Source of the DNA: Nitrosomonas sp. HPC101
GTDB taxonomy: Bacteria > Pseudomonadota > Gammaproteobacteria > Burkholderiales > Nitrosomonadaceae
Direction: 5' to 3'
DNA: 64,000 nucleotides
NCBI RefSeq assembly: GCF_009833125.1
Contig: NZ_QRCC01000010.1
Coordinates: 62,001 to 126,000, forward strand
Below the pieces are notes generated by a model. The model was not told the origin of the DNA. It saw only the letters and a list, made by a program, of their open reading frames with translations, and did not search any database. Made by a program: the position numbers and the translations under genes. Positions 1 to 64,000 of this stretch are shown piece after piece. Numbering within the stretch: the first letter of the stretch is position 1; each line of letters starts with the position of its first letter.

Positions 1-560
1 TACAGGAGATAATCTGCCCCGTGCGTACAGAGCTTGCTCACGCCACGAATCCGCTGGCGTACAGATTCGAACGTATCATTCCGGTTTTCGCTGATGCTGA
101 TCAGGTAGTTTTTACCGGAAAAAAAGCTGATCTGGTTGATAACCAGCGTATTTTCATCCGTCCGGTGTACGTGATTGAATACAATGAACTGGTGATTGTC
201 ATAGGCTTCAATCTTTGCTCTCGCCTCCTGATGCAATACATCTTCAAGTGCAAGCGGGTGTAGACCGAAGGCCTGGCCAAGTATTCCCAGTTGTTCCGGC
301 GTTGGCTGACCTCGCAGGTGCAGCCAGGTAATATCAGTGGCGTCAGCTTCAGGAGGCTTGCAATCTGTGATCGCCAGATCATGCCGTTCCTCAACCGGGC
401 CTTCTTTGCGGTAACGCAACAGAGATAACTTCGCCGGCAGTATATCGGTGGTTTTTTCGCCTTTGGCAAGTTCCAGTGAGCCTGGAGAGGCACCCGGTCG
501 ATAATTGCGCGTGCGCTTTCTGTGCAGTCTGGCCGAGCGCGTTGCTGTTTTGTGTCGCAT
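1..560 (-). CDS. corA: CorA-family Mg2+/Co2+ channel, N-terminal part (runs off left edge)
   Basis: This is the N-terminal cytoplasmic domain of a CorA metal-ion channel; the gene continues beyond base 1, so the membrane helices and GMN motif are not in the window. I read it from an ATG at 558-560 and it stays open for 186 codons. Recognisable CorA features are a WLHLRG-type strand near residue 80, the helix with HPLALEDVLH and the EAYDNHQFIVF and NYLISISE strands; the last visible residues, HGADYLL, are typical of CorA just before the long stalk helix. The basic N-terminus (about 20 residues rich in Arg and Lys) is unusual but not unique. Family assignment is by motif only. Confidence 0.85.
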   Translation of the reverse strand, partial: MRHKTATRSARLHRKRTRNYRPGASPGSLELAKGEKTTDILPAKLSLLRYRKEGPVEERHDLAITDCKPPEADATDITWLHLRGQPTPEQLGILGQAFGLHPLALEDVLHQEARAKIEAYDNHQFIVFNHVHRTDENTLVINQISFFSGKNYLISISENRNDTFESVRQRIRGVSKLCTHGADYLL

Positions 561-631
561 AAAATCTGTTATATGTTGAGATCTATTGGAGAATAGCGGT
601 TGATCAGCATATGATGCGACAGGATTAACAG

Positions 632-1183
632 TCAACCGAGGTTTCCAGGTTCAAGTGCCTGGTAGTAACTTTGCCAGTCGAAATAGGGGCCGGGATCGGT
701 TTTTCTGTGTGGAGCAATGTCGGCATGGCCGACGATATTATCGACTGGATAAGCTGCCTGTATAGCCCGTGTAAGTTTGACCAGCCGGGTATATTGAACA
801 GGTTCAAACGGTTGATTATCGCTGCCTTCCAGTTCGACGCCGATCGAAAAATCATTACAGTGTGAACGGCCCTGCCAGCTGGATATGCCGGCGTGCCAGG
901 CGCGCAAGGTGCAGGGGACAAACTGGATGATTTCCCCATCGCGGCGAATGAAAAAATGACTGGACACTTTCAAATCCTGTAATCCCTGATAATACGGATG
1001 TGCCTGTGGATCGAGCTGGTTGGTGAAAAGCTCGATGACACTATCGCCCCCAAATTCTTCCGGCGGCAGGCTGATGGCATGGATAACCAGCAGGCGGATG
1101 TCACTCCGATCCGGTCGTTCGTCGCAATTGGGCGAGGGGATGTATCTGGCCAGAGTCAGGTGGCCTGCGGTATCGATAAGCAT
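632..1183 (-). CDS. ampD: 1,6-anhydro-N-acetylmuramyl-L-alanine amidase AmpD
   Basis: Zinc amidase that cleaves the lactyl-amide bond of anhydro-muropeptides during cytoplasmic cell-wall recycling. The 183-residue length is that of AmpD. The amidase_2 fold is visible as LLVIHAISLPP (zinc His) near residue 34, SSHFFIRRDGEIIQFVP, the AWHAGISSWQG loop, the FSIGVELEG strand, and IVGHADIAPHRKTDPGP near the C-terminus with the second zinc His, the catalytic Lys and the zinc Asp. Starts at ATG 1183. It lies divergently from tmk with about 70 bases between the genes. Confident assignment. Confidence 0.95.
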   Translation of the reverse strand: MLIDTAGHLTLARYIPSPNCDERPDRSDIRLLVIHAISLPPEEFGGDSVIELFTNQLDPQAHPYYQGLQDLKVSSHFFIRRDGEIIQFVPCTLRAWHAGISSWQGRSHCNDFSIGVELEGSDNQPFEPVQYTRLVKLTRAIQAAYPVDNIVGHADIAPHRKTDPGPYFDWQSYYQALEPGNLG

Positions 1184-1251
1184 GGATGTGACGGATTAAT
1201 AGAGCAGTGATTTGAGCGTTGCTTCAAAGAAGAAGAGATGATTTTAATCAA

Positions 1252-1896
1252 ATGATTACCTTGCAGTACGGAAAATTTATTACCTTTGAAGGCATCGATG
1301 GCGCAGGAAAAAGCACGCATCTGGCCTGGCTGGAGCATTTTCTGCAGGACAAAGGGTTGGAGGTGGTCGTGACACGCGAGCCTGGTGGTACCGCATTGGG
1401 CGAGGCGCTGCGGTTGCTGCTGCTGGATCATCGTCAGGCCATGCATCCCGAGACTGAAGCCTTATTGATGTTTGCTGCACGACGGGAACATCTGGATAAA
1501 GTCATACTACCCGCGCTGGAGCGCGGCGCCTGGGTAATTTCAGATCGTTTTACCGATGCCAGTTTTGCCTATCAGGGCGGGGGCAGAGGGATCGCACTGG
1601 AAAAACTGGAGGCGCTGGAACAGTGGGTGCAGGAAGCGTTCTCGCCTGACCTGACCGTGTATTTCGATGTGCCGGTGGTACTGGGCCGTGAACGGGTGCA
1701 ATCCACCAGAGCGACCGATCGTTTTGAAAAAGAAACGGATCTATTTTTTGAACATGTACGACAAGCTTACCTGCAACGTGCCAGACAATTTCCGCAAAGG
1801 ATTCGGGTGGTGGATGGCAGCCAGCCACTGGAAGCTGTCAAAACAGCTGTGGCGGAAGTAGTGGAGAACTTTTGGTCAGATCAAGCTGATCCATGA
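1252..1896 (+). CDS. tmk: Thymidylate kinase
   Basis: dTMP kinase, which phosphorylates dTMP to dTDP with ATP. The P-loop [11 protein letters not shown] lies in the first 20 residues, the DRF motif ([18 protein letters not shown]) follows around residue 95, and a LID-like [12 protein letters not shown] segment comes at about 145, which are features of bacterial TMP kinases. I chose ATG 1252 (214 aa), which gives the usual short N-terminus; a TTG at 1219 in the same frame would add 11 atypical residues. In many proteobacteria tmk is followed directly by holB. Here holB is 4 kb away, with foreign-looking genes between. Confidence 0.96.
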
Positions 1897-1931
1897 GCTT
1901 ACGAGTACTGCTGTTGCAGTTGCGAAAATTT

Positions 1932-2465
1932 TCAAAGAACACCGATTTTCCGGCAAGCATCGAGAAACGGCTTTTTGAGGAAGTTACATTCAGCGTACGG
2001 GTTCTTCTGCACCTGTCGCGCTAGCGTGGTCATGAAGTCTGCAGGATCCCGACCATCTTCTTTCCACTCATCCAGTACCTGTGTCAACCAGTATTTTCCA
2101 TCGTTCTCAGCGCAGATTTTGGCTTTGTAGCGCTCATCAATGCTGTATACGTCCTTCCAGGTTTCGATTTCCTCGGTGATGGCAGCGGGGCCGAATTGTA
2201 ACTGTACGTTCACAGGTTTCAGATGTTCGATGTTGGAATGCTGCAAGACTACCTGAATATCGATGGTGTGGGCCGCAGTTGCGAATGGGTAGAAGGCCTT
2301 GCGCCGCCCAGCCGGGTTGCGGGTAGGATCCTTGCTGAGCTTATAGGTACTATTGCACTCGTGGCAGGCGGGCGCAAGATTGTGAAAATTGATGGAATTG
2401 AATGGATATAGCGCTTTCGGTAGATAGTGGTCGTAGGCCTCACGTTTGCTGTGATGCTCACCCAA
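1932..2465 (-). pseudogene. HNH endonuclease, apparently truncated at the N-terminus
   Basis: The readable part carries an HNH-like core: YDHYLPKALYPF (the DH pair of the metal finger) and NLAPACHECNSTYK (CxxCN). This places it among HNH nucleases that normally also have an upstream CxxC pair forming a zinc ribbon. That first CxxC is absent. The frame opens only at 2486 just after a stop, and the only usable start is a TTG at 2463-2465. An ATG in another frame at about 2481 reads MSQHKPFIG and then stops, which suggests the original N-terminus was lost by a frameshift or small deletion. The rest (about 130 residues) has no motif I recognise. It lies just downstream of the broken membrane-protein gene on the same strand, so the two may form one acquired unit. 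Confidence 0.6.
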
Positions 2466-2493
2466 TGAAAGGCTTATGCTGACTCATTCGGCT

Positions 2494-4112
2494 TTAGTCG
2501 TTTTGGATACCATGCAAGGATCTATCCAGAGCTTGTTCAAATGTCGATGCCTTGTGCCTCATTTCGAGGTCAATTTCTCCAAATACATTCCGCAGTTCCT
2601 CTCGATAGGAGCGCTTTGTCGGAATGGTCGTCCCCAAGATCACGGCAGTCATGAATGACGATGAAACATTTGCCAGATCGCGATCACTCTGAAGCTTGAT
2701 ATGGCTGCGAATGGCAATTTCCAGCAGAGAGGTCTTGGATGATTTAGAGAGTTTCTCGCTTGGGATGATGTCTTCTAGCATAGAGCCGAGCACCTTAGTG
2801 GCTTCCTTGGAAATATAGTGCCGATCAAAACCATCGGCAATACGGGTAGCCTCGGGGATATCAGAGTCATTAATCCACGCACACTGTTCAGCCCAATCTG
2901 TGACAACGCTGACCAAGCGGTAGAGAAGATAGTGAAAAGGCGTCGGCCACTCCTGATAGGTTTCTTCGTCAGGTAGCCCAGACATTTGCTTGAGGATCTT
3001 TTTCGCAAAGTACCCAAAATAGTGTAGCCACATATGGTCTTGCAGGCCTTGATGAATACCCTCGTGGACCATGATTTCGAAGAGTGTTATTCCCGAATTG
3101 ATTGGGCAGCGGAATCTACCTGCATCGGAGTATGAACCTAACGATCCATTGAGCTTCTCGACCAGCTTAATATCTTCATCCAGCCGTCGGCATACTGCCT
3201 CACCGATGGCTTTATCCAGGCCATTATTCAACGCAGCAGCTGCGTCGGCAAAGAAGAATCGGAGCAACCGGTTATTCTCCGGAAGGGATAGTCGATTTCC
3301 AACACTCAGGTTCTGGTTGTTTTTCAACTCTACGTAGAGACGGCTTCCAGATGCATCGAGCAATGCATCTATGTAGCGCCCAATGAAGTCAGAACGCATT
3401 GCTTCGTCGGATTCAAGGAGCTTGAGGCAAAAATGTGGGTGAGCTATCGCCAAGTGGATGGTCAGCTCCGGGGAAGTGACTAGATTCAAGAGAATCTCGT
3501 GGGCTTGCGTGCCGACCTCGTCACGAGCTAAGCTCCAGGATTTCAGATGTTGAAGCAAGGAATTCCAGCGCTTTCGCCAAGCCGGTAATGCTTTAGGTTC
3601 ATCTCCGCGCAACAGTGCAGCTATGTCAATTTTGCGTTTGTCTAGACGATCAATCCAGCGCACAAGCAAAGACTGCTGCTTGGTCAAAGAAATAAGTTTG
3701 GGTAATTGAGGTTCAACTAGCAGTACCAACTCGTCGTAGCGCTTGGTGAGATGCAAGTTCTCAATTAACTCACGAAAGATGTGGACTCTTCCTCGGGAAA
3801 GTATAGGAAATCTTGTGCGCCAAAAGAAGTAGAAGGCAACAGAGAGCAGCAACAGGTAAACTGCGCTCGAACTATCGAGCCCCCATTTCCACGGCCCCAG
3901 GCTGTAGTATACAGCCCTAGACTTTTCAAGGCGGGAGCAAACACCAAATAGTGGATGAGGAGAAAAGCTATGCCGCCGATAACCCAATCCCCCCAAGTCA
4001 TGCAGAAGCGAAGTCGAAGCCTATTAGTAGGAGATATTAGCGCCCATACTGCGGCGATAACGCCCAATATGGTGAGTAAGCTGGTCGTATCAATTTGGGT
4101 AGGAGCTGTCAT
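2494..4112 (-). pseudogene. Large membrane-anchored protein of unknown function, interrupted by a frameshift
   Basis: Two overlapping reading frames make one protein of about 540 residues. The N-terminal frame starts at ATG 4112 with two hydrophobic segments (TSLLTILGVIAAVWALI; VIGGIAFLLIHYLVF). The second frame continues with a third segment (VYLLLLSVAFYFFW) and a long soluble helical region ending at 2494. The switch is near 3908-3915, where the minus strand reads ctgtatactac; deleting one TA pair would restore a continuous LYYSLGPWKW reading, so a 2-base slippage (or a sequencing error) explains it. The soluble part has no motif I recognise. The truncated HNH nuclease follows within 10-30 bases, which resembles two-gene defence cassettes, but this is only an analogy. 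Confidence 0.6.
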
Positions 4113-4122
4113 AGTGCGGTGG

Positions 4123-4218
4123 TCAAGTAATTTCAGACACTTTAATAGGTTTTTGCGCCGCCATTTTTCGTTTGTAGACAGTGGGCGACAGATTGCCTAG
4201 CGCTGAAACGCCGATGCG
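4123..4218 (-). pseudogene. C-terminal tail of an IS3-family transposase (remnant)
   Basis: A short open stretch reads SALGNLSPTVYKRKMAA and ends VSEIT followed by a stop at 4123-4125. The pattern H/V-S-A-L-G-x-L-S-P is the hallmark C-terminus of the integrase-core OrfB of IS3-family elements. An in-frame stop at 4219-4221 and no upstream match show that only about 30 residues survive. It sits just upstream of the broken membrane-protein gene and supports a history of insertion between tmk and holB. I could not define terminal repeats. Confidence 0.5.
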
Positions 4219-4299
4219 TTACCGCTCCATTGCGATCTGTGCAGTGTGTATGTCATTGTAATCATCCATATTTTTGATCTATCTGTTTCTCGTTCATAT

Positions 4300-5727
4300 T
4301 CAAATCCTCGCGGAATGTCCGGAGCGCAGCAAGCCGATTCCCAGCATAGCCATGATGATGGAAATCAGGGGGTTCAGCACATTGAGCAAAGCGTACGCGG
4401 CGTAATCCAGCGTCGGTACGCCCAGTGTTGCAGCATAAAAAACACCTGCTGTCGTCCACGGGATCAGGCCCGTGGTCAATGTGGAGCCTTCCTCGACAGA
4501 GCGCGATAATACGGCCAGATCCAGATTTTTTTCCTGATAGGTTTGCTTGAACAGCTGACAGTTGAGAATGATGGAGATATACGCTTCTCCCATGACCAGG
4601 TTGCCGGCCAGGCCGGAGGTGATGGTGGCTGCAATCAGGGTGCTGACCCGGTTAATCGGGGCGATCACCCGCTTCAGCAATATCTGTAGAAATCCGGCAT
4701 GATGCAAAATACCGCCCAGCGCCAGTGCCATGATGGACAACAGCAAAGTCCAGGCCATGCTGTAGAGCCCGCCCCGCCCGAGTAATTCATCAATACTGGG
4801 AATGCCGGTATTGCCCGGTGTGTTCAGCCATAGTGCGTTGATGACATCGACGCTGTCTTTTCCCTGATAAGCCACAGCGATCAGCATCGCCAGCAGAATG
4901 CTGCACGTCATGCTGGTTTCGGCGCTGTAGCGTTTCATACTCATGCCAAGCATGACCAGCAAAGGCAGCAGGGTGATTGCTCCATCCATTCGATAGGAAC
5001 CGGCCAGTGCAGTGCGAATTTCGGCCAGATGCACCTGTGACAGGGCGTGATCGCCATATTGCAAACCCCACGCGAAGAAAATGGCCAGAACGATCATGAA
5101 TGTGGGCAGGGTGGTGTACAGCATCGAGCCGATATGCCGGTACAGATTCGTGCCGGCACTCATGGCTGCCAGATTGGTGGTATCGGAAATCGGTGACAGT
5201 TTGTCGCCAAACGTGGCGCCGGAAACGATCATGCCGGCTACCAGCGGCAAGGGAATCCCCATGGTATCGCCGATGCCGATGAGCACGACCCCGATGGTGC
5301 CAGCGGTGCCCCAGGAGGTACCGGTTGCAACTGACATCAGGCTGCACAACACAAACCCGGTTGCCAGAAACAGGGCAGGATCAAGCCGATCAAGGCCAAA
5401 ATACAGTAAGCTTGCAATGGTGCCGCTGTGCATGAAACTGGCAATGACCATACCGATCAACATGAAAATATAAATCGCCGGTAATGCCTTGATGATGCCT
5501 TGATCCATCATGCTGCGAATGGTGGTGAACGAATGACCCAGCGCGTGTGCGTGCAAACCCGCCCAAACCAGCGTGAGGAAAATCAGCGCATGCAGACTGA
5601 TCTGAAACACAAACAAGCCGAGCCCGATCAACAACACGGTTCCTGTAAAGCAGATGGTTGCCTGCCGGAATGAAGGCAGCAGCTGTATATCTGGCAATTC
5701 CCTGATTGCTGTTTCCTGATCTGTCAT
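4300..5727 (-). CDS. nhaC: Na+/H+ antiporter of the NhaC family
   Basis: Inner-membrane sodium/proton antiporter with about 11-12 hydrophobic segments across 475 residues, the usual NhaC length. Diagnostic stretches are the GMVIASFMHSGTIASLLYFG region, the conserved SVATGTSWGTAGTIGV helix, the SGATFGDKLSPISDTTNLA motif near residue 190 (charged residues inside the membrane expected to carry the ion), and AGNLVMGEAYISI in the C-terminal half. Starts at ATG 5727. It appears to be a single-gene unit and is divergent from holB. Confidence 0.93.
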   Translation of the reverse strand: MTDQETAIRELPDIQLLPSFRQATICFTGTVLLIGLGLFVFQISLHALIFLTLVWAGLHAHALGHSFTTIRSMMDQGIIKALPAIYIFMLIGMVIASFMHSGTIASLLYFGLDRLDPALFLATGFVLCSLMSVATGTSWGTAGTIGVVLIGIGDTMGIPLPLVAGMIVSGATFGDKLSPISDTTNLAAMSAGTNLYRHIGSMLYTTLPTFMIVLAIFFAWGLQYGDHALSQVHLAEIRTALAGSYRMDGAITLLPLLVMLGMSMKRYSAETSMTCSILLAMLIAVAYQGKDSVDVINALWLNTPGNTGIPSIDELLGRGGLYSMAWTLLLSIMALALGGILHHAGFLQILLKRVIAPINRVSTLIAATITSGLAGNLVMGEAYISIILNCQLFKQTYQEKNLDLAVLSRSVEEGSTLTTGLIPWTTAGVFYAATLGVPTLDYAAYALLNVLNPLISIIMAMLGIGLLRSGHSARI

Positions 5728-5954
5728 TGTTGCGATTGTCAGTGCTGGAGTTTTGTTTCAGAATTGACGGGAATAATGCTACATTTTTCGTTTCCCGAAA
5801 GAAGTGCCGACTGTATCATCGGAGCATATGAACAGCCAGACGGGTTGCAGGATTTTCGATATGGGCACGTTTGTCGGGAATGGCCGTATGCTCATTCGGA
5901 GCAGTTTTTTTATCCGGCGGAAAAATTGTTTTGCAAAACAGGATAACTTTGAAA

Positions 5955-7019
5955 ATGACCGTGGCTGAAATTTTTCCGTGGCAGCAAGTCCTCTGGCAGC
6001 AGATCAGGCAGCCGGAGAATTTGAAGCGACATCATGCCCTGTTGCTGAAAGGACGCAAGGGAATCGGCAAACTGGGTTTTGCGTTTGGCCTGACGCAGTC
6101 CGTGCTGTGCGGACAAGTGGATGCAGCAGGTGTGGCGTGTGGAAAATGTCAGGATTGTTACTGGTTTGAACAGGGGCTGCATCCGAACTTTCGTCTGCTG
6201 GAGCCAGAAGCGTTATCAGCGCCGGGTGGTGCAGCAGGCAAGGAGAATGAAGAAGGCAGGGTAGAGGCTGCAGGGACTAAATCAGGCAAAAAACCAAGTC
6301 AGCAGATCACGATTGCGCAAATTCGTTCACTGGATGATTTTATTTACCTCAGTGCCCACCAGGCGCGTGACAAAGTAGTGCTGATTCATCCGGCCGAGGC
6401 GATGAATACAGCCGCTGCCAATGCATTGTTGAAGAAGCTGGAAGAACCTCCTGAGGGGGTTTTGTTTATTCTGGTTGCGCATGGCGCATCGTTGATTCCG
6501 GCGACTGTTCTCAGCCGTTGCCGGCAGATCGCAATGCCAGCTCCGGAGCATAAGCTTGCAAGAGATTGGCTTGTCCGGCAGGGCATTACGGATCCTGATT
6601 TCCGTTTGGCCATATCAGGTTTCTCACCATTGCTGGCGTTGCAGCATGACGAACAGCAATCCGCGCCTCATGCCGATTTTATTCAGAGCTTATGTGTGCC
6701 GGAAAAATTTGACCCGATCGGGCTGGCTGAAAAACTGCACAAGCAGGATTTATCCAGCGTGACCAGCTGGTTACAGAAATGGTGCTATGACCTGATGAGC
6801 AGTCGTATCAGCGGGAGAGTGCGTTACCATCTGCAGCAGGCAGATAGCATAAAGCGGCAGGCGGCTTTAATGAATCCGGTCGCGGTTGGATTTATGTGGC
6901 GTAACCTGGCTGCTTCACAGCAACTGGCACGCCACCCGCTTAATTCCAGATTGTTTCTGGAGGAGCTGTTTCTGACCTACGGAGAATTAATACGTCCGGT
7001 GGGTTCAGAAACGAGGTAA
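5955..7019 (+). CDS. holB: DNA polymerase III subunit delta' (clamp loader)
   Basis: Clamp-loader subunit delta'. An AAA+ N-terminal domain begins HHALLLKGRKGIGKLGFA with the altered P-loop usual for non-hydrolysing delta'. Next comes the four-cysteine zinc module (CGQVDAAGVACGKCQDC), then the DKVVLIHPAEAMNTAAANAL block, LLKKLEEPP, and the sensor-like ILVAHGASLIPATVLSRC. A low-complexity linker around residues 95-115 (EGRVEAAGTKSGKKPS) is typical of the variable insert. ATG 5955 gives 354 aa; an alternative start at 5871 would add an unconserved tail. It is convergent with the small exported protein that follows. Confidence 0.93.
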   Translation: MTVAEIFPWQQVLWQQIRQPENLKRHHALLLKGRKGIGKLGFAFGLTQSVLCGQVDAAGVACGKCQDCYWFEQGLHPNFRLLEPEALSAPGGAAGKENEEGRVEAAGTKSGKKPSQQITIAQIRSLDDFIYLSAHQARDKVVLIHPAEAMNTAAANALLKKLEEPPEGVLFILVAHGASLIPATVLSRCRQIAMPAPEHKLARDWLVRQGITDPDFRLAISGFSPLLALQHDEQQSAPHADFIQSLCVPEKFDPIGLAEKLHKQDLSSVTSWLQKWCYDLMSSRISGRVRYHLQQADSIKRQAALMNPVAVGFMWRNLAASQQLARHPLNSRLFLEELFLTYGELIRPVGSETR

Positions 7020-7022
7020 TTA

Positions 7023-7529
7023 CTACTGAATGCAGGATTCACTGGTTGGATCGATGGTGCAGGCCCAGAGCGTTCTGTGAATACCTGCCGCACGATTGAC
7101 CAAGTGATCTGCCTGCTGGGATTTTTGCTGTTCCAGCGTGAGGGAAGCTTTTTCAGGAATGAAGTATTTCTGCACCCAGAAACGTACTCTGCAGAATTCC
7201 TTTTCATTGGCGCATAGCTTGTGAATGGCGGAGCTGTATATTGTTTTATCCGCCTGCCGTCCTTTTTCTATCAGCACCATGTTTACAAATTTTCCTGAAT
7301 TGCCCATTTCAACACGGCGTATCAGTTGCCAGCCGATCCCGCTGGGCAGGGTATTATCATCCGCCTTGGCCGCAGTTTCGGGTGTGGCAGCAGCTGGAGC
7401 TGTTTCTTCCGCAGGAGCGGAGGAGGCAGCATTATCGGATGCAGCTTGTTCTTCGCCCTGTGCTGAAAAAGCCAGGCTTGACCAGGTGATTGTGAGTGCA
7501 ATCAATAATCCTTTTCCTATACTGTTCAT
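7023..7529 (-). CDS. Small exported protein of unknown function
   Basis: 168 residues from ATG 7529, preceded by a good ribosome-binding site (AGGAGAG). The N-terminal 22 residues form a signal peptide (GLLIALTITWSSLAFSA). A low-complexity Ala/Glu/Pro linker to about residue 60 follows, then a compact domain with WQLIRRVEMG, a run VRFWVQKYFIP and three cysteines (SAIHKLCANEKEFCRV; WACTIDPTSESC), which could form disulfides in the periplasm. I do not recognise the family. It is convergent with holB (3 bases between the stops) and divergent from the AddB-like gene. Confidence 0.7.
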   Translation of the reverse strand: MNSIGKGLLIALTITWSSLAFSAQGEEQAASDNAASSAPAEETAPAAATPETAAKADDNTLPSGIGWQLIRRVEMGNSGKFVNMVLIEKGRQADKTIYSSAIHKLCANEKEFCRVRFWVQKYFIPEKASLTLEQQKSQQADHLVNRAAGIHRTLWACTIDPTSESCIQ

Positions 7530-7616
7530 TTTCTCTCCTGAAAAAAAACTGTTCCAAAAATTGAATTGCATTACTCTGCCCGCGTCCAGCATGAATGATC
7601 AAATTGTTTGTGAAAC

Positions 7617-10346
7617 GTGAAAAATCCGGCCATGACAACCTGCTTTCGTAACGCCCGACAGACTAACGTTTCTGATCTTATCCAAAGATTGGATCACTGT
7701 GCAACGATTGTGGCCGGAAACCGGCGGCTTGCACGTTCATTGCACCAGGAATTCGGCCGGAGCAAGTCTGCTGAAGGGCACGAGGCGTGGCCAGTTCCGG
7801 ATATCCTGCCGTGGGATGCCTGGCTGCTGCGAGTGTGGCAGGAAGCGGTTATTTCCGGCCGGACTGAAGGCGCTCGGAGAGTGTTGCTTACTGCCCATCA
7901 GGAGTATTTTGTCTGGCAGAAGATGCTTTCAGAGCAGACCAGTGAGATGCCATTGCATGCTGTTAATGAAACCGTCACGCGCATCATGGAAGCGTGGCAG
8001 ATATTGCATGCATGGCGTATTCCCCGTAACGCAGCGGATTTTGACCATAATGCTGATACCCGTTTGTTCTGGCAGCTGGCCACGCTATTCGAAGCAAGAT
8101 GCCAGGAAAACGGCTGGCTTTCTGCTGCAGACTTGCCTGAAATACTGGTGGAATGTGTGCGAGCAAGTGACTTGCGATTATCACGTGGATTGCCGCATGA
8201 ACTGATATTGATCGGTTTTGATGAATGGACACCGCAGCAATTGTTTTTGCTGGATGCACTTGAACAGGCAGGTTGTTCATTGCAGTGGCTGCAATTATCC
8301 GGTCAGCCGCAACAACCCGGCAAGCTGGCATGTGCAGACGGCCGTGATGAGATCTGGCAGGCAGCATGTTGGATACGGCAATGTCTGGAGGAAAATCCGG
8401 CGGCGAGGATTGCGCTGGTTGTGCCGGAATTGGCTGCACAGCGGGAAATGGTTTGCCAGACACTGGATGAAGTATTGATTCCGCAGGCATTGCAGCCAGA
8501 TCAGCATGATCGTATGCGTCCTTACAATTTGTCTCTGGGTAAGCCCCTTAACCGATACCCGCCTGTCAGCCTGGCGCTGGATGTTCTTGATTTGTCGAAA
8601 ATGATTATTGAGCTGCCGTGCGTCAGTCGCGTGCTGCGTTCTTCCTTCATCGCCGGGGGAGATCAGGAAATGAATGCGCGTGCCTTGCTGGATGCCCGCC
8701 TGCGTGAAGCAGGTGAATGGAATCTGGCATTGCAAAAACTGCTGACGAATGCTGCTCGCAGCGGCCAGTCCTATTCGTGTCCATTGCTGGCTGAATGTCT
8801 GGGCAGTTTTATGAAGCAGATGCAAATGTTACCTGTATCAGCTGGCCCGGGAGAGTGGGCGCAGCGATTCGGGCAGTGGCTGAAAGCCATCGGTTGGCCG
8901 GGTGAGCGAGGATTGTCCAGTGAGGAATATCAGGTTGTCCAGACATGGCAGGGCGTGCTGAGAGAATTTGCCACCCTGGATTGGGTGGCCCGGCCGATCA
9001 GTTTGGGTGAAGCGCTGCAGCAACTCAGGCGCATGGTTGCCGGTACGATTTTCCAGCCGGAATCGGTAGAAGCGCCTGTGCAGGTGTTGGGGCTGTTTGA
9101 AGTCAGCGGGCTGCAGTTCGATCATCTCTGGATCACGGGGCTGCATGACGGCGTATTTCCCGCACCACCCCGGCCCAATCCGTTTCTTCCCCTGATTCTG
9201 CAGCGCAAGGCGGATGCACCGCACTCCAGCGCCAGACGTGAATTGCACATAGCTGCGACGCTGTTGCAGCGAATTGCTGCTAGCGCGGCGGATGTTGTCA
9301 TCAGTTACCCGCAGCGCAACGGTGATGAAATACTGGATGCCAGTCCGCTGATCAAAGATTTTCCAGCCTTGGACAAGGCAGAATGGGTGGGCGAATCATT
9401 GCCTCGCTGGCGAGAGCGCCTCTATCACAACAGGCAGCATGTGACGGTGATAGAGGATGCTGCGCCTGCTTTTACCGGGATGGTGATTCCGGGTGGCAGC
9501 CGGATGTTCAAACTGCAGGCCGCCTGCCCGTTTCTGGCATTTGCCGAGCTACGACTGGGTGCGCGTCCGTTGGGCCGTATCCAGACTGGTTTGGATGCGC
9601 GAGTGCGTGGCTCGTTGCTGCACCGGGTTATGGAAACGATCTGGGCTGAGCTGGATTCATCGGCGGTATTGGCAGATTTATCCTCTGATGAGTTGCACGT
9701 ACTGGTCGCCAGCAAGGTGAGCGAAGCGATACGTGAAATCGCCCCGCGCTACCCGCATACTTTCGGCCCTCGTTTGCAGGCACTGGAAAGTGAACGGTTG
9801 CTGGCGCTGGTATTGGCATGGCTGGAAATAGAAAAACAACGTACCCCGTTCCGCGTATCAGGCCGGGAGCAGAAAATGGAGCTGGAGCTGAACGGTTTGC
9901 GTATTTATTTGAGGATAGATCGCATTGATACGCTGGCAGAAGGAGGTGAATTGCTGATTGACTACAAAACCGGCGAAGTCAAAACAAGCGCATGGTTTGG
10001 TGATCGTCCCGATGAACCACAGTTGCCACTGTACAGTCTGGCGTTTGCTGACGAGCTGGCCGGGATTGCATTTGCGCAAATCAGAGCGGGGAATGTGCAG
10101 TTTGCGGGTGTGACGCGTGCGGAAACTGCCATCCCGGGCGTGCAATCCTTTGAAAAACTGAAACAGACTCAGGAAGCAGCAAGCTGGGATGCGGTACTGA
10201 CTGATTGGCATCAGGTAATGGAGAAGCTGGCACAGGATTTCATGGCTGGAGAAGCCGGGGTGAGCCCTAAACAATACCCGCAAACCTGTACTTATTGTGA
10301 ACTTAAGCCTTTGTGCAGAATCGGAGAGAGCGTTGGAAACGACTGA
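7617..10346 (+). CDS. AddB-like ATP-dependent nuclease subunit (PD-(D/E)XK, Fe-S type)
   Basis: This 909-residue protein corresponds to the group annotated as 'probable DNA repair protein' that pairs with an AddA-like helicase. The N-terminal part resembles an inactivated helicase (IVAGNRRLAR instead of a true P-loop). The C-terminal 250 residues hold the nuclease: LLIDYKTGEVK (motif D-x-K), a QLPLYSLAF block, and iron-sulfur cysteines in QAACPFLAFAELRLG (about residue 640) and TCTYCELKPLC at the end. GTG at 7617 or ATG at 7632 could be the start. Its expected partner begins at 27365; the DUF1207 gene and the siderophore locus lie between. Confidence 0.88.
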   Translation: MKNPAMTTCFRNARQTNVSDLIQRLDHCATIVAGNRRLARSLHQEFGRSKSAEGHEAWPVPDILPWDAWLLRVWQEAVISGRTEGARRVLLTAHQEYFVWQKMLSEQTSEMPLHAVNETVTRIMEAWQILHAWRIPRNAADFDHNADTRLFWQLATLFEARCQENGWLSAADLPEILVECVRASDLRLSRGLPHELILIGFDEWTPQQLFLLDALEQAGCSLQWLQLSGQPQQPGKLACADGRDEIWQAACWIRQCLEENPAARIALVVPELAAQREMVCQTLDEVLIPQALQPDQHDRMRPYNLSLGKPLNRYPPVSLALDVLDLSKMIIELPCVSRVLRSSFIAGGDQEMNARALLDARLREAGEWNLALQKLLTNAARSGQSYSCPLLAECLGSFMKQMQMLPVSAGPGEWAQRFGQWLKAIGWPGERGLSSEEYQVVQTWQGVLREFATLDWVARPISLGEALQQLRRMVAGTIFQPESVEAPVQVLGLFEVSGLQFDHLWITGLHDGVFPAPPRPNPFLPLILQRKADAPHSSARRELHIAATLLQRIAASAADVVISYPQRNGDEILDASPLIKDFPALDKAEWVGESLPRWRERLYHNRQHVTVIEDAAPAFTGMVIPGGSRMFKLQAACPFLAFAELRLGARPLGRIQTGLDARVRGSLLHRVMETIWAELDSSAVLADLSSDELHVLVASKVSEAIREIAPRYPHTFGPRLQALESERLLALVLAWLEIEKQRTPFRVSGREQKMELELNGLRIYLRIDRIDTLAEGGELLIDYKTGEVKTSAWFGDRPDEPQLPLYSLAFADELAGIAFAQIRAGNVQFAGVTRAETAIPGVQSFEKLKQTQEAASWDAVLTDWHQVMEKLAQDFMAGEAGVSPKQYPQTCTYCELKPLCRIGESVGND

Positions 10347-10388
10347 AATCGAGATCAAAAAATTTCTTTCTGTTTAAATGGAGTTGTT

Positions 10389-11525
10389 GTGAGTGGAGCT
10401 ATCCTGAGATTCTTGTCGCTCATCATAATTGTGGTGTTTTATACATTTCCCGTAAGTGCTGCGACACCTGATGATTCATATATTGCAGGTTATGCTGCAG
10501 CCATTCTGAAACTTCAGTTCGGGATCGATCTTCCTGTATTAACCGTGCGGAATGGGAATATTACGCTGCCAGCCGACAAGCTGCCGGCAGAGAATCATGC
10601 CAGGATTACGCAGCTGTTCTCAGAGATTCCCGGTGTTACCAGAGTGGAAATAGTGGAATATACCGCGCAGCAACCTGCGTTTACTTCTCCGGAGCCGGCT
10701 GAAGCGGTTGTCGATAAAGGCGCTTTGGTAACGCGCTCAACGATGCTGGCAAATGGCCTCCTGCCGGAAGGCCATTTATTCAAGCCATTATTGGCTGACC
10801 CGCGTTGGAATCATTTCTCGGCTGCTTACCGCAATTATGTGGGGAAAAATGTAGACGGTAATCATAATGGCTCTGTCAGCTTCGGTGAAACGATACCATT
10901 TTATCGTGCCAATATCGGGCAATCGATTGTGCAATGGGAGGTCGGGCTTCAGGCTGGTATATTCAGTGATTTCAACTTAGGTGCCTCTTCAACTGACCTG
11001 ATCAATACCGATTTTATCGGAGGAATTTATACCGGCGTACGGGCAGGTAATGCTTCTGCTTTTGCCCGTATTTATCATCAGAGTTCTCATCTTGGCGATG
11101 AATTTCTATTGAGAAAACTCACTACTATAGAGCGTATCAATCTGAGTTATGAGGCTGCCGATCTTAGACTTTCTTATGAATTTCCTTACGGAATACGTGT
11201 TTACGGCGGTGGTGGCGGAATTTTTCGCAAAGAACCATCAGCGATCAAACCCTGGTCAGTGCAATACGGAGTAGAGTTCAGAAGTCCATGGAGAATGGAA
11301 TTTGCAATGATACGGCCGGTTTTGGCTGTAGATATCAAAAACTATGAGCAACACAACTGGGATGCTGATCTGTCTGCCAGAGTCGGGATCCAGTTCGATA
11401 ATTTCCAGACTTTCAACAGAAAACTGCAGTTTTTGCTGGAATATTTTAATGGACACTCCCCTACCGGCCAGTTCTTCAGGGATAAAGTCGAATATCTTGG
11501 TATCGGTGCGCACTATCACTATTAA
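10389..11525 (+). CDS. DUF1207-type outer-membrane protein
   Basis: 378 residues starting at GTG 10389 behind a modest ribosome-binding site. A signal peptide (LRFLSLIIIVVFYTFPVSAA) is followed by about 90 residues resembling a small BON-like alpha/beta segment. A beta-rich C-terminal domain then has alternating hydrophobic strands, a glycine run (YGGGGGIFRK), GVEFRSPW, and ends in an aromatic-rich strand (GIGAHYHY), as in DUF1207 outer-membrane proteins. Function is unknown. It lies 42 bases after the AddB-like gene and is probably co-transcribed with it. Confidence 0.75.
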   Translation: MSGAILRFLSLIIIVVFYTFPVSAATPDDSYIAGYAAAILKLQFGIDLPVLTVRNGNITLPADKLPAENHARITQLFSEIPGVTRVEIVEYTAQQPAFTSPEPAEAVVDKGALVTRSTMLANGLLPEGHLFKPLLADPRWNHFSAAYRNYVGKNVDGNHNGSVSFGETIPFYRANIGQSIVQWEVGLQAGIFSDFNLGASSTDLINTDFIGGIYTGVRAGNASAFARIYHQSSHLGDEFLLRKLTTIERINLSYEAADLRLSYEFPYGIRVYGGGGGIFRKEPSAIKPWSVQYGVEFRSPWRMEFAMIRPVLAVDIKNYEQHNWDADLSARVGIQFDNFQTFNRKLQFLLEYFNGHSPTGQFFRDKVEYLGIGAHYHY

Positions 11526-12060
11526 GAAATCTTTGAATAAGACTTCCTGATTTTAGCAAAGTACCCGGATTTCACGCGTTGGGCAGCCTTACCTCAATCC
11601 AGAAATTAGCCATGGCAGCATACCTCTACTTTTAAGTATCACCTCTAAAAAAAGGGGGCTGTCACGCCATCTATCCTGTAAAAATGTCTGGCAATGTTTA
11701 TTTGAAAAGCATTGCAGCCGCACCACAATAAACTATGACTTTCGCTACGTAGTATCAGTATTGACAGGAAGCAGGTTTATGGGCATGCCGACTTCTGAAT
11801 AATCTGGTTCTTCAACTTAATAATTGTGCGGATATAGCCATTTCGGTTTAATGTGCGCATCCGCAGCTGTAAGACTATACCGCCAGTGGTTTGAACCAGT
11901 ATACGACCGCTGCTGATGCTGCTCTCATTCACGACATCAGTGGTAATCTGATTGTTGTGGTGTGTGGACTTGCGGCTATGATCCCGACAGCAGCGTTGAA
12001 GAACGCCAGCAAGACCGGTTACCTATCCAAGGTAACTCAACAGGGGGATCATTGATAAAA
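11526..12060 (+). other. Gene-poor stretch before the siderophore promoter
   Basis: I see no credible coding region on either strand. The sequence changes from neutral composition to strongly AT-rich toward its right end. There is no tRNA, no obvious direct repeat and no recognisable transposase fragment. It is a plausible left junction zone of the siderophore locus. Confidence 0.4.
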
Positions 12061-12064
12061 AAAC

Positions 12065-12105
12065 TTGTATTTTTATTTTTTATAAATATAATAGTAATCA
12101 TTCTT
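12065..12105 (+). promoter_or_regulatory. Siderophore promoter overlapped by a Fur-box-like sequence
   Basis: TTGTAT (12065-12070) and a perfect TATAAT (12087-12092) are separated by 16 bases, a good sigma-70 promoter. Bases 12087-12105 match the classical 19-bp Fur box at 14 positions by my count, centred on GTAATCATT, so Fur-Fe2+ bound there would cover the -10 element. This fits iron-repressed expression of the genes downstream. The match was counted by eye, and no binding data exist here. Confidence 0.6.
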
Positions 12106-12136
12106 ATTTGTGATTATGAAAACTATTACAAATAAG
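12103..12136. repeat. 9-bp inverted repeat just downstream of the Fur-box-like site
   Basis: CTTATTTGT (12103-12111) and ACAAATAAG (12128-12136) are perfect complements separated by 16 bases. It lies at the predicted transcription start and could be a second operator half-site pair or a 5' stem in the mRNA. Confidence 0.45.
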
Positions 12137-12260
12137 TAACAATATATTTGCCAGACGGTGTTGGTTTATAAGAGTAGTGTCTTTGTTTTTCTCCGCTGGC
12201 AAAAGAGATTTCAATAGTTTTTCAAGCACTCTTCTTCATTAGCAGTTCTGTAGCTCGTCA

Positions 12261-12303
12261 GCCCGTTCTGGGCAAGCCAGCCAATTTAACCCGGTGCACC
12301 GGG
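12261..12303 (+). promoter_or_regulatory. Structured leader: small stem plus a 14-bp GC palindrome
   Basis: Within the roughly 490-base leader between the promoter and sbnA there is a short stem, GCCC-GTTCT-GGGC (12261-12273). A perfect palindrome, CCCGGTGCACCGGG (12290-12303), follows and ends three bases before a possible ATG at 12307. The palindrome stands out in AT-rich surroundings. It may pause transcription, mask the start of the small reading frame or be a protein-binding site. No poly-T tract follows, so it is not an ordinary terminator. Confidence 0.4.
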
Positions 12304-12306
12304 AAT

Positions 12307-12459
12307 ATGGCTATGAGCACTATCAATATAGTATTTCAAGCAAGTATCGTTGCGCCTTGTCCGGAAACGGCGTTATTTAGTCATGAAATGGATTTTGACC
12401 ATGTCATCCGGTGGGCTGCAAATCTGGATCCGGCAATTGTCTGTCTTGATCAGGATTGA
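12307..12459 (+). CDS. Possible 50-residue leader peptide or small protein
   Basis: An ATG at 12307 opens a 50-codon frame (MAMSTINIVFQAS ... AIVCLDQD) that ends at TGA 12457-12459, downstream of the predicted iron-regulated promoter and upstream of sbnA. I recognise no family. It has no clear ribosome-binding site because the palindrome occupies that position. It could be a translated leader, a vestige of a former first gene, or chance. Confidence 0.3.
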   Translation: MAMSTINIVFQASIVAPCPETALFSHEMDFDHVIRWAANLDPAIVCLDQD

Positions 12460-12587
12460 TAACAACCGGTTTATGATCAAATTTGCCTTTCGAAAATAGA
12501 AGAAATGGAGAGGGCAAAGTTCAATTCAATATTGAAGTGAAATGCCTATCATTTGCATTATTTTTATTATTTAATGGGAGGTTCCAT

Positions 12588-13592
12588 ATGGTCCTTCACA
12601 ATATCCTTGATGGTATAGGGAAGACGCCAATAGTCAGTCTTTCGCGTATGTTCAATGATCCACGATGTGAAGTACTGGCAAAGCTGGAGATGCTCAATCC
12701 ATGTGGCAGTATTAAAGACAGACCGGCTCACTATATGATTGAACGTGGATTGGCAGATGGTTCCATAAGCGCCAAATCTCATATTATCGAAAGCTCTTCC
12801 GGTAATTTGGCCATTGCACTGGCAATGGTTTGCAGCATGTATGGGCTGCGTTTCACCGCAGTGGTGGATCCAAAGCTTTCACCTGTGAATCGCCAGATCA
12901 TTCAGTGCTATGGCGGTAATATCGAGCTTGTTACCAAGAAAGATCGTCAGGGTGGCTATCTGGAAACTCGCATTGAGCAGGTCAAACGTATGCTGCGCGA
13001 GCAACCTGATGCGGTATGGACGAACCAATATGCTAACAAGCTCAATTGGCAGAGTCATTATTACGGCGAGGGCGAAGAAATCCTGCGAGATTTGGATCGA
13101 CCTGTTGATTATCTGGTGCTGGGTGTCAGTACATCGGGAACCATTCACGGTATTACGCGACGCCTGCGCGAAGCCTGGCCTGCCATGAAGGTGATCCCCG
13201 TGGATGCATTCGGCTCCGTGTTGTTCGGCACTTCACCAGCTGTTCGTGAATTGCCCGGGCTTGGCGCGAGCCGCGTACCGGAGTTATTGAAACGCGATGA
13301 GCTCGGTGAGGCCATCCAGATTGATGACTATGAATCTGCTATCGCGTGTCGGCAATTGGTAGAACATGAAGGAATTTTTGCCGGAGGATCATCCGGTTCT
13401 GTAATTGCTGCTATCCAACGCCTTGCCACTCATCTGTTGCAACCAGCGCGCATCCTGACCATCTTGCCCGACCGGGGCGAACGCTATCTGGACACGGTAT
13501 ACAACGACCAGTGGCTGTTACGCATGAAAGAACGTCATTTTACACGTATGACAACAGAATTGACCGTCACACCTCAGGAGCAAACAGCATGA
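12588..13592 (+). CDS. sbnA: N-(2-amino-2-carboxyethyl)-L-glutamate synthase (SbnA-like)
   Basis: PLP enzyme of the cysteine-synthase fold. SbnA condenses O-phospho-L-serine with L-glutamate to give ACEGA, the first step to L-2,3-diaminopropionate (L-Dap). The PLP lysine lies in NPCGSIKDRPA, the substrate/phosphate loop in IIESSSGNLAIALA, and the cofactor-phosphate loop in LGVSTSGTIHGITRR. I chose ATG 12588, preceded by GGGAGG, giving 334 residues (close to the staphylococcal enzyme); an upstream start at 12483 would add an unrelated hydrophobic tail. Its TGA overlaps the sbnB ATG by 4 bases. First clear enzyme gene of the siderophore operon. Confidence 0.92.
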   Translation: MVLHNILDGIGKTPIVSLSRMFNDPRCEVLAKLEMLNPCGSIKDRPAHYMIERGLADGSISAKSHIIESSSGNLAIALAMVCSMYGLRFTAVVDPKLSPVNRQIIQCYGGNIELVTKKDRQGGYLETRIEQVKRMLREQPDAVWTNQYANKLNWQSHYYGEGEEILRDLDRPVDYLVLGVSTSGTIHGITRRLREAWPAMKVIPVDAFGSVLFGTSPAVRELPGLGASRVPELLKRDELGEAIQIDDYESAIACRQLVEHEGIFAGGSSGSVIAAIQRLATHLLQPARILTILPDRGERYLDTVYNDQWLLRMKERHFTRMTTELTVTPQEQTA

Positions 13593-14614
13593 GAATACCG
13601 GATACCTCGCCTGATCTGCTCTACCTTAGCCGCAATGATCTCGGCTCGTTGGGGGGGGATCACTCGCAGCCTTATGTCGATGTGATAGCGGACGGACTGG
13701 CTGCACATGCTCGTGGCGAGTATGTACAGCCGCTCAAACCGTATTTGCGCTGGCCGGGCGCTGACCACATTGCTGACCGTATCATTGCTATGCCCTGCTA
13801 TCTGGGCGGCAAGCAGCCAATCGCTGGCCTGAAATGGGTCGGTAGTCGTCAGCATAACCCGGTTCATTTCGGTCTTGAACGTGCCAGTGCGATTATCGTG
13901 CTGAATGATGCGGAGACCAATTATCCGGTCGCGATCCTGGAAGGCGGGCTGATTAGTGGTATGCGCACGGCAGCCATTACTGCTGTAGGCACTCGCTATC
14001 TGGCACGCAGAGGTTTTACCAATGTTTCTTGTATCGGATGCGGGCCGATAGCACGTATGCAGCTGCAAACGCTGCTGGAGCAGTTTCCGAATATCAAGTG
14101 CGTTCATTTGTTTGATTTGTGCCCCGATGCCGCCAAATTGCTGGGTGCTTTGTTAGCGGAAAGCTATCCGGATGTGTATTTTATTACTGCGGATTCAGCA
14201 GAATCCGCAGTGCGAGCGGCTGATGTGATTGTAACCTGTACCGTAACCAGCACACCCTACCTGGCCTTCGATTGGCTTAAACCCGGTACTTTCATCAGCA
14301 ATATATCCATCATGGATGTTCATAAGGAAGTCTATGAACGGGCTGACAAGGTGGTGGTGGATGATTGGGATCAGTCAAATCGTGAAAAGAAGATCATTAA
14401 CCAGCTGGTGCTGGAAGGCCGCTTCAGTCGTGAACAGTTGCATGCCGAGCTTGGAGAGATCGTTATTGGCGGTAGACCGGGGCGGGAGAACGAAGATGAG
14501 ATCATTTTGCTCAATCCCATGGGTATGGCTCTCGACGATATTGTTTGCGCGCGCTACTTTTACCATCTGGCGCATGAGCGCGGGATTGGTACCCGATTGC
14601 CGCTATACGGCTGA
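13589..14614 (+). CDS. sbnB: ACEGA dehydrogenase SbnB (ornithine cyclodeaminase fold)
   Basis: NAD-dependent enzyme that in staphyloferrin B synthesis oxidatively cleaves ACEGA to L-Dap and 2-oxoglutarate. The fold is that of the ornithine cyclodeaminase/mu-crystallin family: the substrate block GLKWVGSRQHNP, the ISGMRTAAITAVGTRYLAR motif, a Rossmann region beginning VSCIGCGPIARMQL, and the conserved INISIMD/DDWDQSNREKK region toward the C-terminus. 341 residues, translationally coupled to sbnA (ATGA). With SbnA it supplies both L-Dap and 2-oxoglutarate for the later ligases. Confidence 0.92.
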   Translation: MRIPDTSPDLLYLSRNDLGSLGGDHSQPYVDVIADGLAAHARGEYVQPLKPYLRWPGADHIADRIIAMPCYLGGKQPIAGLKWVGSRQHNPVHFGLERASAIIVLNDAETNYPVAILEGGLISGMRTAAITAVGTRYLARRGFTNVSCIGCGPIARMQLQTLLEQFPNIKCVHLFDLCPDAAKLLGALLAESYPDVYFITADSAESAVRAADVIVTCTVTSTPYLAFDWLKPGTFISNISIMDVHKEVYERADKVVVDDWDQSNREKKIINQLVLEGRFSREQLHAELGEIVIGGRPGRENEDEIILLNPMGMALDDIVCARYFYHLAHERGIGTRLPLYG

Positions 14615-14619
14615 ACCGT

Positions 14620-16410
14620 ATGCAGATTATCCCACCTCATCCGTATGCAATCCGGCTCGCCCAGGATTTGTTCGATGCACTCTGGCTGGAGAACCTGTAT
14701 GGTTTCCGCGGGCATTGCCTCATGCACCCGGATACCCAGGGAAAAGCAGTCATGGAGATTGTGCTTGACGAAATGCGGTCGTTACACTGGCAAGGGGAGA
14801 AGGCAGACGGTTTGCGCCCGTTCCGGGTATCGGACTCGAACGCGGTTTTGCATACGGCTACGAATACGATCAGCCTTGAACTCGGTAAGGTTGTCGAAGT
14901 CCTGCAGACCGCAGATTGGTGGAGCAGCCGGACAGACCGTTTTATGCGACTCTTCCAGCTTGCTCATGATCAGGCCGTACTTACGGCAATGTATGAGCAG
15001 AAAATTCTGGAAAATCTCATGGCTGCACCAGAAGATTTATTGTCATGGGAGGCGCTGAGTTGCCTGAAAGACCGACCGTTCCACCCCCTGGCTCGTGCCA
15101 AGGATTGGAACGGAAATCACGGCTGTGATTATGCTACAGAAACCATGGCATCGTTCCCGCTCCACTGGATTGCGGTACCTCGAGAACGAATAGTAAGCAA
15201 ATCTGCAGATCTACTCGTTGGCCAACCGCTGGCGGAGGGGTTGCTTGACTCTACCCAGCGTGACAAGTTGACCAGCGCCGCTTACGTTTTCCACGTCGAT
15301 AGCGAGGATTGGTTATGGATGCCAGTTCATCCATGGCAGTGGGCCTGGCTCAACCAATCAAATTCTCCACGGCTCGATGAGTGTATTTATTTGGGCAAAG
15401 GTCCGGGAACGGCGATTCCCACTGCATCGTTGCGTTCGCTTGCCGTTACAGGAAAGCCTGGCATCCATCTGAAACTTGCACTTTCTGTTCGTACATTGGG
15501 GGCAACTCGCGCTCTGCCGCCACGCTATCTACATAACGGCACACTTGCCAGCACTTGCCTCGAATCCTTGCGTCGGCGTGATGACTGGCTGGCAGCTCAT
15601 CTGTTGTTATGCGACGAGAATGAATGGTGGGCATTGAGTCAGTGCGATTCACTCGAAGCCGAACCAGGCGAGCTCGCTTGCATGATTCGCCGTTATCCGG
15701 CACTCCCCGGTGCAACACTCATTCCGATGGCAGCTTTGCCTGCAATCTCGGCTGATGGCAAGTTACCAGTATTCAATCATCTGATCGGCGCCACAATGCC
15801 GGAGGATGTCGCCTGGCGTCTGTTCAGCAATATTGCCGAGGTCTTGCTTGAACTGGGGCTGCGCTGTTTTGCATACGGCGTTATGCCGGAGCTGCATGGG
15901 CAGAACGTATTACTTGCCTTTAAGAACCAGAAAATTACTGCTCTGGTGCTGCGTGATCACGACACATTGCGTGTGTGCCATCCATTAATGCAGAGCCAAA
16001 ATATCACGATTCCGGATTATGTAATCAATCGCAGTACCCCTAATACACTGGAGTTGAATACCCCGCGAGAATTGCTGGCTTATCTGCAAACCCTGGCAAT
16101 CGAGGTCAATCTGTATGCGATTCTTGCTGCACTGGCTACCTATTATGGCCGGGATGAAGCGCATGGCTGGGGGATCGTCCGTCAGGCGCTTGAAATCTGT
16201 CTGGCACGTGCTCCGTTACCGGTTGAAACGGCTGGACCGGCAAGAAAAATACTGCTGGAGGCAATGGAATGGCCTTTTAAACAGTTACTTGCGCCACTGT
16301 TTAATATCACAAGTTTCGGCACCGGTATGCCCAGTTCCATGGGACGTTTGCCCAATCCCTTATTAGCCGGCAATCCGTCGTGGCCGGAACACAACAGACA
16401 GGTGTCGTGA
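14620..16410 (+). CDS. sbnC: NRPS-independent siderophore (IucA/IucC) synthetase, SbnC position
   Basis: A 596-residue synthetase of the IucA/IucC superfamily, which forms amides from carboxylates through acyl-adenylates. Family markers are HPLARAKDWNG near residue 148, MPVHPWQWAW near 230, the basic LKLALSVRTLGATRAL segment, and the Mg/ATP region ELHGQNVLLAF with VLRDHD. By order it equals SbnC, which in Staphylococcus is the type B enzyme adding 2-oxoglutarate. The assigned substrate is inferred from synteny, not from residues. The start lies 5 bases after the sbnB stop. Confidence 0.9.
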   Translation: MQIIPPHPYAIRLAQDLFDALWLENLYGFRGHCLMHPDTQGKAVMEIVLDEMRSLHWQGEKADGLRPFRVSDSNAVLHTATNTISLELGKVVEVLQTADWWSSRTDRFMRLFQLAHDQAVLTAMYEQKILENLMAAPEDLLSWEALSCLKDRPFHPLARAKDWNGNHGCDYATETMASFPLHWIAVPRERIVSKSADLLVGQPLAEGLLDSTQRDKLTSAAYVFHVDSEDWLWMPVHPWQWAWLNQSNSPRLDECIYLGKGPGTAIPTASLRSLAVTGKPGIHLKLALSVRTLGATRALPPRYLHNGTLASTCLESLRRRDDWLAAHLLLCDENEWWALSQCDSLEAEPGELACMIRRYPALPGATLIPMAALPAISADGKLPVFNHLIGATMPEDVAWRLFSNIAEVLLELGLRCFAYGVMPELHGQNVLLAFKNQKITALVLRDHDTLRVCHPLMQSQNITIPDYVINRSTPNTLELNTPRELLAYLQTLAIEVNLYAILAALATYYGRDEAHGWGIVRQALEICLARAPLPVETAGPARKILLEAMEWPFKQLLAPLFNITSFGTGMPSSMGRLPNPLLAGNPSWPEHNRQVS

Positions 16411-16412
16411 TA

Positions 16413-17609
16413 ATGGCAGGCATAAGCAACCTTACGCTGCTACTGATTTGTCAGGCTGTTACCACACTTGGGCTGATGATTTTTGTACCCATCATGCCGC
16501 TATACATTGAAACGCTGGAACAGATGGATACCGAGAGCGCAGCGTACTGGAGCAGTCTTGCATTGGCAGCACCTGCCGTCGGTACATTGTGTTTCGCTCC
16601 TTATGTCGGCAAATGCTGCGATCATTTCGGCTATAAACGGATGCTGCTGGTGTCGCTGGCCGTATTTATTGCCAGCATGCTGTTGATGGCGCTGAGCCCG
16701 GATGTGTACGGCTTCATGCTGGGCCGTTTGCTACAGGGCATCAGCACTATAGGCGTGGTGCTCACCGCTTTCATTGGCTATGTCAGCAATGATGCTGCTC
16801 GCGGACGCTCACTGGGTTTGCAGGAAAGCGCTATTGCGTGCGGAGCACTGATTGGTCCGCTGTTGGGCGGCATGATGCTGGACTATTGGTCGCTCAAGCC
16901 ACTGTTGTTGGCGAGTGCTGTATTCACAGGAATCGCGGGTGGAATATTGTGGATTCAACTCAGCGAGCCGCAAAAAGTTACAGGAATTTCGGACGGTTTG
17001 CCTTTTGCCGGATTGCGCACCGTACTTGGTGACAGAAACCTGCGTAACTGGATGCTCGCGGCCTGTTTTATTCAGGCAGCCGCATTTGCCTTTGTCAATG
17101 TCTTCGCGCTCTATCTGGTGGCGCGTTTTCCTGCTATCGGGACAATGGCGAGCAAGATCGGGTTCTTGCACGCGCTGGGCTGGCTTGCGACGATGCTGGC
17201 TGCCCCATGGTGGGGTCAGCTGAACGATCACGGTGAACCGCGGCGCTACTTCACGTTTGCTGCCATGGGATGCGCGCTATCGGCCGGTTTGCTGATCTTT
17301 ACCGATGAAATCTGGATTGTCGCACTATTACGGATAACCCAGGGTGCTTGTTACGCAGCATTGATGCAATCGGTATTGCTTGCTTGCAGTCGTCAACTCC
17401 CCATCTCGGTATATGGCCATGTAACCGGATTAAGCAGAAGTTTCATGGTCGTCGGCCAGCTGGTCGGCCCGTTACTCATTTTATTCTTGCTGTCGTTTCT
17501 TTCTCCCATTGATCTTATCTGGCCTGTTGCCATGCTGTTTTTTGCAGCCGGGTTGCTGGTTTTCAGTGATCGTACTGCTGATTTTTCATTGATAGCGTTA
17601 AAAAAATGA
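16413..17609 (+). CDS. sbnD: MFS siderophore exporter (SbnD-like)
   Basis: 398-residue transporter with 12 hydrophobic segments. MFS signatures are visible in the loop after helix 2 (CFAPYVGKCCDHFGYKRMLL) and in GRLLQGISTIGVV and GLQESAIACGALIGPLLGG. It occupies the sbnD place between the first and second synthetases and most likely exports the finished siderophore across the inner membrane. I prefer ATG 16413, 2 bases after the sbnC stop; a GTG at 16380 in frame would extend into sbnC. Its TGA overlaps the next ATG by 4 bases. Confidence 0.88.
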   Translation: MAGISNLTLLLICQAVTTLGLMIFVPIMPLYIETLEQMDTESAAYWSSLALAAPAVGTLCFAPYVGKCCDHFGYKRMLLVSLAVFIASMLLMALSPDVYGFMLGRLLQGISTIGVVLTAFIGYVSNDAARGRSLGLQESAIACGALIGPLLGGMMLDYWSLKPLLLASAVFTGIAGGILWIQLSEPQKVTGISDGLPFAGLRTVLGDRNLRNWMLAACFIQAAAFAFVNVFALYLVARFPAIGTMASKIGFLHALGWLATMLAAPWWGQLNDHGEPRRYFTFAAMGCALSAGLLIFTDEIWIVALLRITQGACYAALMQSVLLACSRQLPISVYGHVTGLSRSFMVVGQLVGPLLILFLLSFLSPIDLIWPVAMLFFAAGLLVFSDRTADFSLIALKK

Positions 17610-19351
17610 TTCCAATGTCTTCAGATTTATTAAGAATGGCACCGATAGAGCGACGCCTGGCAGAACAGTATGTCAACACCTATTGCCGGGAAACAGGCTG
17701 TTTCGATCCACGTCTCGCTGCAGATGATGCAGGGCCAGTTGAACTGCATGCGCATATCAAGGCCTGGCGTGCTGCCAGCCTGATGCCATATCTGGTTTCG
17801 CTTGCAAAAACCGGATACCAGTTGGTGGGTGCGTTTGCTTATTTTTCACCGATTGGCTATCACCGGCTGGCACCATTCGCCTGGATTGGACGATCCGATA
17901 ACTGGCAGCCCTTGACAACAGACATGGCACTGCTGACTGATCTGATCGCTGATGCGCTCACTGTGATCGCCAGTCAGTCTGTGGAAGCGGCTGATCATAA
18001 TCGTACCCGCTTAAAAACACTGATGCGAAACAGTATCGCCCAGGTTCGCCGCTTCCATTTGCATAAACCCGTCGAGGGGCGCCCCTCTTTCCTCTTTGCT
18101 GAGCAGGGACTGCGCTTTGGTCACGTTTTTCATGTTACCTCCAAGGCTGCGGAAGGTTTCAGTGAAGAAGATTCGCAGCGTTACGCACCTGAACTGGGTG
18201 CGTCATTTCGCCTGCACTACTTCGCGGTCGCAGCCGGAATACTGGAAACTCACGCTATCAGCGAGAAGCAGCCTGTCATTGACCCGGAAGTAGCATTGTT
18301 CTGCCGCGATCTGCTTGCTGATGGTAATTTCCGGCTCTTGCCCTGCCATCCCTGGCAAGCCAATTATTTGCTGAGCCTGCCTGAAATCAGCGCACAAATA
18401 AATCAAGGAAAGCTGATTTCGCTCGGTCCAATGGGTGAAGTGGCCTGGCCCACCTCATCGGTGCGCACGGTCTGGCTACCCCATCAGAATTTGTTTCTGA
18501 AGCTATCGCTCAATATCCGCATCACCAATTTTATACGCAACAATCCGTCTGAACAGATCAGGCGAGCGCTGGATGCCAGCCTGGCTCTATCGCTGCTGCC
18601 GCAATATATCTTCGGGCAGTCGACATTTCGTATTCTTCCTGAACTGGCAAGCCAGACGCTGAAATTACCGGACGAAGCCTTGCGTGCTGCCTGTGCTGTG
18701 CTGTACCGGCAGGCAATGCCGGTAACTGAATCCGAGTCCGTCCAAACAATCGTGGCAGTACTAGAAGAGCCTGCTAACGGAGAAATCCCATTGTTGGCCT
18801 TGTTGCGGCTATCTGCCAAGGGAAAATCACTCAGTGAGAAATTGATCCGTTTATGGTGGAAATGCTACCTGGATGTCACCCTGCTGCCGTTGTTACATCT
18901 TTTTCTGAAGCATGGCATCAGTCTTGAAGCCCATTTGCAAAACACGCTGATCGCTTTTCATGAAGGCTGGCCATCTCGTGGTTATGTACGAGACATGGAG
19001 GGGGCCAGTATCAGTCGTACACGTTTCCAATTCTCCGATCATCTGCCTGACGACAGCCCGGTTCTCTACCCGGAGGAACAGGCCTGGCACCGTTTCCAGT
19101 ATTACGTACTGGTTAATCATATAGGCCATGTGGCTGCCTGTCTGGCTCGCACCGGATTGACTACTGAGACAGTACTGTGGCGTGACATTACATCCATGTT
19201 GCGTTCATTCGATGATCCCCTGATTGATCAATTGCTCACACAGCCAACATTGCCAGCCAAGGCCAACATGCTGAGCAGTTTCCAACAACAGGGGGAATGT
19301 CCATCATGGATTGAGATACCCAATCCAATGATCGCAAAAGTAAACCAGTGA
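17606..19351 (+). CDS. sbnE: NRPS-independent siderophore synthetase, SbnE position
   Basis: 581-residue IucA/IucC-type synthetase. Markers are GRPSFLFAEQGLRFGHVFHV with a following SK pair near residue 170, LPCHPWQANYLLS near 245, SLNIRITNFIRNN, and the ATP-site region ISLEAHLQNTLIAF with VRDMEG. In many family members the first box reads HPxxK; here it is HVTSK. By position it equals SbnE, the type A enzyme that joins L-Dap to citrate. The substrate is inferred from synteny. It overlaps both neighbours by 4 bases. Confidence 0.9.
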   Translation: MIPMSSDLLRMAPIERRLAEQYVNTYCRETGCFDPRLAADDAGPVELHAHIKAWRAASLMPYLVSLAKTGYQLVGAFAYFSPIGYHRLAPFAWIGRSDNWQPLTTDMALLTDLIADALTVIASQSVEAADHNRTRLKTLMRNSIAQVRRFHLHKPVEGRPSFLFAEQGLRFGHVFHVTSKAAEGFSEEDSQRYAPELGASFRLHYFAVAAGILETHAISEKQPVIDPEVALFCRDLLADGNFRLLPCHPWQANYLLSLPEISAQINQGKLISLGPMGEVAWPTSSVRTVWLPHQNLFLKLSLNIRITNFIRNNPSEQIRRALDASLALSLLPQYIFGQSTFRILPELASQTLKLPDEALRAACAVLYRQAMPVTESESVQTIVAVLEEPANGEIPLLALLRLSAKGKSLSEKLIRLWWKCYLDVTLLPLLHLFLKHGISLEAHLQNTLIAFHEGWPSRGYVRDMEGASISRTRFQFSDHLPDDSPVLYPEEQAWHRFQYYVLVNHIGHVAACLARTGLTTETVLWRDITSMLRSFDDPLIDQLLTQPTLPAKANMLSSFQQQGECPSWIEIPNPMIAKVNQ

Positions 19352-21132
19352 ATCCATTTGATTATGAAAGCCTGATTGATAGTCCAGTTTACCGCCAGGC
19401 GAGCCGCCGCGTGTTACGTCAACTACTGGAGGCACTTTTATTCGAGCGTGCTTTACCGCATTGCACCTGGGACGGAGAAACACTGAATTTGCCTGGCCTT
19501 CGTGCGGATAACATTCTTCTCAGCTACCAATGTCAGGCCCGCCAAACCATGAGCTTTGGCCGCGTACGCATTACTACACCGCTGCTGCGCATCAACGACG
19601 GCATTGCCCATGAAGCTTGCGATCCCGCGTTATTCCTGACAGAAATTTCGCCCTGGCTGGTTGCTGACAAACTACGGCTCAGCCAATTTGCATCCGAGCT
19701 ATTGGCTACCCAGATCAAGGATGCACAAACGTTATTCGCGCGCAGCGGCAAGCTGTTACGTAATACGGACTATGACATGCTGGAAGCAAGGCTGACCGAT
19801 GGTCATCTCTATCATCCGGTCTACAAGTCACGGGTGGGTTTCTCGCTGGATGACAACGAAATGTATGCCCCTGAAATCACGGCCTCGATAAGACCACTAT
19901 TGCTCGCCGTACGCCGGGATCGTTGCCAGTGGTCAGTCAGTGAAACACTGAGCAATGATGCGGAAAGAGGCATTGTGCTGCTGGGTGAACCCGGCTGGCA
20001 GTATTTTTGTGATCAGTTATCCCGACGATCTTTGCGATCCGGCGATTATTTACCACTACCGGTTCACCCGTGGCAATGGGATGAAGTCGTGCTGCCCTGC
20101 TATCACCAATCCCTGGCACAAGGGGAGCTGTCGGCGCTGGGTCTGTTACCTGACCAATACTTGCCCCAGCAATCGATCCGCACCCTGAGTAATTTGAATG
20201 CCCACAACCGCCTGTCACTTAAGCTTTCGATGAACCTCGTCAATACATCTACCTCGCGGGTACTGGCACCCCACACGGTGCAGAACGCGCCGGTCATCAG
20301 CGACTGGTTACATGAATTGGTCGAGCGTACCGACTGGTCACTACCCCTGGCACGTCCTGTGCTGCTGCGTGAAGTGGCCGGTGCGAGTTTCACGCCAGTG
20401 GCTCTCGCTCATGGCCAGTATGGCGCACTGTCGTGCATCTGGCGCGAAAGTGTACATAGTCATTTACGTCTGGGCGAGAGAGCAGTGCCGATGACTGCCA
20501 TCACGCATATTGATATCGACGGGAAGCCCTTCATCGATCCATGGGTTCAGCGCTATGGATTCGAGCACTGGCTGAAGCGGCTGGTAGAGCGGGTATATCT
20601 GCCGGTACTGCATCTGCTTTGGGAACATGGGATCGCATTGGAGTCGCACGCCCAGAATATGATCCTGCTGGTGGAGGAAGGGTTGCCGGCGCGCGTAGCA
20701 CTAAAGGATTTCCACGATGGCGTACGTTTCTGCAGAGCGCTGTTATCTGCGCCAGCACCTGTGCTTGCTGCACCACCGCCCGAACACACGCAGATCAATC
20801 CCAATTCTTTTCTGGAAAGCGAAAACGCTGAGGAATTACGGGATTTCACCTTTGATGCACTGTTCTTCGTCAATCTTGCAGAACTGGCCTGGTTGTTTCA
20901 GTGCCACTACGGCATGACGGAAAAACAGTTCTGGCAAATTACCAGGGAAGTATTGCAGGCACACCAGAAGCGACACCCTCGGAGTGAAGCACGCTATTTA
21001 TTGTTTGATTGCTTTGCCAGTGAAGTGGGTGTCGAGTTACTTGCCAGCCGGCGCTTCCAACCCGAAATCCGGCTACGTACACAACTTGCACGCAATCCCC
21101 TTGCAAAATCCGGGGAGCCATCATGCATCTGA
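19348..21132 (+). CDS. sbnF: NRPS-independent siderophore synthetase, SbnF position
   Basis: 594-residue IucA/IucC-type synthetase. The canonical GHLYHPVYKSRVGFS box is near residue 150, LPVHPWQWDEV near 235, LKLSMNLVNTSTSRVL near 290, and the ATP region IALESHAQNMILLV with LKDFHDG near 435. By position it equals SbnF, the type C enzyme that adds the second L-Dap to citryl-diaminoethane. It starts at a GTG overlapping the sbnE stop (GTGA), and its 3' end overlaps sbnG by 10 bases. A third, separate member of the family in one operon fits staphyloferrin B, which needs three condensations. Confidence 0.9.
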   Translation: MNPFDYESLIDSPVYRQASRRVLRQLLEALLFERALPHCTWDGETLNLPGLRADNILLSYQCQARQTMSFGRVRITTPLLRINDGIAHEACDPALFLTEISPWLVADKLRLSQFASELLATQIKDAQTLFARSGKLLRNTDYDMLEARLTDGHLYHPVYKSRVGFSLDDNEMYAPEITASIRPLLLAVRRDRCQWSVSETLSNDAERGIVLLGEPGWQYFCDQLSRRSLRSGDYLPLPVHPWQWDEVVLPCYHQSLAQGELSALGLLPDQYLPQQSIRTLSNLNAHNRLSLKLSMNLVNTSTSRVLAPHTVQNAPVISDWLHELVERTDWSLPLARPVLLREVAGASFTPVALAHGQYGALSCIWRESVHSHLRLGERAVPMTAITHIDIDGKPFIDPWVQRYGFEHWLKRLVERVYLPVLHLLWEHGIALESHAQNMILLVEEGLPARVALKDFHDGVRFCRALLSAPAPVLAAPPPEHTQINPNSFLESENAEELRDFTFDALFFVNLAELAWLFQCHYGMTEKQFWQITREVLQAHQKRHPRSEARYLLFDCFASEVGVELLASRRFQPEIRLRTQLARNPLAKSGEPSCI

Positions 21133-21884
21133 AAGCACGCCTGGAAACGGGCGGTATTGTTTATGGCTTGTTCTGTTCTACACCTGCCGCGCTCAGCGTG
21201 GAAATAATCGCCGCCGCCGGTTATGACTTCGTCGTAATTGACCTGGAACACACGCTGATTAGCACCGAACAGCTTGCTGCAATGCTATTGGCAGCCCGTG
21301 CCAGCAACATTGCGGCGCTGGTCCGGGTGGCGTCGCCTCACCAAATTCTTCAGGCATTGGATGCCGGGGCGGAAGGTATTGTATTTCCGCATATTCACTC
21401 GGCGCAGGAGGCACGGGATGCGGTGCGTCTTTGTCATTTCTCTCCGCTCGGGGAGCGCGGCCTGAATGCCACTTTGCACACCCGTTATGGGCGAGATGAC
21501 CTCGCCAGATTCACGAGTATCGCGCAAAAATGTACTTTGGTGGTGGCAATGATTGAGAATTGCGAAGGGATAGAGAATATTGATGAAATTGCTGCGGTGG
21601 AAGGTGTAGACGTATTACTGGCAGGTGCGGCAGATCTTTCGCAATCGGTGGGCTTGCCTTGGCAAACCCACCATCCGGATGTACGTAAAAAGGTATTGCT
21701 TGTTCGCGCCGCAGCAGAACGCCACAACAGGATATTCTGCGGCTTGCCGAGGATAGCAGGGGATTTTGAATCTGATTATCACAATTCGGTTCGCATGTTT
21801 ATTCTTGGGGACGATCGTGGAATTACGCGACGTGCCATGGCATCACATCTGGTACAGCACCAGGCCAAGGTGCTTGAGCAATGA
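21123..21884 (+). CDS. sbnG: Aldolase-type citrate synthase SbnG
   Basis: 253-residue HpcH/HpaI aldolase-fold protein. SbnG makes citrate from oxaloacetate and acetyl-CoA independently of the TCA-cycle enzyme, so the siderophore has its own citrate. Visible motifs are VVIDLEHTLIS, ALVRVASPHQILQALDAGAEGIVFPHI (metal and substrate region), GERGLNATLHTRYG, VVAMIENCEGIENIDEI (metal Glu) and LLAGAADLSQSVG. Overlaps sbnF by 10 bases and sbnH by 4. Confidence 0.92.
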   Translation: MHLKARLETGGIVYGLFCSTPAALSVEIIAAAGYDFVVIDLEHTLISTEQLAAMLLAARASNIAALVRVASPHQILQALDAGAEGIVFPHIHSAQEARDAVRLCHFSPLGERGLNATLHTRYGRDDLARFTSIAQKCTLVVAMIENCEGIENIDEIAAVEGVDVLLAGAADLSQSVGLPWQTHHPDVRKKVLLVRAAAERHNRIFCGLPRIAGDFESDYHNSVRMFILGDDRGITRRAMASHLVQHQAKVLEQ

Positions 21885-23086
21885 ATCCGCAACGCCTGTA
21901 CGACTATCTGCATGGTCGCGCCCAGTCTGGTTCGGCCGATATTCAACCTGTATGCGCTTATGTCTATGATCTGGCTCATTTGCGGCGGCGCGCCGACATC
22001 CTGCGCTGCAGCCTGCCTGCACAGTGCCAGCTTTTTTACGCGATCAAGGCCAATAGTGATGAACCGGTATTGAAGACGCTGCTCAATCACACCGACGGCT
22101 TCGAAGTGGCATCACTGGGTGAAATTCAGCGTGTACGCGCAGTTGATAGCGCTGTTCCTATCGTATTTGGCGGTCCGGGGAAAAGTGACATCGAACTGGA
22201 AGGTGCGTTGGATCAGCGAATTATGCTGATCCATGTGGAAAGCGAGCATCAGCTGCGGCGCCTTGACTGGATCGCTCAATGCCGTCACGAAGTTGCGGAC
22301 GTTCTGCTCCGTGTGAACCCGGCTCATGTGCCGCAAGAGGCAACATTGCACATGGGTGGACAGGCGACCCAGTTTGGTATCGAAGAAGCACAGATTCCTG
22401 ACTTGCTCCGGCTCATTCAAATCTTGCCGGGTGTTCGCCTCAAGGGCCTGCACATCCATGCCATTTCCAACAATCTGGATCCGGATACCCATCTTGCTCT
22501 GATAGCGCATTACTTTGATCTGGCAGAAGCCTGGCAACGTCACTACGGGCTGAAATTTGACTGGCTGAATGTCGGCGGTGGCATTGGCGTTAATTATGCT
22601 GATCCGGGTTCATCTTTTGACTGGGAAAATTTCTGCGCAGGCCTGTCGGCGCTCATTGCTGCGCGTCAGCCCGAGTTTCGGATTGTCTTCGAGTGCGGGC
22701 GTTTTCTCGCAGCAGATTGCGGTTGCTACATGAGTGAAGTGATTGATGTGAAGACTACTTATGGCAAACATTTTGCCATCCTCCGCGGGGGGTCGCACCA
22801 CTTCCGGTTACCGGTTTCGTGGCAGCATAACCATCCTTTCATCATACTGGAACGTGAAAGCTGGCCCTACCCATTTCCGCGTCCTGCGGTTCACGATGCG
22901 CCCGTCACGCTGTGTGGCGAGCTATGCACGCCGAAGGATATTCTTGCCCGCGATGTCCGGATCAAACAGCTTCGAGCTGGGGATTGTGTCGCTTTCCTGC
23001 TGGCTGGAGCCTATGGCTGGCATATTTCCCATCACGATTTTTTAAGTCACCTTCACCCCGAACGGGTGTTTTTAGACAATTGTTAA
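21881..23086 (+). CDS. sbnH: PLP-dependent decarboxylase SbnH
   Basis: 401-residue fold-type III decarboxylase (diaminopimelate/ornithine decarboxylase family). The PLP lysine is in FYAIKANSDEPVL, the phosphate loop in WLNVGGGIGVNY, and the active-site cysteine region is CGELCTPKDIL, with GAYGW near the C-terminus. In staphyloferrin B synthesis SbnH decarboxylates the citryl-L-Dap intermediate to citryl-diaminoethane. Coupled to sbnG through ATGA and 13 bases before sbnI. Confidence 0.93.
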   Translation: MNPQRLYDYLHGRAQSGSADIQPVCAYVYDLAHLRRRADILRCSLPAQCQLFYAIKANSDEPVLKTLLNHTDGFEVASLGEIQRVRAVDSAVPIVFGGPGKSDIELEGALDQRIMLIHVESEHQLRRLDWIAQCRHEVADVLLRVNPAHVPQEATLHMGGQATQFGIEEAQIPDLLRLIQILPGVRLKGLHIHAISNNLDPDTHLALIAHYFDLAEAWQRHYGLKFDWLNVGGGIGVNYADPGSSFDWENFCAGLSALIAARQPEFRIVFECGRFLAADCGCYMSEVIDVKTTYGKHFAILRGGSHHFRLPVSWQHNHPFIILERESWPYPFPRPAVHDAPVTLCGELCTPKDILARDVRIKQLRAGDCVAFLLAGAYGWHISHHDFLSHLHPERVFLDNC

Positions 23087-23099
23087 AAAGGGATTAACG

Positions 23100-23576
23100 A
23101 TGCTCTGTTCGCTGCCTATTCATTTTATACACGTCAAACGGGTTCGCCCGAACGAGTGTCATTATTCCAATCACGCAGCAGCCCTGGCAGACACCATTTT
23201 GCGCGAACAGCTCTGGCGTATCCCTATCGCTGTGGAACGTGCCAGCCTTGCTGTCATGGATGGTCATCATCGCCTGGAGGCAGCGCACCAGCTCGGGCTG
23301 AAATATATCCCCTGCCTGTTACTTGATTACAACTGCGTAAAAGTGGATGCAACGCGTCAGGGTTACCTGGTCAATCCACATGAAATCGTGCGTCGCGCCA
23401 GGAATGGAGAGTTATACCCGCCGAAAACCACTCATCACTGCTTTCCATCACCCTTTCCCATTTGCAATATTTCAGTGTCATTGCTGCAGGATTCGGCAAT
23501 TACATCTGTTTTGCCTGTGCCCGCCATGCGTTTCATGGCGGGATACGAAACCATGTATGCCAACGGCCACGGGTAA
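23100..23576 (+). CDS. sbnI: Short SbnI-like ParB/Srx-fold protein (free L-serine kinase)
   Basis: 158 residues. The ParB/sulfiredoxin core is visible as the DGHHRLEAAHQLGLKYIPCLLLDY block and the PPKTTHHCFP motif. These features are shared with SbnI, which phosphorylates free L-serine to supply O-phosphoserine for SbnA. The staphylococcal protein is about 100 residues longer and its C-terminal part is linked to regulation and haem sensing; that part is missing here. It is the last biosynthesis gene, 39 bases before the receptor gene. Confidence 0.8.
   Translation: MLCSLPIHFIHVKRVRPNECHYSNHAAALADTILREQLWRIPIAVERASLAVMDGHHRLEAAHQLGLKYIPCLLLDYNCVKVDATRQGYLVNPHEIVRRARNGELYPPKTTHHCFPSPFPICNISVSLLQDSAITSVLPVPAMRFMAGYETMYANGHG
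23520..23542 (+). repeat. Perfect 9-bp hairpin inside the 3' end of sbnI
   Basis: CCCGCCATG (23520-23528), a 5-base loop and CATGGCGGG (23534-23542). It lies about 75 bases before the receptor gene and has no poly-T tail. It could slow polymerase or protect the upstream message from 3' decay, separating expression of biosynthesis and receptor genes. It is inside coding sequence, so it may also be incidental. Confidence 0.4.
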
Positions 23577-23615
23577 GCAATATTTGAACCACATGTCAGG
23601 ATTTCAGGATTTAAC

Positions 23616-25730
23616 ATGAAAGAGCTATTAATAACCATGAAAATTAATCTATACCCGGTAATCGCTGTATTTGCATTAATATCCTGGGTTCAGCAGGCAG
23701 AGGCTGAATCCAGTCAAGTTGAAACAGAGCAAAAATTACCAGCCGTAACCGTGACTGGAGAACGGATAGGAAGTTTCAATTCTGATTTTGTTCAGGTCGG
23801 AACATTCCGGGATATGGCACCAATCGATGTGCCACAAACCAGTAATGTAATCACACGAGAAGTACTCGATGCACAGGCTACAACCGGCATATTTGGCGCA
23901 TTGCGCAATACGGCAGGAGTCACGCGTTCGCAATTGAGCGGTTCGACTTATGACAATATTGCGATTCGTGGCATTCTGGTGGAGAACCGCAGTAATTATC
24001 GGCTCAACGGATCTTTGCCGATTATTAATCTGATCGATATCCCCATGGAAAACAAGGAGCGTGTTGAAGCACTCAAAGGCGCTTCATCCCTGTACTATGG
24101 TTTCGTGCCGCCATCCGGCATCGTTAATCTGGTAACCAAGCGTGCGGGCAAGGATCCCGTTTCAAATGTCTCGTTGATGGCAAATATGTATGGAGGTATA
24201 AACGGGCATGTTGATCTGGGGCGACGTTTCGGCAGTGACCGGCAGTTCGGGGCACGCATCAATCTTCTCGCCGGGCGCGAAGATATTGGTATTCACAATT
24301 TTTCCGGTCACCGCGCCCTTGTATCAGGCGCTTTCGACTGGCGGATAACGGATAAATTTTCCGTCAAGTTTGATGTAGAGCACTACCGCAAGGAAGTTTC
24401 TGAGCAGGCAGCCATTCGAGCTCCTGCTGCAATCAACGGTGTTATAACCTTGCCATCTGTTCCGGATGCGCGCCTCAATCTCGCTGGGAAATGGCAAAAA
24501 TATGATGCAAGCGCAACGAATCTGCTGCTTCGTGCAGATTATGCAATCAGCGACAATTGGGGACTGCTATTCGAGATTGGCAGAGCGGAAACCAGGCGGG
24601 ATCGCAATTTCTCCCAGTTTCAGAATTACGACCTTGCTACCGGCAATGGGACTTTGCGTACCTTCTTTAATCGTGGCCAGCATTGGGATAATCAGAATAT
24701 TCGTACTGAAGTATTTGGGCGATTTCCTGGCCAGATTATTACCCATGAGGTATCTCTAGGGTTTACCGGCAACGAGCGCAAGCAGAACCCCCGCACCTCA
24801 TCCATGTTCGATACTGCGCAGAATCTATACGATCCCATTGATATTGCACGGCACTCTCCCACCGTTCCATTTAGTGCAAATCGATCAAAAATAACAGATT
24901 GGGGTGTGTATATATCCGATCGGATCCTGATCGGCAGCAAATTACAAGCTATGCTGGGAGTGCGCAGCAGTTTCTATGAAAGCACTGCCAAAACGACTCA
25001 TTACAAGGCCGACAGGATCAATCCGTCATTTTCCTTGATGTACAAACCCATTCCTAACGTATCAGTGTACGCGAGCTATATCGAGGGTGTCGAAGAAAGC
25101 GGACAGGCACCCTCCAACCGTGCCAACAGTGGAGAAATCCTGGCACCGGCAGTATCGAAGCAGAAAGAGGTTGGCGTCAAGGCACTGGTCGGGCAAGGCA
25201 TATTGCTTCAAGTGGCATATTTCGACATCAAGCGCGCTTCAACATCCGTAGATACGGCCAATCGTTTTGTTCTCAACGGTATGGCTCAGTATAGCGGCTT
25301 TGAGTTGTCCGCTTCTGGCGAGGTGACGAAACAATTATCACTCATCGGATCGGCCCTGTTTATGGACTCAGAACAATTGAACAAGGCCAATGCCAGTACA
25401 TTTGGCAAAATCCCGGATAACACACCGAAACGCACAGCCAGTCTCTTTGCAGAATATCGTCCGGACAGCATACCCGGACTGGCGCTCAGCGGTGGCGTGT
25501 ATTACGTAGGGAGACGACCTGTGGATAGCGCCAATCAGGCCTTTGTAGATGATTACGCAACACTTTCCCTGGGTGCACGCTATATGACCCGTGTTGCAGG
25601 CAAGCGCGCCACAATCCAGGCAGTTGTGGATAACGTAACCAACAGCAATTACTGGAGTACCGCAGGTAACGGATTACTGGGTGTTGGTGCACCTGTCATG
25701 TTCAAAATTGCATCCCGGGTCGAATTCTGA
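23616..25730 (+). CDS. TonB-dependent ferri-siderophore receptor
   Basis: 704-residue outer-membrane receptor. A signal peptide ends near AEA, followed by a TonB-box-like segment (LPAVTVTGERI). The plug domain runs to about residue 165 (DVPQTSNVITREVLD; IAIRGILVENRSNYRLNG; RVEALKGASSLYYG; GIVNLVTKR). A 22-strand type barrel follows, ending in the typical C-terminal MFKIASRVEF with terminal Phe. It resembles FhuA/FecA-class siderophore receptors. Start at ATG 23616 (CAGGAT upstream) or ATG 23637. Its position at the end of the synthesis operon suggests it imports the same siderophore. Confidence 0.93.
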   Translation: MKELLITMKINLYPVIAVFALISWVQQAEAESSQVETEQKLPAVTVTGERIGSFNSDFVQVGTFRDMAPIDVPQTSNVITREVLDAQATTGIFGALRNTAGVTRSQLSGSTYDNIAIRGILVENRSNYRLNGSLPIINLIDIPMENKERVEALKGASSLYYGFVPPSGIVNLVTKRAGKDPVSNVSLMANMYGGINGHVDLGRRFGSDRQFGARINLLAGREDIGIHNFSGHRALVSGAFDWRITDKFSVKFDVEHYRKEVSEQAAIRAPAAINGVITLPSVPDARLNLAGKWQKYDASATNLLLRADYAISDNWGLLFEIGRAETRRDRNFSQFQNYDLATGNGTLRTFFNRGQHWDNQNIRTEVFGRFPGQIITHEVSLGFTGNERKQNPRTSSMFDTAQNLYDPIDIARHSPTVPFSANRSKITDWGVYISDRILIGSKLQAMLGVRSSFYESTAKTTHYKADRINPSFSLMYKPIPNVSVYASYIEGVEESGQAPSNRANSGEILAPAVSKQKEVGVKALVGQGILLQVAYFDIKRASTSVDTANRFVLNGMAQYSGFELSASGEVTKQLSLIGSALFMDSEQLNKANASTFGKIPDNTPKRTASLFAEYRPDSIPGLALSGGVYYVGRRPVDSANQAFVDDYATLSLGARYMTRVAGKRATIQAVVDNVTNSNYWSTAGNGLLGVGAPVMFKIASRVEF

Positions 25731-25807
25731 TTGCCAGATTCCAGCAATATACTTATGAAATCACAAGATGCATCCATCCATACTTAATACCCAAAGAGGT
25801 ATTTGCC

Positions 25808-26908
25808 ATGAAAGTTCGGAAAATTATCTTCTATCTTCATCTTTATATCGGGTTGATAGCAGGGTTATTTATGGTGCTGGCTGGATTGACTGGTAGCATG
25901 ATTGTGTTTCGAGAGGAGATTGAAACGCTTTTACATCCTGAATTGATGAAAACAGTGGCGGACGGCAAGCGGGTTCCGCTAGAAACTGTGCTGAATACAG
26001 CCAGGAAAGCCTATCCCGAAGACACTATTTTCTCTGTTCGCATGCCATGGACACCAGAACAGACTTACCTGCTGAAAATGAATGAGCCGCATGGTTTATT
26101 CGTTTATGTAGATCCTTACAGTGGCGAACTGCTGGGTGCCCATCGGCAGGAAGATACTTTTATGGGGTGGGTTACCCTGGTACATACTGAACTTCTTGTT
26201 GGAGAGCGTGGTAAAACCATTCTCGGCGTTAGCGCTCTGCTGCTCATTTGCATGAGTATCACCGGCTTTTTTCTATGGTGGCCACCTAATGGAAAGGGAA
26301 TGGGGAAATTTGCGCGAGGCTTCAGGGTCAGTTGGTTTGCGCCGCGGAAAAAAATGATTTTTGATCTGCATCGCGCATTGGGCGCCTACACTATTGTTTT
26401 TCTCCTGATTGCGGCCTTTACTGGCGTTTCCCTTGTATTCAATAAAACCATACAGACTCTTACTAATTTTGTGACAGCAAGTGCGCCAATACCCGGACCA
26501 CCGCATTCCGATCCTCTCAATGCCGGAAAAATGACTCTTCCGATAGATACTCTGCTGCACCAGGCTGACAGCAGCCTTTCCGGACCAGCTACATGGATCA
26601 GTTTTCCACAGACGCCACAAGCACCTGTGGTGGTACGCAAAAAAATGCCTGAAGAATTCAATCCGAATGGAAAAAGCTTTGTTTATCTCGATCAGTACAC
26701 TGGGGAAGTGTTGCGTATTGAAAATGCCTTGGCAGCACCCTTGGGTACCCGGATTTATAATTTCTTTTATCCCCTCCATATTGGAGTGCCAGGAGGAACA
26801 TTCACCCGAATTTTGCAGGTCATCACAGGACTTTCGCCTCTCATACTGTTTATTACCGGCTATCTCATGTGGAGAAACCGGACGAAAGCAAAAATATATA
26901 AAATGTAA
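25808..26908 (+). CDS. PepSY-domain membrane protein, likely ferri-siderophore reductase
   Basis: 366 residues with four strong membrane segments: LHLYIGLIAGLFMVLAGLTG at residues 11-30, ILGVSALLLICMSITGFFLWW, YTIVFLLIAAFTGVSLVF, and LSPLILFITGYLMW near the end. Conserved histidines sit at membrane boundaries (LHLY, LVHTELL, DLHRALG, PLHIG). PepSY-TM proteins next to siderophore receptors are thought to reduce the ferric complex at the inner membrane and free Fe2+ in the periplasm. The family is clear; the role is inferred from position. Ribosome-binding site AAAGAGG. Confidence 0.87.
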   Translation: MKVRKIIFYLHLYIGLIAGLFMVLAGLTGSMIVFREEIETLLHPELMKTVADGKRVPLETVLNTARKAYPEDTIFSVRMPWTPEQTYLLKMNEPHGLFVYVDPYSGELLGAHRQEDTFMGWVTLVHTELLVGERGKTILGVSALLLICMSITGFFLWWPPNGKGMGKFARGFRVSWFAPRKKMIFDLHRALGAYTIVFLLIAAFTGVSLVFNKTIQTLTNFVTASAPIPGPPHSDPLNAGKMTLPIDTLLHQADSSLSGPATWISFPQTPQAPVVVRKKMPEEFNPNGKSFVYLDQYTGEVLRIENALAAPLGTRIYNFFYPLHIGVPGGTFTRILQVITGLSPLILFITGYLMWRNRTKAKIYKM

Positions 26909-27364
26909 AATTCTCGGCGTTGTTTACAGTATTTATGGGAATACTGTAAATGGATATACACAAACGAGGCCGTTTAACATTACTGGATCGCCAGGAGATC
27001 TGGCGATCTTTATCAAACCTGGTTATGGAAAGTAATATATCTTGCAGAACGCTTCCATGTCAGCTGATCAGTCATTTATGAGGTGCTGAAGCGGCCCTGT
27101 GACAGCACCAGCCAGCAATTCAGGGCACTTCAAACGTCTGGCCAGGCGTTAAACAAATTTACGGCACTGGACAGAAATTCACACATGTTAAACGCCCCAA
27201 ACCAATGACAAAACTGAGCGGGTCATTTGTACTCTCATGGAAATGCGACACAACAACATCCTGTTTGAGAACATCACTGATCGTACATTCAGCTATTTTG
27301 TTTTATCAGCTTCTTACGTGACAAAACGAGATCTGATTGTTTTTCCATTAATCTGATTGAAATA
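26909..27364. other. Non-coding gap at the right end of the siderophore locus
   Basis: About 455 bases without a credible gene. It contains one strong inverted repeat near its left end (listed separately) and otherwise nothing I can identify. It is the plausible right junction between the siderophore genes and the AddA-like gene. Confidence 0.4.
26923..26950. repeat. 11-bp perfect inverted repeat after the siderophore operon
   Basis: TTTACAGTATT (26923-26933) and AATACTGTAAA (26940-26950) around a 6-base loop, 14 bases after the PepSY gene stop. There is no T-run on the plus strand, so it is not a textbook terminator. It may be a protein-binding operator or an mRNA 3' stem. Confidence 0.5.
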
Positions 27365-30300
27365 ATGAACACCATCTCGCAGCTGGAAATCCCGGATCTG
27401 GTTGAGCGCTTGCAGGCGCTTGATCCGGCGGGTTCCTTTATCGTTCAGGCGCCGGCAGGATCAGGCAAGACAGGATTGCTGACGCAGCGGTTTCTGGTGC
27501 TGCTCGCTACGGTAGAGGAACCGGAGGAAATCATTGCTATTACGTTTACGCGTAAGGCGGCCAGTGAAATGAAGCGCAGGGTTCTGCAAGCCTTGCGTGA
27601 TGCAAATGACGATGTAGTGCTGCCACAGGATGTGTATCAACGCCAGTTTCAGGCGCTAGCCAACCGGGTGCTGGCGCATGATCAGGTACGAGGTTGGCAA
27701 TTGCTGCAAAATCCGTCACGTTTGCGTATCCAGACGATTGATTCTTTGTGTGCCTGGCTGGTTGATCGTATGCCGGTGAGTTCCCGGCAAGGTGCCTTGT
27801 CATCAGTGGCAGAGGATGCGGACCCGTTGTATCTGGAAGCCGCGCGTCTGACAGTCGAGGCATTGGAAGAAGAGAGCGAATGGACCGCAGCGATCGAACA
27901 TTTGATCCGTCATCTGGACAATCGTCTGGATAGATTGCAGCGTCTGATTGCCGATATGCTGGCACGGCGTGATTTGTGGTTGCGGCATGTCATTGATGCA
28001 GCTGATTCGATTGACATGCGTGAACGCCTGGAATCGGCACTGACGGATCAGGTTATAGCAGTTCTAAGAAAACTGGCTGAATCGTCGCCAGCAGATTGTC
28101 AGGCAGAGATTATCGAGCTGATGCAGTTTGCTGCGCAAAATCTGACTGAAGCTGATCAGGATGATTCGATGCTGCGCTGGCCCGGCCAGGCGCTTGAAGA
28201 TCGTCCTGTTTGGTCAAGGGTCGCAGATTTTTTACTCACCCAGGCAGGAGAGTGGCGTAAACAGGTAACGAAGACGAATGGATTTCCTGCGCCATCGGTG
28301 GTACGCGATGCCGCATTAAAGGAACGTCTGAGTGGAATGAAGCAGCGAATGACTGAATTACTGTCCACTTTGCAGGAAAAGGAAGTATTCCGACAGCATT
28401 TGCTGTCGTTCAGGCAGCTGCCACCGGAGCGCTATGCGGATGAGGAGTGGGAAACGCTGCAGGCCCTGTTCAGCTTACTCAAGGTGGCTGCCGGGTATTT
28501 GCTGCTGGTTTTCCGGCAGCATGGTCAGGTGGATTTTGCCGAGATTGCCATGGCGGCCGTCCGCGCACTGGGTGAACCGGAAATGCCGACGGATCTGGCG
28601 TTGGCGCTCGATTACCGTATTCGTCATATTCTGGTGGACGAATTCCAGGATACGTCTTCCAGTCAGGCGGAATTACTTCAGCGGCTGACTGCCGGCTGGC
28701 AGGCTGGGGACGGTCGTACGCTGTTTCTGGTGGGGGATCCGATGCAATCCATCTACCGCTTCCGGCAAGCCGAAGTGGGATTGTTTCTGGATATTCGTGA
28801 TCGCGGATATTTTGGCCAGATTCCAATAAAATTTCTGCAGCTTTCCGTCAATTTTCGCTCACAGCAAGCGGTTGTTGATTGGGTCAATCGCTATTTTTCG
28901 CAGATATTGCCGGATGCCGATGACGTCAGTACCGGAGCCGTATCATATGCAGATTCTGTAGCGTTTCACGCAGCCTCTGGCGGGGAGGCAGTCAAAGTTT
29001 ATCCTTATCTGCACAGAGATGATCGGGCTGAGGCAGAGCAGGTGGCGGCGATCGTAGAGCAGGCGAGGGCTGTGCAGCCAGATGGCAAAATTGCCATCCT
29101 CGTGCGTAATCGCGGTCATCTTGCGAGTATCGTTGCTCGTTTCAGGCAGGAGGGTTTATCTTTTCAGGCGGTGGAAATCGAACACCTGGCGCAGCGCACG
29201 GTGATTCGGGATTTGATGGCATTGACCCGGACTCTGGTGCATCCGGCTGATCGCGTTGCCTGGCTGGCATTGCTGCGTGCGCCGTTTTGCGGACTTTCTC
29301 TGCAGGATTTGCATACCGTTGCCAATATATTGCCGGAGCATGTGCTGATTGATTCGCTGCGTGCCTGTACCGGTTCAGGCACTTTGAGTGAAGCAGGGTG
29401 CCAGCAGGTAAACAGGGTGCTGCCGGTTGTGGAGCAGGTGCTGATGCTGTACGACAGAATGTCATTAAGAAGATGCGTGGAGGGCGCATGGATCAACCTG
29501 GGAGGATCTGCCTGCATTCGGGATGAAACCGATCTGGCGGATGCTGAAGTTTATTTTCAGTTGCTGGAAGATTTCGATGTCACCGGTTACCGGCCGGATG
29601 TACAGGAGTTAGATGAACAGCTGATTCGGTTGTTTGCTTTGCCGGATGTGGCGGCGGATGACTCGTTGCAGCTCATGACGCTGCACAAGGCGAAAGGACT
29701 GGAATTCGATACCGTAATTCTGCCGGGGTTAGGTAAATCTCCCCGACGAGATCAGGAAAAGCTGCTCAACTGGCTGGAGTTTCGCGATCAGTCACAGCGT
29801 CCCGGTTTGTTGTGTGCACCGATCAGTGCACCGGGAAGCGACAAAAATCCGATTTCTGCCTGCATCCTGTCTGAAGAAAGAAAACGGTCTGCGCTGGAAG
29901 AGGCACGGTTGCTGTATGTGGCGGTCACCCGGGCGAAACACAGTCTGCATTTGCTGGGGCATCTCAAAATCAATCCAGAGAAACTGGGGAATGGTGCGTT
30001 GAGTCCACTGGAGGATACCCTGCTGGCAAAATTGTGGCCTGCTGTGGCAGCAGATTTTCAGGCGCGATTGAATGAAGTTGGAGCTGCAGATTTACCAATG
30101 CCTGATGTTGATGCAAGTTTGCAGCTTGTCAGCCGGGTATGCCTGACACCGGATTGGCACTTGCCACTGCCGCCTGAAGCTGTTCGGGTTTCAATGCATC
30201 CAAGCAAAAATAGTAGTGTAGAAGAACGGGTGGATTTTGATTGGGCAGGTGAGCCTGCACGATTGATTGGGGTGGTCGTGCATCGCCTGTTGCATCGTAT

Positions 30301-30820
30301 CGGGGTGATGGGTATCGAACATCTGGATCAACAAACCCTGGATGGTTTGATGCAGGCAGGGCGTTCGCTGCTCATGCAATCCGGTATCGCACCTCAACAC
30401 TTGAAGGCCGCTGTGCAGCTGGTTTCACAGGCGCTCAGGATAATGTGCATAGAGGATGAAACAGGCCGCTGGATTTTGAGCAATCAGCATCAGCATGCTC
30501 ACTGTGAATGGGCATTATCCGTTGCGGCAGGCCATTTAACTTCCATCAGCATTATTGACAGAACCTTTGTAGATGCGGCAGGAGTGCGCTGGATTATTGA
30601 CTATAAAACGGGATCCCATACCGGCGGAGGTGTCGAGGAATTCCTCGACCGGGAACAGTTACGTTACCGGCCGCAACTGGAGCGTTATGCAAACACATTG
30701 CGAAAAGTAGAGCAGCGACCTGTTCACCTGGCAATTTATTTCCCGTTGCTGGGAAAATGGAGAGAGTGGATCCCGGCTGCGGAAGTGTCTGCGGAACGGC
30801 GGAGTCAGCAACCGGAGTGA
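27365..30820 (+). CDS. AddA/RecB-like UvrD-family helicase-nuclease
   Basis: 1151-residue ATP-dependent exonuclease subunit. Helicase motifs appear in order: Walker A APAGSGKT at 29-36, AITFTRKAASEMKRR, the DEFQDTS motif II near 420, VGDPMQSIYRFRQAE (motif III), LQLSVNFRS (IV), LMTLHKAKGLEFD (V) and LLYVAVTRAK (VI). The C-terminus holds a PD-(D/E)XK nuclease (WIIDYKTGSH, then RYRPQLERYAN). Such proteins work with the AddB-like protein in DNA end resection and repair. Here the partner gene ends at 10346, 17 kb upstream. Starts at ATG 27365. Confidence 0.95.
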   Translation: MNTISQLEIPDLVERLQALDPAGSFIVQAPAGSGKTGLLTQRFLVLLATVEEPEEIIAITFTRKAASEMKRRVLQALRDANDDVVLPQDVYQRQFQALANRVLAHDQVRGWQLLQNPSRLRIQTIDSLCAWLVDRMPVSSRQGALSSVAEDADPLYLEAARLTVEALEEESEWTAAIEHLIRHLDNRLDRLQRLIADMLARRDLWLRHVIDAADSIDMRERLESALTDQVIAVLRKLAESSPADCQAEIIELMQFAAQNLTEADQDDSMLRWPGQALEDRPVWSRVADFLLTQAGEWRKQVTKTNGFPAPSVVRDAALKERLSGMKQRMTELLSTLQEKEVFRQHLLSFRQLPPERYADEEWETLQALFSLLKVAAGYLLLVFRQHGQVDFAEIAMAAVRALGEPEMPTDLALALDYRIRHILVDEFQDTSSSQAELLQRLTAGWQAGDGRTLFLVGDPMQSIYRFRQAEVGLFLDIRDRGYFGQIPIKFLQLSVNFRSQQAVVDWVNRYFSQILPDADDVSTGAVSYADSVAFHAASGGEAVKVYPYLHRDDRAEAEQVAAIVEQARAVQPDGKIAILVRNRGHLASIVARFRQEGLSFQAVEIEHLAQRTVIRDLMALTRTLVHPADRVAWLALLRAPFCGLSLQDLHTVANILPEHVLIDSLRACTGSGTLSEAGCQQVNRVLPVVEQVLMLYDRMSLRRCVEGAWINLGGSACIRDETDLADAEVYFQLLEDFDVTGYRPDVQELDEQLIRLFALPDVAADDSLQLMTLHKAKGLEFDTVILPGLGKSPRRDQEKLLNWLEFRDQSQRPGLLCAPISAPGSDKNPISACILSEERKRSALEEARLLYVAVTRAKHSLHLLGHLKINPEKLGNGALSPLEDTLLAKLWPAVAADFQARLNEVGAADLPMPDVDASLQLVSRVCLTPDWHLPLPPEAVRVSMHPSKNSSVEERVDFDWAGEPARLIGVVVHRLLHRIGVMGIEHLDQQTLDGLMQAGRSLLMQSGIAPQHLKAAVQLVSQALRIMCIEDETGRWILSNQHQHAHCEWALSVAAGHLTSISIIDRTFVDAAGVRWIIDYKTGSHTGGGVEEFLDREQLRYRPQLERYANTLRKVEQRPVHLAIYFPLLGKWREWIPAAEVSAERRSQQPE

Positions 30821-30853
30821 TCTTGGAAAGAAGGAGATGGCGGAAAAGTCTGC

Positions 30854-32044
30854 CTATTTGATTTCTTCTTCTTCCGGCAGCCTTCTTGCTTCATCCTCTA
30901 GCATGACAGGGATACCGTCCCGAATGGGGTAGGCCAGCCGATCTGCCTTGCAGATCAGTTCAGACCGGTCTTTTTTGTAGATAAGCGGGCCTTTGCATAG
31001 CGGACAAGCCAAGATGTCCAGGAGTTTTGGATCCATGAATTTTTCTCTCAGTTTCTTCAGTATGATTTCGCGTAATCCGAGGTCAATACGATATTCCTGT
31101 TGTAAAACCCAGATACGTTCGTCGCGTAGACTTAGGTATTTTACTGCATCTTCTTCCGGTACCAGGATGATTTCAGCTTCGCCGAACTGGAAATCCTTCG
31201 CGATGAAATGATGATTTCCGGAAAAAATGTGGGAAGTGACCGTCAATTTCATGAATTTCAGGTTGTCCAGAAAATTTTGTGTATCTGGATCGCAGACAAT
31301 CGCATGAATACGTTTGTTTGCAAGTTCTGCTGCACTGACAGTTAATTCAGGCTGTAATAGGTTGAAAAAACGCTCTTTGAGCGGTGTGATATAAAATATT
31401 CTGATTCCTTCGTCGATATCCGGGATTTGTCTCTGATGCCCTGCTTGTATAATGGCATTGGAATGTTTTAAGCGGGCAAAGCTGTCCCGTAGCGGCCCGG
31501 CAGGCATGATCAGGCCATTCCCGGAATTAATAACGCTGGTGTCAACAATGACGGCTTCAAAATCGCGTTTCAGACGGAGATCCTGTAAGCCATCGTTACA
31601 AATCAGTACATTACATTCCTTATGTGCCTCCAGCAGTGCTTTTGCCACTTCTATCCGGTCGTGGCCGATCCATACCGGGCAGGTTTCACGCAGGTAATAG
31701 GCAAGCCGTAATGATTTTTCACCAACAAGTTGAAGAGGGCTGTCGATGGTTACTCTCATTGGCGGGTGATAATTGTCGGTGTAGCCATGGCCGATGATTC
31801 CAGGCCGTAATCCACGTGCTCTCAGCATGTTGGCTATCTGAATAATGAGCGGTGTTTTAACCAGACTTGCAGTAGTGATGCTGTCAATAACAATCACCGG
31901 CACAGGGAGCGGAATCGAAGTCAGTATCTCGTGCCGGTAAAGATAGCGTCGAATGGACTGAAACAGAACGAACAGCAAGCTGACCGGCCACAAAAGAAGG
32001 TGTAGCGGAGTAATGCGCTGCCAATACAGTTCTGACCAGTTCAT
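30854..32044 (-). CDS. LpxK-like protein with degenerate active site fused to a Trm112/UPF0434 domain
   Basis: 396 residues. Residues 1-336 match tetraacyldisaccharide 4'-kinase (LpxK) in layout: N-terminal membrane helix, a P-loop region, NDGLQ and [13 protein letters not shown]. Key residues differ: the Walker loop reads ASLVKT (59-64) where LpxK has GGTGKT; the catalytic DD pair is N150-D151; the following QH is Q154-D155; and the GDEP motif is GEKS. Residues 337-396 are a complete Trm112-like zinc domain beginning [18 protein letters not shown]. That domain has its own ATG at 31036 behind GAGAG, so it could also be made separately. In relatives the two are usually neighbouring genes. Kinase activity is doubtful. 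Confidence 0.85.
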
Positions 32045-32233
32045 GAGGTGATTGGGATGGTTAGGCTTTGAAGACTATTTATTGTCAACTAACTGTAACA
32101 CCATCCTGTTCAGTGACTCAATATTAAATAAATAGTTCTACAGCTGTGCTGCGGGAGCGATCAATTCGGCATATTCTAAAAAACTGTCTTAAAATGCCGC
32201 TGATATTAAGCAATAGCCTTTTGTGGAGTAATT

Positions 32234-32485
32234 ATGCAACATCTTGAAGCAGTAAAAAACATTCTGGGGGATGTGTTAGCCCTTGGAGAGAGAAAACATG
32301 CATTGGTTGCCAGTTCTGTTCTGCTCGGAAATATCCCTGAACTGGATTCAATGGCAGTAGTCAACGTGATTACTGCGCTGGAAGAATACTTTGATTTTTC
32401 AGTGGATGATGATGAAATCAGTGCGCAGACTTTTGAAACACTCGGAAGCCTGACGCTTTTCGTTGAACATAAATTGTCGCACTGA
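32234..32485 (+). CDS. Acyl carrier protein of an exosortase-A-type polysaccharide cluster
   Basis: 83-residue carrier protein with the phosphopantetheine serine in ELDSMAVVNVI (around residue 39) and an acidic helix III (DFSVDDDEISAQTF). It is not the fatty-acid-synthesis ACP, since it stands outside a fab cluster. It heads a run with two exosortase-A-associated hydrolases and a glycosyltransferase, with 6 bases or less, or overlaps, between genes, so all four are probably one operon. It may carry an acyl or aminoacyl group for modifying the exopolysaccharide. Confidence 0.88.
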   Translation: MQHLEAVKNILGDVLALGERKHALVASSVLLGNIPELDSMAVVNVITALEEYFDFSVDDDEISAQTFETLGSLTLFVEHKLSH

Positions 32486-32491
32486 AAATGT

Positions 32492-33346
32492 ATGGATAAT
32501 AACCCACCGGCTGAACCTTTTTTTCTGGATGCCTCGCCTGGGAAACGTTTTTGTATTTATCATCCGCCGGTCGGGAATCCATTGAATCAAGCACTTCTCT
32601 ATATTCATCCGTTTGCCGAAGAAATGAACAAATCCAGGCGTATGGCTGCTTTGCAGGCCAAGGCATTTGCGACAATGGGATTTGGCGTGCTGCAGGTCGA
32701 TTTGTACGGTTGCGGGGACAGTGAAGGAGATTTTGGGGAGGCTACCTGGGCGATTTGGAAGGAGGATATCGCATACGCCAGCCAATGGCTGATGCAACAA
32801 GGATTTGCATCGGTTCACTTCTGGGGGGTGCGGTTGGGAGCCTTGCTGGTACTGGATTATGTAAACAATGAAGAGGCGAGGATTGATCCGGTGAAACTGG
32901 TGCTCTGGCAGCCTGTTGTCAATGGCAAATCGTTTCTGACCCAATTCTTACGCCTGAAGCTGGTGAATAGATTGATGTCGGATGATATGGGTAAGACCGA
33001 AAATGTACAGGATTTTCGTGAAAAACTGGGAGCGGGTGAGGCGCTTGAAATCGCAGGTTATACCTTGTCTCCTGCAATGGCCGCCGCAATTGATGCATTG
33101 AGGCTGGATCAGCTGGTCGTTGAAGGCAGTGAGGTGTATTGGTTTGAAATTACACCTGATGCCGAGCGTGGGCTTTCTCCAGCCAGTACTTCAGTCGTGG
33201 AGGCATGGAATCAGTCTGGTATTTATCCAGAGGTCACGCTCATACCCGGGTTGCCGTTTTGGGCGACTCAGGAAATCAGCGAATGTCCGGAGCTGTTGAT
33301 GGCTACTGCCAGGACATTTGAATCGTTTGCCGGAATCCCGGCATGA
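32492..33346 (+). CDS. Exosortase-A-associated alpha/beta hydrolase, type 2
   Basis: 284-residue alpha/beta-hydrolase-fold protein of the kind found next to exosortase A. The N-terminal strand block is LLYIHPFAEEMNKSRRM, then VLQVDLYGCGDSEGDF and a nucleophile-elbow position FWGVRLGALL, where the usual GxSxG serine is replaced by Arg-Leu. Absence of the serine nucleophile suggests it is not a classical esterase. Six bases after the carrier protein, and overlapping the next gene by 4 bases (ATGA). Confidence 0.82.
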   Translation: MDNNPPAEPFFLDASPGKRFCIYHPPVGNPLNQALLYIHPFAEEMNKSRRMAALQAKAFATMGFGVLQVDLYGCGDSEGDFGEATWAIWKEDIAYASQWLMQQGFASVHFWGVRLGALLVLDYVNNEEARIDPVKLVLWQPVVNGKSFLTQFLRLKLVNRLMSDDMGKTENVQDFREKLGAGEALEIAGYTLSPAMAAAIDALRLDQLVVEGSEVYWFEITPDAERGLSPASTSVVEAWNQSGIYPEVTLIPGLPFWATQEISECPELLMATARTFESFAGIPA

Positions 33347-34215
33347 ATTTTCAGGAACAGGCGTTACGTTTTCACTGTAGGGGTGACTGGTTATACGGTA
33401 TTTTGAACATACCGCAATCATCCTCTGCGCGTGGTGTGCTGATTATCGTCGGTGGACCGCAGTATCGCGTTGGCAGTCATCGGCAGTTCGTATTGCTTGC
33501 ACGCTATCTGGCGGAACGAGGCATTCCTGTCATGCGTTTTGATTTTAGGGGAATGGGTGACAGTGATGGTGAGATGCGGACGTTTGAGCATGTTGGAGAG
33601 GATTTGCGCAGTGCCGTCAATGTTTTTTTTGATGCATGCCCTTTTCTGAAAGATATTGTAGTTTGGGGGCTGTGTGATGCGGCTTCAGCTGCTTTGTTCT
33701 ATGCGCACCAGGATCAGCGGATAAGCGGACTGGTGCTGTTGAATCCATGGGTTAGAACGGAGCAGGGTATTGCCAAAGCTTACTTGAAGCACTATTACCT
33801 GCAACGTTTGCTTGAGCCGGAATTCTGGCAAAAGCTACTGAGTGGAAAATTCAATCCGCTGCTTTCCATCTGGTCTTTATATGAGTTTGGCAGAAACAGC
33901 TTGTGGAGTGGGAAAGAGCCGGTTGTATCGGAGGATGGGGGCGAATCACTGTGTGATTTGACAGCGCCTTTGCCAGAACGTATGTTGGATGGCATGAAGC
34001 GTTTTCAGGGAAAAATACTGGTCATTACCAGTGGAAATGATCTGACAGCGCGCGAGTTTCTGGATCTGGTCGATTCATCGAAGCCTTGGCAGGCTACGAT
34101 GAGAACGAAGCAGACAGAACTTTTCCATATGGAAAACGCCAACCATACTTTTTCCACACGTGAATGGCGCGACCAGGTGGCAGAGCTGACCGCAAACCGG
34201 GTGCTGTCATGGTAA
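33343..34215 (+). CDS. Exosortase-A-associated alpha/beta hydrolase, type 1
   Basis: 290-residue alpha/beta hydrolase. LIIVGGPQYRVGSHRQFVLLA and FDFRGMGDSDGE mark the fold. The nucleophile elbow reads VWGLCDAASAALFY, i.e. a Gly-x-Cys-x-Ala pattern with cysteine in the nucleophile position, and a late His lies in ENANHTFST. This matches the type-1 hydrolase of exosortase-A loci. It overlaps the glycosyltransferase gene by 7 bases. The substrate is unknown, possibly a thioester on the adjacent carrier protein. Confidence 0.82.
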   Translation: MNFQEQALRFHCRGDWLYGILNIPQSSSARGVLIIVGGPQYRVGSHRQFVLLARYLAERGIPVMRFDFRGMGDSDGEMRTFEHVGEDLRSAVNVFFDACPFLKDIVVWGLCDAASAALFYAHQDQRISGLVLLNPWVRTEQGIAKAYLKHYYLQRLLEPEFWQKLLSGKFNPLLSIWSLYEFGRNSLWSGKEPVVSEDGGESLCDLTAPLPERMLDGMKRFQGKILVITSGNDLTAREFLDLVDSSKPWQATMRTKQTELFHMENANHTFSTREWRDQVAELTANRVLSW

Positions 34216-35474
34216 AACGGGTGTTGATGATTGCCTATCACTTTCCACCAATGCATGGCAGCAGTGGTATGCAGAGGACATTGCGTTTTGCTCGCTATCT
34301 GCCTGATCATGGCTGGGAGCCGATTGTCCTAGCACCTTCGCCACGTGCTTACCAGCAGACTGATTCCGGCCAGCTGACGGATATTCCAGGGCAGGTGCGC
34401 GTTTATCGGTCGTTTGCGCTGGATACAGCCAGACATCTGACCTTGATGGGGCGATATCCGCGTGTGCTGGCTTTGCCGGATCGCTGGATCAGCTGGTGGT
34501 TGGGTGCAGTACCAATGGGATGGTATCTGATCAAAAAATATAGGCCGGATGTGATCTGGTCGACTTATCCCATCGCAACGGCACATCTGATAGGATTGAG
34601 TTTGCATCGTCTGACAGGTATTCCGTGGGTGGCTGATTTCAGAGATCCGATGGTGCAGCCAGATTATCCGCCCAATCCGTCGATTTATCGTGCTTATGAA
34701 CGGGTTGAAAATAAAACGATTGAGTACTGCTCGCGCGCGGTTTTTACGACACCCGGTACGCTCAAAGATTATCAGACAAGATTTTCACATGTTCCGGCGG
34801 CGCGATTCCATCTGATAGAGAATGGATACGATGAGTTCAGCTTTACTTCGATCGTTCGCCCGATGGATCAGGTTGCCAGAACGGGTCGGATTACGCTGCT
34901 GCACAGTGGAATTATTTATCCATCGGAGCGCGATCCAACGTGTTTGTTCTCAGCTTTGTCCGTGCTATTGAAACGGAATGTCGTCAGTGCTGATAGTTTG
35001 CATATTATTTTGCGTGCTTCGCATCACGAGGCTTATCTGCAATCGCTGATCAACCGTTTTGAAATCGGAACAATTGTTTCTCTTGCTCCTCCTGTTTCTT
35101 ACAATGAGGCGCTTGCAGAAATGGTGGCGGTTGACGGGTTGCTGATTCTGCAGGCGGCCAACTGTAACAATCAGATTCCTGCCAAGCTGTATGAATATCT
35201 GCGTGCACAACGACCCATTCTGGCTTTGACCGATCCGACTGGTGATACAGCGGAAAAGCTGCGCAGCGTGGGGATTGATACAATTGCGCCTCTGGATTCA
35301 GAGAAAGCGATCATGGAAGGTTTGAGCCAGTTTATGACTCTTATAAGAGAAAACAGGGCGCCGATTGCGCCAATGGATAAAATCTTGTCTAACTCGAGGG
35401 AGGCAGGTGCTAAAGATCTATCCAGGCTGCTGAGCATTCTCGGAGAAGAACCAGCAGGTTACATTGAATTTTAG
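34209..35474 (+). CDS. Glycosyltransferase (GT4-like)
   Basis: 421-residue glycosyltransferase starting at ATG 34209 (MVKRVLMIAYHFPP). The N-terminal domain has the GSSGMQRTLRFARYLPDHGW donor-binding block and WVADFRDPM near residue 140. The C-terminal Rossmann half has LLHSGIIYPSERD and the PAKLYEYLRAQRPILA motif typical of GT-B enzymes using nucleotide sugars. It probably adds a sugar to the exopolysaccharide repeat. Last gene of the run that starts with the carrier protein. Confidence 0.88.
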   Translation: MVKRVLMIAYHFPPMHGSSGMQRTLRFARYLPDHGWEPIVLAPSPRAYQQTDSGQLTDIPGQVRVYRSFALDTARHLTLMGRYPRVLALPDRWISWWLGAVPMGWYLIKKYRPDVIWSTYPIATAHLIGLSLHRLTGIPWVADFRDPMVQPDYPPNPSIYRAYERVENKTIEYCSRAVFTTPGTLKDYQTRFSHVPAARFHLIENGYDEFSFTSIVRPMDQVARTGRITLLHSGIIYPSERDPTCLFSALSVLLKRNVVSADSLHIILRASHHEAYLQSLINRFEIGTIVSLAPPVSYNEALAEMVAVDGLLILQAANCNNQIPAKLYEYLRAQRPILALTDPTGDTAEKLRSVGIDTIAPLDSEKAIMEGLSQFMTLIRENRAPIAPMDKILSNSREAGAKDLSRLLSILGEEPAGYIEF

Positions 35475-35488
35475 AAGGCTGAAAATTT

Positions 35489-36157
35489 ATGAAAACTCTG
35501 TTGGTTTTTGTTATGACGGTGCTATTTCTTACTTCGCCATCATTAGCGGTTGCGGTAAAAAAAGGAATTTACTGTGGAGAATTGAAAGGGGTGTGGTATG
35601 GTCCATATGATTATATGGAGCGGTTCGCGTATTCGCATGAACTGAACCTCGTGGAACGCCATCATTTTACACCCAAAGTAGAAAATTTGATTGACGGTGA
35701 ATCAGGTCCTCTCGGCGGAGATTTGAATTATACGCTTCACTCCTGGCCGAATCATCATCGTGCACTGGCCTCACTGGTCAAATATTCGATTAAAGAGAAG
35801 TCCACTCGTATTCCGCATATGAAATATCCGATTGAGTGTTACTTCGACCGGGCGATCCGTATGAATGCGAAGGATGCACAGGTTCGGTCGATTTACAGTG
35901 CATTTTTATCTCATCGTGGTCGCAACAAAGAAGCGCTTGAACAACTGGAAGTGGCGGCTGATCTGCAGCCCGACAGCGCAACGATTCTCTATAATCTTGG
36001 TTTGATGTATTTTAAACATAAAAATTATGATAAGGCCAGGCATTATGCCGAGCAGGCGTATGCACTGGATTTTCCTTTGCCTGGCCTCAGAAACAAATTG
36101 ATCCAGGTTGGAAAGTGGCGCGGAGCGAAACCAAAAGGCTCCGGTTCCGGCAAATAA
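35489..36157 (+). CDS. Exported TPR-repeat protein
   Basis: 222 residues with a signal peptide (LLVFVMTVLFLTSPSLAVA). A middle part follows with many aromatic and His residues (GVWYGPYDYMERF; LHSWPNHHRALASL). Two tetratricopeptide repeats occupy about residues 130-200 (HRGRNKEALEQLEVAADLQP; YFKHKNYDKARHYAEQAYAL). It begins 14 bases after the glycosyltransferase and may belong to the same transcript. A periplasmic scaffold is likely; its specific job is unknown. Confidence 0.8.
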   Translation: MKTLLVFVMTVLFLTSPSLAVAVKKGIYCGELKGVWYGPYDYMERFAYSHELNLVERHHFTPKVENLIDGESGPLGGDLNYTLHSWPNHHRALASLVKYSIKEKSTRIPHMKYPIECYFDRAIRMNAKDAQVRSIYSAFLSHRGRNKEALEQLEVAADLQPDSATILYNLGLMYFKHKNYDKARHYAEQAYALDFPLPGLRNKLIQVGKWRGAKPKGSGSGK

Positions 36158-36203
36158 CTGGATGACCTGAATGCTCTATTAGTCTTAGTAAATCAATATT
36201 TAC

Positions 36204-37472
36204 ATGGAAAAAAACGGAAAGATACAGGCTGATATGCAAGCTCTTGGGCGTGCGGCGCGTGCAGCAGCGCGAGCGATTGCGAGAGCGGATACTGCTGTTA
36301 AAAATTGTGCACTCATTGCGATGGCTCAAGCCATCCGCCGTGATGAGGTATCGCTGCTGGCAGCCAATGCTGCAGATGTGGTGCAAGCCAGAAACAAAGG
36401 GATCGAGTCTGCCATGATAGATCGCCTGACATTGACTTCGAAGGGAATCACAAGCATGGCAGCAGGTCTGGAGCAGATTGCTGCACTGCCTGATCCGATC
36501 GGGGCGATGACGGATCTGGATTATCGGCCATCTGGTATCCAGGTCGGCAAAATGCGAGTACCGCTGGGGGTGATTGGTATCATTTACGAAGCACGTCCAA
36601 ACGTGACGGCGGATGCGGCCGGTTTATGCCTGAAGGCGGGCAATGCTGCAATTTTGCGTGGAGGATCTGAAGCGATACAAAGCAATCAGGCAATTGCTGC
36701 TTGTGTGCGGGAAGGGCTCAGAACAGCTGGCATGCCTGAGCAGGCTGTGCAGGTAGTGGAAACGACTGATCGCGCTGCAGTGAGCGCACTCATTACCATG
36801 AGTGAATATGTGGATGTAATTGTTCCGCGTGGCGGTAAGGGATTGATTGAGCGAATCGCCAATGAGGCACGTGTTCCCGTCATCAAGCATCTGGATGGTG
36901 TGTGTCACGTTTATGTTGATTTGTCGGCCGATCTGGAGAAAGCCGTACGTGTTGCAGATAATGCGAAAACACAGCGGTACGGGACATGTAATACCATGGA
37001 AACGTTGCTGGTGCATACCGGCATTGCTGCACAGTTTCTGCCCCGTATTTGCAGAGTTCTTCTGGAAAAGGGAGTGGAGTTGCGGGGAGATGAAACTGTT
37101 TGTGCACTTGTTACCGGGATGAAGCCAGCGGTGGAGGAAGACTGGTACGCTGAATATCTTGCACCGGTACTGAGCATTCGCGTCGTGGCGGATATCGATC
37201 AAGCTATTACACATATTGCCACCTATGGATCACAGCACACTGATACCATAGTGACTGAAGATTATTCACGTGCTCGCCAGTTTCTGCGCGAAGTTGATTC
37301 CAGCTCAGTCATGGTGAATGCATCGACCCGTTTTGCTGATGGATTTGAGTATGGTCTTGGAGCAGAAATCGGGATTTCCACAGACAAGCTGCATGCACGT
37401 GGTCCGGTGGGACTGGAAGGATTAACCAGCCAGAAATTCATCGTGCTGGGTGATGGTCATATCAGAGAATGA
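36204..37472 (+). CDS. proA: Gamma-glutamyl phosphate reductase
   Basis: 422-residue NADPH-dependent enzyme of proline synthesis (glutamyl-5-phosphate to glutamate-5-semialdehyde). The aldehyde-dehydrogenase fold is clear: [43 protein letters not shown], the catalytic cysteine in [13 protein letters not shown], and [22 protein letters not shown] near the C-terminus. ProB is not adjacent. Followed 4 bases later by the dihydrolipoamide dehydrogenase gene. Confidence 0.97.
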
Positions 37473-37476
37473 AACG

Positions 37477-39249
37477 ATGACACAATCAATAAAAGTAACT
37501 TTGCCTGATATTGGCGATTTCCAGGAGGTTCCGGTAGTAGACGTTCTGGTGAATCCAGGTGACGAAGTCGAGCAGGAAACGCCGTTGCTGGTACTTGAAA
37601 CCGATAAGGCATCAATAGAAGTGCCGGCTCCACAGACGGGTATTGTGCGGGAGGTGCACGTCAAGACGGGTGATAAAATTTCACAAGGCTCACTCATCGT
37701 CACTTTGGAAATCAAGGAAGCAGATACTCAGACAATTTTAACTACACCATCTGATGATACGAGCAGGGCTGACAACCGGCCAGCCGCTCTGGATACGGAA
37801 ACACCCGTCGAGAGCGTTGCATCGATTCCGGTAACTGCTCGTGGAGAAATTCAAGCTGAAGTGGTTGTACTGGGAGCCGGTCCAGGCGGCTATACGGCGG
37901 CGTTCCGGGCGGCTGATCTGGGTAAACAGGTGGTGTTGATTGAGCGTTATCCCATGTTGGGTGGCGTGTGTCTGAATGTGGGTTGTATTCCTTCCAAGGC
38001 GCTGCTGCATGCTGCAAAAACGCTTACGGAAGCGCAAGAAGCAAATTTGTACGGTATTCATTTTGGGCACCCTGAAATCGATGTTGACAAGCTGCGCTCA
38101 TGGAAAGAATCGGTGGTGGGCAAGCTGACCAAAGGGTTGTCGATGCTTGCCAGGCAGCGCAAGGTAACCGTCATCCAGGGTACGGGTAAATTCGTTGATC
38201 CGCATCTGATTGAAGTTGAAACACCGGATGGAATCAAAACAGTTTCGTTCGATTATTGTGTCATTGCGGCCGGATCCAGTGTAGCGCGTATCCCGGGGCT
38301 TCCTGCGGATGAGCGCATCATCGATTCGACTGGTGCGCTGGCGCTGACAGATATTCCGGAACGCATGCTGGTTCTGGGAGGCGGGATCATCGGGCTGGAA
38401 ATGGCGACGGTTTATCATGCACTGGGCACCAGGATCAGCATTGTGGAGCGGATGGCGCAGCTCATTCCGGGGGCCGATGCGGATCTGGTCAAACCGCTGT
38501 ACAAAAAACTGAAAACAGAATGTGAAGCAATTTACCTCAATACCAGTGTCAGCCGGATTGAAGCGGATAAAGAAGGGCTGCAGGTATTTTTTGAAGGTGA
38601 ACAGGATCCGGAGCCGCAACGCTATGATCGGGTGTTGGTGGCGGTTGGACGTCGACCAAACGGAAAACTGATCGATGCCGGGGCTGCCGGCGTCAATGTG
38701 GATGAACGTGGATTCATTCCAGTGGATAAGCAGATGCGAACCAGCGTTCCCCACATTTTTGCAATTGGTGATATTGTTGGGGATCCCATGCTGGCACATA
38801 AAGCATCCCATGAAGGCAAGATTGCGGCAGAAGTCATTGTTGGGCACAAGGTTGCATTCGATGCCTGCACTATTCCCTCGGTTGCCTATACTGATCCTGA
38901 AGTGGCCTGGATGGGATTGACAGAAACTGAAGCCGGGAAGCAGGGTATTGCCTATGAGAAAGCGGTATTTCCCTGGGCCGCCAGTGGCCGTGCCATTACC
39001 ATGGCGCGCGATGAAGGCATGACCAAGCTGCTTTTCGATAAGGATACAAAAAGAATCCTGGGAGCTGGCATGGTTGGGTCGCATGCGGGGGAACTGATTG
39101 CGGAAACTGTACTGGCGCTGGAAATGGGTGCAGACATGCAGGATATCGGACTCGCGATCCACCCCCATCCTACTTTATCCGAGACCATTTCATTTTCCGC
39201 CGAAATAGCGGAAGGCACGATCACTGATCTATATGTGCCGAAGAAATGA
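37477..39249 (+). CDS. lpdA: Dihydrolipoamide dehydrogenase with N-terminal lipoyl domain
   Basis: 590-residue E3 component. The N-terminal lipoyl domain (residues about 5-80) carries the lipoylated lysine in LETDKASIEVP, followed by a flexible linker. The flavoprotein begins VVVLGAGPGGYTAA, with the redox-active disulfide in GGVCLNVGCIPSKALLH, NAD site VLGGGIIGLEMA, FAD-binding IFAIGDIVGDPMLAH and the C-terminal active-site IHPHPTLSE. Lipoyl-domain E3 proteins usually belong to pyruvate or 2-oxo-acid dehydrogenase complexes; E1 and E2 genes are not here. Start ATG 37477 sits 4 bases after proA. Confidence 0.96.
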   Translation: MTQSIKVTLPDIGDFQEVPVVDVLVNPGDEVEQETPLLVLETDKASIEVPAPQTGIVREVHVKTGDKISQGSLIVTLEIKEADTQTILTTPSDDTSRADNRPAALDTETPVESVASIPVTARGEIQAEVVVLGAGPGGYTAAFRAADLGKQVVLIERYPMLGGVCLNVGCIPSKALLHAAKTLTEAQEANLYGIHFGHPEIDVDKLRSWKESVVGKLTKGLSMLARQRKVTVIQGTGKFVDPHLIEVETPDGIKTVSFDYCVIAAGSSVARIPGLPADERIIDSTGALALTDIPERMLVLGGGIIGLEMATVYHALGTRISIVERMAQLIPGADADLVKPLYKKLKTECEAIYLNTSVSRIEADKEGLQVFFEGEQDPEPQRYDRVLVAVGRRPNGKLIDAGAAGVNVDERGFIPVDKQMRTSVPHIFAIGDIVGDPMLAHKASHEGKIAAEVIVGHKVAFDACTIPSVAYTDPEVAWMGLTETEAGKQGIAYEKAVFPWAASGRAITMARDEGMTKLLFDKDTKRILGAGMVGSHAGELIAETVLALEMGADMQDIGLAIHPHPTLSETISFSAEIAEGTITDLYVPKK

Positions 39250-39290
39250 AAGCGAAGCAGCCAATGCCTGGATAGTTTTTTTCTGTTGAA

Positions 39291-40472
39291 TCAAAAATGC
39301 AGAATAGCGCTAGCCGAAAGCAGTACCTGGTCATTGTCCCTGCCATCTCTGAACACATCGTGATGAATTGCCGTATCGTAGCGGATTTCAGAGCGTAGTG
39401 TGATTCCAGTGATTGGTTTGTAGTTTAATCCTGCTGTAATGCCGATGAAATCCTCATCGTTGCCATCACCCATTACACGGGTTCCGTTCTGGTCGTGAAA
39501 CCATTCAAAACGCAACCCTGCTCCAAGCCGGTTTGAAATATCGTACAGAAGGTATTGATTGATTCCATACCATGTGGCGGAGGAAGAATTTGATGTTTTT
39601 GCTTCAATTCCAAAGTCATGTTGTATCACGTAATGTAGTTTATCAGTGATGTTTCGTTCCAGTTCTATGCTGTACATCGTGCGATTGTGGTCATCGTTCA
39701 GAGAGCCGGTTTTTACATCACCCGTGATCAGTGATGCGGAGATCATGGTTTTTCTGTCATCGGTAATGTAATTCAATCCCCCCAGATAGTCAGGAGAATG
39801 TTTGGAAAAGGCATCCCATCGGGTAACGACTCCACTCTTAACAGTGAGGTTGTTATTGACCGGATAGGAAAGCATGACACCCATGTGTGTAAAAGGCTCG
39901 GCGTACCGCATGGTGTAAGCATGTGAAAAAAAGAAATTGTTGGGCGACATCGGAGACTCATACCCGATAATCGTATAAAAATGACCGACCGACATACTTA
40001 CGCCATTTCCAATCGGGGCATACAGGTTGACATACACTTGAGGAAATACCAGCTGATGTTTCGGGTTGTCTCCCAGAATGGTTGAGTCGAAACTGGAAGT
40101 TTTGACGAATTTGGCATCTGTACCGTACAAAAGGTCGGCACGCATACCAATATCCCACGAATTTTTGCCGGGATCTATTTCTTTCTCGATATAGGCATAA
40201 ACCTGGTGGAGCTTGAACTGGTTGGCGCCATCGTTGAATGCCACCGGGAAGTTCGAATGATTACGTGGACTCCCGGGGTTACCGGTAAAGCCAGCTTCTA
40301 CCCATCCTCCAAATTTTAGTTGGATTGATGGAGTAGGCGTAATTTCATTGATGTTGTAGCCAGTCAGCGTGTTGATTAGCCCGGTTTCTTCAGCAGAAGT
40401 TGAAGTGGCAGCAAGCAGGCTGAATATCATGAATAGTGAGGTGCCGGTTTTATTACATCGAGATGGGCGCAT
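39291..40472 (-). CDS. Outer-membrane beta-barrel porin (BBP2/OmpL-like)
   Basis: 393 residues. A signal peptide (LFMIFSLLAATSTSAEE) is followed by a long beta-barrel with amphipathic strands (IQLKFGGWVEAGFTGNP; LHQVYAYIEKEID; IGMRADLLYGTDAKF; GLRFEWFHDQNGTRV). It ends in LLSASAILHF, whose terminal Phe is the outer-membrane assembly signal. The PHQ/YVNLYAPIG pattern and length resemble putative porin-2 proteins. Substrate unknown. It is transcribed toward the lpdA 3' end. Confidence 0.8.
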   Translation of the reverse strand: MRPSRCNKTGTSLFMIFSLLAATSTSAEETGLINTLTGYNINEITPTPSIQLKFGGWVEAGFTGNPGSPRNHSNFPVAFNDGANQFKLHQVYAYIEKEIDPGKNSWDIGMRADLLYGTDAKFVKTSSFDSTILGDNPKHQLVFPQVYVNLYAPIGNGVSMSVGHFYTIIGYESPMSPNNFFFSHAYTMRYAEPFTHMGVMLSYPVNNNLTVKSGVVTRWDAFSKHSPDYLGGLNYITDDRKTMISASLITGDVKTGSLNDDHNRTMYSIELERNITDKLHYVIQHDFGIEAKTSNSSSATWYGINQYLLYDISNRLGAGLRFEWFHDQNGTRVMGDGNDEDFIGITAGLNYKPITGITLRSEIRYDTAIHHDVFRDGRDNDQVLLSASAILHF

Positions 40473-40495
40473 AGGCTGATTTCCTGCTTGTTTTG

Positions 40496-41158
40496 TTATT
40501 CTATCGGATCAGATTCGTCGGGGCTAATTATTTTGAAGCGACAATACTTGCCGTTTCTAACGATACATTCCGTATGTTCGATATCTGCTTTCAGCAGATG
40601 CTTCATAAAACTGATGTCGAGCTTGCAAAACTCCTGGTGCTGCTGGGCGAGTTCCTGAAAAACACAGTTATTTGCAATAATTTCTGCCTGATTTTCTGAC
40701 ATCCGATATATTTGAGTATCGTAACCAAGCTCGCTCATGATGGTAATGGCTTCCTGAAGTTTATCGCTGCGTGAGGTATGCTGCGTGAGGCGATGTTCCA
40801 ATCCACTTGCCATTTCTTTGCCAAGCTCGGTCAAACAAGCATCAAGCTCATGTTCACCCATATTTTTGTCTATCCAGGAAAGCAGTAGCTTTGCCAGAAA
40901 TGAGTATCGTCGCTGGAATAGCTCCAGGCCATTGGCTGTCAGTGTGTATATCCGGCCCGGCCTGCCGCCGGTGCTTTCCTGCAAGGTACTCTGAATGAAA
41001 CCGCTGCTGCCCAGATGGGTAAGATGCTGGTTGACGGCATTGCGGGAAATGGTCAGCAGGCTGGACAATTCTTCTACTGTCAGTCCTTTGCGATGATGCA
41101 GCAAGGCAGTGAGCAGGGATTGCTGGCGTTCCCCCAGCAACGATAAAGCGGATTTCAT
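40496..41158 (-). CDS. Winged-helix regulator with four C-terminal cysteines (SufR-like)
   Basis: 220 residues. An N-terminal winged helix (LLHHRKGLTVEELSSLLTISRNAVNQHLTHLGSSG, wing at GGRPGRIYTLT) is followed by a helical domain. Four cysteines occur in the last 60 residues, spaced C-x12-C-x19-C-x7-C (NNCVF, EFCKLD, TECIVR, KYCRFK). Proteins of the SufR type bind an iron-sulfur cluster through such cysteines; the first interval equals that of SufR, the others do not. It likely senses oxygen, iron or redox state. It is divergent from two small membrane-protein genes with a palindrome between them. Confidence 0.82.
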   Translation of the reverse strand: MKSALSLLGERQQSLLTALLHHRKGLTVEELSSLLTISRNAVNQHLTHLGSSGFIQSTLQESTGGRPGRIYTLTANGLELFQRRYSFLAKLLLSWIDKNMGEHELDACLTELGKEMASGLEHRLTQHTSRSDKLQEAITIMSELGYDTQIYRMSENQAEIIANNCVFQELAQQHQEFCKLDISFMKHLLKADIEHTECIVRNGKYCRFKIISPDESDPIE

Positions 41159-41184
41159 GACTGATTGAGCTTCATTTAAGTTTT

Positions 41185-41198
41185 AACATATTTATGTT
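41185..41198. promoter_or_regulatory. Candidate operator between the SufR-like regulator and its divergent genes
   Basis: AACATA-TT-TATGTT, a perfect 14-bp palindrome, overlaps TTGCAA (41197-41202), a possible -35 of a plus-strand promoter whose -10 would be TATAGT (41221-41226, 18-base spacing). This is the arrangement expected for repression by the neighbouring regulator. Confidence 0.45.
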
Positions 41199-41261
41199 GC
41201 AAAAGTATTCTGACGTGTAATATAGTAAAAATCCATCATTAAAAAGTGGAGGGAGAGAAAA

Positions 41262-41600
41262 ATGTTGAATATTGCAATTATAATTTTTGCGATTGCTGCT
41301 GTCGGAGGTTTGTTTCTGGCTTCGAAAGTCCTTTCAGGACAGCTCGCGCCATGGGCCGTTTCAATTGTACATGCGCTGCTGGGCGCGGCTGGTCTGGTTA
41401 CATTGATACTGGTGGTTTTGGAGGAGTCGGGTGATAATCGTCTGGTGGCTGCATTGGGTCTGCTGGTCGTGGCTGCTTTAGGTGGATTTTATCTTGCCTC
41501 AATTCATATGAAAGGCAGCGTTGCCCCTAAAAATATTGTTTTCATCCATGCAGGGGTGGCGGTTGCCGGTTTTCTCACGCTGCTCAGTGTATTGTTTTAG
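41262..41600 (+). CDS. Small four-helix membrane protein of unknown function
   Basis: 112 residues with four hydrophobic segments and almost no soluble part (IAIIIFAIAAVGGLFLASK; LLGAAGLVTLILVVL; ALGLLVVAALGGFYLAS; VAVAGFLTLLSVLF). A strong ribosome-binding site (GGAGGGAG) precedes ATG 41262. The two halves look alike, each with an FLAS/YLAS and a VHA/IHA pair, which suggests an internal duplication. Divergent from the cysteine-rich regulator and followed 24 bases later by a DUF2231 gene. Confidence 0.75.
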   Translation: MLNIAIIIFAIAAVGGLFLASKVLSGQLAPWAVSIVHALLGAAGLVTLILVVLEESGDNRLVAALGLLVVAALGGFYLASIHMKGSVAPKNIVFIHAGVAVAGFLTLLSVLF

Positions 41601-41624
41601 AGCGATATAACAGGAAATCTTGCC

Positions 41625-42053
41625 ATGAGACACCCCGTTCATCCGATGCTGGTTCATTTCCCGATTGCAACCTGGTTTATATCAACGTTGTGCGATATTG
41701 CGGGTCTGCTTACGACAAATGAGCTGGTCAGTTGGGTGGCCGGGGTGCTGCTCGTTATTGGAACGATTACTGCATTGCTTGCCATGGTGGCCGGTTTGAT
41801 GGAGCTCGCAAAAATTGACCAGCAGAGCCCTGCCATGAAAATTGCCAATCAGCATATGTTGTTGATGATGACCAGTTGGTTATTGTATGCAGTCAGCCTC
41901 TTTCTGCGGCTGGACGGTACCCAGTTGGGGCAGCCGGGGCTGGTTGCGATTGTTCTGTCTGTCGCGGGGTTGATTACTCTTTGTATTGCAGGCTGGCTGG
42001 GAGGCAGGCTTGTTTATGAATATGGGGTGGGCACTTACTCCAGTCGATCCTGA
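41625..42053 (+). CDS. DUF2231-family membrane protein
   Basis: 142 residues with four membrane helices. The start MRHPVHPMLVHFPIATWF carries the conserved HPxxVHFPI signature of DUF2231, and further His residues (ANQHMLLMM) could bind haem or metal. Function is unknown in general; relatives occur with cytochromes and redox proteins. Probably co-transcribed with the preceding gene under the adjacent Fe-S-type regulator. Confidence 0.82.
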   Translation: MRHPVHPMLVHFPIATWFISTLCDIAGLLTTNELVSWVAGVLLVIGTITALLAMVAGLMELAKIDQQSPAMKIANQHMLLMMTSWLLYAVSLFLRLDGTQLGQPGLVAIVLSVAGLITLCIAGWLGGRLVYEYGVGTYSSRS

Positions 42054-42117
42054 GGCGATATCCTTATTTGTTGTAATGGTTTTATGTCATCCAGCCTATA
42101 TTTGTGGCGTGCACGCA

Positions 42118-43665
42118 TCAGGTAATTGCGCTATCCAGTCCGTTTCCGGCAATTTCTGCTGCTCGTAGTAGTGCTTTGGCTTTGTTGCATGTTTCGATCC
42201 ATTCATTCTGTGGAATGGAGTCGGCGACAATACCTGCCCCCGCCTGTACGTGTAACATACCATCCTTAATGATCCCGGTGCGAATTGCGATAGCCAGATC
42301 CATATCTCCGTTGAACCCGAGGTAGCCGACTGCACCGGCATAGATCCCGCGTTTGGAGATTTCCAGTTCATCAATGATTTCCATTGCTCTGACTTTGGGT
42401 GCTCCGCTGACGGTGCCGGCAGGGAAGGTGGCGCGTAGTACGTCGATAGCATTCAAACCCGGCTTGAGTTTCCCTTCGACATTGGAAACGATATGCATGA
42501 CATGCGAATAGTATTCTATTTGCATGTTTTCGGTGACCTTTACGCTGCCGGTCTGCGCAACCCGACCGATATCGTTACGGCCCAGATCCATCAGCATGAT
42601 GTGTTCGGCTCGCTCTTTGGGGTCCGCCAGCAAATCTGCTGCCAATGTCTGATCTGCCTGGGTATCTTGCCCGCGCGGCCGGGTGCCGGCAATTGGACGA
42701 ACGGTAACCATATCCTTTTCCAGTCTGACCAGAATTTCCGGTGAGGCTCCCACGATGTGAAAATCGCCTAAATGATAATTGAACATGTAGGGCGATGGAT
42801 TGAGACTGCGCAAGGCACGATACAATGCGAGCGGTGAAGCGGAATACGGTTGGCTGGTACGCTGCGAGAGGACAACCTGCATGATGTCGCCATCGACGAT
42901 GTAGCGCTTGGCTTGTTCTACTGCGGCAATAAAATCCATCTCGGAAAATTCATTGGTGGCGATTCCGGAAGGAGTGGGTTTCTCGACGGGCACCGGCAGA
43001 GGTTCCCGCAGTTTGTGCAGTAATTCTTTGAGGTGATCTTTTCCGATTTGGTAAGCGTTTTCCAGTGCGGGATTGATGTAGATAATCAGATAAAGCTTGC
43101 CGGAAAGATTATCCATTACAATCAGTTCTTCCGAGAGTAGCAGTAAAATATCCGGTGTTTGTAACGTATCCGGTCGGGCCTGGCCAGACAATCTGGGCTC
43201 GATGTAACGAACCGTGTCGTAAGAAAAATAACCCGCCAGACCCCCGCCAAAGCGGGGTAATCCTGCGTAAGGAGCAACCCTGAACCGATCCAGGAAAGAG
43301 CCGATAAAACCGAGTACATCGGTTGTGTCGGTCTCTTCTTCCGTTTTATTCTCACTGAGAATACGAATATGGTTGGAGCGGGCTTCCAGTCTGGTTTTTG
43401 CAGGTAATCCGATAATCGAATAGCGTCCGAACCGTTCTCCTCCCAATACCGATTCCAGTAAGTAGGAATAGGGCTGATTTGCCAGTTTGAGGTAGAGGGA
43501 AAGTGGGGTGTCCAGATCAGCGAGTGTCTCCAGTACCAGGGGGATCCGGTTGTACCCTTGTGCTTTCAGATCGTTGAACTCACTTTCAGTGATGCAATGA
43601 TCCATGGAAGGCGGTGTGTTGCTGAAATGACGCGATGAAACGCCATCAGCCGTTGTGTGTTTCAT
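42118..43665 (-). CDS. trpE: Anthranilate synthase component I
   Basis: Chorismate-utilising enzyme making anthranilate for tryptophan. The feedback-site region is YSYLLESVLGGERFGRYS; the catalytic domain shows MQVVLSQRTSQP, SPEILVRLEKDMVTVRPIAGTRPRG, MLMDLGRNDIGRVA and TFPAGTVSGAPKVRAMEII. ATG 43665 overlaps the gph stop (ATGA) and gives 515 aa; ATG 43605 (MDHCITESEF) gives the more typical 495 aa but has no visible ribosome-binding site. trpG is not downstream within the window, unlike in many relatives. Confidence 0.94.
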   Translation of the reverse strand: MKHTTADGVSSRHFSNTPPSMDHCITESEFNDLKAQGYNRIPLVLETLADLDTPLSLYLKLANQPYSYLLESVLGGERFGRYSIIGLPAKTRLEARSNHIRILSENKTEEETDTTDVLGFIGSFLDRFRVAPYAGLPRFGGGLAGYFSYDTVRYIEPRLSGQARPDTLQTPDILLLLSEELIVMDNLSGKLYLIIYINPALENAYQIGKDHLKELLHKLREPLPVPVEKPTPSGIATNEFSEMDFIAAVEQAKRYIVDGDIMQVVLSQRTSQPYSASPLALYRALRSLNPSPYMFNYHLGDFHIVGASPEILVRLEKDMVTVRPIAGTRPRGQDTQADQTLAADLLADPKERAEHIMLMDLGRNDIGRVAQTGSVKVTENMQIEYYSHVMHIVSNVEGKLKPGLNAIDVLRATFPAGTVSGAPKVRAMEIIDELEISKRGIYAGAVGYLGFNGDMDLAIAIRTGIIKDGMLHVQAGAGIVADSIPQNEWIETCNKAKALLRAAEIAGNGLDSAIT

Positions 43666-44393
43666 GACACTTCTGAAGTGTGTTGATAAGTGATCAACCT
43701 GGTCGTATCCACAATCGAGTCCACGACTGCATCGCAATCAAGTTTATGTACATCATGCCCTTCATTGTATCCGTAGGGTACACAGAAGATATGGCAACCT
43801 GCTGCGCGTGCTGCGATGGCATCGTTGGATGAATCACCAATCAACAGCGCAGCCTTGGGTGAAATTCCGAAATGTTTGCAGGCATGCAGCAATGGCAGCG
43901 GGTCTGGTTTTCTTTTCGGGAGGCTGTCGCCGGACAGTACCAGTTCAAAGTAATCCAGTAACCCGGTTGCATGTAATAGTGGAAGCGTAAAGATTTCGGT
44001 TTTATTGGTAATGCAAATCAGGTGAAATCCTTTCTGCTTGAGCTGTTCGAGTCCTTCAATGGCGCCAGGATAGGGGCATGTATTTACATGCAGGTTTTCT
44101 GCATAACAACGTTCGTATATCGGCAATGCTTGCTTGAAGAGTTCAGGATCCGGCTCATCGTCCGGACTGTTGGTAAGAGTACGTTTGACCAGCTTGGGAA
44201 CGCCTTTGCCAATAAAACTTTGTATGGTGGATGATGGCAGTTCTGCCATATGTAGCTCACGCAACATTGCATTGGCCGCTAACGCCAGATCCTGAGCGGT
44301 GTCAAGCAGGGTGCCATCCAAATCAATGATGACAGCTTTAAGTGGAATCGGAAACGAGTTTCGATTAGACGACTGTATGGTGGATTGGGTCAT
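43662..44393 (-). CDS. gph: Phosphoglycolate phosphatase
   Basis: 243-residue HAD phosphatase: nucleophile motif VIIDLDGTLLDTA, cap region IQSFIGKGVPKLVKR, motif II ICITNKTE, lysine in LPKRKPDPLPLL and the acidic motif LLIGDSSNDAIAARAAGC. It removes phosphate from 2-phosphoglycolate, a by-product of RuBisCO oxygenation and DNA repair. I prefer ATG 44393 over an in-frame TTG at 44414. Sits in the compact rpe-gph-trpE operon common in proteobacteria. Confidence 0.94.
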   Translation of the reverse strand: MTQSTIQSSNRNSFPIPLKAVIIDLDGTLLDTAQDLALAANAMLRELHMAELPSSTIQSFIGKGVPKLVKRTLTNSPDDEPDPELFKQALPIYERCYAENLHVNTCPYPGAIEGLEQLKQKGFHLICITNKTEIFTLPLLHATGLLDYFELVLSGDSLPKRKPDPLPLLHACKHFGISPKAALLIGDSSNDAIAARAAGCHIFCVPYGYNEGHDVHKLDCDAVVDSIVDTTRLITYQHTSEVS

Positions 44394-44406
44394 ATCTTGG
44401 CTCCGA

Positions 44407-45087
44407 TCAGGCAACTTTTGCTAACTCAGCGCGCATGGCAGCGATGATGCTATCGTAGTGGTGAGGATCGCTGTCTTTGCCCGCACTGTAAATGGCAGAG
44501 CCCGCAACAAATGTATCTGCACCGGCACGCGCGATTTCTGCAATATTATTCACCTTCACGCCGCCGTCGATTTCCAGCAGAATATCGCAGCCACTTGCGT
44601 CAATGCGCTCTCTTGTCGAACGCAGTTTGTTCAGCGCCTCGGGAATGAATGACTGTCCACCAAAACCGGGGTTGACCGACATGATCAGGATCAGATCGAG
44701 TTTATCCAGAACATGATCGAGGTATGAAAGTGGTGTGGCCGGATTAAACACCAGGCCAGCTTTACATCCTTGCTCTTTGATGAGTCCGATGGTGCGATCA
44801 ATATGTCGCGAAGCTTCCGGATGGAAGGAGATAATGTTGGCACCCGCTTTGGCAAAATCCGGAATAATGCGATCAACGGGTTCAACCATCAGATGTACGT
44901 CGATAATTGCCTTGGTCAGGGGGCGGATCGCTTCGCACACCAAGGGCCCAATCGTTAAGTTGGGAACATAATGATTATCCATGACATCGAAATGAATGAT
45001 ATCTGCGCCTGAGTCCAGGACTTGTGTGACTTCTTCACCCAGTCTGGCAAAATTGGCAGAAAGAATGCTAGGGGCAATGCGATACAT
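44407..45087 (-). CDS. rpe: Ribulose-phosphate 3-epimerase
   Basis: 226-residue TIM-barrel enzyme interconverting ribulose-5-P and xylulose-5-P in the pentose-phosphate and Calvin cycles. The sequence opens with [16 protein letters not shown] and shows [50 protein letters not shown] and the catalytic Asp in [12 protein letters not shown]. First gene of rpe-gph-trpE; 13 bases before gph. Confidence 0.97.
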
Positions 45088-45237
45088 GATTAGACCTCAT
45101 AAGAAAATGCTACATTTTAACCACAAACGGAAATCGGGAGTTAATAATGCTTTCTCATCTATTGCAATTGTTGATGTCGGGCAGATGCATGACAGTCAGT
45201 TTGACAGGTTCCCGGCCGGTTACGGAGATCCGGTGAC

Positions 45238-46566
45238 ATGATTCCAATCCAGACGTATGTTGACCGCAGAAAGCGCTTGTTGTTACAAATTCAGCGAGGC
45301 GTCGCGATCGTTGCTACATCACCGGAAAAATACCGTAACCGGGATACGAACTACCCCTATCGTTTTGATAGTTACTTCTACTACCTGACGGGCTTCCAGG
45401 AACCTGAAGCAATTCTGATGCTGGTTGCTACCGGAGATGAAAGCACATCGCAACAAATCCTGTTTTGCCGGGACAAGGATAGTGAGCACGAAATCTGGAA
45501 CGGGTTTCGTTATGGGCCGGATGCAGCACAAGAGGCTTTCGGTTTTGATGCTGCCTACCCGATTGTCCGGCTTGATGAACTTGCCGGTGAATTTTTGGCG
45601 AATCAGCCCGTGGTATTGCATGCATTGGGGCATGATCCTGCTTGGGATCAGCGTGTGATCACGTGGATCAATCGTGTGCGGGAGCGGGCTCGGCAAGGCG
45701 TGTCAGCGCCAACTGAAATACGGGATATCCGTCATTTACTCGACGAAATGCGTCTTATTAAGGATGATCACGAACTGGCTGTGATGCGTGAAGCCGCCAG
45801 GATTTCGGCCAAAGCACACAGGCGTGCCATGCAGGCAACATGCTCTGACAAGTACGAGTATGAGATAGAAGCTGAGCTGCTCCATGAATTTCGTCGGCAG
45901 GGTGCGCAAGCCCCTGCTTATACATCCATTGTGGCAGGGGGTGCGAATGCTTGTGTATTGCACTATGTTCAGAATGATGCGCAGCTGAAAGCAGGAGATC
46001 TGTTGCTGATCGACGCGGCGTGCGAATTGCATGGTTATGCAGCGGATATCACGCGTACTTTTCCGGTAAATGGCACGTTTTCTGCAGTACAGAAAGATGT
46101 TTATCAGCTGGTGCTTGCTGCCCAGCTGGCTGCAATTGCTGCGGTGCGGCCGGGCAGCAATTGGGATGCGCCTCATCAGGCCGCTTTGCGGGTACTGGCT
46201 GAAGGGTTTGTCGATTTGAATTTGTGCCAGGGTAGTCCGGATGCAGTGATCGAGACGGAGTCCTACAAGCGCTTTTATATGCACCGAACCGGGCATTGGC
46301 TGGGGCTGGACGTGCATGATGCCGGGGAATACAAGCAGGCCGGTCAGTGGCGTGAGCTGGTTCCCGGAATGACGTTGACAGTCGAGCCGGGCTGTTACAT
46401 TCGTCCTGCTGAAGATATTCCGAAACATTTTTGGAACATAGGTATAAGAATTGAGGATGATGTGGCAGTGACATCGGACGGACATGAAGTACTTACCCGG
46501 GCGGTACCTAAGAGTGTGGCTGAAATAGAGGAGTGGATGCAATGCGCGATGACTACAGGAAGATAA
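45238..46566 (+). CDS. pepP: Xaa-Pro aminopeptidase (aminopeptidase P)
   Basis: 442-residue metallopeptidase that removes N-terminal residues before proline. The N-terminal AMP_N domain has YRFDSYFYYLTGFQEPEA. The pita-bread catalytic domain has metal ligands in LLLIDAACELHGYAADITRTF (two Asp), RTGHWLGLDVHD (His), MTLTVEPGCYI (Glu) and IGIRIEDDVAVT (Glu). Its 3' end overlaps the next small membrane-protein gene by about 25 bases, so those genes are likely co-transcribed. Confidence 0.95.
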   Translation: MIPIQTYVDRRKRLLLQIQRGVAIVATSPEKYRNRDTNYPYRFDSYFYYLTGFQEPEAILMLVATGDESTSQQILFCRDKDSEHEIWNGFRYGPDAAQEAFGFDAAYPIVRLDELAGEFLANQPVVLHALGHDPAWDQRVITWINRVRERARQGVSAPTEIRDIRHLLDEMRLIKDDHELAVMREAARISAKAHRRAMQATCSDKYEYEIEAELLHEFRRQGAQAPAYTSIVAGGANACVLHYVQNDAQLKAGDLLLIDAACELHGYAADITRTFPVNGTFSAVQKDVYQLVLAAQLAAIAAVRPGSNWDAPHQAALRVLAEGFVDLNLCQGSPDAVIETESYKRFYMHRTGHWLGLDVHDAGEYKQAGQWRELVPGMTLTVEPGCYIRPAEDIPKHFWNIGIRIEDDVAVTSDGHEVLTRAVPKSVAEIEEWMQCAMTTGR

Positions 46567-46886
46567 TTATCAGAAGGGTTATTCACCAGGGACAAGCTGA
46601 TCCGGCGGGTGAACCATTGAATACATCGCCGGCTAGCCGATGGGCATTTTATCTGATGCTGATTCCAGCAGTTATTGTGGTGGTCGTGCTGGGTGCGTTT
46701 TTCTTTTCAATCGTACTGGCGTTGTTTGCGGTGACGGCAGCTGGAGTGGGTGCGAGGCTATGGTGGTTGCGCCGCAAATTTCGGCAATCGATGGCTGCCT
46801 CGGCTGAACAAGATAACGGGATGATCGAGGATGCAGAAATTATTGAAATCAGGGAAGATGATAAAAAGAATCACAGGCATGACTGA
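46542..46886 (+). CDS. Small membrane protein of unknown function
   Basis: 114 residues from ATG 46542. There is a short basic N-terminus, one long hydrophobic stretch that may form two helices (WAFYLMLIPAVIVVVVLGAFFFSIVLALFAV), then basic residues (WWLRRKFRQS) and an acidic tail ending in Lys/His. The charge pattern suggests a cytoplasmic N-terminus. It overlaps pepP upstream and the DUF3617 gene downstream. I do not recognise the family. Confidence 0.65.
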   Translation: MRDDYRKIIIRRVIHQGQADPAGEPLNTSPASRWAFYLMLIPAVIVVVVLGAFFFSIVLALFAVTAAGVGARLWWLRRKFRQSMAASAEQDNGMIEDAEIIEIREDDKKNHRHD

Positions 46887-47424
46887 TCCCGCCCTATATA
46901 AAATGACGCTCAAAGCGATATTGATTGCTCTGTCTTTGATGGTAAGTACGTTTGGCTGGGCTGAAACCGGCATCCGGCCTGGACTGTGGGAAGTGACCAC
47001 TCATTCGGATTTGCTCGGACTGGTTCAGCATGTTCCGTCTGAGCAAATGCAGCAGATCACCCTGCTGGCCAGGCAATACGGGGTGAAAATTCCACATGTC
47101 AAAGATGGCGCAGCAACTTCTCGTATTTGCATCACACCAGAGATGGCGCAACAGGATATTCCCTCACGGTTTTACGAAAATCAGTCCGGATGCTCGGTTG
47201 TCGATGTGAGCCATTCTGGAAACCGCTATCAGGTGGAACTTGCTTGTGATAATCCACGCTTTAAAGGCAACGGTCATGCCGAAGGTGTTTTTTCCACGCC
47301 TGAGCGTTTTTCCGGAAAAACAGAGTTCAACAGCACAGTGCAGGACGTGCCGGTTTATGTATCTGCTGACACAACTGGTCGCTGGATTGGTGAGCGGTGT
47401 GAGATGATGCAGCCACAGCAATAA
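46879..47424 (+). CDS. DUF3617 exported protein
   Basis: About 181 residues. A signal peptide (LKAILIALSLMVSTFGWA) is followed by IRPGLWEVTTHSDL, the characteristic opening of DUF3617 proteins, then cysteines in RICITPEM, SGCSVVDV and ELACDN, and a final WIGERCEMM. Periplasmic, function unknown. The start could be ATG 46879 (overlapping the previous gene) or ATG 46903, which begins directly at the signal peptide. Confidence 0.78.
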   Translation: MTDPALYKMTLKAILIALSLMVSTFGWAETGIRPGLWEVTTHSDLLGLVQHVPSEQMQQITLLARQYGVKIPHVKDGAATSRICITPEMAQQDIPSRFYENQSGCSVVDVSHSGNRYQVELACDNPRFKGNGHAEGVFSTPERFSGKTEFNSTVQDVPVYVSADTTGRWIGERCEMMQPQQ

Positions 47425-47510
47425 TGAACCAGAACGGTACCCGATAATAGAATCGGGAATGATTGACTGGACGGATAGCAAATCCAGTTTATTTTTCGAG
47501 GAGAATCATC

Positions 47511-48605
47511 ATGAAAGCAACACAATTATTGCGTAACCTGGGCCAAAGCATCTGGCTTGACAATATTACACGTGATTTATTGATCAATGGCACGCTCAAG
47601 CGTTATATCGATGAGTTGTCAGTAACGGGATTGACCTCGAATCCAACGATTTTCAACCAGGCGATTAAGCACAGTGATGTTTATGATGCTTCCATCCGTT
47701 CCGATCTGGCACAAGGGAAATCGAGCGAAGTGATTTTTTTCGATCTGGCACTGGAGGATTTGACCCAGGCTGCCGATTTGTTTCGTCCTATTTATGATCG
47801 TACTAATGGCATTGATGGCTGGGTGTCGCTGGAAGTATCTCCTCTGCTGGCATATGACACTGCTGCTACCATCGCAGCCGTGGAGGCGCTGCATAGTCAG
47901 ATAGAGCGACCGAATCTGCTGATCAAGATTCCGGGAACCAGGGAAGGCCTGCCTGCCATTGAAGAGGCGATTTTCGCCGGAATTCCGGTCAACGTGACCT
48001 TGTTATTCAGTCGCGAGCAGTACCTTGCGACGGCAGAAGCTTATCTGCGAGGAATCGAGCGACGTGTCGAGGCTGGGCTCAATCCTGATGTTACCTCTGT
48101 TGCTTCCGTATTTATCAGCCGCTGGGATGCTGCAGTGGCGGGCAAGGTTCCAGAGAAGCTGCAGAACAAGCTTGGTATTGCCATTGCCAATCGTACCTAT
48201 AAAGCAGTATGCGAACAGCTTGGCTCTGCGCGCTGGCTGCGTATTTACAACGCTGGTGCACGGCCACAGCGTCTGTTATGGGCAAGTACAGGTACCAAGG
48301 ATCCCAAGGCTTCTGATGTGCTTTATGCGACGGCGTTAGCCGCGCCATTTACCATTAATACCATGCCTGAAAAGACTTTGAGCGCGCTGGTTGACCATGG
48401 TGATCTGAGTGGTGGCACTATGCCTGTCGATGGAGGAGACAGCGAAACAGTTCTACAACAATTTACTGAGGCAGGAATTGATATTGACGCATTGGCTGTC
48501 AGTCTTCAGGAAGAAGGTGCCAGGAAATTTGTGGATTCCTGGCGAGATTTGATGGAGGTAATTGCCTCGAAGTGTACGGTCATGCAGCAGGAAAAAACGA
48601 ATTAG
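47511..48605 (+). CDS. tal: Transaldolase
   Basis: 364-residue transaldolase of the longer type found in cyanobacteria and some proteobacteria. It begins LRNLGQSIWLDNITRDL and has VTGLTSNPTIFNQAI, VSLEVSPLLAYDT, the Schiff-base lysine in NLLIKIPGTREGLPAI, and PVNVTLLFSREQYL. It shuttles dihydroxyacetone units in the pentose-phosphate pathway. ATG 47511 follows a strong GAGGAG ribosome-binding site; an upstream in-frame start at 47463 is unlikely. Confidence 0.95.
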   Translation: MKATQLLRNLGQSIWLDNITRDLLINGTLKRYIDELSVTGLTSNPTIFNQAIKHSDVYDASIRSDLAQGKSSEVIFFDLALEDLTQAADLFRPIYDRTNGIDGWVSLEVSPLLAYDTAATIAAVEALHSQIERPNLLIKIPGTREGLPAIEEAIFAGIPVNVTLLFSREQYLATAEAYLRGIERRVEAGLNPDVTSVASVFISRWDAAVAGKVPEKLQNKLGIAIANRTYKAVCEQLGSARWLRIYNAGARPQRLLWASTGTKDPKASDVLYATALAAPFTINTMPEKTLSALVDHGDLSGGTMPVDGGDSETVLQQFTEAGIDIDALAVSLQEEGARKFVDSWRDLMEVIASKCTVMQQEKTN

Positions 48606-48749
48606 CCTTCATAGCAGAATTCTTTTTATGAGAGAATTTTGGGCAATCGGAAAGTTATTGTGCAATACGTAAATAAATTCTGGTTTGTCGGGATGGTTTG
48701 ATTTGATATCTGATGAGTAATTTGCGGGTTTTTTAGGGGAGATTTGGAA

Positions 48750-49346
48750 ATGGAAAGAATAGGTCCTGATCGTTTCGCAAAAAGTGTTTTTGTGCTGTTT
48801 TTGGCTGGGATTGTTTCTGGTTGTGGAGATCAGCCGGAAGAAACCACCCGGCAGAATCAGCCTGGCGTCACTGCGGAAGCTACCCAAAGTAATGAGGGCG
48901 CAGTTGAGCTGGGATCAACTGCATCCGGGGAGGCTGCTGCAGAGGCAACGGAAGAATCTCTGGAATCCATACTGGCAAGAGCAGATGAAATTATTCAACG
49001 CACCGGATCTGCAATTGATACTGCAGGTGACGATGTGGAACATGAATTGGAAGAAACTGCTGGGGATGTTGCTGAGGAAGCGAACTCTGTTTTGGCCGAG
49101 ATTCCAAAGGTGAATCAGACAGCAGAAAAAACGATTAATGATGGATTGGAAGTTGTCAAAGCATCGCCGGATCTGATTCGTAAAATTCAGCAGGCACTGA
49201 AGGATGCGGGTTTAAACCCCGGGGCAGCGGATGGCATGATGGGGCCCCGTACTCGGAATGCACTGGTCGATTTTCAGAAACAGCATGGTTTAGCTGAAGG
49301 CAAGATAACCAAAGAAACGCTGCATGAACTGGGAGTTACTTTTTAG
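48750..49346 (+). CDS. Lipoprotein with C-terminal peptidoglycan-binding domain
   Basis: 198 residues from ATG 48750, preceded by AGGGGAG. The signal peptide ends in a lipobox, FLAGIVSGC, so the mature protein should be lipid-anchored at the cysteine near residue 26. A low-complexity acidic, Ala/Glu/Thr-rich coil follows (about residues 30-130). A PG_binding_1 domain closes the protein (IRKIQQALKDAGLNPG, DGMMGPRTRNALVDFQKQHGL, TKETLHELG). It probably tethers the outer membrane to peptidoglycan. Confidence 0.85.
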   Translation: MERIGPDRFAKSVFVLFLAGIVSGCGDQPEETTRQNQPGVTAEATQSNEGAVELGSTASGEAAAEATEESLESILARADEIIQRTGSAIDTAGDDVEHELEETAGDVAEEANSVLAEIPKVNQTAEKTINDGLEVVKASPDLIRKIQQALKDAGLNPGAADGMMGPRTRNALVDFQKQHGLAEGKITKETLHELGVTF

Positions 49347-49702
49347 GGATTTCTGAAGAACAGTCCGCGCTGCTTCGGCATTACGGTGAAAACAAGCGCA
49401 AAATATACGTTTACGACTTGTAAATTGCATTTTTCGTTTGTTTTTACCTTGCGCTGGCTGCTTCGCTAACATTTTTCAGAGAACTTTCTGTTTTTCTGCA
49501 AACCAGGAGTTTGTCTGGAAAGCATGAGTCTATTCCAGTCACGGAGTCAGGCTGTATATGATGTAATGGGCGTCAGTCAGACAGTAAAACTTTGGTGTTG
49601 AGAAGTCTGGTACCGTTGTTCAGATCCTGGAAATAGAATTTTCCTGAAGAACTGTGTAAAATTCCCGGCCGTTTAATCATCTATTTCTGAGAGATATCTT
49701 TC
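49347..49702. other. Intergenic region before lysC
   Basis: About 355 bases with no credible gene on either strand. I see no clear hairpin, repeat or riboswitch. A weak -10-like TAAAAT at 49657-49662 could serve lysC, but no good -35 accompanies it. Confidence 0.35.
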
Positions 49703-50938
49703 GTGGCATTCCTTGTTCAAAAATATGGCGGCACTTCGGTGGGCAGTGTTGAGCGTATCAAGCAGGTTGCGCGCCGGGTAGCTGAATTCCGAGGACAGGG
49801 ACATGAGCTGGTGATTGTTGTATCTGCCATGAGCGGAGAGACAAATCGTCTTGTTTCTTTAGCAAAGGAGATTCAGATCAATCCGGATCCTCGCGAACTG
49901 GATGTTGTTCTGGCGACAGGTGAGCAGGTTACGATCGGGTTGCTGGCAATGGCTTTGCGTGAACTGGGAGTCAAGGCAAAAAGCTATACTGGCCCCCAGG
50001 TCAGTATCACAACCGATAGTGCTCATACCAAAGCGCGCATCCTGAAAATTGATGAAGATCGTATTCGTGCTGATCTGACTGCTGGTAACGTGATTATCGT
50101 GGCTGGATTCCAGGGCAGGGATGAAACGGGCGATATCACTACGCTTGGACGTGGTGGCTCGGATACAACTGCAGTTGCACTTGCTGCAGCACTTAAAGCT
50201 GACGAGTGCCAGATTTATACGGATGTGAATGGTATTTATACAACGGATCCGAGAGTCGTGCCGGAAGCCCGGAAACTGAATACCATTACCTTTGAGGAAA
50301 TGCTTGAAATGGCCAGTCTGGGTTCCAAGGTGCTGCAGATACGTTCGGTGGAGTTTGCTGGAAAATACAAAGTCAAGCTCAGGGTTCTTTCCAGCTTTGA
50401 AGAAGGCGAAGGTACGCTGATCACGTTTGAGGAAGATAACAAGATGGAACAGCCCATAATCTCAGGGATTGCATTTAATCGTGACGAATCAAAGATTACG
50501 GTTGTCGGTGTGCCGGATCATCCTGGCATTGCTTACCAGATACTGGGCCCGGTTGCGGATGCCAATATCGATGTGGATATGATTATTCAGAATATAGGGC
50601 GTGACGGTACCACTGATTTTTCATTCACGGTCAACCGGAATGAATTTACCAAAACGATGGATATCCTGAAGGAACGGGTGTTGCCACATATTGGTGCACG
50701 CGAGGTAATTGGTGGGGAAAAGATTGCCAAGATTTCAGTGATTGGCGTGGGAATGCGTTCCTATGCCGGCATAGCCAGTAAAATGTTTCGTGTTCTGGCT
50801 GAGGAGGGAATTAATATTCGAATGATCGCCACTTCAGAAATCAAAATTTCTGTCGTGGTAGATGAGAAATACATGGAATTAGCTGTCCGGGTTTTGCATA
50901 AAGCTTTTGATCTGGATAGGGGAGCTACATTGATGTAA
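49703..50938 (+). CDS. lysC: Aspartate kinase
   Basis: 411-residue aspartokinase, first step toward lysine, threonine and methionine. GTG start; N-terminal VQKYGGTSVGSVERI, then VSAMSGETNRLV, TLGRGGSDTTAVALAAAL and the nucleotide region IYTDVNGIYTTDPRVV. Two ACT regulatory domains follow (VVGVPDHPGIAYQI; ISVIGVGMRSYAGIASKMF), implying feedback control. Monofunctional type, as usual in betaproteobacteria. Confidence 0.97.
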   Translation: MAFLVQKYGGTSVGSVERIKQVARRVAEFRGQGHELVIVVSAMSGETNRLVSLAKEIQINPDPRELDVVLATGEQVTIGLLAMALRELGVKAKSYTGPQVSITTDSAHTKARILKIDEDRIRADLTAGNVIIVAGFQGRDETGDITTLGRGGSDTTAVALAAALKADECQIYTDVNGIYTTDPRVVPEARKLNTITFEEMLEMASLGSKVLQIRSVEFAGKYKVKLRVLSSFEEGEGTLITFEEDNKMEQPIISGIAFNRDESKITVVGVPDHPGIAYQILGPVADANIDVDMIIQNIGRDGTTDFSFTVNRNEFTKTMDILKERVLPHIGAREVIGGEKIAKISVIGVGMRSYAGIASKMFRVLAEEGINIRMIATSEIKISVVVDEKYMELAVRVLHKAFDLDRGATLM

Positions 50939-51014
50939 AAACATGTTAATATTACGCGCTCTTTAAATCGCGATCCGTCGTAAGAGCAGTAAGAGTGTTT
51001 TATATACTGTATAC

Positions 51015-51107
51015 GGAGAGATGGCCGAGAGGTCGAAGGCGCTCCCCTGCTAAGGGAGTATAGGCTCAAAAAGCTTATCGAGGGTTCGAATCCCTCTCTC
51101 TCCGCCA
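51015..51107 (+). tRNA. tRNA-Ser (anticodon GCU)
   Basis: 93-base tRNA: acceptor GGAGAGA pairs with TCTCTCC, then discriminator G and encoded CCA (51105-51107). The anticodon stem CTCCC/GGGAG surrounds the loop CTGCTAA, so the anticodon is GCT (51049-51051). The long variable arm is typical of serine tRNAs, and GGTTCGAATCC forms the T arm. Decayed genes follow directly, consistent with use as an integration site. Confidence 0.97.
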
Positions 51108-51181
51108 CGCATTCAATAAAATCAAGGATAACGAATATTTGTAGTCCTTGACCCACATAAAAGCCCACAACAAAAGGCCTG

Positions 51182-51666
51182 ATGCCGCCCGTCGAGTTCC
51201 TGTCAGTTGCGGAACTTCTAGTTCTTCATGCACGAGTCGGAGAAGAACTACGCGAACGGAGCGTAGCGCGTAGCGCAAACAACCCGACGGGCGATCTAGC
51301 CGAATACCTGTTTTTCCGGATGTTCGGGTGGCAGCAAGCGCCGAAGTCAGAAGGGGATATGACGCCACCGGGTCGGATGGTACGTGGTATCAAATTAAAG
51401 GCCGCCGCATTCAACGACGCAACAAATCGCGACAGCTTTCAGCGATTCGCGATATAAACGGCGGACATTTCGACGTACTGACGGGCGTCCTGTTCGACAA
51501 CGACTTTAACATGATGAAGGCGGCATTGATTCCAATCACGTTTGTTGTCGAACAATCAATCTTCGCAGCTCATACGAACAGTAACAAGTTCATTTTGTGG
51601 GACGAAGTGTGGAAAACTCCTGGCGTTCGCGACGTAACCGCCGAAATTACAGCAGCCATGCCATAA
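51182..51666 (+). pseudogene. Frameshifted gene of unknown function next to tRNA-Ser
   Basis: Two frames join into one protein of about 160 residues. The first begins MPPVEFLSVAELLVLHARVG and reaches WQQAPKSE; the second continues RGYDATGSDGTWYQIKGRR to the end at 51666. The switch is at the GGGG run near 51353-51356, where one base appears to be missing. The pattern YDATGSDGTWYQIKGRR (D...Q-x-K) resembles a PD-(D/E)XK nuclease core, so a restriction-type enzyme is possible, but I am not certain. Likely residue of an element that integrated at the tRNA. Confidence 0.6.
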
Positions 51667-51717
51667 AAAAACCGGCACGAAGGCTGGGCTAAAGTCCCCA
51701 ATGGCACTTAGGGTTCG

Positions 51718-51993
51718 TTAAATCTGAATGCGTGTTGAAGCTTTCGCCAAAAGCGTCGGGTTATAGAAGCTGTTGCGAACGCTGGCCGCAGCCTTGTTGA
51801 ACTTCGGTACAAGTTCACGAAGCGCGACGCTATCGATCATGCGCTTGTAGGCTGTGGGAACCCAACGTTCGGTGGCTTCGTAACGAAGCTTCGAATGCGT
51901 TTCGGCGTTGCCAAAAAACCGACGAATAGAAGATGGCAGGTCAAATGGAAAACATGAGAAAAGTTGCTTGACTGGGTGTACAAAAAACCTTGA
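51718..51993 (-). pseudogene. C-terminal fragment of an unidentified protein
   Basis: An open minus-strand stretch without a usable start reads about 90 residues, including VKQLFSCFPFDLPSSIRRFF, LRYEATERWVPTAYKRM and FNKAAASVRNSFYNP, ending RIQI-stop (TAA at 51718-51720). Its composition is clearly protein-like and not a shadow of another gene. I recognise no family. It and the frameshifted gene before it form a decayed islet between tRNA-Ser and the polysaccharide genes. Confidence 0.5.
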
Positions 51994-52123
51994 TCACGTC
52001 ACACTGCTTATGTTCGGCTATGCCCATCGCCTTTCGTAAAGCAGGAGGCCCAGGGAGAATAAATATTATTTACGGATAAATTCTTAATTTCTTAAAGCTA
52101 TCTACTGATCTGGATTTATTTCT

Positions 52124-54346
52124 ATGGCTACCCTTCTAAGAATAATACTTGCTTTTGCTGTTATCGGATGGATATGGTTGCCGGAATTTTTATTATGGCA
52201 CGTTCAGCCTGCTACGGTGACTACGGAAATAATAGAACATTCTCGAACAGTACCTCAGCAAAGTGTGCTTAACGAACTAAGCCAGATCAATCTGCAGCCG
52301 CCAGCAAACTGGGTTCCAAGTACAGGGGTAGCTGAACGTGCAGAAAATGTAGCAAAGGGAATTTTAGATATCCCTGACTTTCCATCAGTTGAGATTTCAC
52401 CTGTTTTTTCACCCGCCGATCTACAGAAACATCCTCAGCTTCTTGTTGCTAGCCTGGTAGCAGTCGATCAATTGCTTGATGGATACCTTTTTACAGGAAA
52501 GGAAAAGTACTTTCACCTTGCTAAAGAAAGCCTGATCAAATTTTCAGAATTTGAATCATCTCGTTTTTTTGATACAGGTTTTTTATGGAACGATCACGCT
52601 ATTGCTGCTCGTATTTCAGTATTAATCAAATTCTGGGCGCATTATCGAAATCGGGAAGATTTCGATCTTGAAGACGCAAAAAAAATCTTTTTATTGGTAA
52701 CCAGGAGTGGGTTGTTATTAGCAAAATCCGAACAATATGCCTGGCGAACGGGGCACGGTATTTTAGCTGATTTGGCTCTGATGCAAATCAGTACAGCATT
52801 TCCGTTCCTGAGTGAAAGTAATTATTTTCGTGAAACCGCAATACGCCGCTTTTCATCGCACCTGCCTTATTATGTAAATAACGAGGGAGTTACTTTGCTG
52901 CATTCTGCGGGATACAACTTTGGTGGTGTTCAATTCCTGGCTACGATGTTGCGTTTATACACGTTGAATAACTTAACAATCCCGATAGACTGGTGGGAAC
53001 GCTACAACAGGGTTAGTGATTTTTATGCACGGTTACGACGGCCGGACGGAACAATGCCAATGTTCGGAGATACTTCAAGTAAATCAAACTTTCTTGGCCC
53101 TCCCCGAACATATCAGCTAGAAAATGGAGATGCTGGCCCTTTGCAGCGAACAACAGATTGGCCGTATCACGGGGGGTTAAGCTTATATCCACAGGCTGGC
53201 CATGCAATTTGGTGGTATCCACAAAATCCGGATAGAAATAAAACACGCTCACAAACCGTTACCACATGGTCGTATTATCCACAGCTGGGACACAAACAAG
53301 CAGATGAATTAAGTATCCTGACTTGGGCAGAAGGTCGAAGTTGGATTACGAGTGTTGGATACTGGCCGTACGGCTCCAAAGGGCGTTCCAAAGCAGAGTC
53401 CTGGGGTGGAAATAATGCACCACACTTACGCAATGAAGCAGCTTCTTCACAACGTACATCAAGACTGATTAGTACGGGAAATGATGATGAGATTTTTTTT
53501 ATCGAAATGGAGCGCAAAGGGCCAGATGGCTTTAAGGTATTGCGGGAGGTGATGCAGATAGGCGCAAAGACGTGGATTATATTTGATCATCTGCAGAATG
53601 AAATTCCACGTGAAGCGAATACTTTCTGGACGTTCTATCCGGATCTTACAGTAGTACCGGGGCTGGCTGCCGGGAGTTTTACTGTGTCTGCACCCTATTC
53701 CGCTCAAGCAATGTACTGCTCTTTTCAGACAGATCAGGGCAGAGATGTTGAGCAATTATTTGGAAGCTGGGAACCATTTGCAGGATGGGTCACGACCGGG
53801 CAAGTGCCGGTGCCTGCGGAGACAATCGCTGTTAATACTAATTCTGAACAAGGCTGGCAGTTAGCAGTTTTTTCTCTGCGTAGTCAGAGAAAGGATCTTG
53901 ATGACCGTAGTGTTGATCTTGTAGCAACACTGACAAGTATTGATGGCCCGGATGACTGGGTCATCAATATTTCAGGCATTGATGAAAGTGACAGCATGAC
54001 AATTAGCCGTAATCAAAACCATATCAACTTGTTAACAAATGGAAAAACTGTTTCCGAAAAAGAATTGAAGCTAACTAAACAGTCTACCCTTGAAAACGAA
54101 GCTGCCTTCGTTTCAGCAGCGATAGGGGTTGCCGCGGAAAATAGTACGAGACAGCTTCCACTCATTTCATATCGCTTAAAAGCAACCTATGTATTGCTGG
54201 CAATCCTGATAATGCAAGAAATTTTATTTTTTATATTACGTCGGCGCCTGCCTCGTCTGGCAACATTATTGCGCACAGTGAGCATATTTGCCTGGATTGG
54301 TGTCGGATTGGGTCTAACAGAATTTTATTTCGTCGTAAAAGCATAA
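52124..54346 (+). CDS. Heparinase II/III-like polysaccharide lyase, membrane-anchored
   Basis: 740 residues. An N-terminal membrane helix (LLRIILAFAVIGWIWLPEFLLW) and two more helices near the C-terminus (YVLLAILIMQEILFFIL; TVSIFAWIGVGLGLTEFYFVV) anchor it. In between are an alpha/alpha-toroid (FLWNDHAIAARISVLIKFW; WRTGHGILADLALMQ; FYARLRRPDGTMPMFGDTSS) and a beta-sheet domain (WAEGRSWITSVGYWPYGSKGR; IFFIEMERKGPDG), the plan of alginate/heparin lyases. Such genes occur in exosortase-A-type loci and may trim or release the exopolysaccharide. About 100 bases before the asparagine-synthase-like gene. Confidence 0.85.
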   Translation: MATLLRIILAFAVIGWIWLPEFLLWHVQPATVTTEIIEHSRTVPQQSVLNELSQINLQPPANWVPSTGVAERAENVAKGILDIPDFPSVEISPVFSPADLQKHPQLLVASLVAVDQLLDGYLFTGKEKYFHLAKESLIKFSEFESSRFFDTGFLWNDHAIAARISVLIKFWAHYRNREDFDLEDAKKIFLLVTRSGLLLAKSEQYAWRTGHGILADLALMQISTAFPFLSESNYFRETAIRRFSSHLPYYVNNEGVTLLHSAGYNFGGVQFLATMLRLYTLNNLTIPIDWWERYNRVSDFYARLRRPDGTMPMFGDTSSKSNFLGPPRTYQLENGDAGPLQRTTDWPYHGGLSLYPQAGHAIWWYPQNPDRNKTRSQTVTTWSYYPQLGHKQADELSILTWAEGRSWITSVGYWPYGSKGRSKAESWGGNNAPHLRNEAASSQRTSRLISTGNDDEIFFIEMERKGPDGFKVLREVMQIGAKTWIIFDHLQNEIPREANTFWTFYPDLTVVPGLAAGSFTVSAPYSAQAMYCSFQTDQGRDVEQLFGSWEPFAGWVTTGQVPVPAETIAVNTNSEQGWQLAVFSLRSQRKDLDDRSVDLVATLTSIDGPDDWVINISGIDESDSMTISRNQNHINLLTNGKTVSEKELKLTKQSTLENEAAFVSAAIGVAAENSTRQLPLISYRLKATYVLLAILIMQEILFFILRRRLPRLATLLRTVSIFAWIGVGLGLTEFYFVVKA

Positions 54347-54445
54347 AAAGACGATATAACGCTGCTTCTTTCTTTCTTTAAAGGAAGATTAAACAGATAT
54401 TTTATACATTTCTAAATTCCATTCAATTTTTTACTAACGCCTCTA

Positions 54446-56206
54446 ATGACAGTTTTCGCAGGAATTTTTACCCGTTACAAAGATAAAGCTATACCAGGCG
54501 CATTCATAAATGAGCTTCGGTCTGTAATATCACGTCATCCTGATGATCAAAATGCTGTAATAGAGTTTTCTGATGAGAGGATTTACCTTGCAAAAATTGA
54601 TATTGGCGTACTGAAACAGTCTGGAAGTTTTTTTATTAAAGAATTGACGGCGTTGGTAGCAGGTGATCCTTTACTGCAAACCAGTCCAGATATGCCAGGG
54701 TCGCGTACGGAAAGTCTGCAGAACCTGGCGCTTGATCTGGCTGCCGGAAAACAGGATGTCCTGCAAGCATGTCGTGGAACCTATTGCGCAACTGTCTATG
54801 AACACACAACCGGAAAACTTCACTTAATAACAGATAAACTTGGCGTCCGGCCTGTTTACTATTGGATAACACCTGATTTCATTATTTTCTCGACTGCGCT
54901 GCGAATCCTCGAAGCATTATCTTTCCAGAAAAAATTGTTAGACCTTCAGGGTATAGCAGAAACAGCATGTTTCGGTTATCCGCTAGCCGATCGTACCCCT
55001 TATGAAAATATATTTACACTCTATGCCGGAGAAACAATCAGTTTCATGGATGAAACAATCGATCGGCGACGGTACTGGGAATGGGATAAGTTACCCACCA
55101 AAAAAACGAGTGATATGGGTACTTCTGCCAAACATCTTCATTCGATTTTCATTGATTCAGTCAGAATCCGGTTGCAAAAACAAAAAACCGTCTCGGCGTT
55201 TTTAAGCGGCGGCCTGGATTCTCGCGCTATTGTTGGCGCGCTGAGAAGTCTTGATGTGGAAGTAGTTACCTCCAATTTCGCCCGGACTGGCAGCCAGGAT
55301 CAAATATTTGGGCAACTTGCTGCTGACAAGCTGGGGACTCATCACACTCATCTGCAGATGGGCAAACAAAACGAACAGGATGCATACCACAAGTTATCTG
55401 TAAATGAATGGATAAATTCAGCAACTTACACAGACAAAAAACTGCAAAAACCCCGCGTTATCTGGTCCGGTGATGGCGGTAGCGTAGGCCTTGGTCATGT
55501 GTATCTGAATCAAGATATTGTTCAGGCCTCGCGAACAAAAAATATGGAAGAAGCAAAGGAAAGATTCTTGATTTATAACAACTGGGGGATGAGTACCAAG
55601 CTTTTAAAACCCGAGACAGCCTCAACTTTAATTAATTTTCTGCATAAAGGAATTCAATCTGAACTGGATTCGCTTCATCCAGATGATTCTGGTCGTGTTT
55701 TTTACTTATTTCTGATGCTGAATGATCAACGCCGGCACATGTTTAATCACTTTGAGAATATCGACATGGGGCGAGTGGAATTCGAGCTCCCATTTTTTGA
55801 TTCCGATTTTATTGCAGAAATAATCAAGCAACCCATTGATCTCTTTCTGCGCCACATCTTCTATATGGAATGGCTGAACTATTTTCCCAAAGAAACACTG
55901 GAAGTACCATGGCAGACCTATCCAGGTCACATACCCTGCCCACTCCCTCAGCCAGAAGGCCTTACATATCAGTGGAGTTCAAGCACCGAAGAAATCAGGC
56001 GGAATAAACTGCATGCGTTGAAATACGCAAAAAAGCTTTGTCAGGACTCGGCGTTTTCAAATGAATATCTGAATCTTTTTTACCTGAGGATATGGGTAAT
56101 TCTGATGCGGTTCGGACAAAGTGATCGCTCATATCTTCTCCAGGCCCCGGGAACTTTATATCGCTACTGGTCTAAAACTTCGCTGCACAGAGAAATCCAA
56201 AGTTAA
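54446..56206 (+). CDS. Asparagine-synthase-like protein lacking the glutaminase cysteine
   Basis: 586 residues. The N-terminal domain keeps the Ntn-hydrolase outline (CRGTYCATVYEHTTGKLHLITDKLGVRPVYY) but begins MTVFAGIF where active glutaminases have Met-Cys-Gly, so it cannot release ammonia from glutamine in the usual way. The synthase domain has the ATP-pyrophosphatase loop FLSGGLDSRAIVGAL near residue 253 and VIWSGDGGSVGLG. Adenylation and amidation of a polysaccharide or lipid carboxylate are possible. It lies between the lyase and the O-ligase gene in the same direction. Confidence 0.85.
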   Translation: MTVFAGIFTRYKDKAIPGAFINELRSVISRHPDDQNAVIEFSDERIYLAKIDIGVLKQSGSFFIKELTALVAGDPLLQTSPDMPGSRTESLQNLALDLAAGKQDVLQACRGTYCATVYEHTTGKLHLITDKLGVRPVYYWITPDFIIFSTALRILEALSFQKKLLDLQGIAETACFGYPLADRTPYENIFTLYAGETISFMDETIDRRRYWEWDKLPTKKTSDMGTSAKHLHSIFIDSVRIRLQKQKTVSAFLSGGLDSRAIVGALRSLDVEVVTSNFARTGSQDQIFGQLAADKLGTHHTHLQMGKQNEQDAYHKLSVNEWINSATYTDKKLQKPRVIWSGDGGSVGLGHVYLNQDIVQASRTKNMEEAKERFLIYNNWGMSTKLLKPETASTLINFLHKGIQSELDSLHPDDSGRVFYLFLMLNDQRRHMFNHFENIDMGRVEFELPFFDSDFIAEIIKQPIDLFLRHIFYMEWLNYFPKETLEVPWQTYPGHIPCPLPQPEGLTYQWSSSTEEIRRNKLHALKYAKKLCQDSAFSNEYLNLFYLRIWVILMRFGQSDRSYLLQAPGTLYRYWSKTSLHREIQS

Positions 56207-56242
56207 TATGATTTCTATTTATAAGGTAGCTAATAATAACTT

Positions 56243-57517
56243 ATGAGGGATTTATTCGTTACCGCTGTTATTTTCGGAGCATTACCATTTGCACTGAAAT
56301 ACCCTCATATCGGCATCTATCTTTGGTCGTGGATCAGTTATATGAATCCACACAGATTGGCCTGGGGATTTGCTTATAATTTCCCCTTTGCGGCATTTGT
56401 TGCTGTAGCTGTATTTATTTCATTAGTTTTTTCCCGAGAGAAAATAACCTATTTCTGGTCTCCCATATTAAGCTGGTTAGTTCTTTTAAACATTTGGTTT
56501 CTTATTACAACTTTTTTTTCTTTGCAACCGGATGATTCCTGGGTTCAATGGGAGAAGGTATTCAAAATACAGCTGTTTACTTTTCTGACAGTATGGATAA
56601 TAAACGACAGAAGGAAACTACATTTTCTCGTATGGGTGATCGCGTTATCTGTCGGTTTTTATGGCATAAAAGGAGGAATATTTACATTAACCGGTGGCGG
56701 AAGTAGTCATGTTCTTGGCCCCTCAGGCGGATTTATTTCGGGTAATACAGAAATTGGATTGGCCATGGTAATGATATTGCCTCTAATCTGGTATTTATAC
56801 CTAAACACAATCCACCTATGGGCTCGCAGAGGGCTGGTAGTCGCTATGCTGCTTATTCCTGTGGCTATTCTCGGTACACAATCACGTGGTGCATTATTAG
56901 CCATCGGAGCAATTGCTTTTTTTCTCTGGATAAAAAGTAGAAAAAAACTTGTTCCCCTTATTGTCATAATAATAATGGCTCCTCTGCTTTTTAATTTTAT
57001 GCCTCAGTCGTGGCATGACCGGATGAGCACTATTACGAGTTCAGAAGAAGAAAGAGATACATCCGCGCAGGGCCGGCTGCTTGCCTGGGAATTCGCTACC
57101 AAGATGGCTGTTGCTCGCCCTTTAGGCGGCGGGTTTAGAAGTTTTACTCCGGAGAATTATGAGCGTTATGCACCAGGGCTAATCGCGCCAGGAGAAAAAT
57201 ACCAAGATTCCCATAGTATTTACTTTGGAGTGCTTGGTGAACATGGTTTCGTGGGCTTAGGAATTTTTCTCGTGCTTGGCTTTCTTGGATGGCGATCTGC
57301 CAATAAAATTATAAAACTCACCAGAAAATCAAAATCAGACAAATGGGCATATGATTTGGCAAGCATGCTCCAAGTTAGTCTTGTAGGATACGCTACGGGG
57401 GGAGCTTTCCTTGGACTGGCATATTTTGATTTACCCTATCACATCTTAATTATGATTGTCATAATACTAAGACTGATTGAGCAACAATCTCAACCCCAGC
57501 CCAAACTAAATTCGTAA
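56243..57517 (+). CDS. O-antigen-ligase-like protein of the exosortase-A type
   Basis: 424 residues with about 10 hydrophobic segments. The opening FVTAVIFGALPFALKYPHIGIYLWSWISYMNPHRLAWGFAYNF and the periplasmic loop with GRLLAWEFATKMA, GGGFRSFTPENYERYAPG and DSHSIYFGVLGEHGFVGL match the putative O-glycosylation ligase that accompanies exosortase A. It probably transfers a lipid-linked glycan to an acceptor outside the inner membrane. Last gene of this plus-strand group; convergent with the ligase cluster that follows. Confidence 0.9.
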   Translation: MRDLFVTAVIFGALPFALKYPHIGIYLWSWISYMNPHRLAWGFAYNFPFAAFVAVAVFISLVFSREKITYFWSPILSWLVLLNIWFLITTFFSLQPDDSWVQWEKVFKIQLFTFLTVWIINDRRKLHFLVWVIALSVGFYGIKGGIFTLTGGGSSHVLGPSGGFISGNTEIGLAMVMILPLIWYLYLNTIHLWARRGLVVAMLLIPVAILGTQSRGALLAIGAIAFFLWIKSRKKLVPLIVIIIMAPLLFNFMPQSWHDRMSTITSSEEERDTSAQGRLLAWEFATKMAVARPLGGGFRSFTPENYERYAPGLIAPGEKYQDSHSIYFGVLGEHGFVGLGIFLVLGFLGWRSANKIIKLTRKSKSDKWAYDLASMLQVSLVGYATGGAFLGLAYFDLPYHILIMIVIILRLIEQQSQPQPKLNS

Positions 57518-57624
57518 GCTTCCATGTCAAATAGACAATTCATTGTAGAAAATTGGAGCTGTGGTTAACCGAGGCATAAATTGCGTTGATGGGGTGGTAT
57601 TCCCGGATAGGTCACTACGCATCA

Positions 57625-58350
57625 TTACAGCCGTCTGGCGGCCGTGATCGAGATGCCGCTCTTATGTGGACAACGTGTCAACAATAGCCGTCCGGATGTG
57701 CTGGTCAGAATCCAGCCCACCCTGAACCAGCCACATTTTCTGAAAGTATTCAATGAAGCGGCATTGGTCGAGCGGATATGCGTCAGGATTCTTGAATACC
57801 CGCGCTTTTGGATGTCCTGGCTTACTTTTCCGATCAGGGATGCCGCCGTTCCCATGCCGCGATATTGTGGATAGGTAAACAGATAGCCCAGAAAGACATT
57901 GCCGGGCGCTAAGCGAATATCCAGCTCTGTTGGTGAATCGACATGCACTACAGCGCTGCGATTGATATTCACCTGTGAAACGACACTGGTACCCTCAATC
58001 AATGCATAAACCCCCGTATCGCTGCTGATGAGCCTGGCGACACCTTGGCCGCTTTGCGAATCGAGCTGCTCAATCAGGGCATGCGGATACAGAGCGAGAT
58101 CCTGGGCAGTTGTCAGGCCAATGAAATGGAAGGCATGCCGTTCACCAGTGTCCCGAACAGGTTTGGGCCTCAACACCTGCTGTTGAGCCAGATCGATCGA
58201 ATAGAGAAAATGTACTTCCATCCGGAACAGCTTCTTGACAGCCCAGAATGCCGCGGCCTTGAATCCTCCCTTGGATTTCAGATGTGCCAGTTTTTCCTGC
58301 CAGCTACTCATTCCTTCAAGTTTGTCAGCCATGTTCTCAGTAAAATGCAT
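57625..58350 (-). CDS. GNAT-family acyltransferase
   Basis: 241 residues. The C-terminal half carries the GNAT core: FLGYLFTYPQYRGMGTAASLIGKV (acetyl-CoA pyrophosphate loop Q/R-x-x-G-x-G/A) and RSTNAASLNTFRKCGWFRVGW near residue 210. The N-terminal 90 residues resemble no domain I know. ATG 58350 overlaps the preceding gene; ATG 58332 (MADKLEG) is an alternative start. Overlap with the ATP-grasp gene upstream shows it is translationally coupled to that cluster. It may acylate the amino group of a product made by the ligases. Confidence 0.82.
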   Translation of the reverse strand: MHFTENMADKLEGMSSWQEKLAHLKSKGGFKAAAFWAVKKLFRMEVHFLYSIDLAQQQVLRPKPVRDTGERHAFHFIGLTTAQDLALYPHALIEQLDSQSGQGVARLISSDTGVYALIEGTSVVSQVNINRSAVVHVDSPTELDIRLAPGNVFLGYLFTYPQYRGMGTAASLIGKVSQDIQKRGYSRILTHIRSTNAASLNTFRKCGWFRVGWILTSTSGRLLLTRCPHKSGISITAARRL

Positions 58351-59476
58351 CGATCTTGCGCATCAGATTGGCTAGTTTTTTTTGTGGCCAGCTCAACTGC
58401 TCCCAGTAGCGGGGATAAGACTGACGGCGCACCGTTTCAATTTTTTCAGACCAGTAACCTTTACGGTTCGCATGTTGATGCAAATCCAGATCGGCGATTT
58501 CATTGTTTTCAATAATGACAGGCCCGCGGTCGGTCAGGGCGATGTCCCAATGATGGAGATTCATACCCATGAGGTAATTAGCCGCTCGTTCACAGATATC
58601 GATTACCTGCGGCCAATCCGGCAGCGTGTAGTGATCGAAATGTTCTCCTGTATCCGGATGAATGCTCACTGGCTCGATCCGACTATTGATGTTACCTACC
58701 ACCCGCGTAATTTGACCATTGGTCGTATCCACGCCTCCCAGCAAATTACCTGAGGCACCATGCTGAAAGTTATCTACCATACTCAATCCAGCGGGAATGC
58801 GCCAGACTGCACTGACAATAGTATTTTTGCCGCTTATCCGGGCGGAAGTAACACGTACTGTGCTGGCACGGGAGCCGCAAATGCGTGCGATTTCCGGGTG
58901 CGGCTTGAGCATTTCCTGGAACAGGATACCTTGTGAAAATTCCGGATTGAGCGATTCGAGCCAGTCGATCACTTTACGTTGTTGGCCATTGAGGAAGGCA
59001 ATGCTGTCCGATTCCGGCTGATAATTCTTCAGGCCCACTGCACCCCAGCCGTAAGCACCGTGACTGGGTTTGGCAAACATCGGATAATGCTGAGGCGTAC
59101 GCAGGTAGGCGGCAGCTTCTTCGATATTACTTAACGTGATGGAGTCCGGTATATTTCTGCCGCTGAGATCATAAACCGCATGAATTTTTGGCATGGGAAG
59201 GCCGGTTGCCATCATAAAGATTGTCATCGGTAATTTTTTACCCAGCATGAACCAATGAGGATCATTGCACACGTAATTAAGCCGAAATTTCCGGCCATTC
59301 CCTAGAAATCTGTGACGTTCTTCAGCACTCAGATCATCCAGCTCATGAAAACGGTAATCGATATATTCCTGGAATAACAGACGTTGTGAGCCGAAGCGCA
59401 TGCGCAGGATTTCGGACAACGTCGAGAAAGGCGCCCTGCGGGCGCGTTTGCCAAGCAGGATTCGGAATATCTTCAT
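58337..59476 (-). CDS. ATP-grasp protein of the sugar-transfer-associated type
   Basis: 379 residues. A helical N-terminus (RHRFLGNGRKFRLNYVCNDPHWFMLGKKL) is followed by an ATP-grasp domain: PMFAKPSHGAYGWGAVGL (ATP-binding Lys and Gly-rich loop), ILFQEMLKPHPEIARICG, STVRVTSARISG and the metal-binding end VIIENNEIADLDLHQ. It matches the family annotated as sugar-transfer-associated ATP-grasp, thought to add amino acids or similar groups to cell-surface glycans. Starts at ATG 59476; its stop lies within the overlap with the GNAT gene. Confidence 0.85.
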   Translation of the reverse strand: MKIFRILLGKRARRAPFSTLSEILRMRFGSQRLLFQEYIDYRFHELDDLSAEERHRFLGNGRKFRLNYVCNDPHWFMLGKKLPMTIFMMATGLPMPKIHAVYDLSGRNIPDSITLSNIEEAAAYLRTPQHYPMFAKPSHGAYGWGAVGLKNYQPESDSIAFLNGQQRKVIDWLESLNPEFSQGILFQEMLKPHPEIARICGSRASTVRVTSARISGKNTIVSAVWRIPAGLSMVDNFQHGASGNLLGGVDTTNGQITRVVGNINSRIEPVSIHPDTGEHFDHYTLPDWPQVIDICERAANYLMGMNLHHWDIALTDRGPVIIENNEIADLDLHQHANRKGYWSEKIETVRRQSYPRYWEQLSWPQKKLANLMRKIDAFY

Positions 59477-59522
59477 GGGGAAATTTCACCTCTCGTTAGC
59501 GATTCATTGAGAAATACCGGTT

Positions 59523-60569
59523 CTATCGGTTTAATCGGGAGTCAAGCCGGGTAACGAAATCTTCCCAGATGGCATCTTCCGGCTGTATAGGGCCCTCCAC
59601 CCAGACCGGTTCGGATGCATGCGTAGGCAGCTCCCAGTGGCCGGGACATTTAGTAATTGCCCATCCTTCGTAGTAATAACTAATTTCTGCAATGACAGGT
59701 TGACCGTTTCGCCGCAAAACATCAACGGCAAGTGACTGGGTTTGTAGTACGCTGGCAGTCCGGAAAGCGAGCAAAAGCGCATCTTGCGGGATTCTGGTGG
59801 GATCCCAATCTATGCGACCGCTGCCACTTGCCCGGAAATCACCGGGCCGGTTAAACCGCCTGAAGGCAAAGGCCCGCTTACCGATGACCGTGACGCGGAT
59901 ATCAAAATCATTGCCAGGCAGAAATTCCTGGAGCAATAAGTAGCCCTTATGAAATTCCTCATCCGTTGGTTTCGAGAGAAACACGCGCATTGCTTCACTG
60001 GTGCGCCTGACAAACCAGCGCCAGGGTAGATTGGCCGGTGGCAGTGCATACATGCCGGAATCGAACAGCGCATCCAAATGTCGGCGCGCTTTACGGCGCG
60101 TGTGTACTAGTTCGACATTCTTGGAAATAACACCGGAAGACAGCTTGAGCACCAGCGGGTAATTTGCTGATTCAATGAATTCTCCGGCCTGAGATTTTGA
60201 CCAGAATACCCAAGTCGCGGGCGTTGGGATATCCGCCAGTTGCAGCAGATAGGATTGTGCGGCTTTATCATCAAAATGCCAGATGGTATTCAGATTAGGA
60301 AATGTCGGTATCTTGCCCAGATGCGCGAGGGATGTGATCAATCTGCGGCCCGGGCGGCTCACTGATAATGGCTGGGCGAACCACCACATGAATCCATCGC
60401 AATCCTTGAGTTGATCCAGCCAGTTGGCAGAATTGGAAAAAATATCAACATCCAGCGTTGTTACACCTTGCTGCGTGGCCAACTCATGCCAGCGTGTCGA
60501 GAAAGACTGCCAACGCTTGCTTGAAAGTTGCTGGTGGTCTCGTTGAATTGCGATGATCGGTTTATTCAT
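59523..60569 (-). CDS. Second ATP-grasp ligase (RimK-like)
   Basis: 348 residues. The N-terminal domain contains FMWWFAQPLSVSRPGRRLI and PTFPNLNTIWHFDDKAAQSYLLQ, the form seen in RimK-like ligases that fix a substrate. The ATP-grasp core follows: YPLVLKLSSGVISKNVELV, YLLLQEFLPGNDFDIRVTVIGKRAFAFRR and LAVDVLRRNGQPVIAEISYYY (metal Glu). It probably forms an amide from a carboxyl-phosphate intermediate. About 46 bases upstream of the other ATP-grasp gene and 34 bases after the Mur-Pth fusion gene. Confidence 0.83.
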   Translation of the reverse strand: MNKPIIAIQRDHQQLSSKRWQSFSTRWHELATQQGVTTLDVDIFSNSANWLDQLKDCDGFMWWFAQPLSVSRPGRRLITSLAHLGKIPTFPNLNTIWHFDDKAAQSYLLQLADIPTPATWVFWSKSQAGEFIESANYPLVLKLSSGVISKNVELVHTRRKARRHLDALFDSGMYALPPANLPWRWFVRRTSEAMRVFLSKPTDEEFHKGYLLLQEFLPGNDFDIRVTVIGKRAFAFRRFNRPGDFRASGSGRIDWDPTRIPQDALLLAFRTASVLQTQSLAVDVLRRNGQPVIAEISYYYEGWAITKCPGHWELPTHASEPVWVEGPIQPEDAIWEDFVTRLDSRLNR

Positions 60570-60603
60570 GAGATGGCCTTGTAATGTATGTTGCTGGTAT
60601 CCT

Positions 60604-62475
60604 TTAGTGGATCATTGTTTCAATTTCTCCAGCATGAATATGCTGGTCAATCAGCTTAACCGATTGCTCAATGGCATGATTGAGACTGAAGGCTTCTTCG
60701 GGAGTAAATCGCGTCAATACGATATCTTTCGCCTTGCGTTGATCTCCGGGCCGCCTGACCCCGACACGCACACGGTGGACGGCGTCAGTGCCCAGTGCTG
60801 TAATTACCGAACGAACTCCCCGGTGGCCAGCGTCGCCACCATCGTGCTTAAGTCTGACCTTGCCGAGCTCGAGATCCATATCATCATGAATGAGGGTGCA
60901 GTGGTCGGCAGTGCAGCCATTGTTTGCGAGGAATTGCCGCAGCACCGGGCCAATAACGTTCATATTCGCAGCCGGCTTAAACAACTTGACAGCATTGCCA
61001 TCGATGTTGACTAGACTGATCAGACCTTCATCGATGGTTTCCCAGTGGCCACTGAAACGCTCGGCGATCCGGTCGAGTACTTGATAGCCCGCATTATGAG
61101 GCGTGGCTTCAAATTCTTTGCCGGGATTTCCCAGCCCAACCAGCACGAACGCACCTGGTACAGCCAATTGAGAAGACTTTGGTAAGGAAGTAGAAATCTC
61201 ATCATTCACCGAAACAGTGGCCTGATCAGGTGTATGTTGCGTAGCATCATAAAGATATTTGCAATCATCACAAAATATCTCTAAACCACAACGGTCTCGC
61301 CAGCACTGAATAGGTTGGTTTCGGTCATGGATAAGCCGTATGAGATGATCGGCGGTATTCGATCCTTTAAGAAGCACCAGATCTCCCCTGCGCAATTCAT
61401 TTTTGAGATAGATGGCCGCATCGTGGATATTTGAGAAGCCCTGGAGAGACTGATCATCCTGATCTTTTCTTGCACGAAGAGCGCGATGTGCATTAGATCC
61501 AACAAAAACGACCAGATCTGCATATTGTCTGATTTCTCTCGCAAATTGTTTATATTTTGCGGAAAGATCGCCCGAGAAATCGGATAGTGTTCCGATAACC
61601 GCAACCTTTCTGGGCGAAGCTGCTTGTTTGAGAAAATTTAACGGGGCTTGTAGTGACCAGTACGGCGCTTTCATATCGTCGCGGATAAACACAACCCCCT
61701 CGTCATCGGTGACAATTTGCATCCTGCCTTCTGCAGGCACTGCCTGCTGTAAAACAGGGATGGCCTTTTTCAGTGGGATATCAACAGCTACGGCAACACC
61801 TAAAGCTGCCAATACCGATAATGCCAGATGCGTGCCATGCAGCTGGGTTAGTATTTCGTATTCCTCGCCTTGAAACGCTATCCTCAGCTTTAAAGGCTCA
61901 GGCCAGCAGGACGTGGCAGAGAGTAGTCGAATAGTGGCACCTTCGGCAGCGCCGACCCAAATGACACGGCAGGGGGCGCGTTCCCCGATGGTTTTTACAC
62001 GCGGGTCGTCGATATTCAGGATGGCGACCCCGTTATGGGGTAAACCCGTTATTAATTTTTCCTTTTCCGCGGCAATCCCCTCGATCCCTTTGAACGCTCT
62101 GAAGTGATCACGCCCAATAACTGTCAATATACCGATTTGGGGCTTGAACAATCGCATGGGGAGATCAAGCGCACGGGGTTTTCCGGCCGAAATTTCCAGC
62201 AGGCAGAAACGATGTTGCCTGTCTGTGCGTAATACGGTTTCCGCGACAGCCAAGGCGACGTTGAGGGATTTGAGCGTGCCGCTTACGGGATAAAAAGCGG
62301 AAAGCAGTAAATGACTGAAGTCTTTGGTAGTGGTTTTGCCAGCGCTGCCAGTGATTCCGATGAAGCAGACATTACCCAGACGCTGCCGATGTACCCAGGC
62401 ACGAAAAAAAGTACGCGCTACCTTCGCCTTGTATCGGTAAGTTTCATATAAAGCCTTCATCTGAGTGTAGTGCAT
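60604..62475 (-). CDS. Mur-ligase-like protein fused to a peptidyl-tRNA hydrolase domain
   Basis: 623 residues with three parts. Residues 1-385: a MurF-like ligase with P-loop GITGSAGKTTTK (from 40), ILTVIGRDHFRAFKGIEGIAAEK and GRMQIVTDDEGVVFIRDDMKAPYWSL. The last replaces the usual DDxYNANP loop, so the acceptor site differs from MurF. Residues 390-404: a C-x4-C-x5-C-x2-C motif, probably zinc-binding. Residues 442-623 (bases about 60604-61152): a full peptidyl-tRNA hydrolase with VGLGNPGKEFEATPHNAGY, FKPAANMNVIGPVL, LIHDDMDLELGKVRL and GDAGHRGVRS. The catalytic His and Asp are present. The junction is in frame with no internal stop. Whether Pth cleaves peptidyl-tRNA or a pathway ester is unknown. 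Confidence 0.88.
   Translation of the reverse strand: MHYTQMKALYETYRYKAKVARTFFRAWVHRQRLGNVCFIGITGSAGKTTTKDFSHLLLSAFYPVSGTLKSLNVALAVAETVLRTDRQHRFCLLEISAGKPRALDLPMRLFKPQIGILTVIGRDHFRAFKGIEGIAAEKEKLITGLPHNGVAILNIDDPRVKTIGERAPCRVIWVGAAEGATIRLLSATSCWPEPLKLRIAFQGEEYEILTQLHGTHLALSVLAALGVAVAVDIPLKKAIPVLQQAVPAEGRMQIVTDDEGVVFIRDDMKAPYWSLQAPLNFLKQAASPRKVAVIGTLSDFSGDLSAKYKQFAREIRQYADLVVFVGSNAHRALRARKDQDDQSLQGFSNIHDAAIYLKNELRRGDLVLLKGSNTADHLIRLIHDRNQPIQCWRDRCGLEIFCDDCKYLYDATQHTPDQATVSVNDEISTSLPKSSQLAVPGAFVLVGLGNPGKEFEATPHNAGYQVLDRIAERFSGHWETIDEGLISLVNIDGNAVKLFKPAANMNVIGPVLRQFLANNGCTADHCTLIHDDMDLELGKVRLKHDGGDAGHRGVRSVITALGTDAVHRVRVGVRRPGDQRKAKDIVLTRFTPEEAFSLNHAIEQSVKLIDQHIHAGEIETMIH
61260..62400 (-). repeat. 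Tandem duplication, copy 1 (Mur-ligase part)
   Basis: This segment and 62640-63790 encode the same domain order, with long stretches of near-identical DNA in the central part, e.g. around 61670-61930 and 63050-63310 (shared gccagcaggacgtggcaga). The outer parts are more diverged. It arose by duplication of one gene. Confidence 0.8.
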
Positions 62476-62586
62476 CCGCTTGTTTTCCTTCCTTATTACC
62501 CAGGTTTCAAAGTTGGACGAACTGATTTTTAGCTATTTGCTCAATTATTAGCGAGATTCTTGATAGTGATCTTATAGGAGAATATA

Positions 62587-63888
62587 TCAGTACGATTTTT
62601 CTAGGGAGTTACTTTTTTGATTTGTTTGATAAAGGAACGCGCAGTTCTCGCAGAATATATTTAGTCCACAATTATCTCGCCAGCATTGTATGGGTTTGAT
62701 TCTGTCAAGAAAGATTCGAGCGAAATGACTTGCCCTGCGTGAGCCCTTAAGGAGAACCAGATCACCTTTTTGTAATTCATTTTTTAGATAGGTAGATGCA
62801 TCGTGAATATTCGAGAAAACTTGAAGGGATTGATCATTTATATTTATTCTTGAGCGAAGTGAGTGGTATGCATTTTGATCAACGAAAATAGCTATGTCCG
62901 TATATTTCTGAATTTCTCCGGCCAGTTGTTTGTATACATCGGAACTACTGCCAGAGAAATTGGTTATTGTGCCAATAACAGCAATTTTTCGCGTTGCGGA
63001 AGCTTGCTTAAGAAATTCTAAAGGCGCTTCTAATGACCAAAGTGGTGCTTTCATATCGTCACGGATAAACACGACCTCCTTGTTGTCGCGGACAATTTGC
63101 ATTCTGCCTTCAGTTGGTACCGCTTTCTCCAAAACAGGGATGGTTTTTTCCAGTGGGATGCCGGCAGCTATGGCAACGCCCAAGGCTGCCATTATTGATA
63201 GTGCCAGATGTGTGCCATGCAGCTGAGTGAGCACTTCGTATTTCTCGCCTTCAAACGCGATCATCAGTTTTAAAGGTTCTGGCCAGCAGGACGTGGCAGA
63301 AAGCAGCTGAATGGTGGCACCTTCCGCTTTTCCTACCCAAATGATACGTGCCTGACAACGTTCGCCGATCGCTTTTACACGCGGGTCGTCGATGTTCAGA
63401 ATGGCGATCCCGTCACGGGACAAATTAGTGATTAATTTGCTTTTTTCGGCTGCGATTCCTTCAATGCCAGCACCTTTGAATGCTTGAAAATGGTCGTTGC
63501 CTATAATTGTCAGCACGCCAATATCGGGCTTGAGCATACGCAGCGAAAGATCCATGTAGCCGGGCTGGTGACCAGCAACCTCTGCTATGCAATAGCGGTG
63601 GTGTCGTTTCGTTTCAAGAATGGTTCTGGCGATGAACAGATGTTCATTCTCAGTCTGGGGAGAGGCATGACTTTCAGAGAAGTGAGATAAAATGAGATGG
63701 CTCAGTTCTTTGGTGGTGGTTTTTCCTGCACTGCCCGTGATGCCGATAAAGCAGGTATTACGCATATTTCGGCGATGAAACCAGGCTTGCAGGTAAGTCA
63801 TACCCCGATGAGCCGTCCAATAGTGCTCCTTGAGAACTCGGACGAGCCCTCGCTTACGGTATATCTGCAATTGGTGAAAAAGATGCAT
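62587..63888 (-). CDS. Mur-ligase-like protein, tandem paralogue without the Pth domain
   Basis: 433 residues, clearly a duplicate of the ligase part of the downstream neighbour: P-loop GITGSAGKTTTK at 49-60, ILTIIGNDHFQAF, GIEGIAAEKSKLI, GRMQIVRDNKEVVFIRDDMKAPLWSL. The same C-x4-C-x5-C-x2-C motif begins near residue 402, after which the protein ends. Both copies keep the ATP loop and the RDDMKAP replacement, so both probably use a related, non-MurF substrate. Starts at ATG 63888 and probably leads the minus-strand cluster; the 110-base gap to the next gene is AT-rich. Confidence 0.87.
   Translation of the reverse strand: MHLFHQLQIYRKRGLVRVLKEHYWTAHRGMTYLQAWFHRRNMRNTCFIGITGSAGKTTTKELSHLILSHFSESHASPQTENEHLFIARTILETKRHHRYCIAEVAGHQPGYMDLSLRMLKPDIGVLTIIGNDHFQAFKGAGIEGIAAEKSKLITNLSRDGIAILNIDDPRVKAIGERCQARIIWVGKAEGATIQLLSATSCWPEPLKLMIAFEGEKYEVLTQLHGTHLALSIMAALGVAIAAGIPLEKTIPVLEKAVPTEGRMQIVRDNKEVVFIRDDMKAPLWSLEAPLEFLKQASATRKIAVIGTITNFSGSSSDVYKQLAGEIQKYTDIAIFVDQNAYHSLRSRININDQSLQVFSNIHDASTYLKNELQKGDLVLLKGSRRASHFARIFLDRIKPIQCWRDNCGLNIFCENCAFLYQTNQKSNSLEKSY
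62640..63790 (-). repeat. Tandem duplication, copy 2 (Mur-ligase part)
   Basis: Partner of the segment at 61260-62400; see that entry. The P-loop to cysteine-motif distance is about 350 residues in copy 1 and 353 in copy 2, so few indels have occurred. Confidence 0.8.
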
Positions 63889-64000
63889 GAAGAGTCTACC
63901 CAGGTAATTTGAATGAATATATCTTTTCAGTTGAGGCTAAAATTAATATGGCTTGGAAAGTTCTTTTTAGAGTTAAAAGTTGCGCTACCTTTATCCGCTA

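Follow-up and report, generated by a model that had tools for sequence, protein, structure and literature searches.

The window analysed here, a stretch of 64,000 nucleotides from Nitrosomonas sp. HPC101, carries five adjacent genes on the minus strand. In order along the run, they encode a MurF-like ligase of 433 aa with middle and C-terminal domains only (Mur, 62587..63888; Pfam, NCBIfam), a Mur ligase–peptidyl-tRNA hydrolase fusion of 623 aa (Mur-Pth, 60604..62475; Pfam, NCBIfam, AlphaFold model), a RimK-like ATP-grasp ligase of 348 aa (59523..60569; Pfam), a sugar-transfer-associated ATP-grasp protein of 379 aa (ATPgrasp_ST, PF14397, 58337..59476; Pfam) and a GNAT acyltransferase of 241 aa (57625..58350; Pfam). 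A first-pass annotation had described five minus-strand genes with short gaps or overlaps, and open reading frames were found at exactly these positions, separated, going from Mur towards GNAT, by gaps of 111, 34 and 46 bases and then overlapping by 14 bases. Its family assignments also hold, all Pfam matches lying above the curated cut-offs and far beyond chance. However, the three unrelated classes of ATP-dependent amide-forming enzyme that it counted have to be reduced to two, Mur and ATP-grasp, since neither GNAT nor Pth is an ATP-dependent ligase. Promoter-like sites (8 observed versus 9.9 in shuffled sequence) and terminator-like sites (8 versus 7.1) occur at about the shuffled level, and it is thus from gene spacing only that we infer a single transcript.

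The ATP-grasp and GNAT proteins and their surroundings

The RimK-like protein scores 50.2 bits with PF08443 (cut-off 21) and 54.6 with TIGR00768 (cut-off 143.4). At the place of E-x-N, which we take to be the final metal motif of the RimK family, both aligned RimK-like proteins (set A5) read E-x-S. The search for RimK-like genes used a class sample of 369 genomes, in which two of the genus are listed, and plasmids yielded no RimK-like relative at E 1e-10. The genome has another RimK-like gene, which lies in a cluster of flippase, glycosyltransferase and UDP-sugar-dehydrogenase genes, their functions being assigned by eye. The GNAT matches Acetyltransf_1 with 30.8 bits, above the Pfam cut-off.

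ATPgrasp_ST reaches 112.5 bits with PF14397 (cut-off 31.4). A stronger-scoring core ATPgrasp_ST is present elsewhere in 83 of 85 Nitrosomonas genomes, and the window copy is a divergent further one. Such further copies occur in 5/6 Nitrosomonas genomes that have the Mur family versus 17/79 others (Fisher p 0.004, uncorrected for kinship). The structural model of the protein is weak (mean pLDDT 57.6), and its fold matches are generic ATP-grasp enzymes.

Several plus-strand genes place the run in a polysaccharide locus. These encode a putative O-glycosylation ligase, exosortase A system-associated (56243..57517; TIGR03097, 488.8 bits), an asparagine-synthase-like amidotransferase (54446..56206; Asn_synthase 47.4 bits, with NCBIfam matches all under the cut-off), a heparinase II/III-like protein (52124..54346; Pfam) and, further away, hydrolases 2 and 1, exosortase A system-associated (hydr1/hydr2_PEP, 32492..34215; family-model matches). 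A flippase-like gene, scoring below its cut-off, lies just beyond the window end. XrtA is encoded on another contig of the genome; with XrtA in the genome and TIGR03097 beside the module, the locus is of the XrtA/PEP-CTERM type. The trio for NAGGN synthesis was also considered and discarded, the neighbouring amidotransferase scoring 45.8 with TIGR03104 against a cut-off of 570.1, and no GNAT model of the trio being listed for the window GNAT or ATP-grasp proteins. The host is an ammonia-oxidising bacterium, in which a variable set of amide-forming enzymes is found beside surface-polysaccharide genes.

The Mur proteins and the Mur/Pth fusions

Both window Mur proteins match Mur_ligase_M and Mur_ligase_C (PF08245, PF02875) above cut-off, these domains covering residues 41-372 of the fusion (61360..62355, minus strand; Pfam), and they share the ATP-binding P-loop GITGSAGKTTTK. 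The 433-aa protein is a tandem paralog of the fusion, with 62.6% identity to its Mur part. The best NCBIfam match is TIGR01143 (MurF), with 190.0 and 193.6 bits, below the cut-off of 288.6; it begins at positions 74 and 68 of the 418 of the model, so the N-terminal UDP-substrate region is unmatched. As MurF ligases the two proteins thus fall short of the full-length model while having the P-loop, middle and C-terminal domains, and their best PDB relatives, in sequence as in fold, are MurF. Moreover, a C-x4-C-x5-C-x2-C motif, found on the minus strand at 62641..62685 in the 433-aa protein and at 61261..61305 in the fusion by motif comparison, is complete in 24/24 members of the Mur family versus 0/21 control Mur-type ORFs. 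In the AlphaFold model of the fusion, the pLDDT is under 50 over residues 385-438, a stretch that includes the linker and the four cysteines. Judged by their sequences, these Mur proteins form a family that lacks the MurF N-terminal region and carries the four-cysteine motif. The family is sporadic in the genus (6/85 Nitrosomonas genomes), and a single distant, Mur-only relative was found on plasmids (E 1e-30). Four other Mur_ligase_M proteins of the genome are grouped on contig C14, as expected of the ordinary set.

Peptidyl-tRNA hydrolase is a translation-rescue enzyme that normally clears stalled tRNAs. The Pth domain of the fusion (60616..61146, minus strand; Pfam, NCBIfam, selection analysis) matches PF01195 (Pept_tRNA_hydro) over residues 445-620 with 147.7 bits (cut-off 27) and TIGR00447 with 139.2 bits (cut-off 100), which assigns it to Pth1, and the AlphaFold model gives fold matches with TM 0.85-0.89 by target length. 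In the genomes searched, we found 13 Mur/Pth fusions across ten genomes, after one candidate had been dropped because its ORF was over-long and its Pth free-standing; one fusion has the reversed order, and one is a single Mur-Mur-Pth protein of 1110 aa (G908). The viral contigs searched contained no relative. A separate Pth is present in all 14 genomes searched for one, and the Pth domain of the fusion comes in addition to this housekeeping enzyme.

The equivalents of E. coli His20, Asn68 and Asp93 (numbered by alignment to 2pth) are kept in 13/13 fusions, and the place of Asn114 is substituted in all of them (R in 8, K in 2, L in 2, W in 1). Taking this loss as the sign of a dead domain was abandoned: an excerpt of PMC11994314 describes this position in Pth as Asn or a basic residue and reports Arg there in the active T. 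thermophilus enzyme. The window domain, with Arg, agrees with this pattern, while the three fusions with Leu or Trp may be weak or inactive. Among 76 free-standing Pths, a biased sample chosen by query peptide patterns and mostly from Bifidobacterium, four have K (3) or R (1) at this place. The Pth domains of the fusions are less basic than this biased standalone set (p 0.0009); however, net charges of -1, 0 and 1 in three host housekeeping Pths make the difference uninformative, and we no longer took it to mean that tRNA binding had been lost. Over five pairs, pN/pS was 0.22-0.44 for Pth, 0.24-0.35 for Mur and 0.42-0.76 for the linker, indicating that the Pth domain of the fusion is under purifying selection. 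The reversed fusion (G385) may have arisen independently; its Pth, whose branch is very long, is placed apart from the clade that nine Mur-Pth domains form, yet a single clade including it is not rejected (p-AU 0.361).

Recurrence of the genes and of their locus type

We examined the stretches around Mur-family genes and around five further Nitrosomonas ATPgrasp_ST genes (G007, G850, G096, G073, G082). The five genes had been proposed to form one pathway whose families should co-occur in other genomes. Only part of this was borne out: subsets recur, and the exact five-gene set was seen in no other genome among these stretches. The last four genes, Mur-Pth, RimK, ATPgrasp_ST and GNAT, keep their order in one other examined genome, G064, which has two more Mur-Pth genes in place of the Pth-less Mur. 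RimK-ATPgrasp_ST-GNAT without Mur is found in G007, ATPgrasp_ST-GNAT in G850, Mur with ATPgrasp_ST and GNAT in G066, and Mur or Mur-Pth with ATPgrasp_ST in Haliea, N. eutropha, G011, G875 and G908. Among 18 testable Mur-family loci (stretches of 12-21 kb or more), ATPgrasp_ST is near the Mur family at 8 and missing from the examined stretch at 10; RimK-like genes occur at 2 and a GNAT of the window type at 3. FemAB-like genes lie about 5 kb or less from Mur genes at 6/18 (G064, G066, N. eutropha, G011, G908, G179); in the window none was found, two being present on contig C5 of the same genome. The conserved four-gene run and these varied subsets indicate that the set is modular and strain-variable rather than fixed.

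The suggested link to surface glycans is supported by the neighbours of the Mur gene and by the second RimK-like gene in its glycan cluster. At 4/4 loci scanned with NCBIfam (window, G875, G908, Haliea), all picked by eye for looking like XrtA loci, genes typical of an XrtA locus are no more than about 8 kb away from the Mur gene. In G875, the Mur-Pth gene follows same-strand genes for XrtA deacetylase, FemAB, XrtA, a glycosyltransferase and an amidotransferase, with a convergent ATPgrasp_ST on its other side; TIGR03098/03099 lie about 5-6 kb from the Mur gene in G908, and TIGR03097 about 7 kb from it in Haliea. Around the Mur genes of G408, G506 and G526, no glycan locus was seen by eye.

A possible role and its alternatives

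We give even chances to the five genes forming a module that varies between strains and adds amide decorations to the exopolysaccharide of an XrtA (exosortase A/PEP-CTERM)-linked locus. In favour are the locus type, the recurrent pairing with ATPgrasp_ST and the retained, selected Pth domain; against it stand the 10/18 loci without ATPgrasp_ST, the low counts of RimK-like and GNAT genes, the Mur loci where no glycan genes were seen by eye and the position of XrtA on another contig. Using ATP, the Mur-like and ATP-grasp enzymes would turn carboxylates into acyl phosphates and join these to amines, thereby placing amino acids or short peptides on amino- or uronic-acid sugars of the repeat unit. 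A free amine could be capped by the GNAT, and the adjoining putative flippase would export the unit once decorated. The two Mur proteins may act as partners, for which the Mur-Mur-Pth protein of G908 would count. The Pth domain is predicted to be an active esterase cooperating with the Mur domain; most simply, it would hydrolyse N-acyl-aminoacyl(-tRNA) esters, either releasing a carboxylate or clearing a stray ester product.

Mur, ATP-grasp and GNAT proteins also make up a set capable of peptide building, and the product could instead be a small soluble metabolite (a peptide-like osmolyte, siderophore-like or antibiotic-like), with the polysaccharide neighbours there only through an insertion-tolerant region. 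We consider this unlikely: although the Mur family is sporadic, its companions vary and at several Mur loci no glycan genes were seen by eye, the five-gene run contains nothing else, and hence neither a transporter nor an NRPS gene, the G875 Mur-Pth gene comes directly after core XrtA genes, and ATPgrasp_ST and FemAB-like genes recur as described above. A variation of peptidoglycan, with the Mur-like proteins acting on muropeptide precursors or recycled peptides, would be in keeping with MurF as their best NCBIfam match and PDB relative; the scores under the MurF cut-off, the unmatched UDP-substrate region, the patchy distribution and the grouping of the four other Mur proteins on C14 make it very unlikely.

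The Pth domain could also stand outside synthesis, as a pure salvage add-on that protects the cell when GNAT or FemAB-type enzymes encoded nearby acylate or misuse aminoacyl- or peptidyl-tRNA. An excerpt of PMC9241777 describes Pth stripping N-acetylated amino acids from TacT-corrupted tRNA, and the FemAB-like genes near Mur genes in six genomes point the same way. However, salvage alone would not require a fusion, given the separate Pth in all 14 genomes searched, and the window itself showed no FemAB-like gene; we find this role quite unlikely. As a long shot, Mur-Pth might be a tRNA-fed amide ligase for surface-glycan decoration with Pth as a biosynthetic domain: an aminoacyl-tRNA would be acylated on its amine by a GNAT or FemAB-like neighbour and then cleaved by the Pth domain to free an N-acyl-amino acid, whose carboxylate the Mur domain would activate with ATP and join to a sugar amine. 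If so, a translation quality-control enzyme would have been turned into a biosynthetic domain feeding glycan decoration. More generally, that a Mur-Pth fusion recurs under selection, in several cases within polysaccharide loci, points either to Pth chemistry being used in biosynthesis or to a new connection of tRNA with the glycans of the envelope.

Within the literature collection searched, we found no paper combining Mur ligase and peptidyl-tRNA hydrolase, with or without ATP-grasp, and none combining Mur ligase and exosortase. The window ATPgrasp_ST resembles PF14397 proteins above the Pfam cut-off, yet as a divergent further copy. In one or other of the four scanned loci, the neighbours are those of XrtA/PEP-CTERM loci (TIGR03097, hydr1/hydr2, FemAB, deacetylase, amidotransferase, XrtA), whereas the amide-ligase module varies by strain and finds no mention in an excerpt of PMC1569441; it offers a concrete putative operon for asking how XrtA-linked exopolysaccharides are decorated. 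The TacT toxin and Pth, according to an excerpt of PMC9241777, can act in sequence on aminoacyl-tRNA as GNAT and Pth; here, both lie beside polysaccharide genes. The Mur proteins share with MurF, their best relative, the P-loop and the middle and C-terminal domains, and differ from it in the unmatched UDP-substrate region, the four-cysteine motif and the Pth fusion of one paralog, which defines a distinct Mur-ligase family. Finally, the fusion domain is like Pth1 in its family model, fold, catalytic His, Asn68-type Asn and Asp, and unlike it in its fusion with a ligase, in existing alongside the housekeeping copy and in having Arg, Lys, Leu or Trp in place of Asn114.

The five-gene module and its Mur family

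Five closely spaced minus-strand genes lie on contig C10 of the 2.5-Mb source genome. They encode a 433-aa Mur-type ligase (Mur-only, 62587-63888), its 623-aa tandem paralog fused to a peptidyl-tRNA hydrolase (Pth) domain (Mur-Pth, 60604-62475), a RimK-like protein (59523-60569), a sugar-transfer-associated ATP-grasp protein (ATPgrasp_ST, PF14397; 58337-59476) and a GNAT (57625-58350). The ORFs were located where the first-pass annotation had placed them, and all domains that it assigned scored above the Pfam cut-offs; it counted three ATP-dependent amide-forming classes, of which two are present.

The two Mur proteins of the window belong to a family of their own. MurF is their best match, yet they score under its cut-off and leave its N-terminal region unmatched. 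An alignment of 14 diverse relatives, reaching down to 26% identity to the window fusion, contains four invariant cysteines past the Mur C-terminal domain (C-x4-C-x5-C-x2-C). This motif is present in all 24 family proteins complete over that region, although the search profile contained the motif columns and members lacking it could have scored lower; a second N. halophila Mur ORF stops short of the region. It occurs in 0/21 control Mur-type ORFs, taken as the longest P-loop ORF at each of six loci of the window genome and 15 lower-scoring phylum-search matches. In the phylum search, the own genome and four others matched at E 3e-98 or better and the remainder at E 1.4e-63 and weaker; we took the matches below this clear gap as ordinary MurF. 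The family is thus found in 5/398 genomes of the phylum search. It is also found in 6/85 Nitrosomonas genomes, 5/369 of the class sample, 4/47 of one order and 1/3 of the order of G385 (G numbers denote other genomes compared, L numbers the loci examined, in their own coordinates), the query genome being counted wherever it is a member. Members without Pth are the second Mur of the window and those of G011, G066, G408 (two), G179, G506, G510, G526, G573 and a Gemmobacter plasmid.

Mur/Pth fusions and their Pth domain

Ten genomes encode 13 Mur/Pth fusions: one each in the window, N. halophila (L024), Haliea alexandrii (L026), G421 (L115), G874 (L179) and G875 (L180), two in N. eutropha (L025), three in G064 (L105), one in reversed order (Pth-Mur) in G385 (L118) and a single 1110-aa Mur-Mur-Pth protein in G908 (L178). 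The latter mirrors the tandem Mur and Mur-Pth genes of the window and suggests that these act jointly. The reversed fusion (L118 10152-12065) lies near LPS-core-like genes (HldE, KdtA, lauroyl acyltransferase) and ThiC, as judged by eye.

Selection maintains the Pth domain of the fusion. Across five pairs, the Pth part had a pN/pS of 0.22-0.44 and the Mur part one of 0.24-0.35, compared with 0.42-0.76 in the linker (33-37 codons); the values are used solely as a contrast against the linker since dS was saturated in several pairs. The equivalents of E. coli His20, Asn68 and Asp93 (numbering from alignment to 2pth) are retained in 13/13 fusions, and the Asn114 position holds R in eight, K in two, L in two and W in one. 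R or K at this position is compatible with Pth activity, according to PMC11994314. A separate Pth scoring above any fusion was present, one each, in 14/14 genomes tested. A phylogeny of 30 Pth domains, which predates three later-found fusions, places nine Mur-Pth domains in one group (support 97/97) and five host housekeeping Pths outside it; the placement of the G385 domain is ambiguous. The fusion Pth was therefore not recently copied from the host gene.

The N. halophila fusion shares 90-98% identity with the window Mur-only versus 20-54% with the window fusion in alignment columns 1-150, and 94-98% with the fusion versus 54-67% with Mur-only in columns 301-400. Given this switch, tandem Mur genes have recombined, thereby joining the Pth tail to different Mur front parts. 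Signs of gene conversion were also seen between tandem Mur-Pth paralogs of G064 (L105 488-4287; Mur dS 1.68, Pth dS 0.44) and N. eutropha (L025 8036-11848), the latter pair sharing 86-92% identity in columns 351-450, 85% in columns 151-200 and 33-65% in most other 50-column blocks.

Co-occurrence of the module genes and the XrtA locus

The proposal that the five families travel together held in part: G064 carries Mur-Pth, RimK-like, ATPgrasp_ST and GNAT genes ordered as in the window, with two further Mur-Pth genes divergent, and its locus lacks a Pth-less Mur. G850 has ATPgrasp_ST and GNAT. The RimK-like, ATPgrasp_ST and GNAT genes of G007 have FemAB-like genes on one side and, as judged by eye, a flippase-like gene on the other; Mur-family genes are absent from this genome, and a 495-aa protein, PP-loop-like by eye and with zero Pfam matches, occupies the place that they hold in the window. 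The G066 Mur gene (L154 8826-10130), which adjoins ATPgrasp_ST and GNAT genes with a FemAB-like gene also present, has an in-frame stop; decay and sequencing error are both possible.

Among 18 testable Mur loci (excluding the 3.9-kb N. halophila contig), ATPgrasp_ST lies within the examined stretch at eight (window, G064, G066, N. eutropha, G011, Haliea, G875, G908) and is absent from it in G421, G874, G385, G408, G179, G506, G510, G526, G573 and Gemmobacter; a RimK-like gene occurs at 2/18 and a window-type GNAT at 3/18. A core ATPgrasp_ST is found in 83/85 Nitrosomonas genomes, and a further one above cut-off in 5/6 Mur-family genomes versus 17/79 others (Fisher p 0.004, kinship ignored); in G082, among the 17, the contig begins where N. 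eutropha and G011 carry the Mur gene. The RimK-like family is rare (3/369 genomes at E 1e-25). Its second copy in the window genome (contig C2, L164 9718-10752, minus strand) shares a cluster with genes that by eye encode a flippase, glycosyltransferases and UDP-sugar dehydrogenases, a setting consistent with the formation of amides on uronic acids.

Markers of exosortase A (XrtA) loci were scanned in the window, G875, G908 and Haliea, picked by eye for their XrtA-like look; the G385, G408, G506 and G526 loci had no such look on inspection by eye. The window module adjoins genes for the exosortase-A-associated O-ligase (TIGR03097, 488.8 bits) and an asparagine-synthase-like protein; exosortase A system hydrolases 1 and 2 lie ~25 kb away inside the window, a MOP-type flippase-like gene (262.5 bits, under the 273 cut-off) directly beyond its end, and XrtA itself on contig C5. 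G875 carries on one strand deacetylase TIGR03006, FemAB TIGR03019, XrtA TIGR03109, glycosyltransferase TIGR03088, amidotransferase TIGR03108 and Mur-Pth, followed by a convergent ATPgrasp_ST. TIGR03098 and TIGR03099 are ~5-6 kb from the G908 Mur-Mur-Pth gene, and TIGR03097 is ~7 kb from the Haliea Mur-Pth.

Directly past the window end, divergent from the Mur gene, lies a gene for a 286-aa protein (L010 8095-8955, plus strand), PP-loop/QueC-like by eye (PF06508 at E 0.007 only); a shorter homolog, with 89% identity across 132 aa, lies beside the Mur-Pth gene of N. halophila. Further along C10 are an ebo-type 'metabolite traffic' cluster (L010 10700-15752, plus strand), comprising a dehydroquinate-synthase-like protein, EboE (448 bits), an EboC-like UbiA protein (under its cut-off), a 271-aa protein without assigned family and a TatD-type hydrolase, and two adjoining ORFs (16283-17845, minus strand), by eye halves of a single OafA-type acyltransferase.

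Proposed role and relation to known systems

Mur and ATP-grasp ligases form acyl phosphates and amides, and GNATs acylate amines. The best-supported reading is that the module is a variable amide-decoration set of an XrtA-linked exopolysaccharide, its chemistry being proposed from family knowledge. The Pth domain could supply the Mur domain with a substrate by freeing an N-acyl-amino acid from tRNA, or it could clear unwanted esters. The former is chemically possible because Pth strips N-acetylated amino acids, the products of a GNAT, off tRNA (PMC9241777).

In the literature searched, largely without subscription papers, no article deals with a Mur ligase together with a peptidyl-tRNA hydrolase or with an exosortase, and we could not find a description of the fusion or of the Mur family. 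The Mur/Pth architecture may already be listed in genome databases, and the enzyme families and the type of locus are known.
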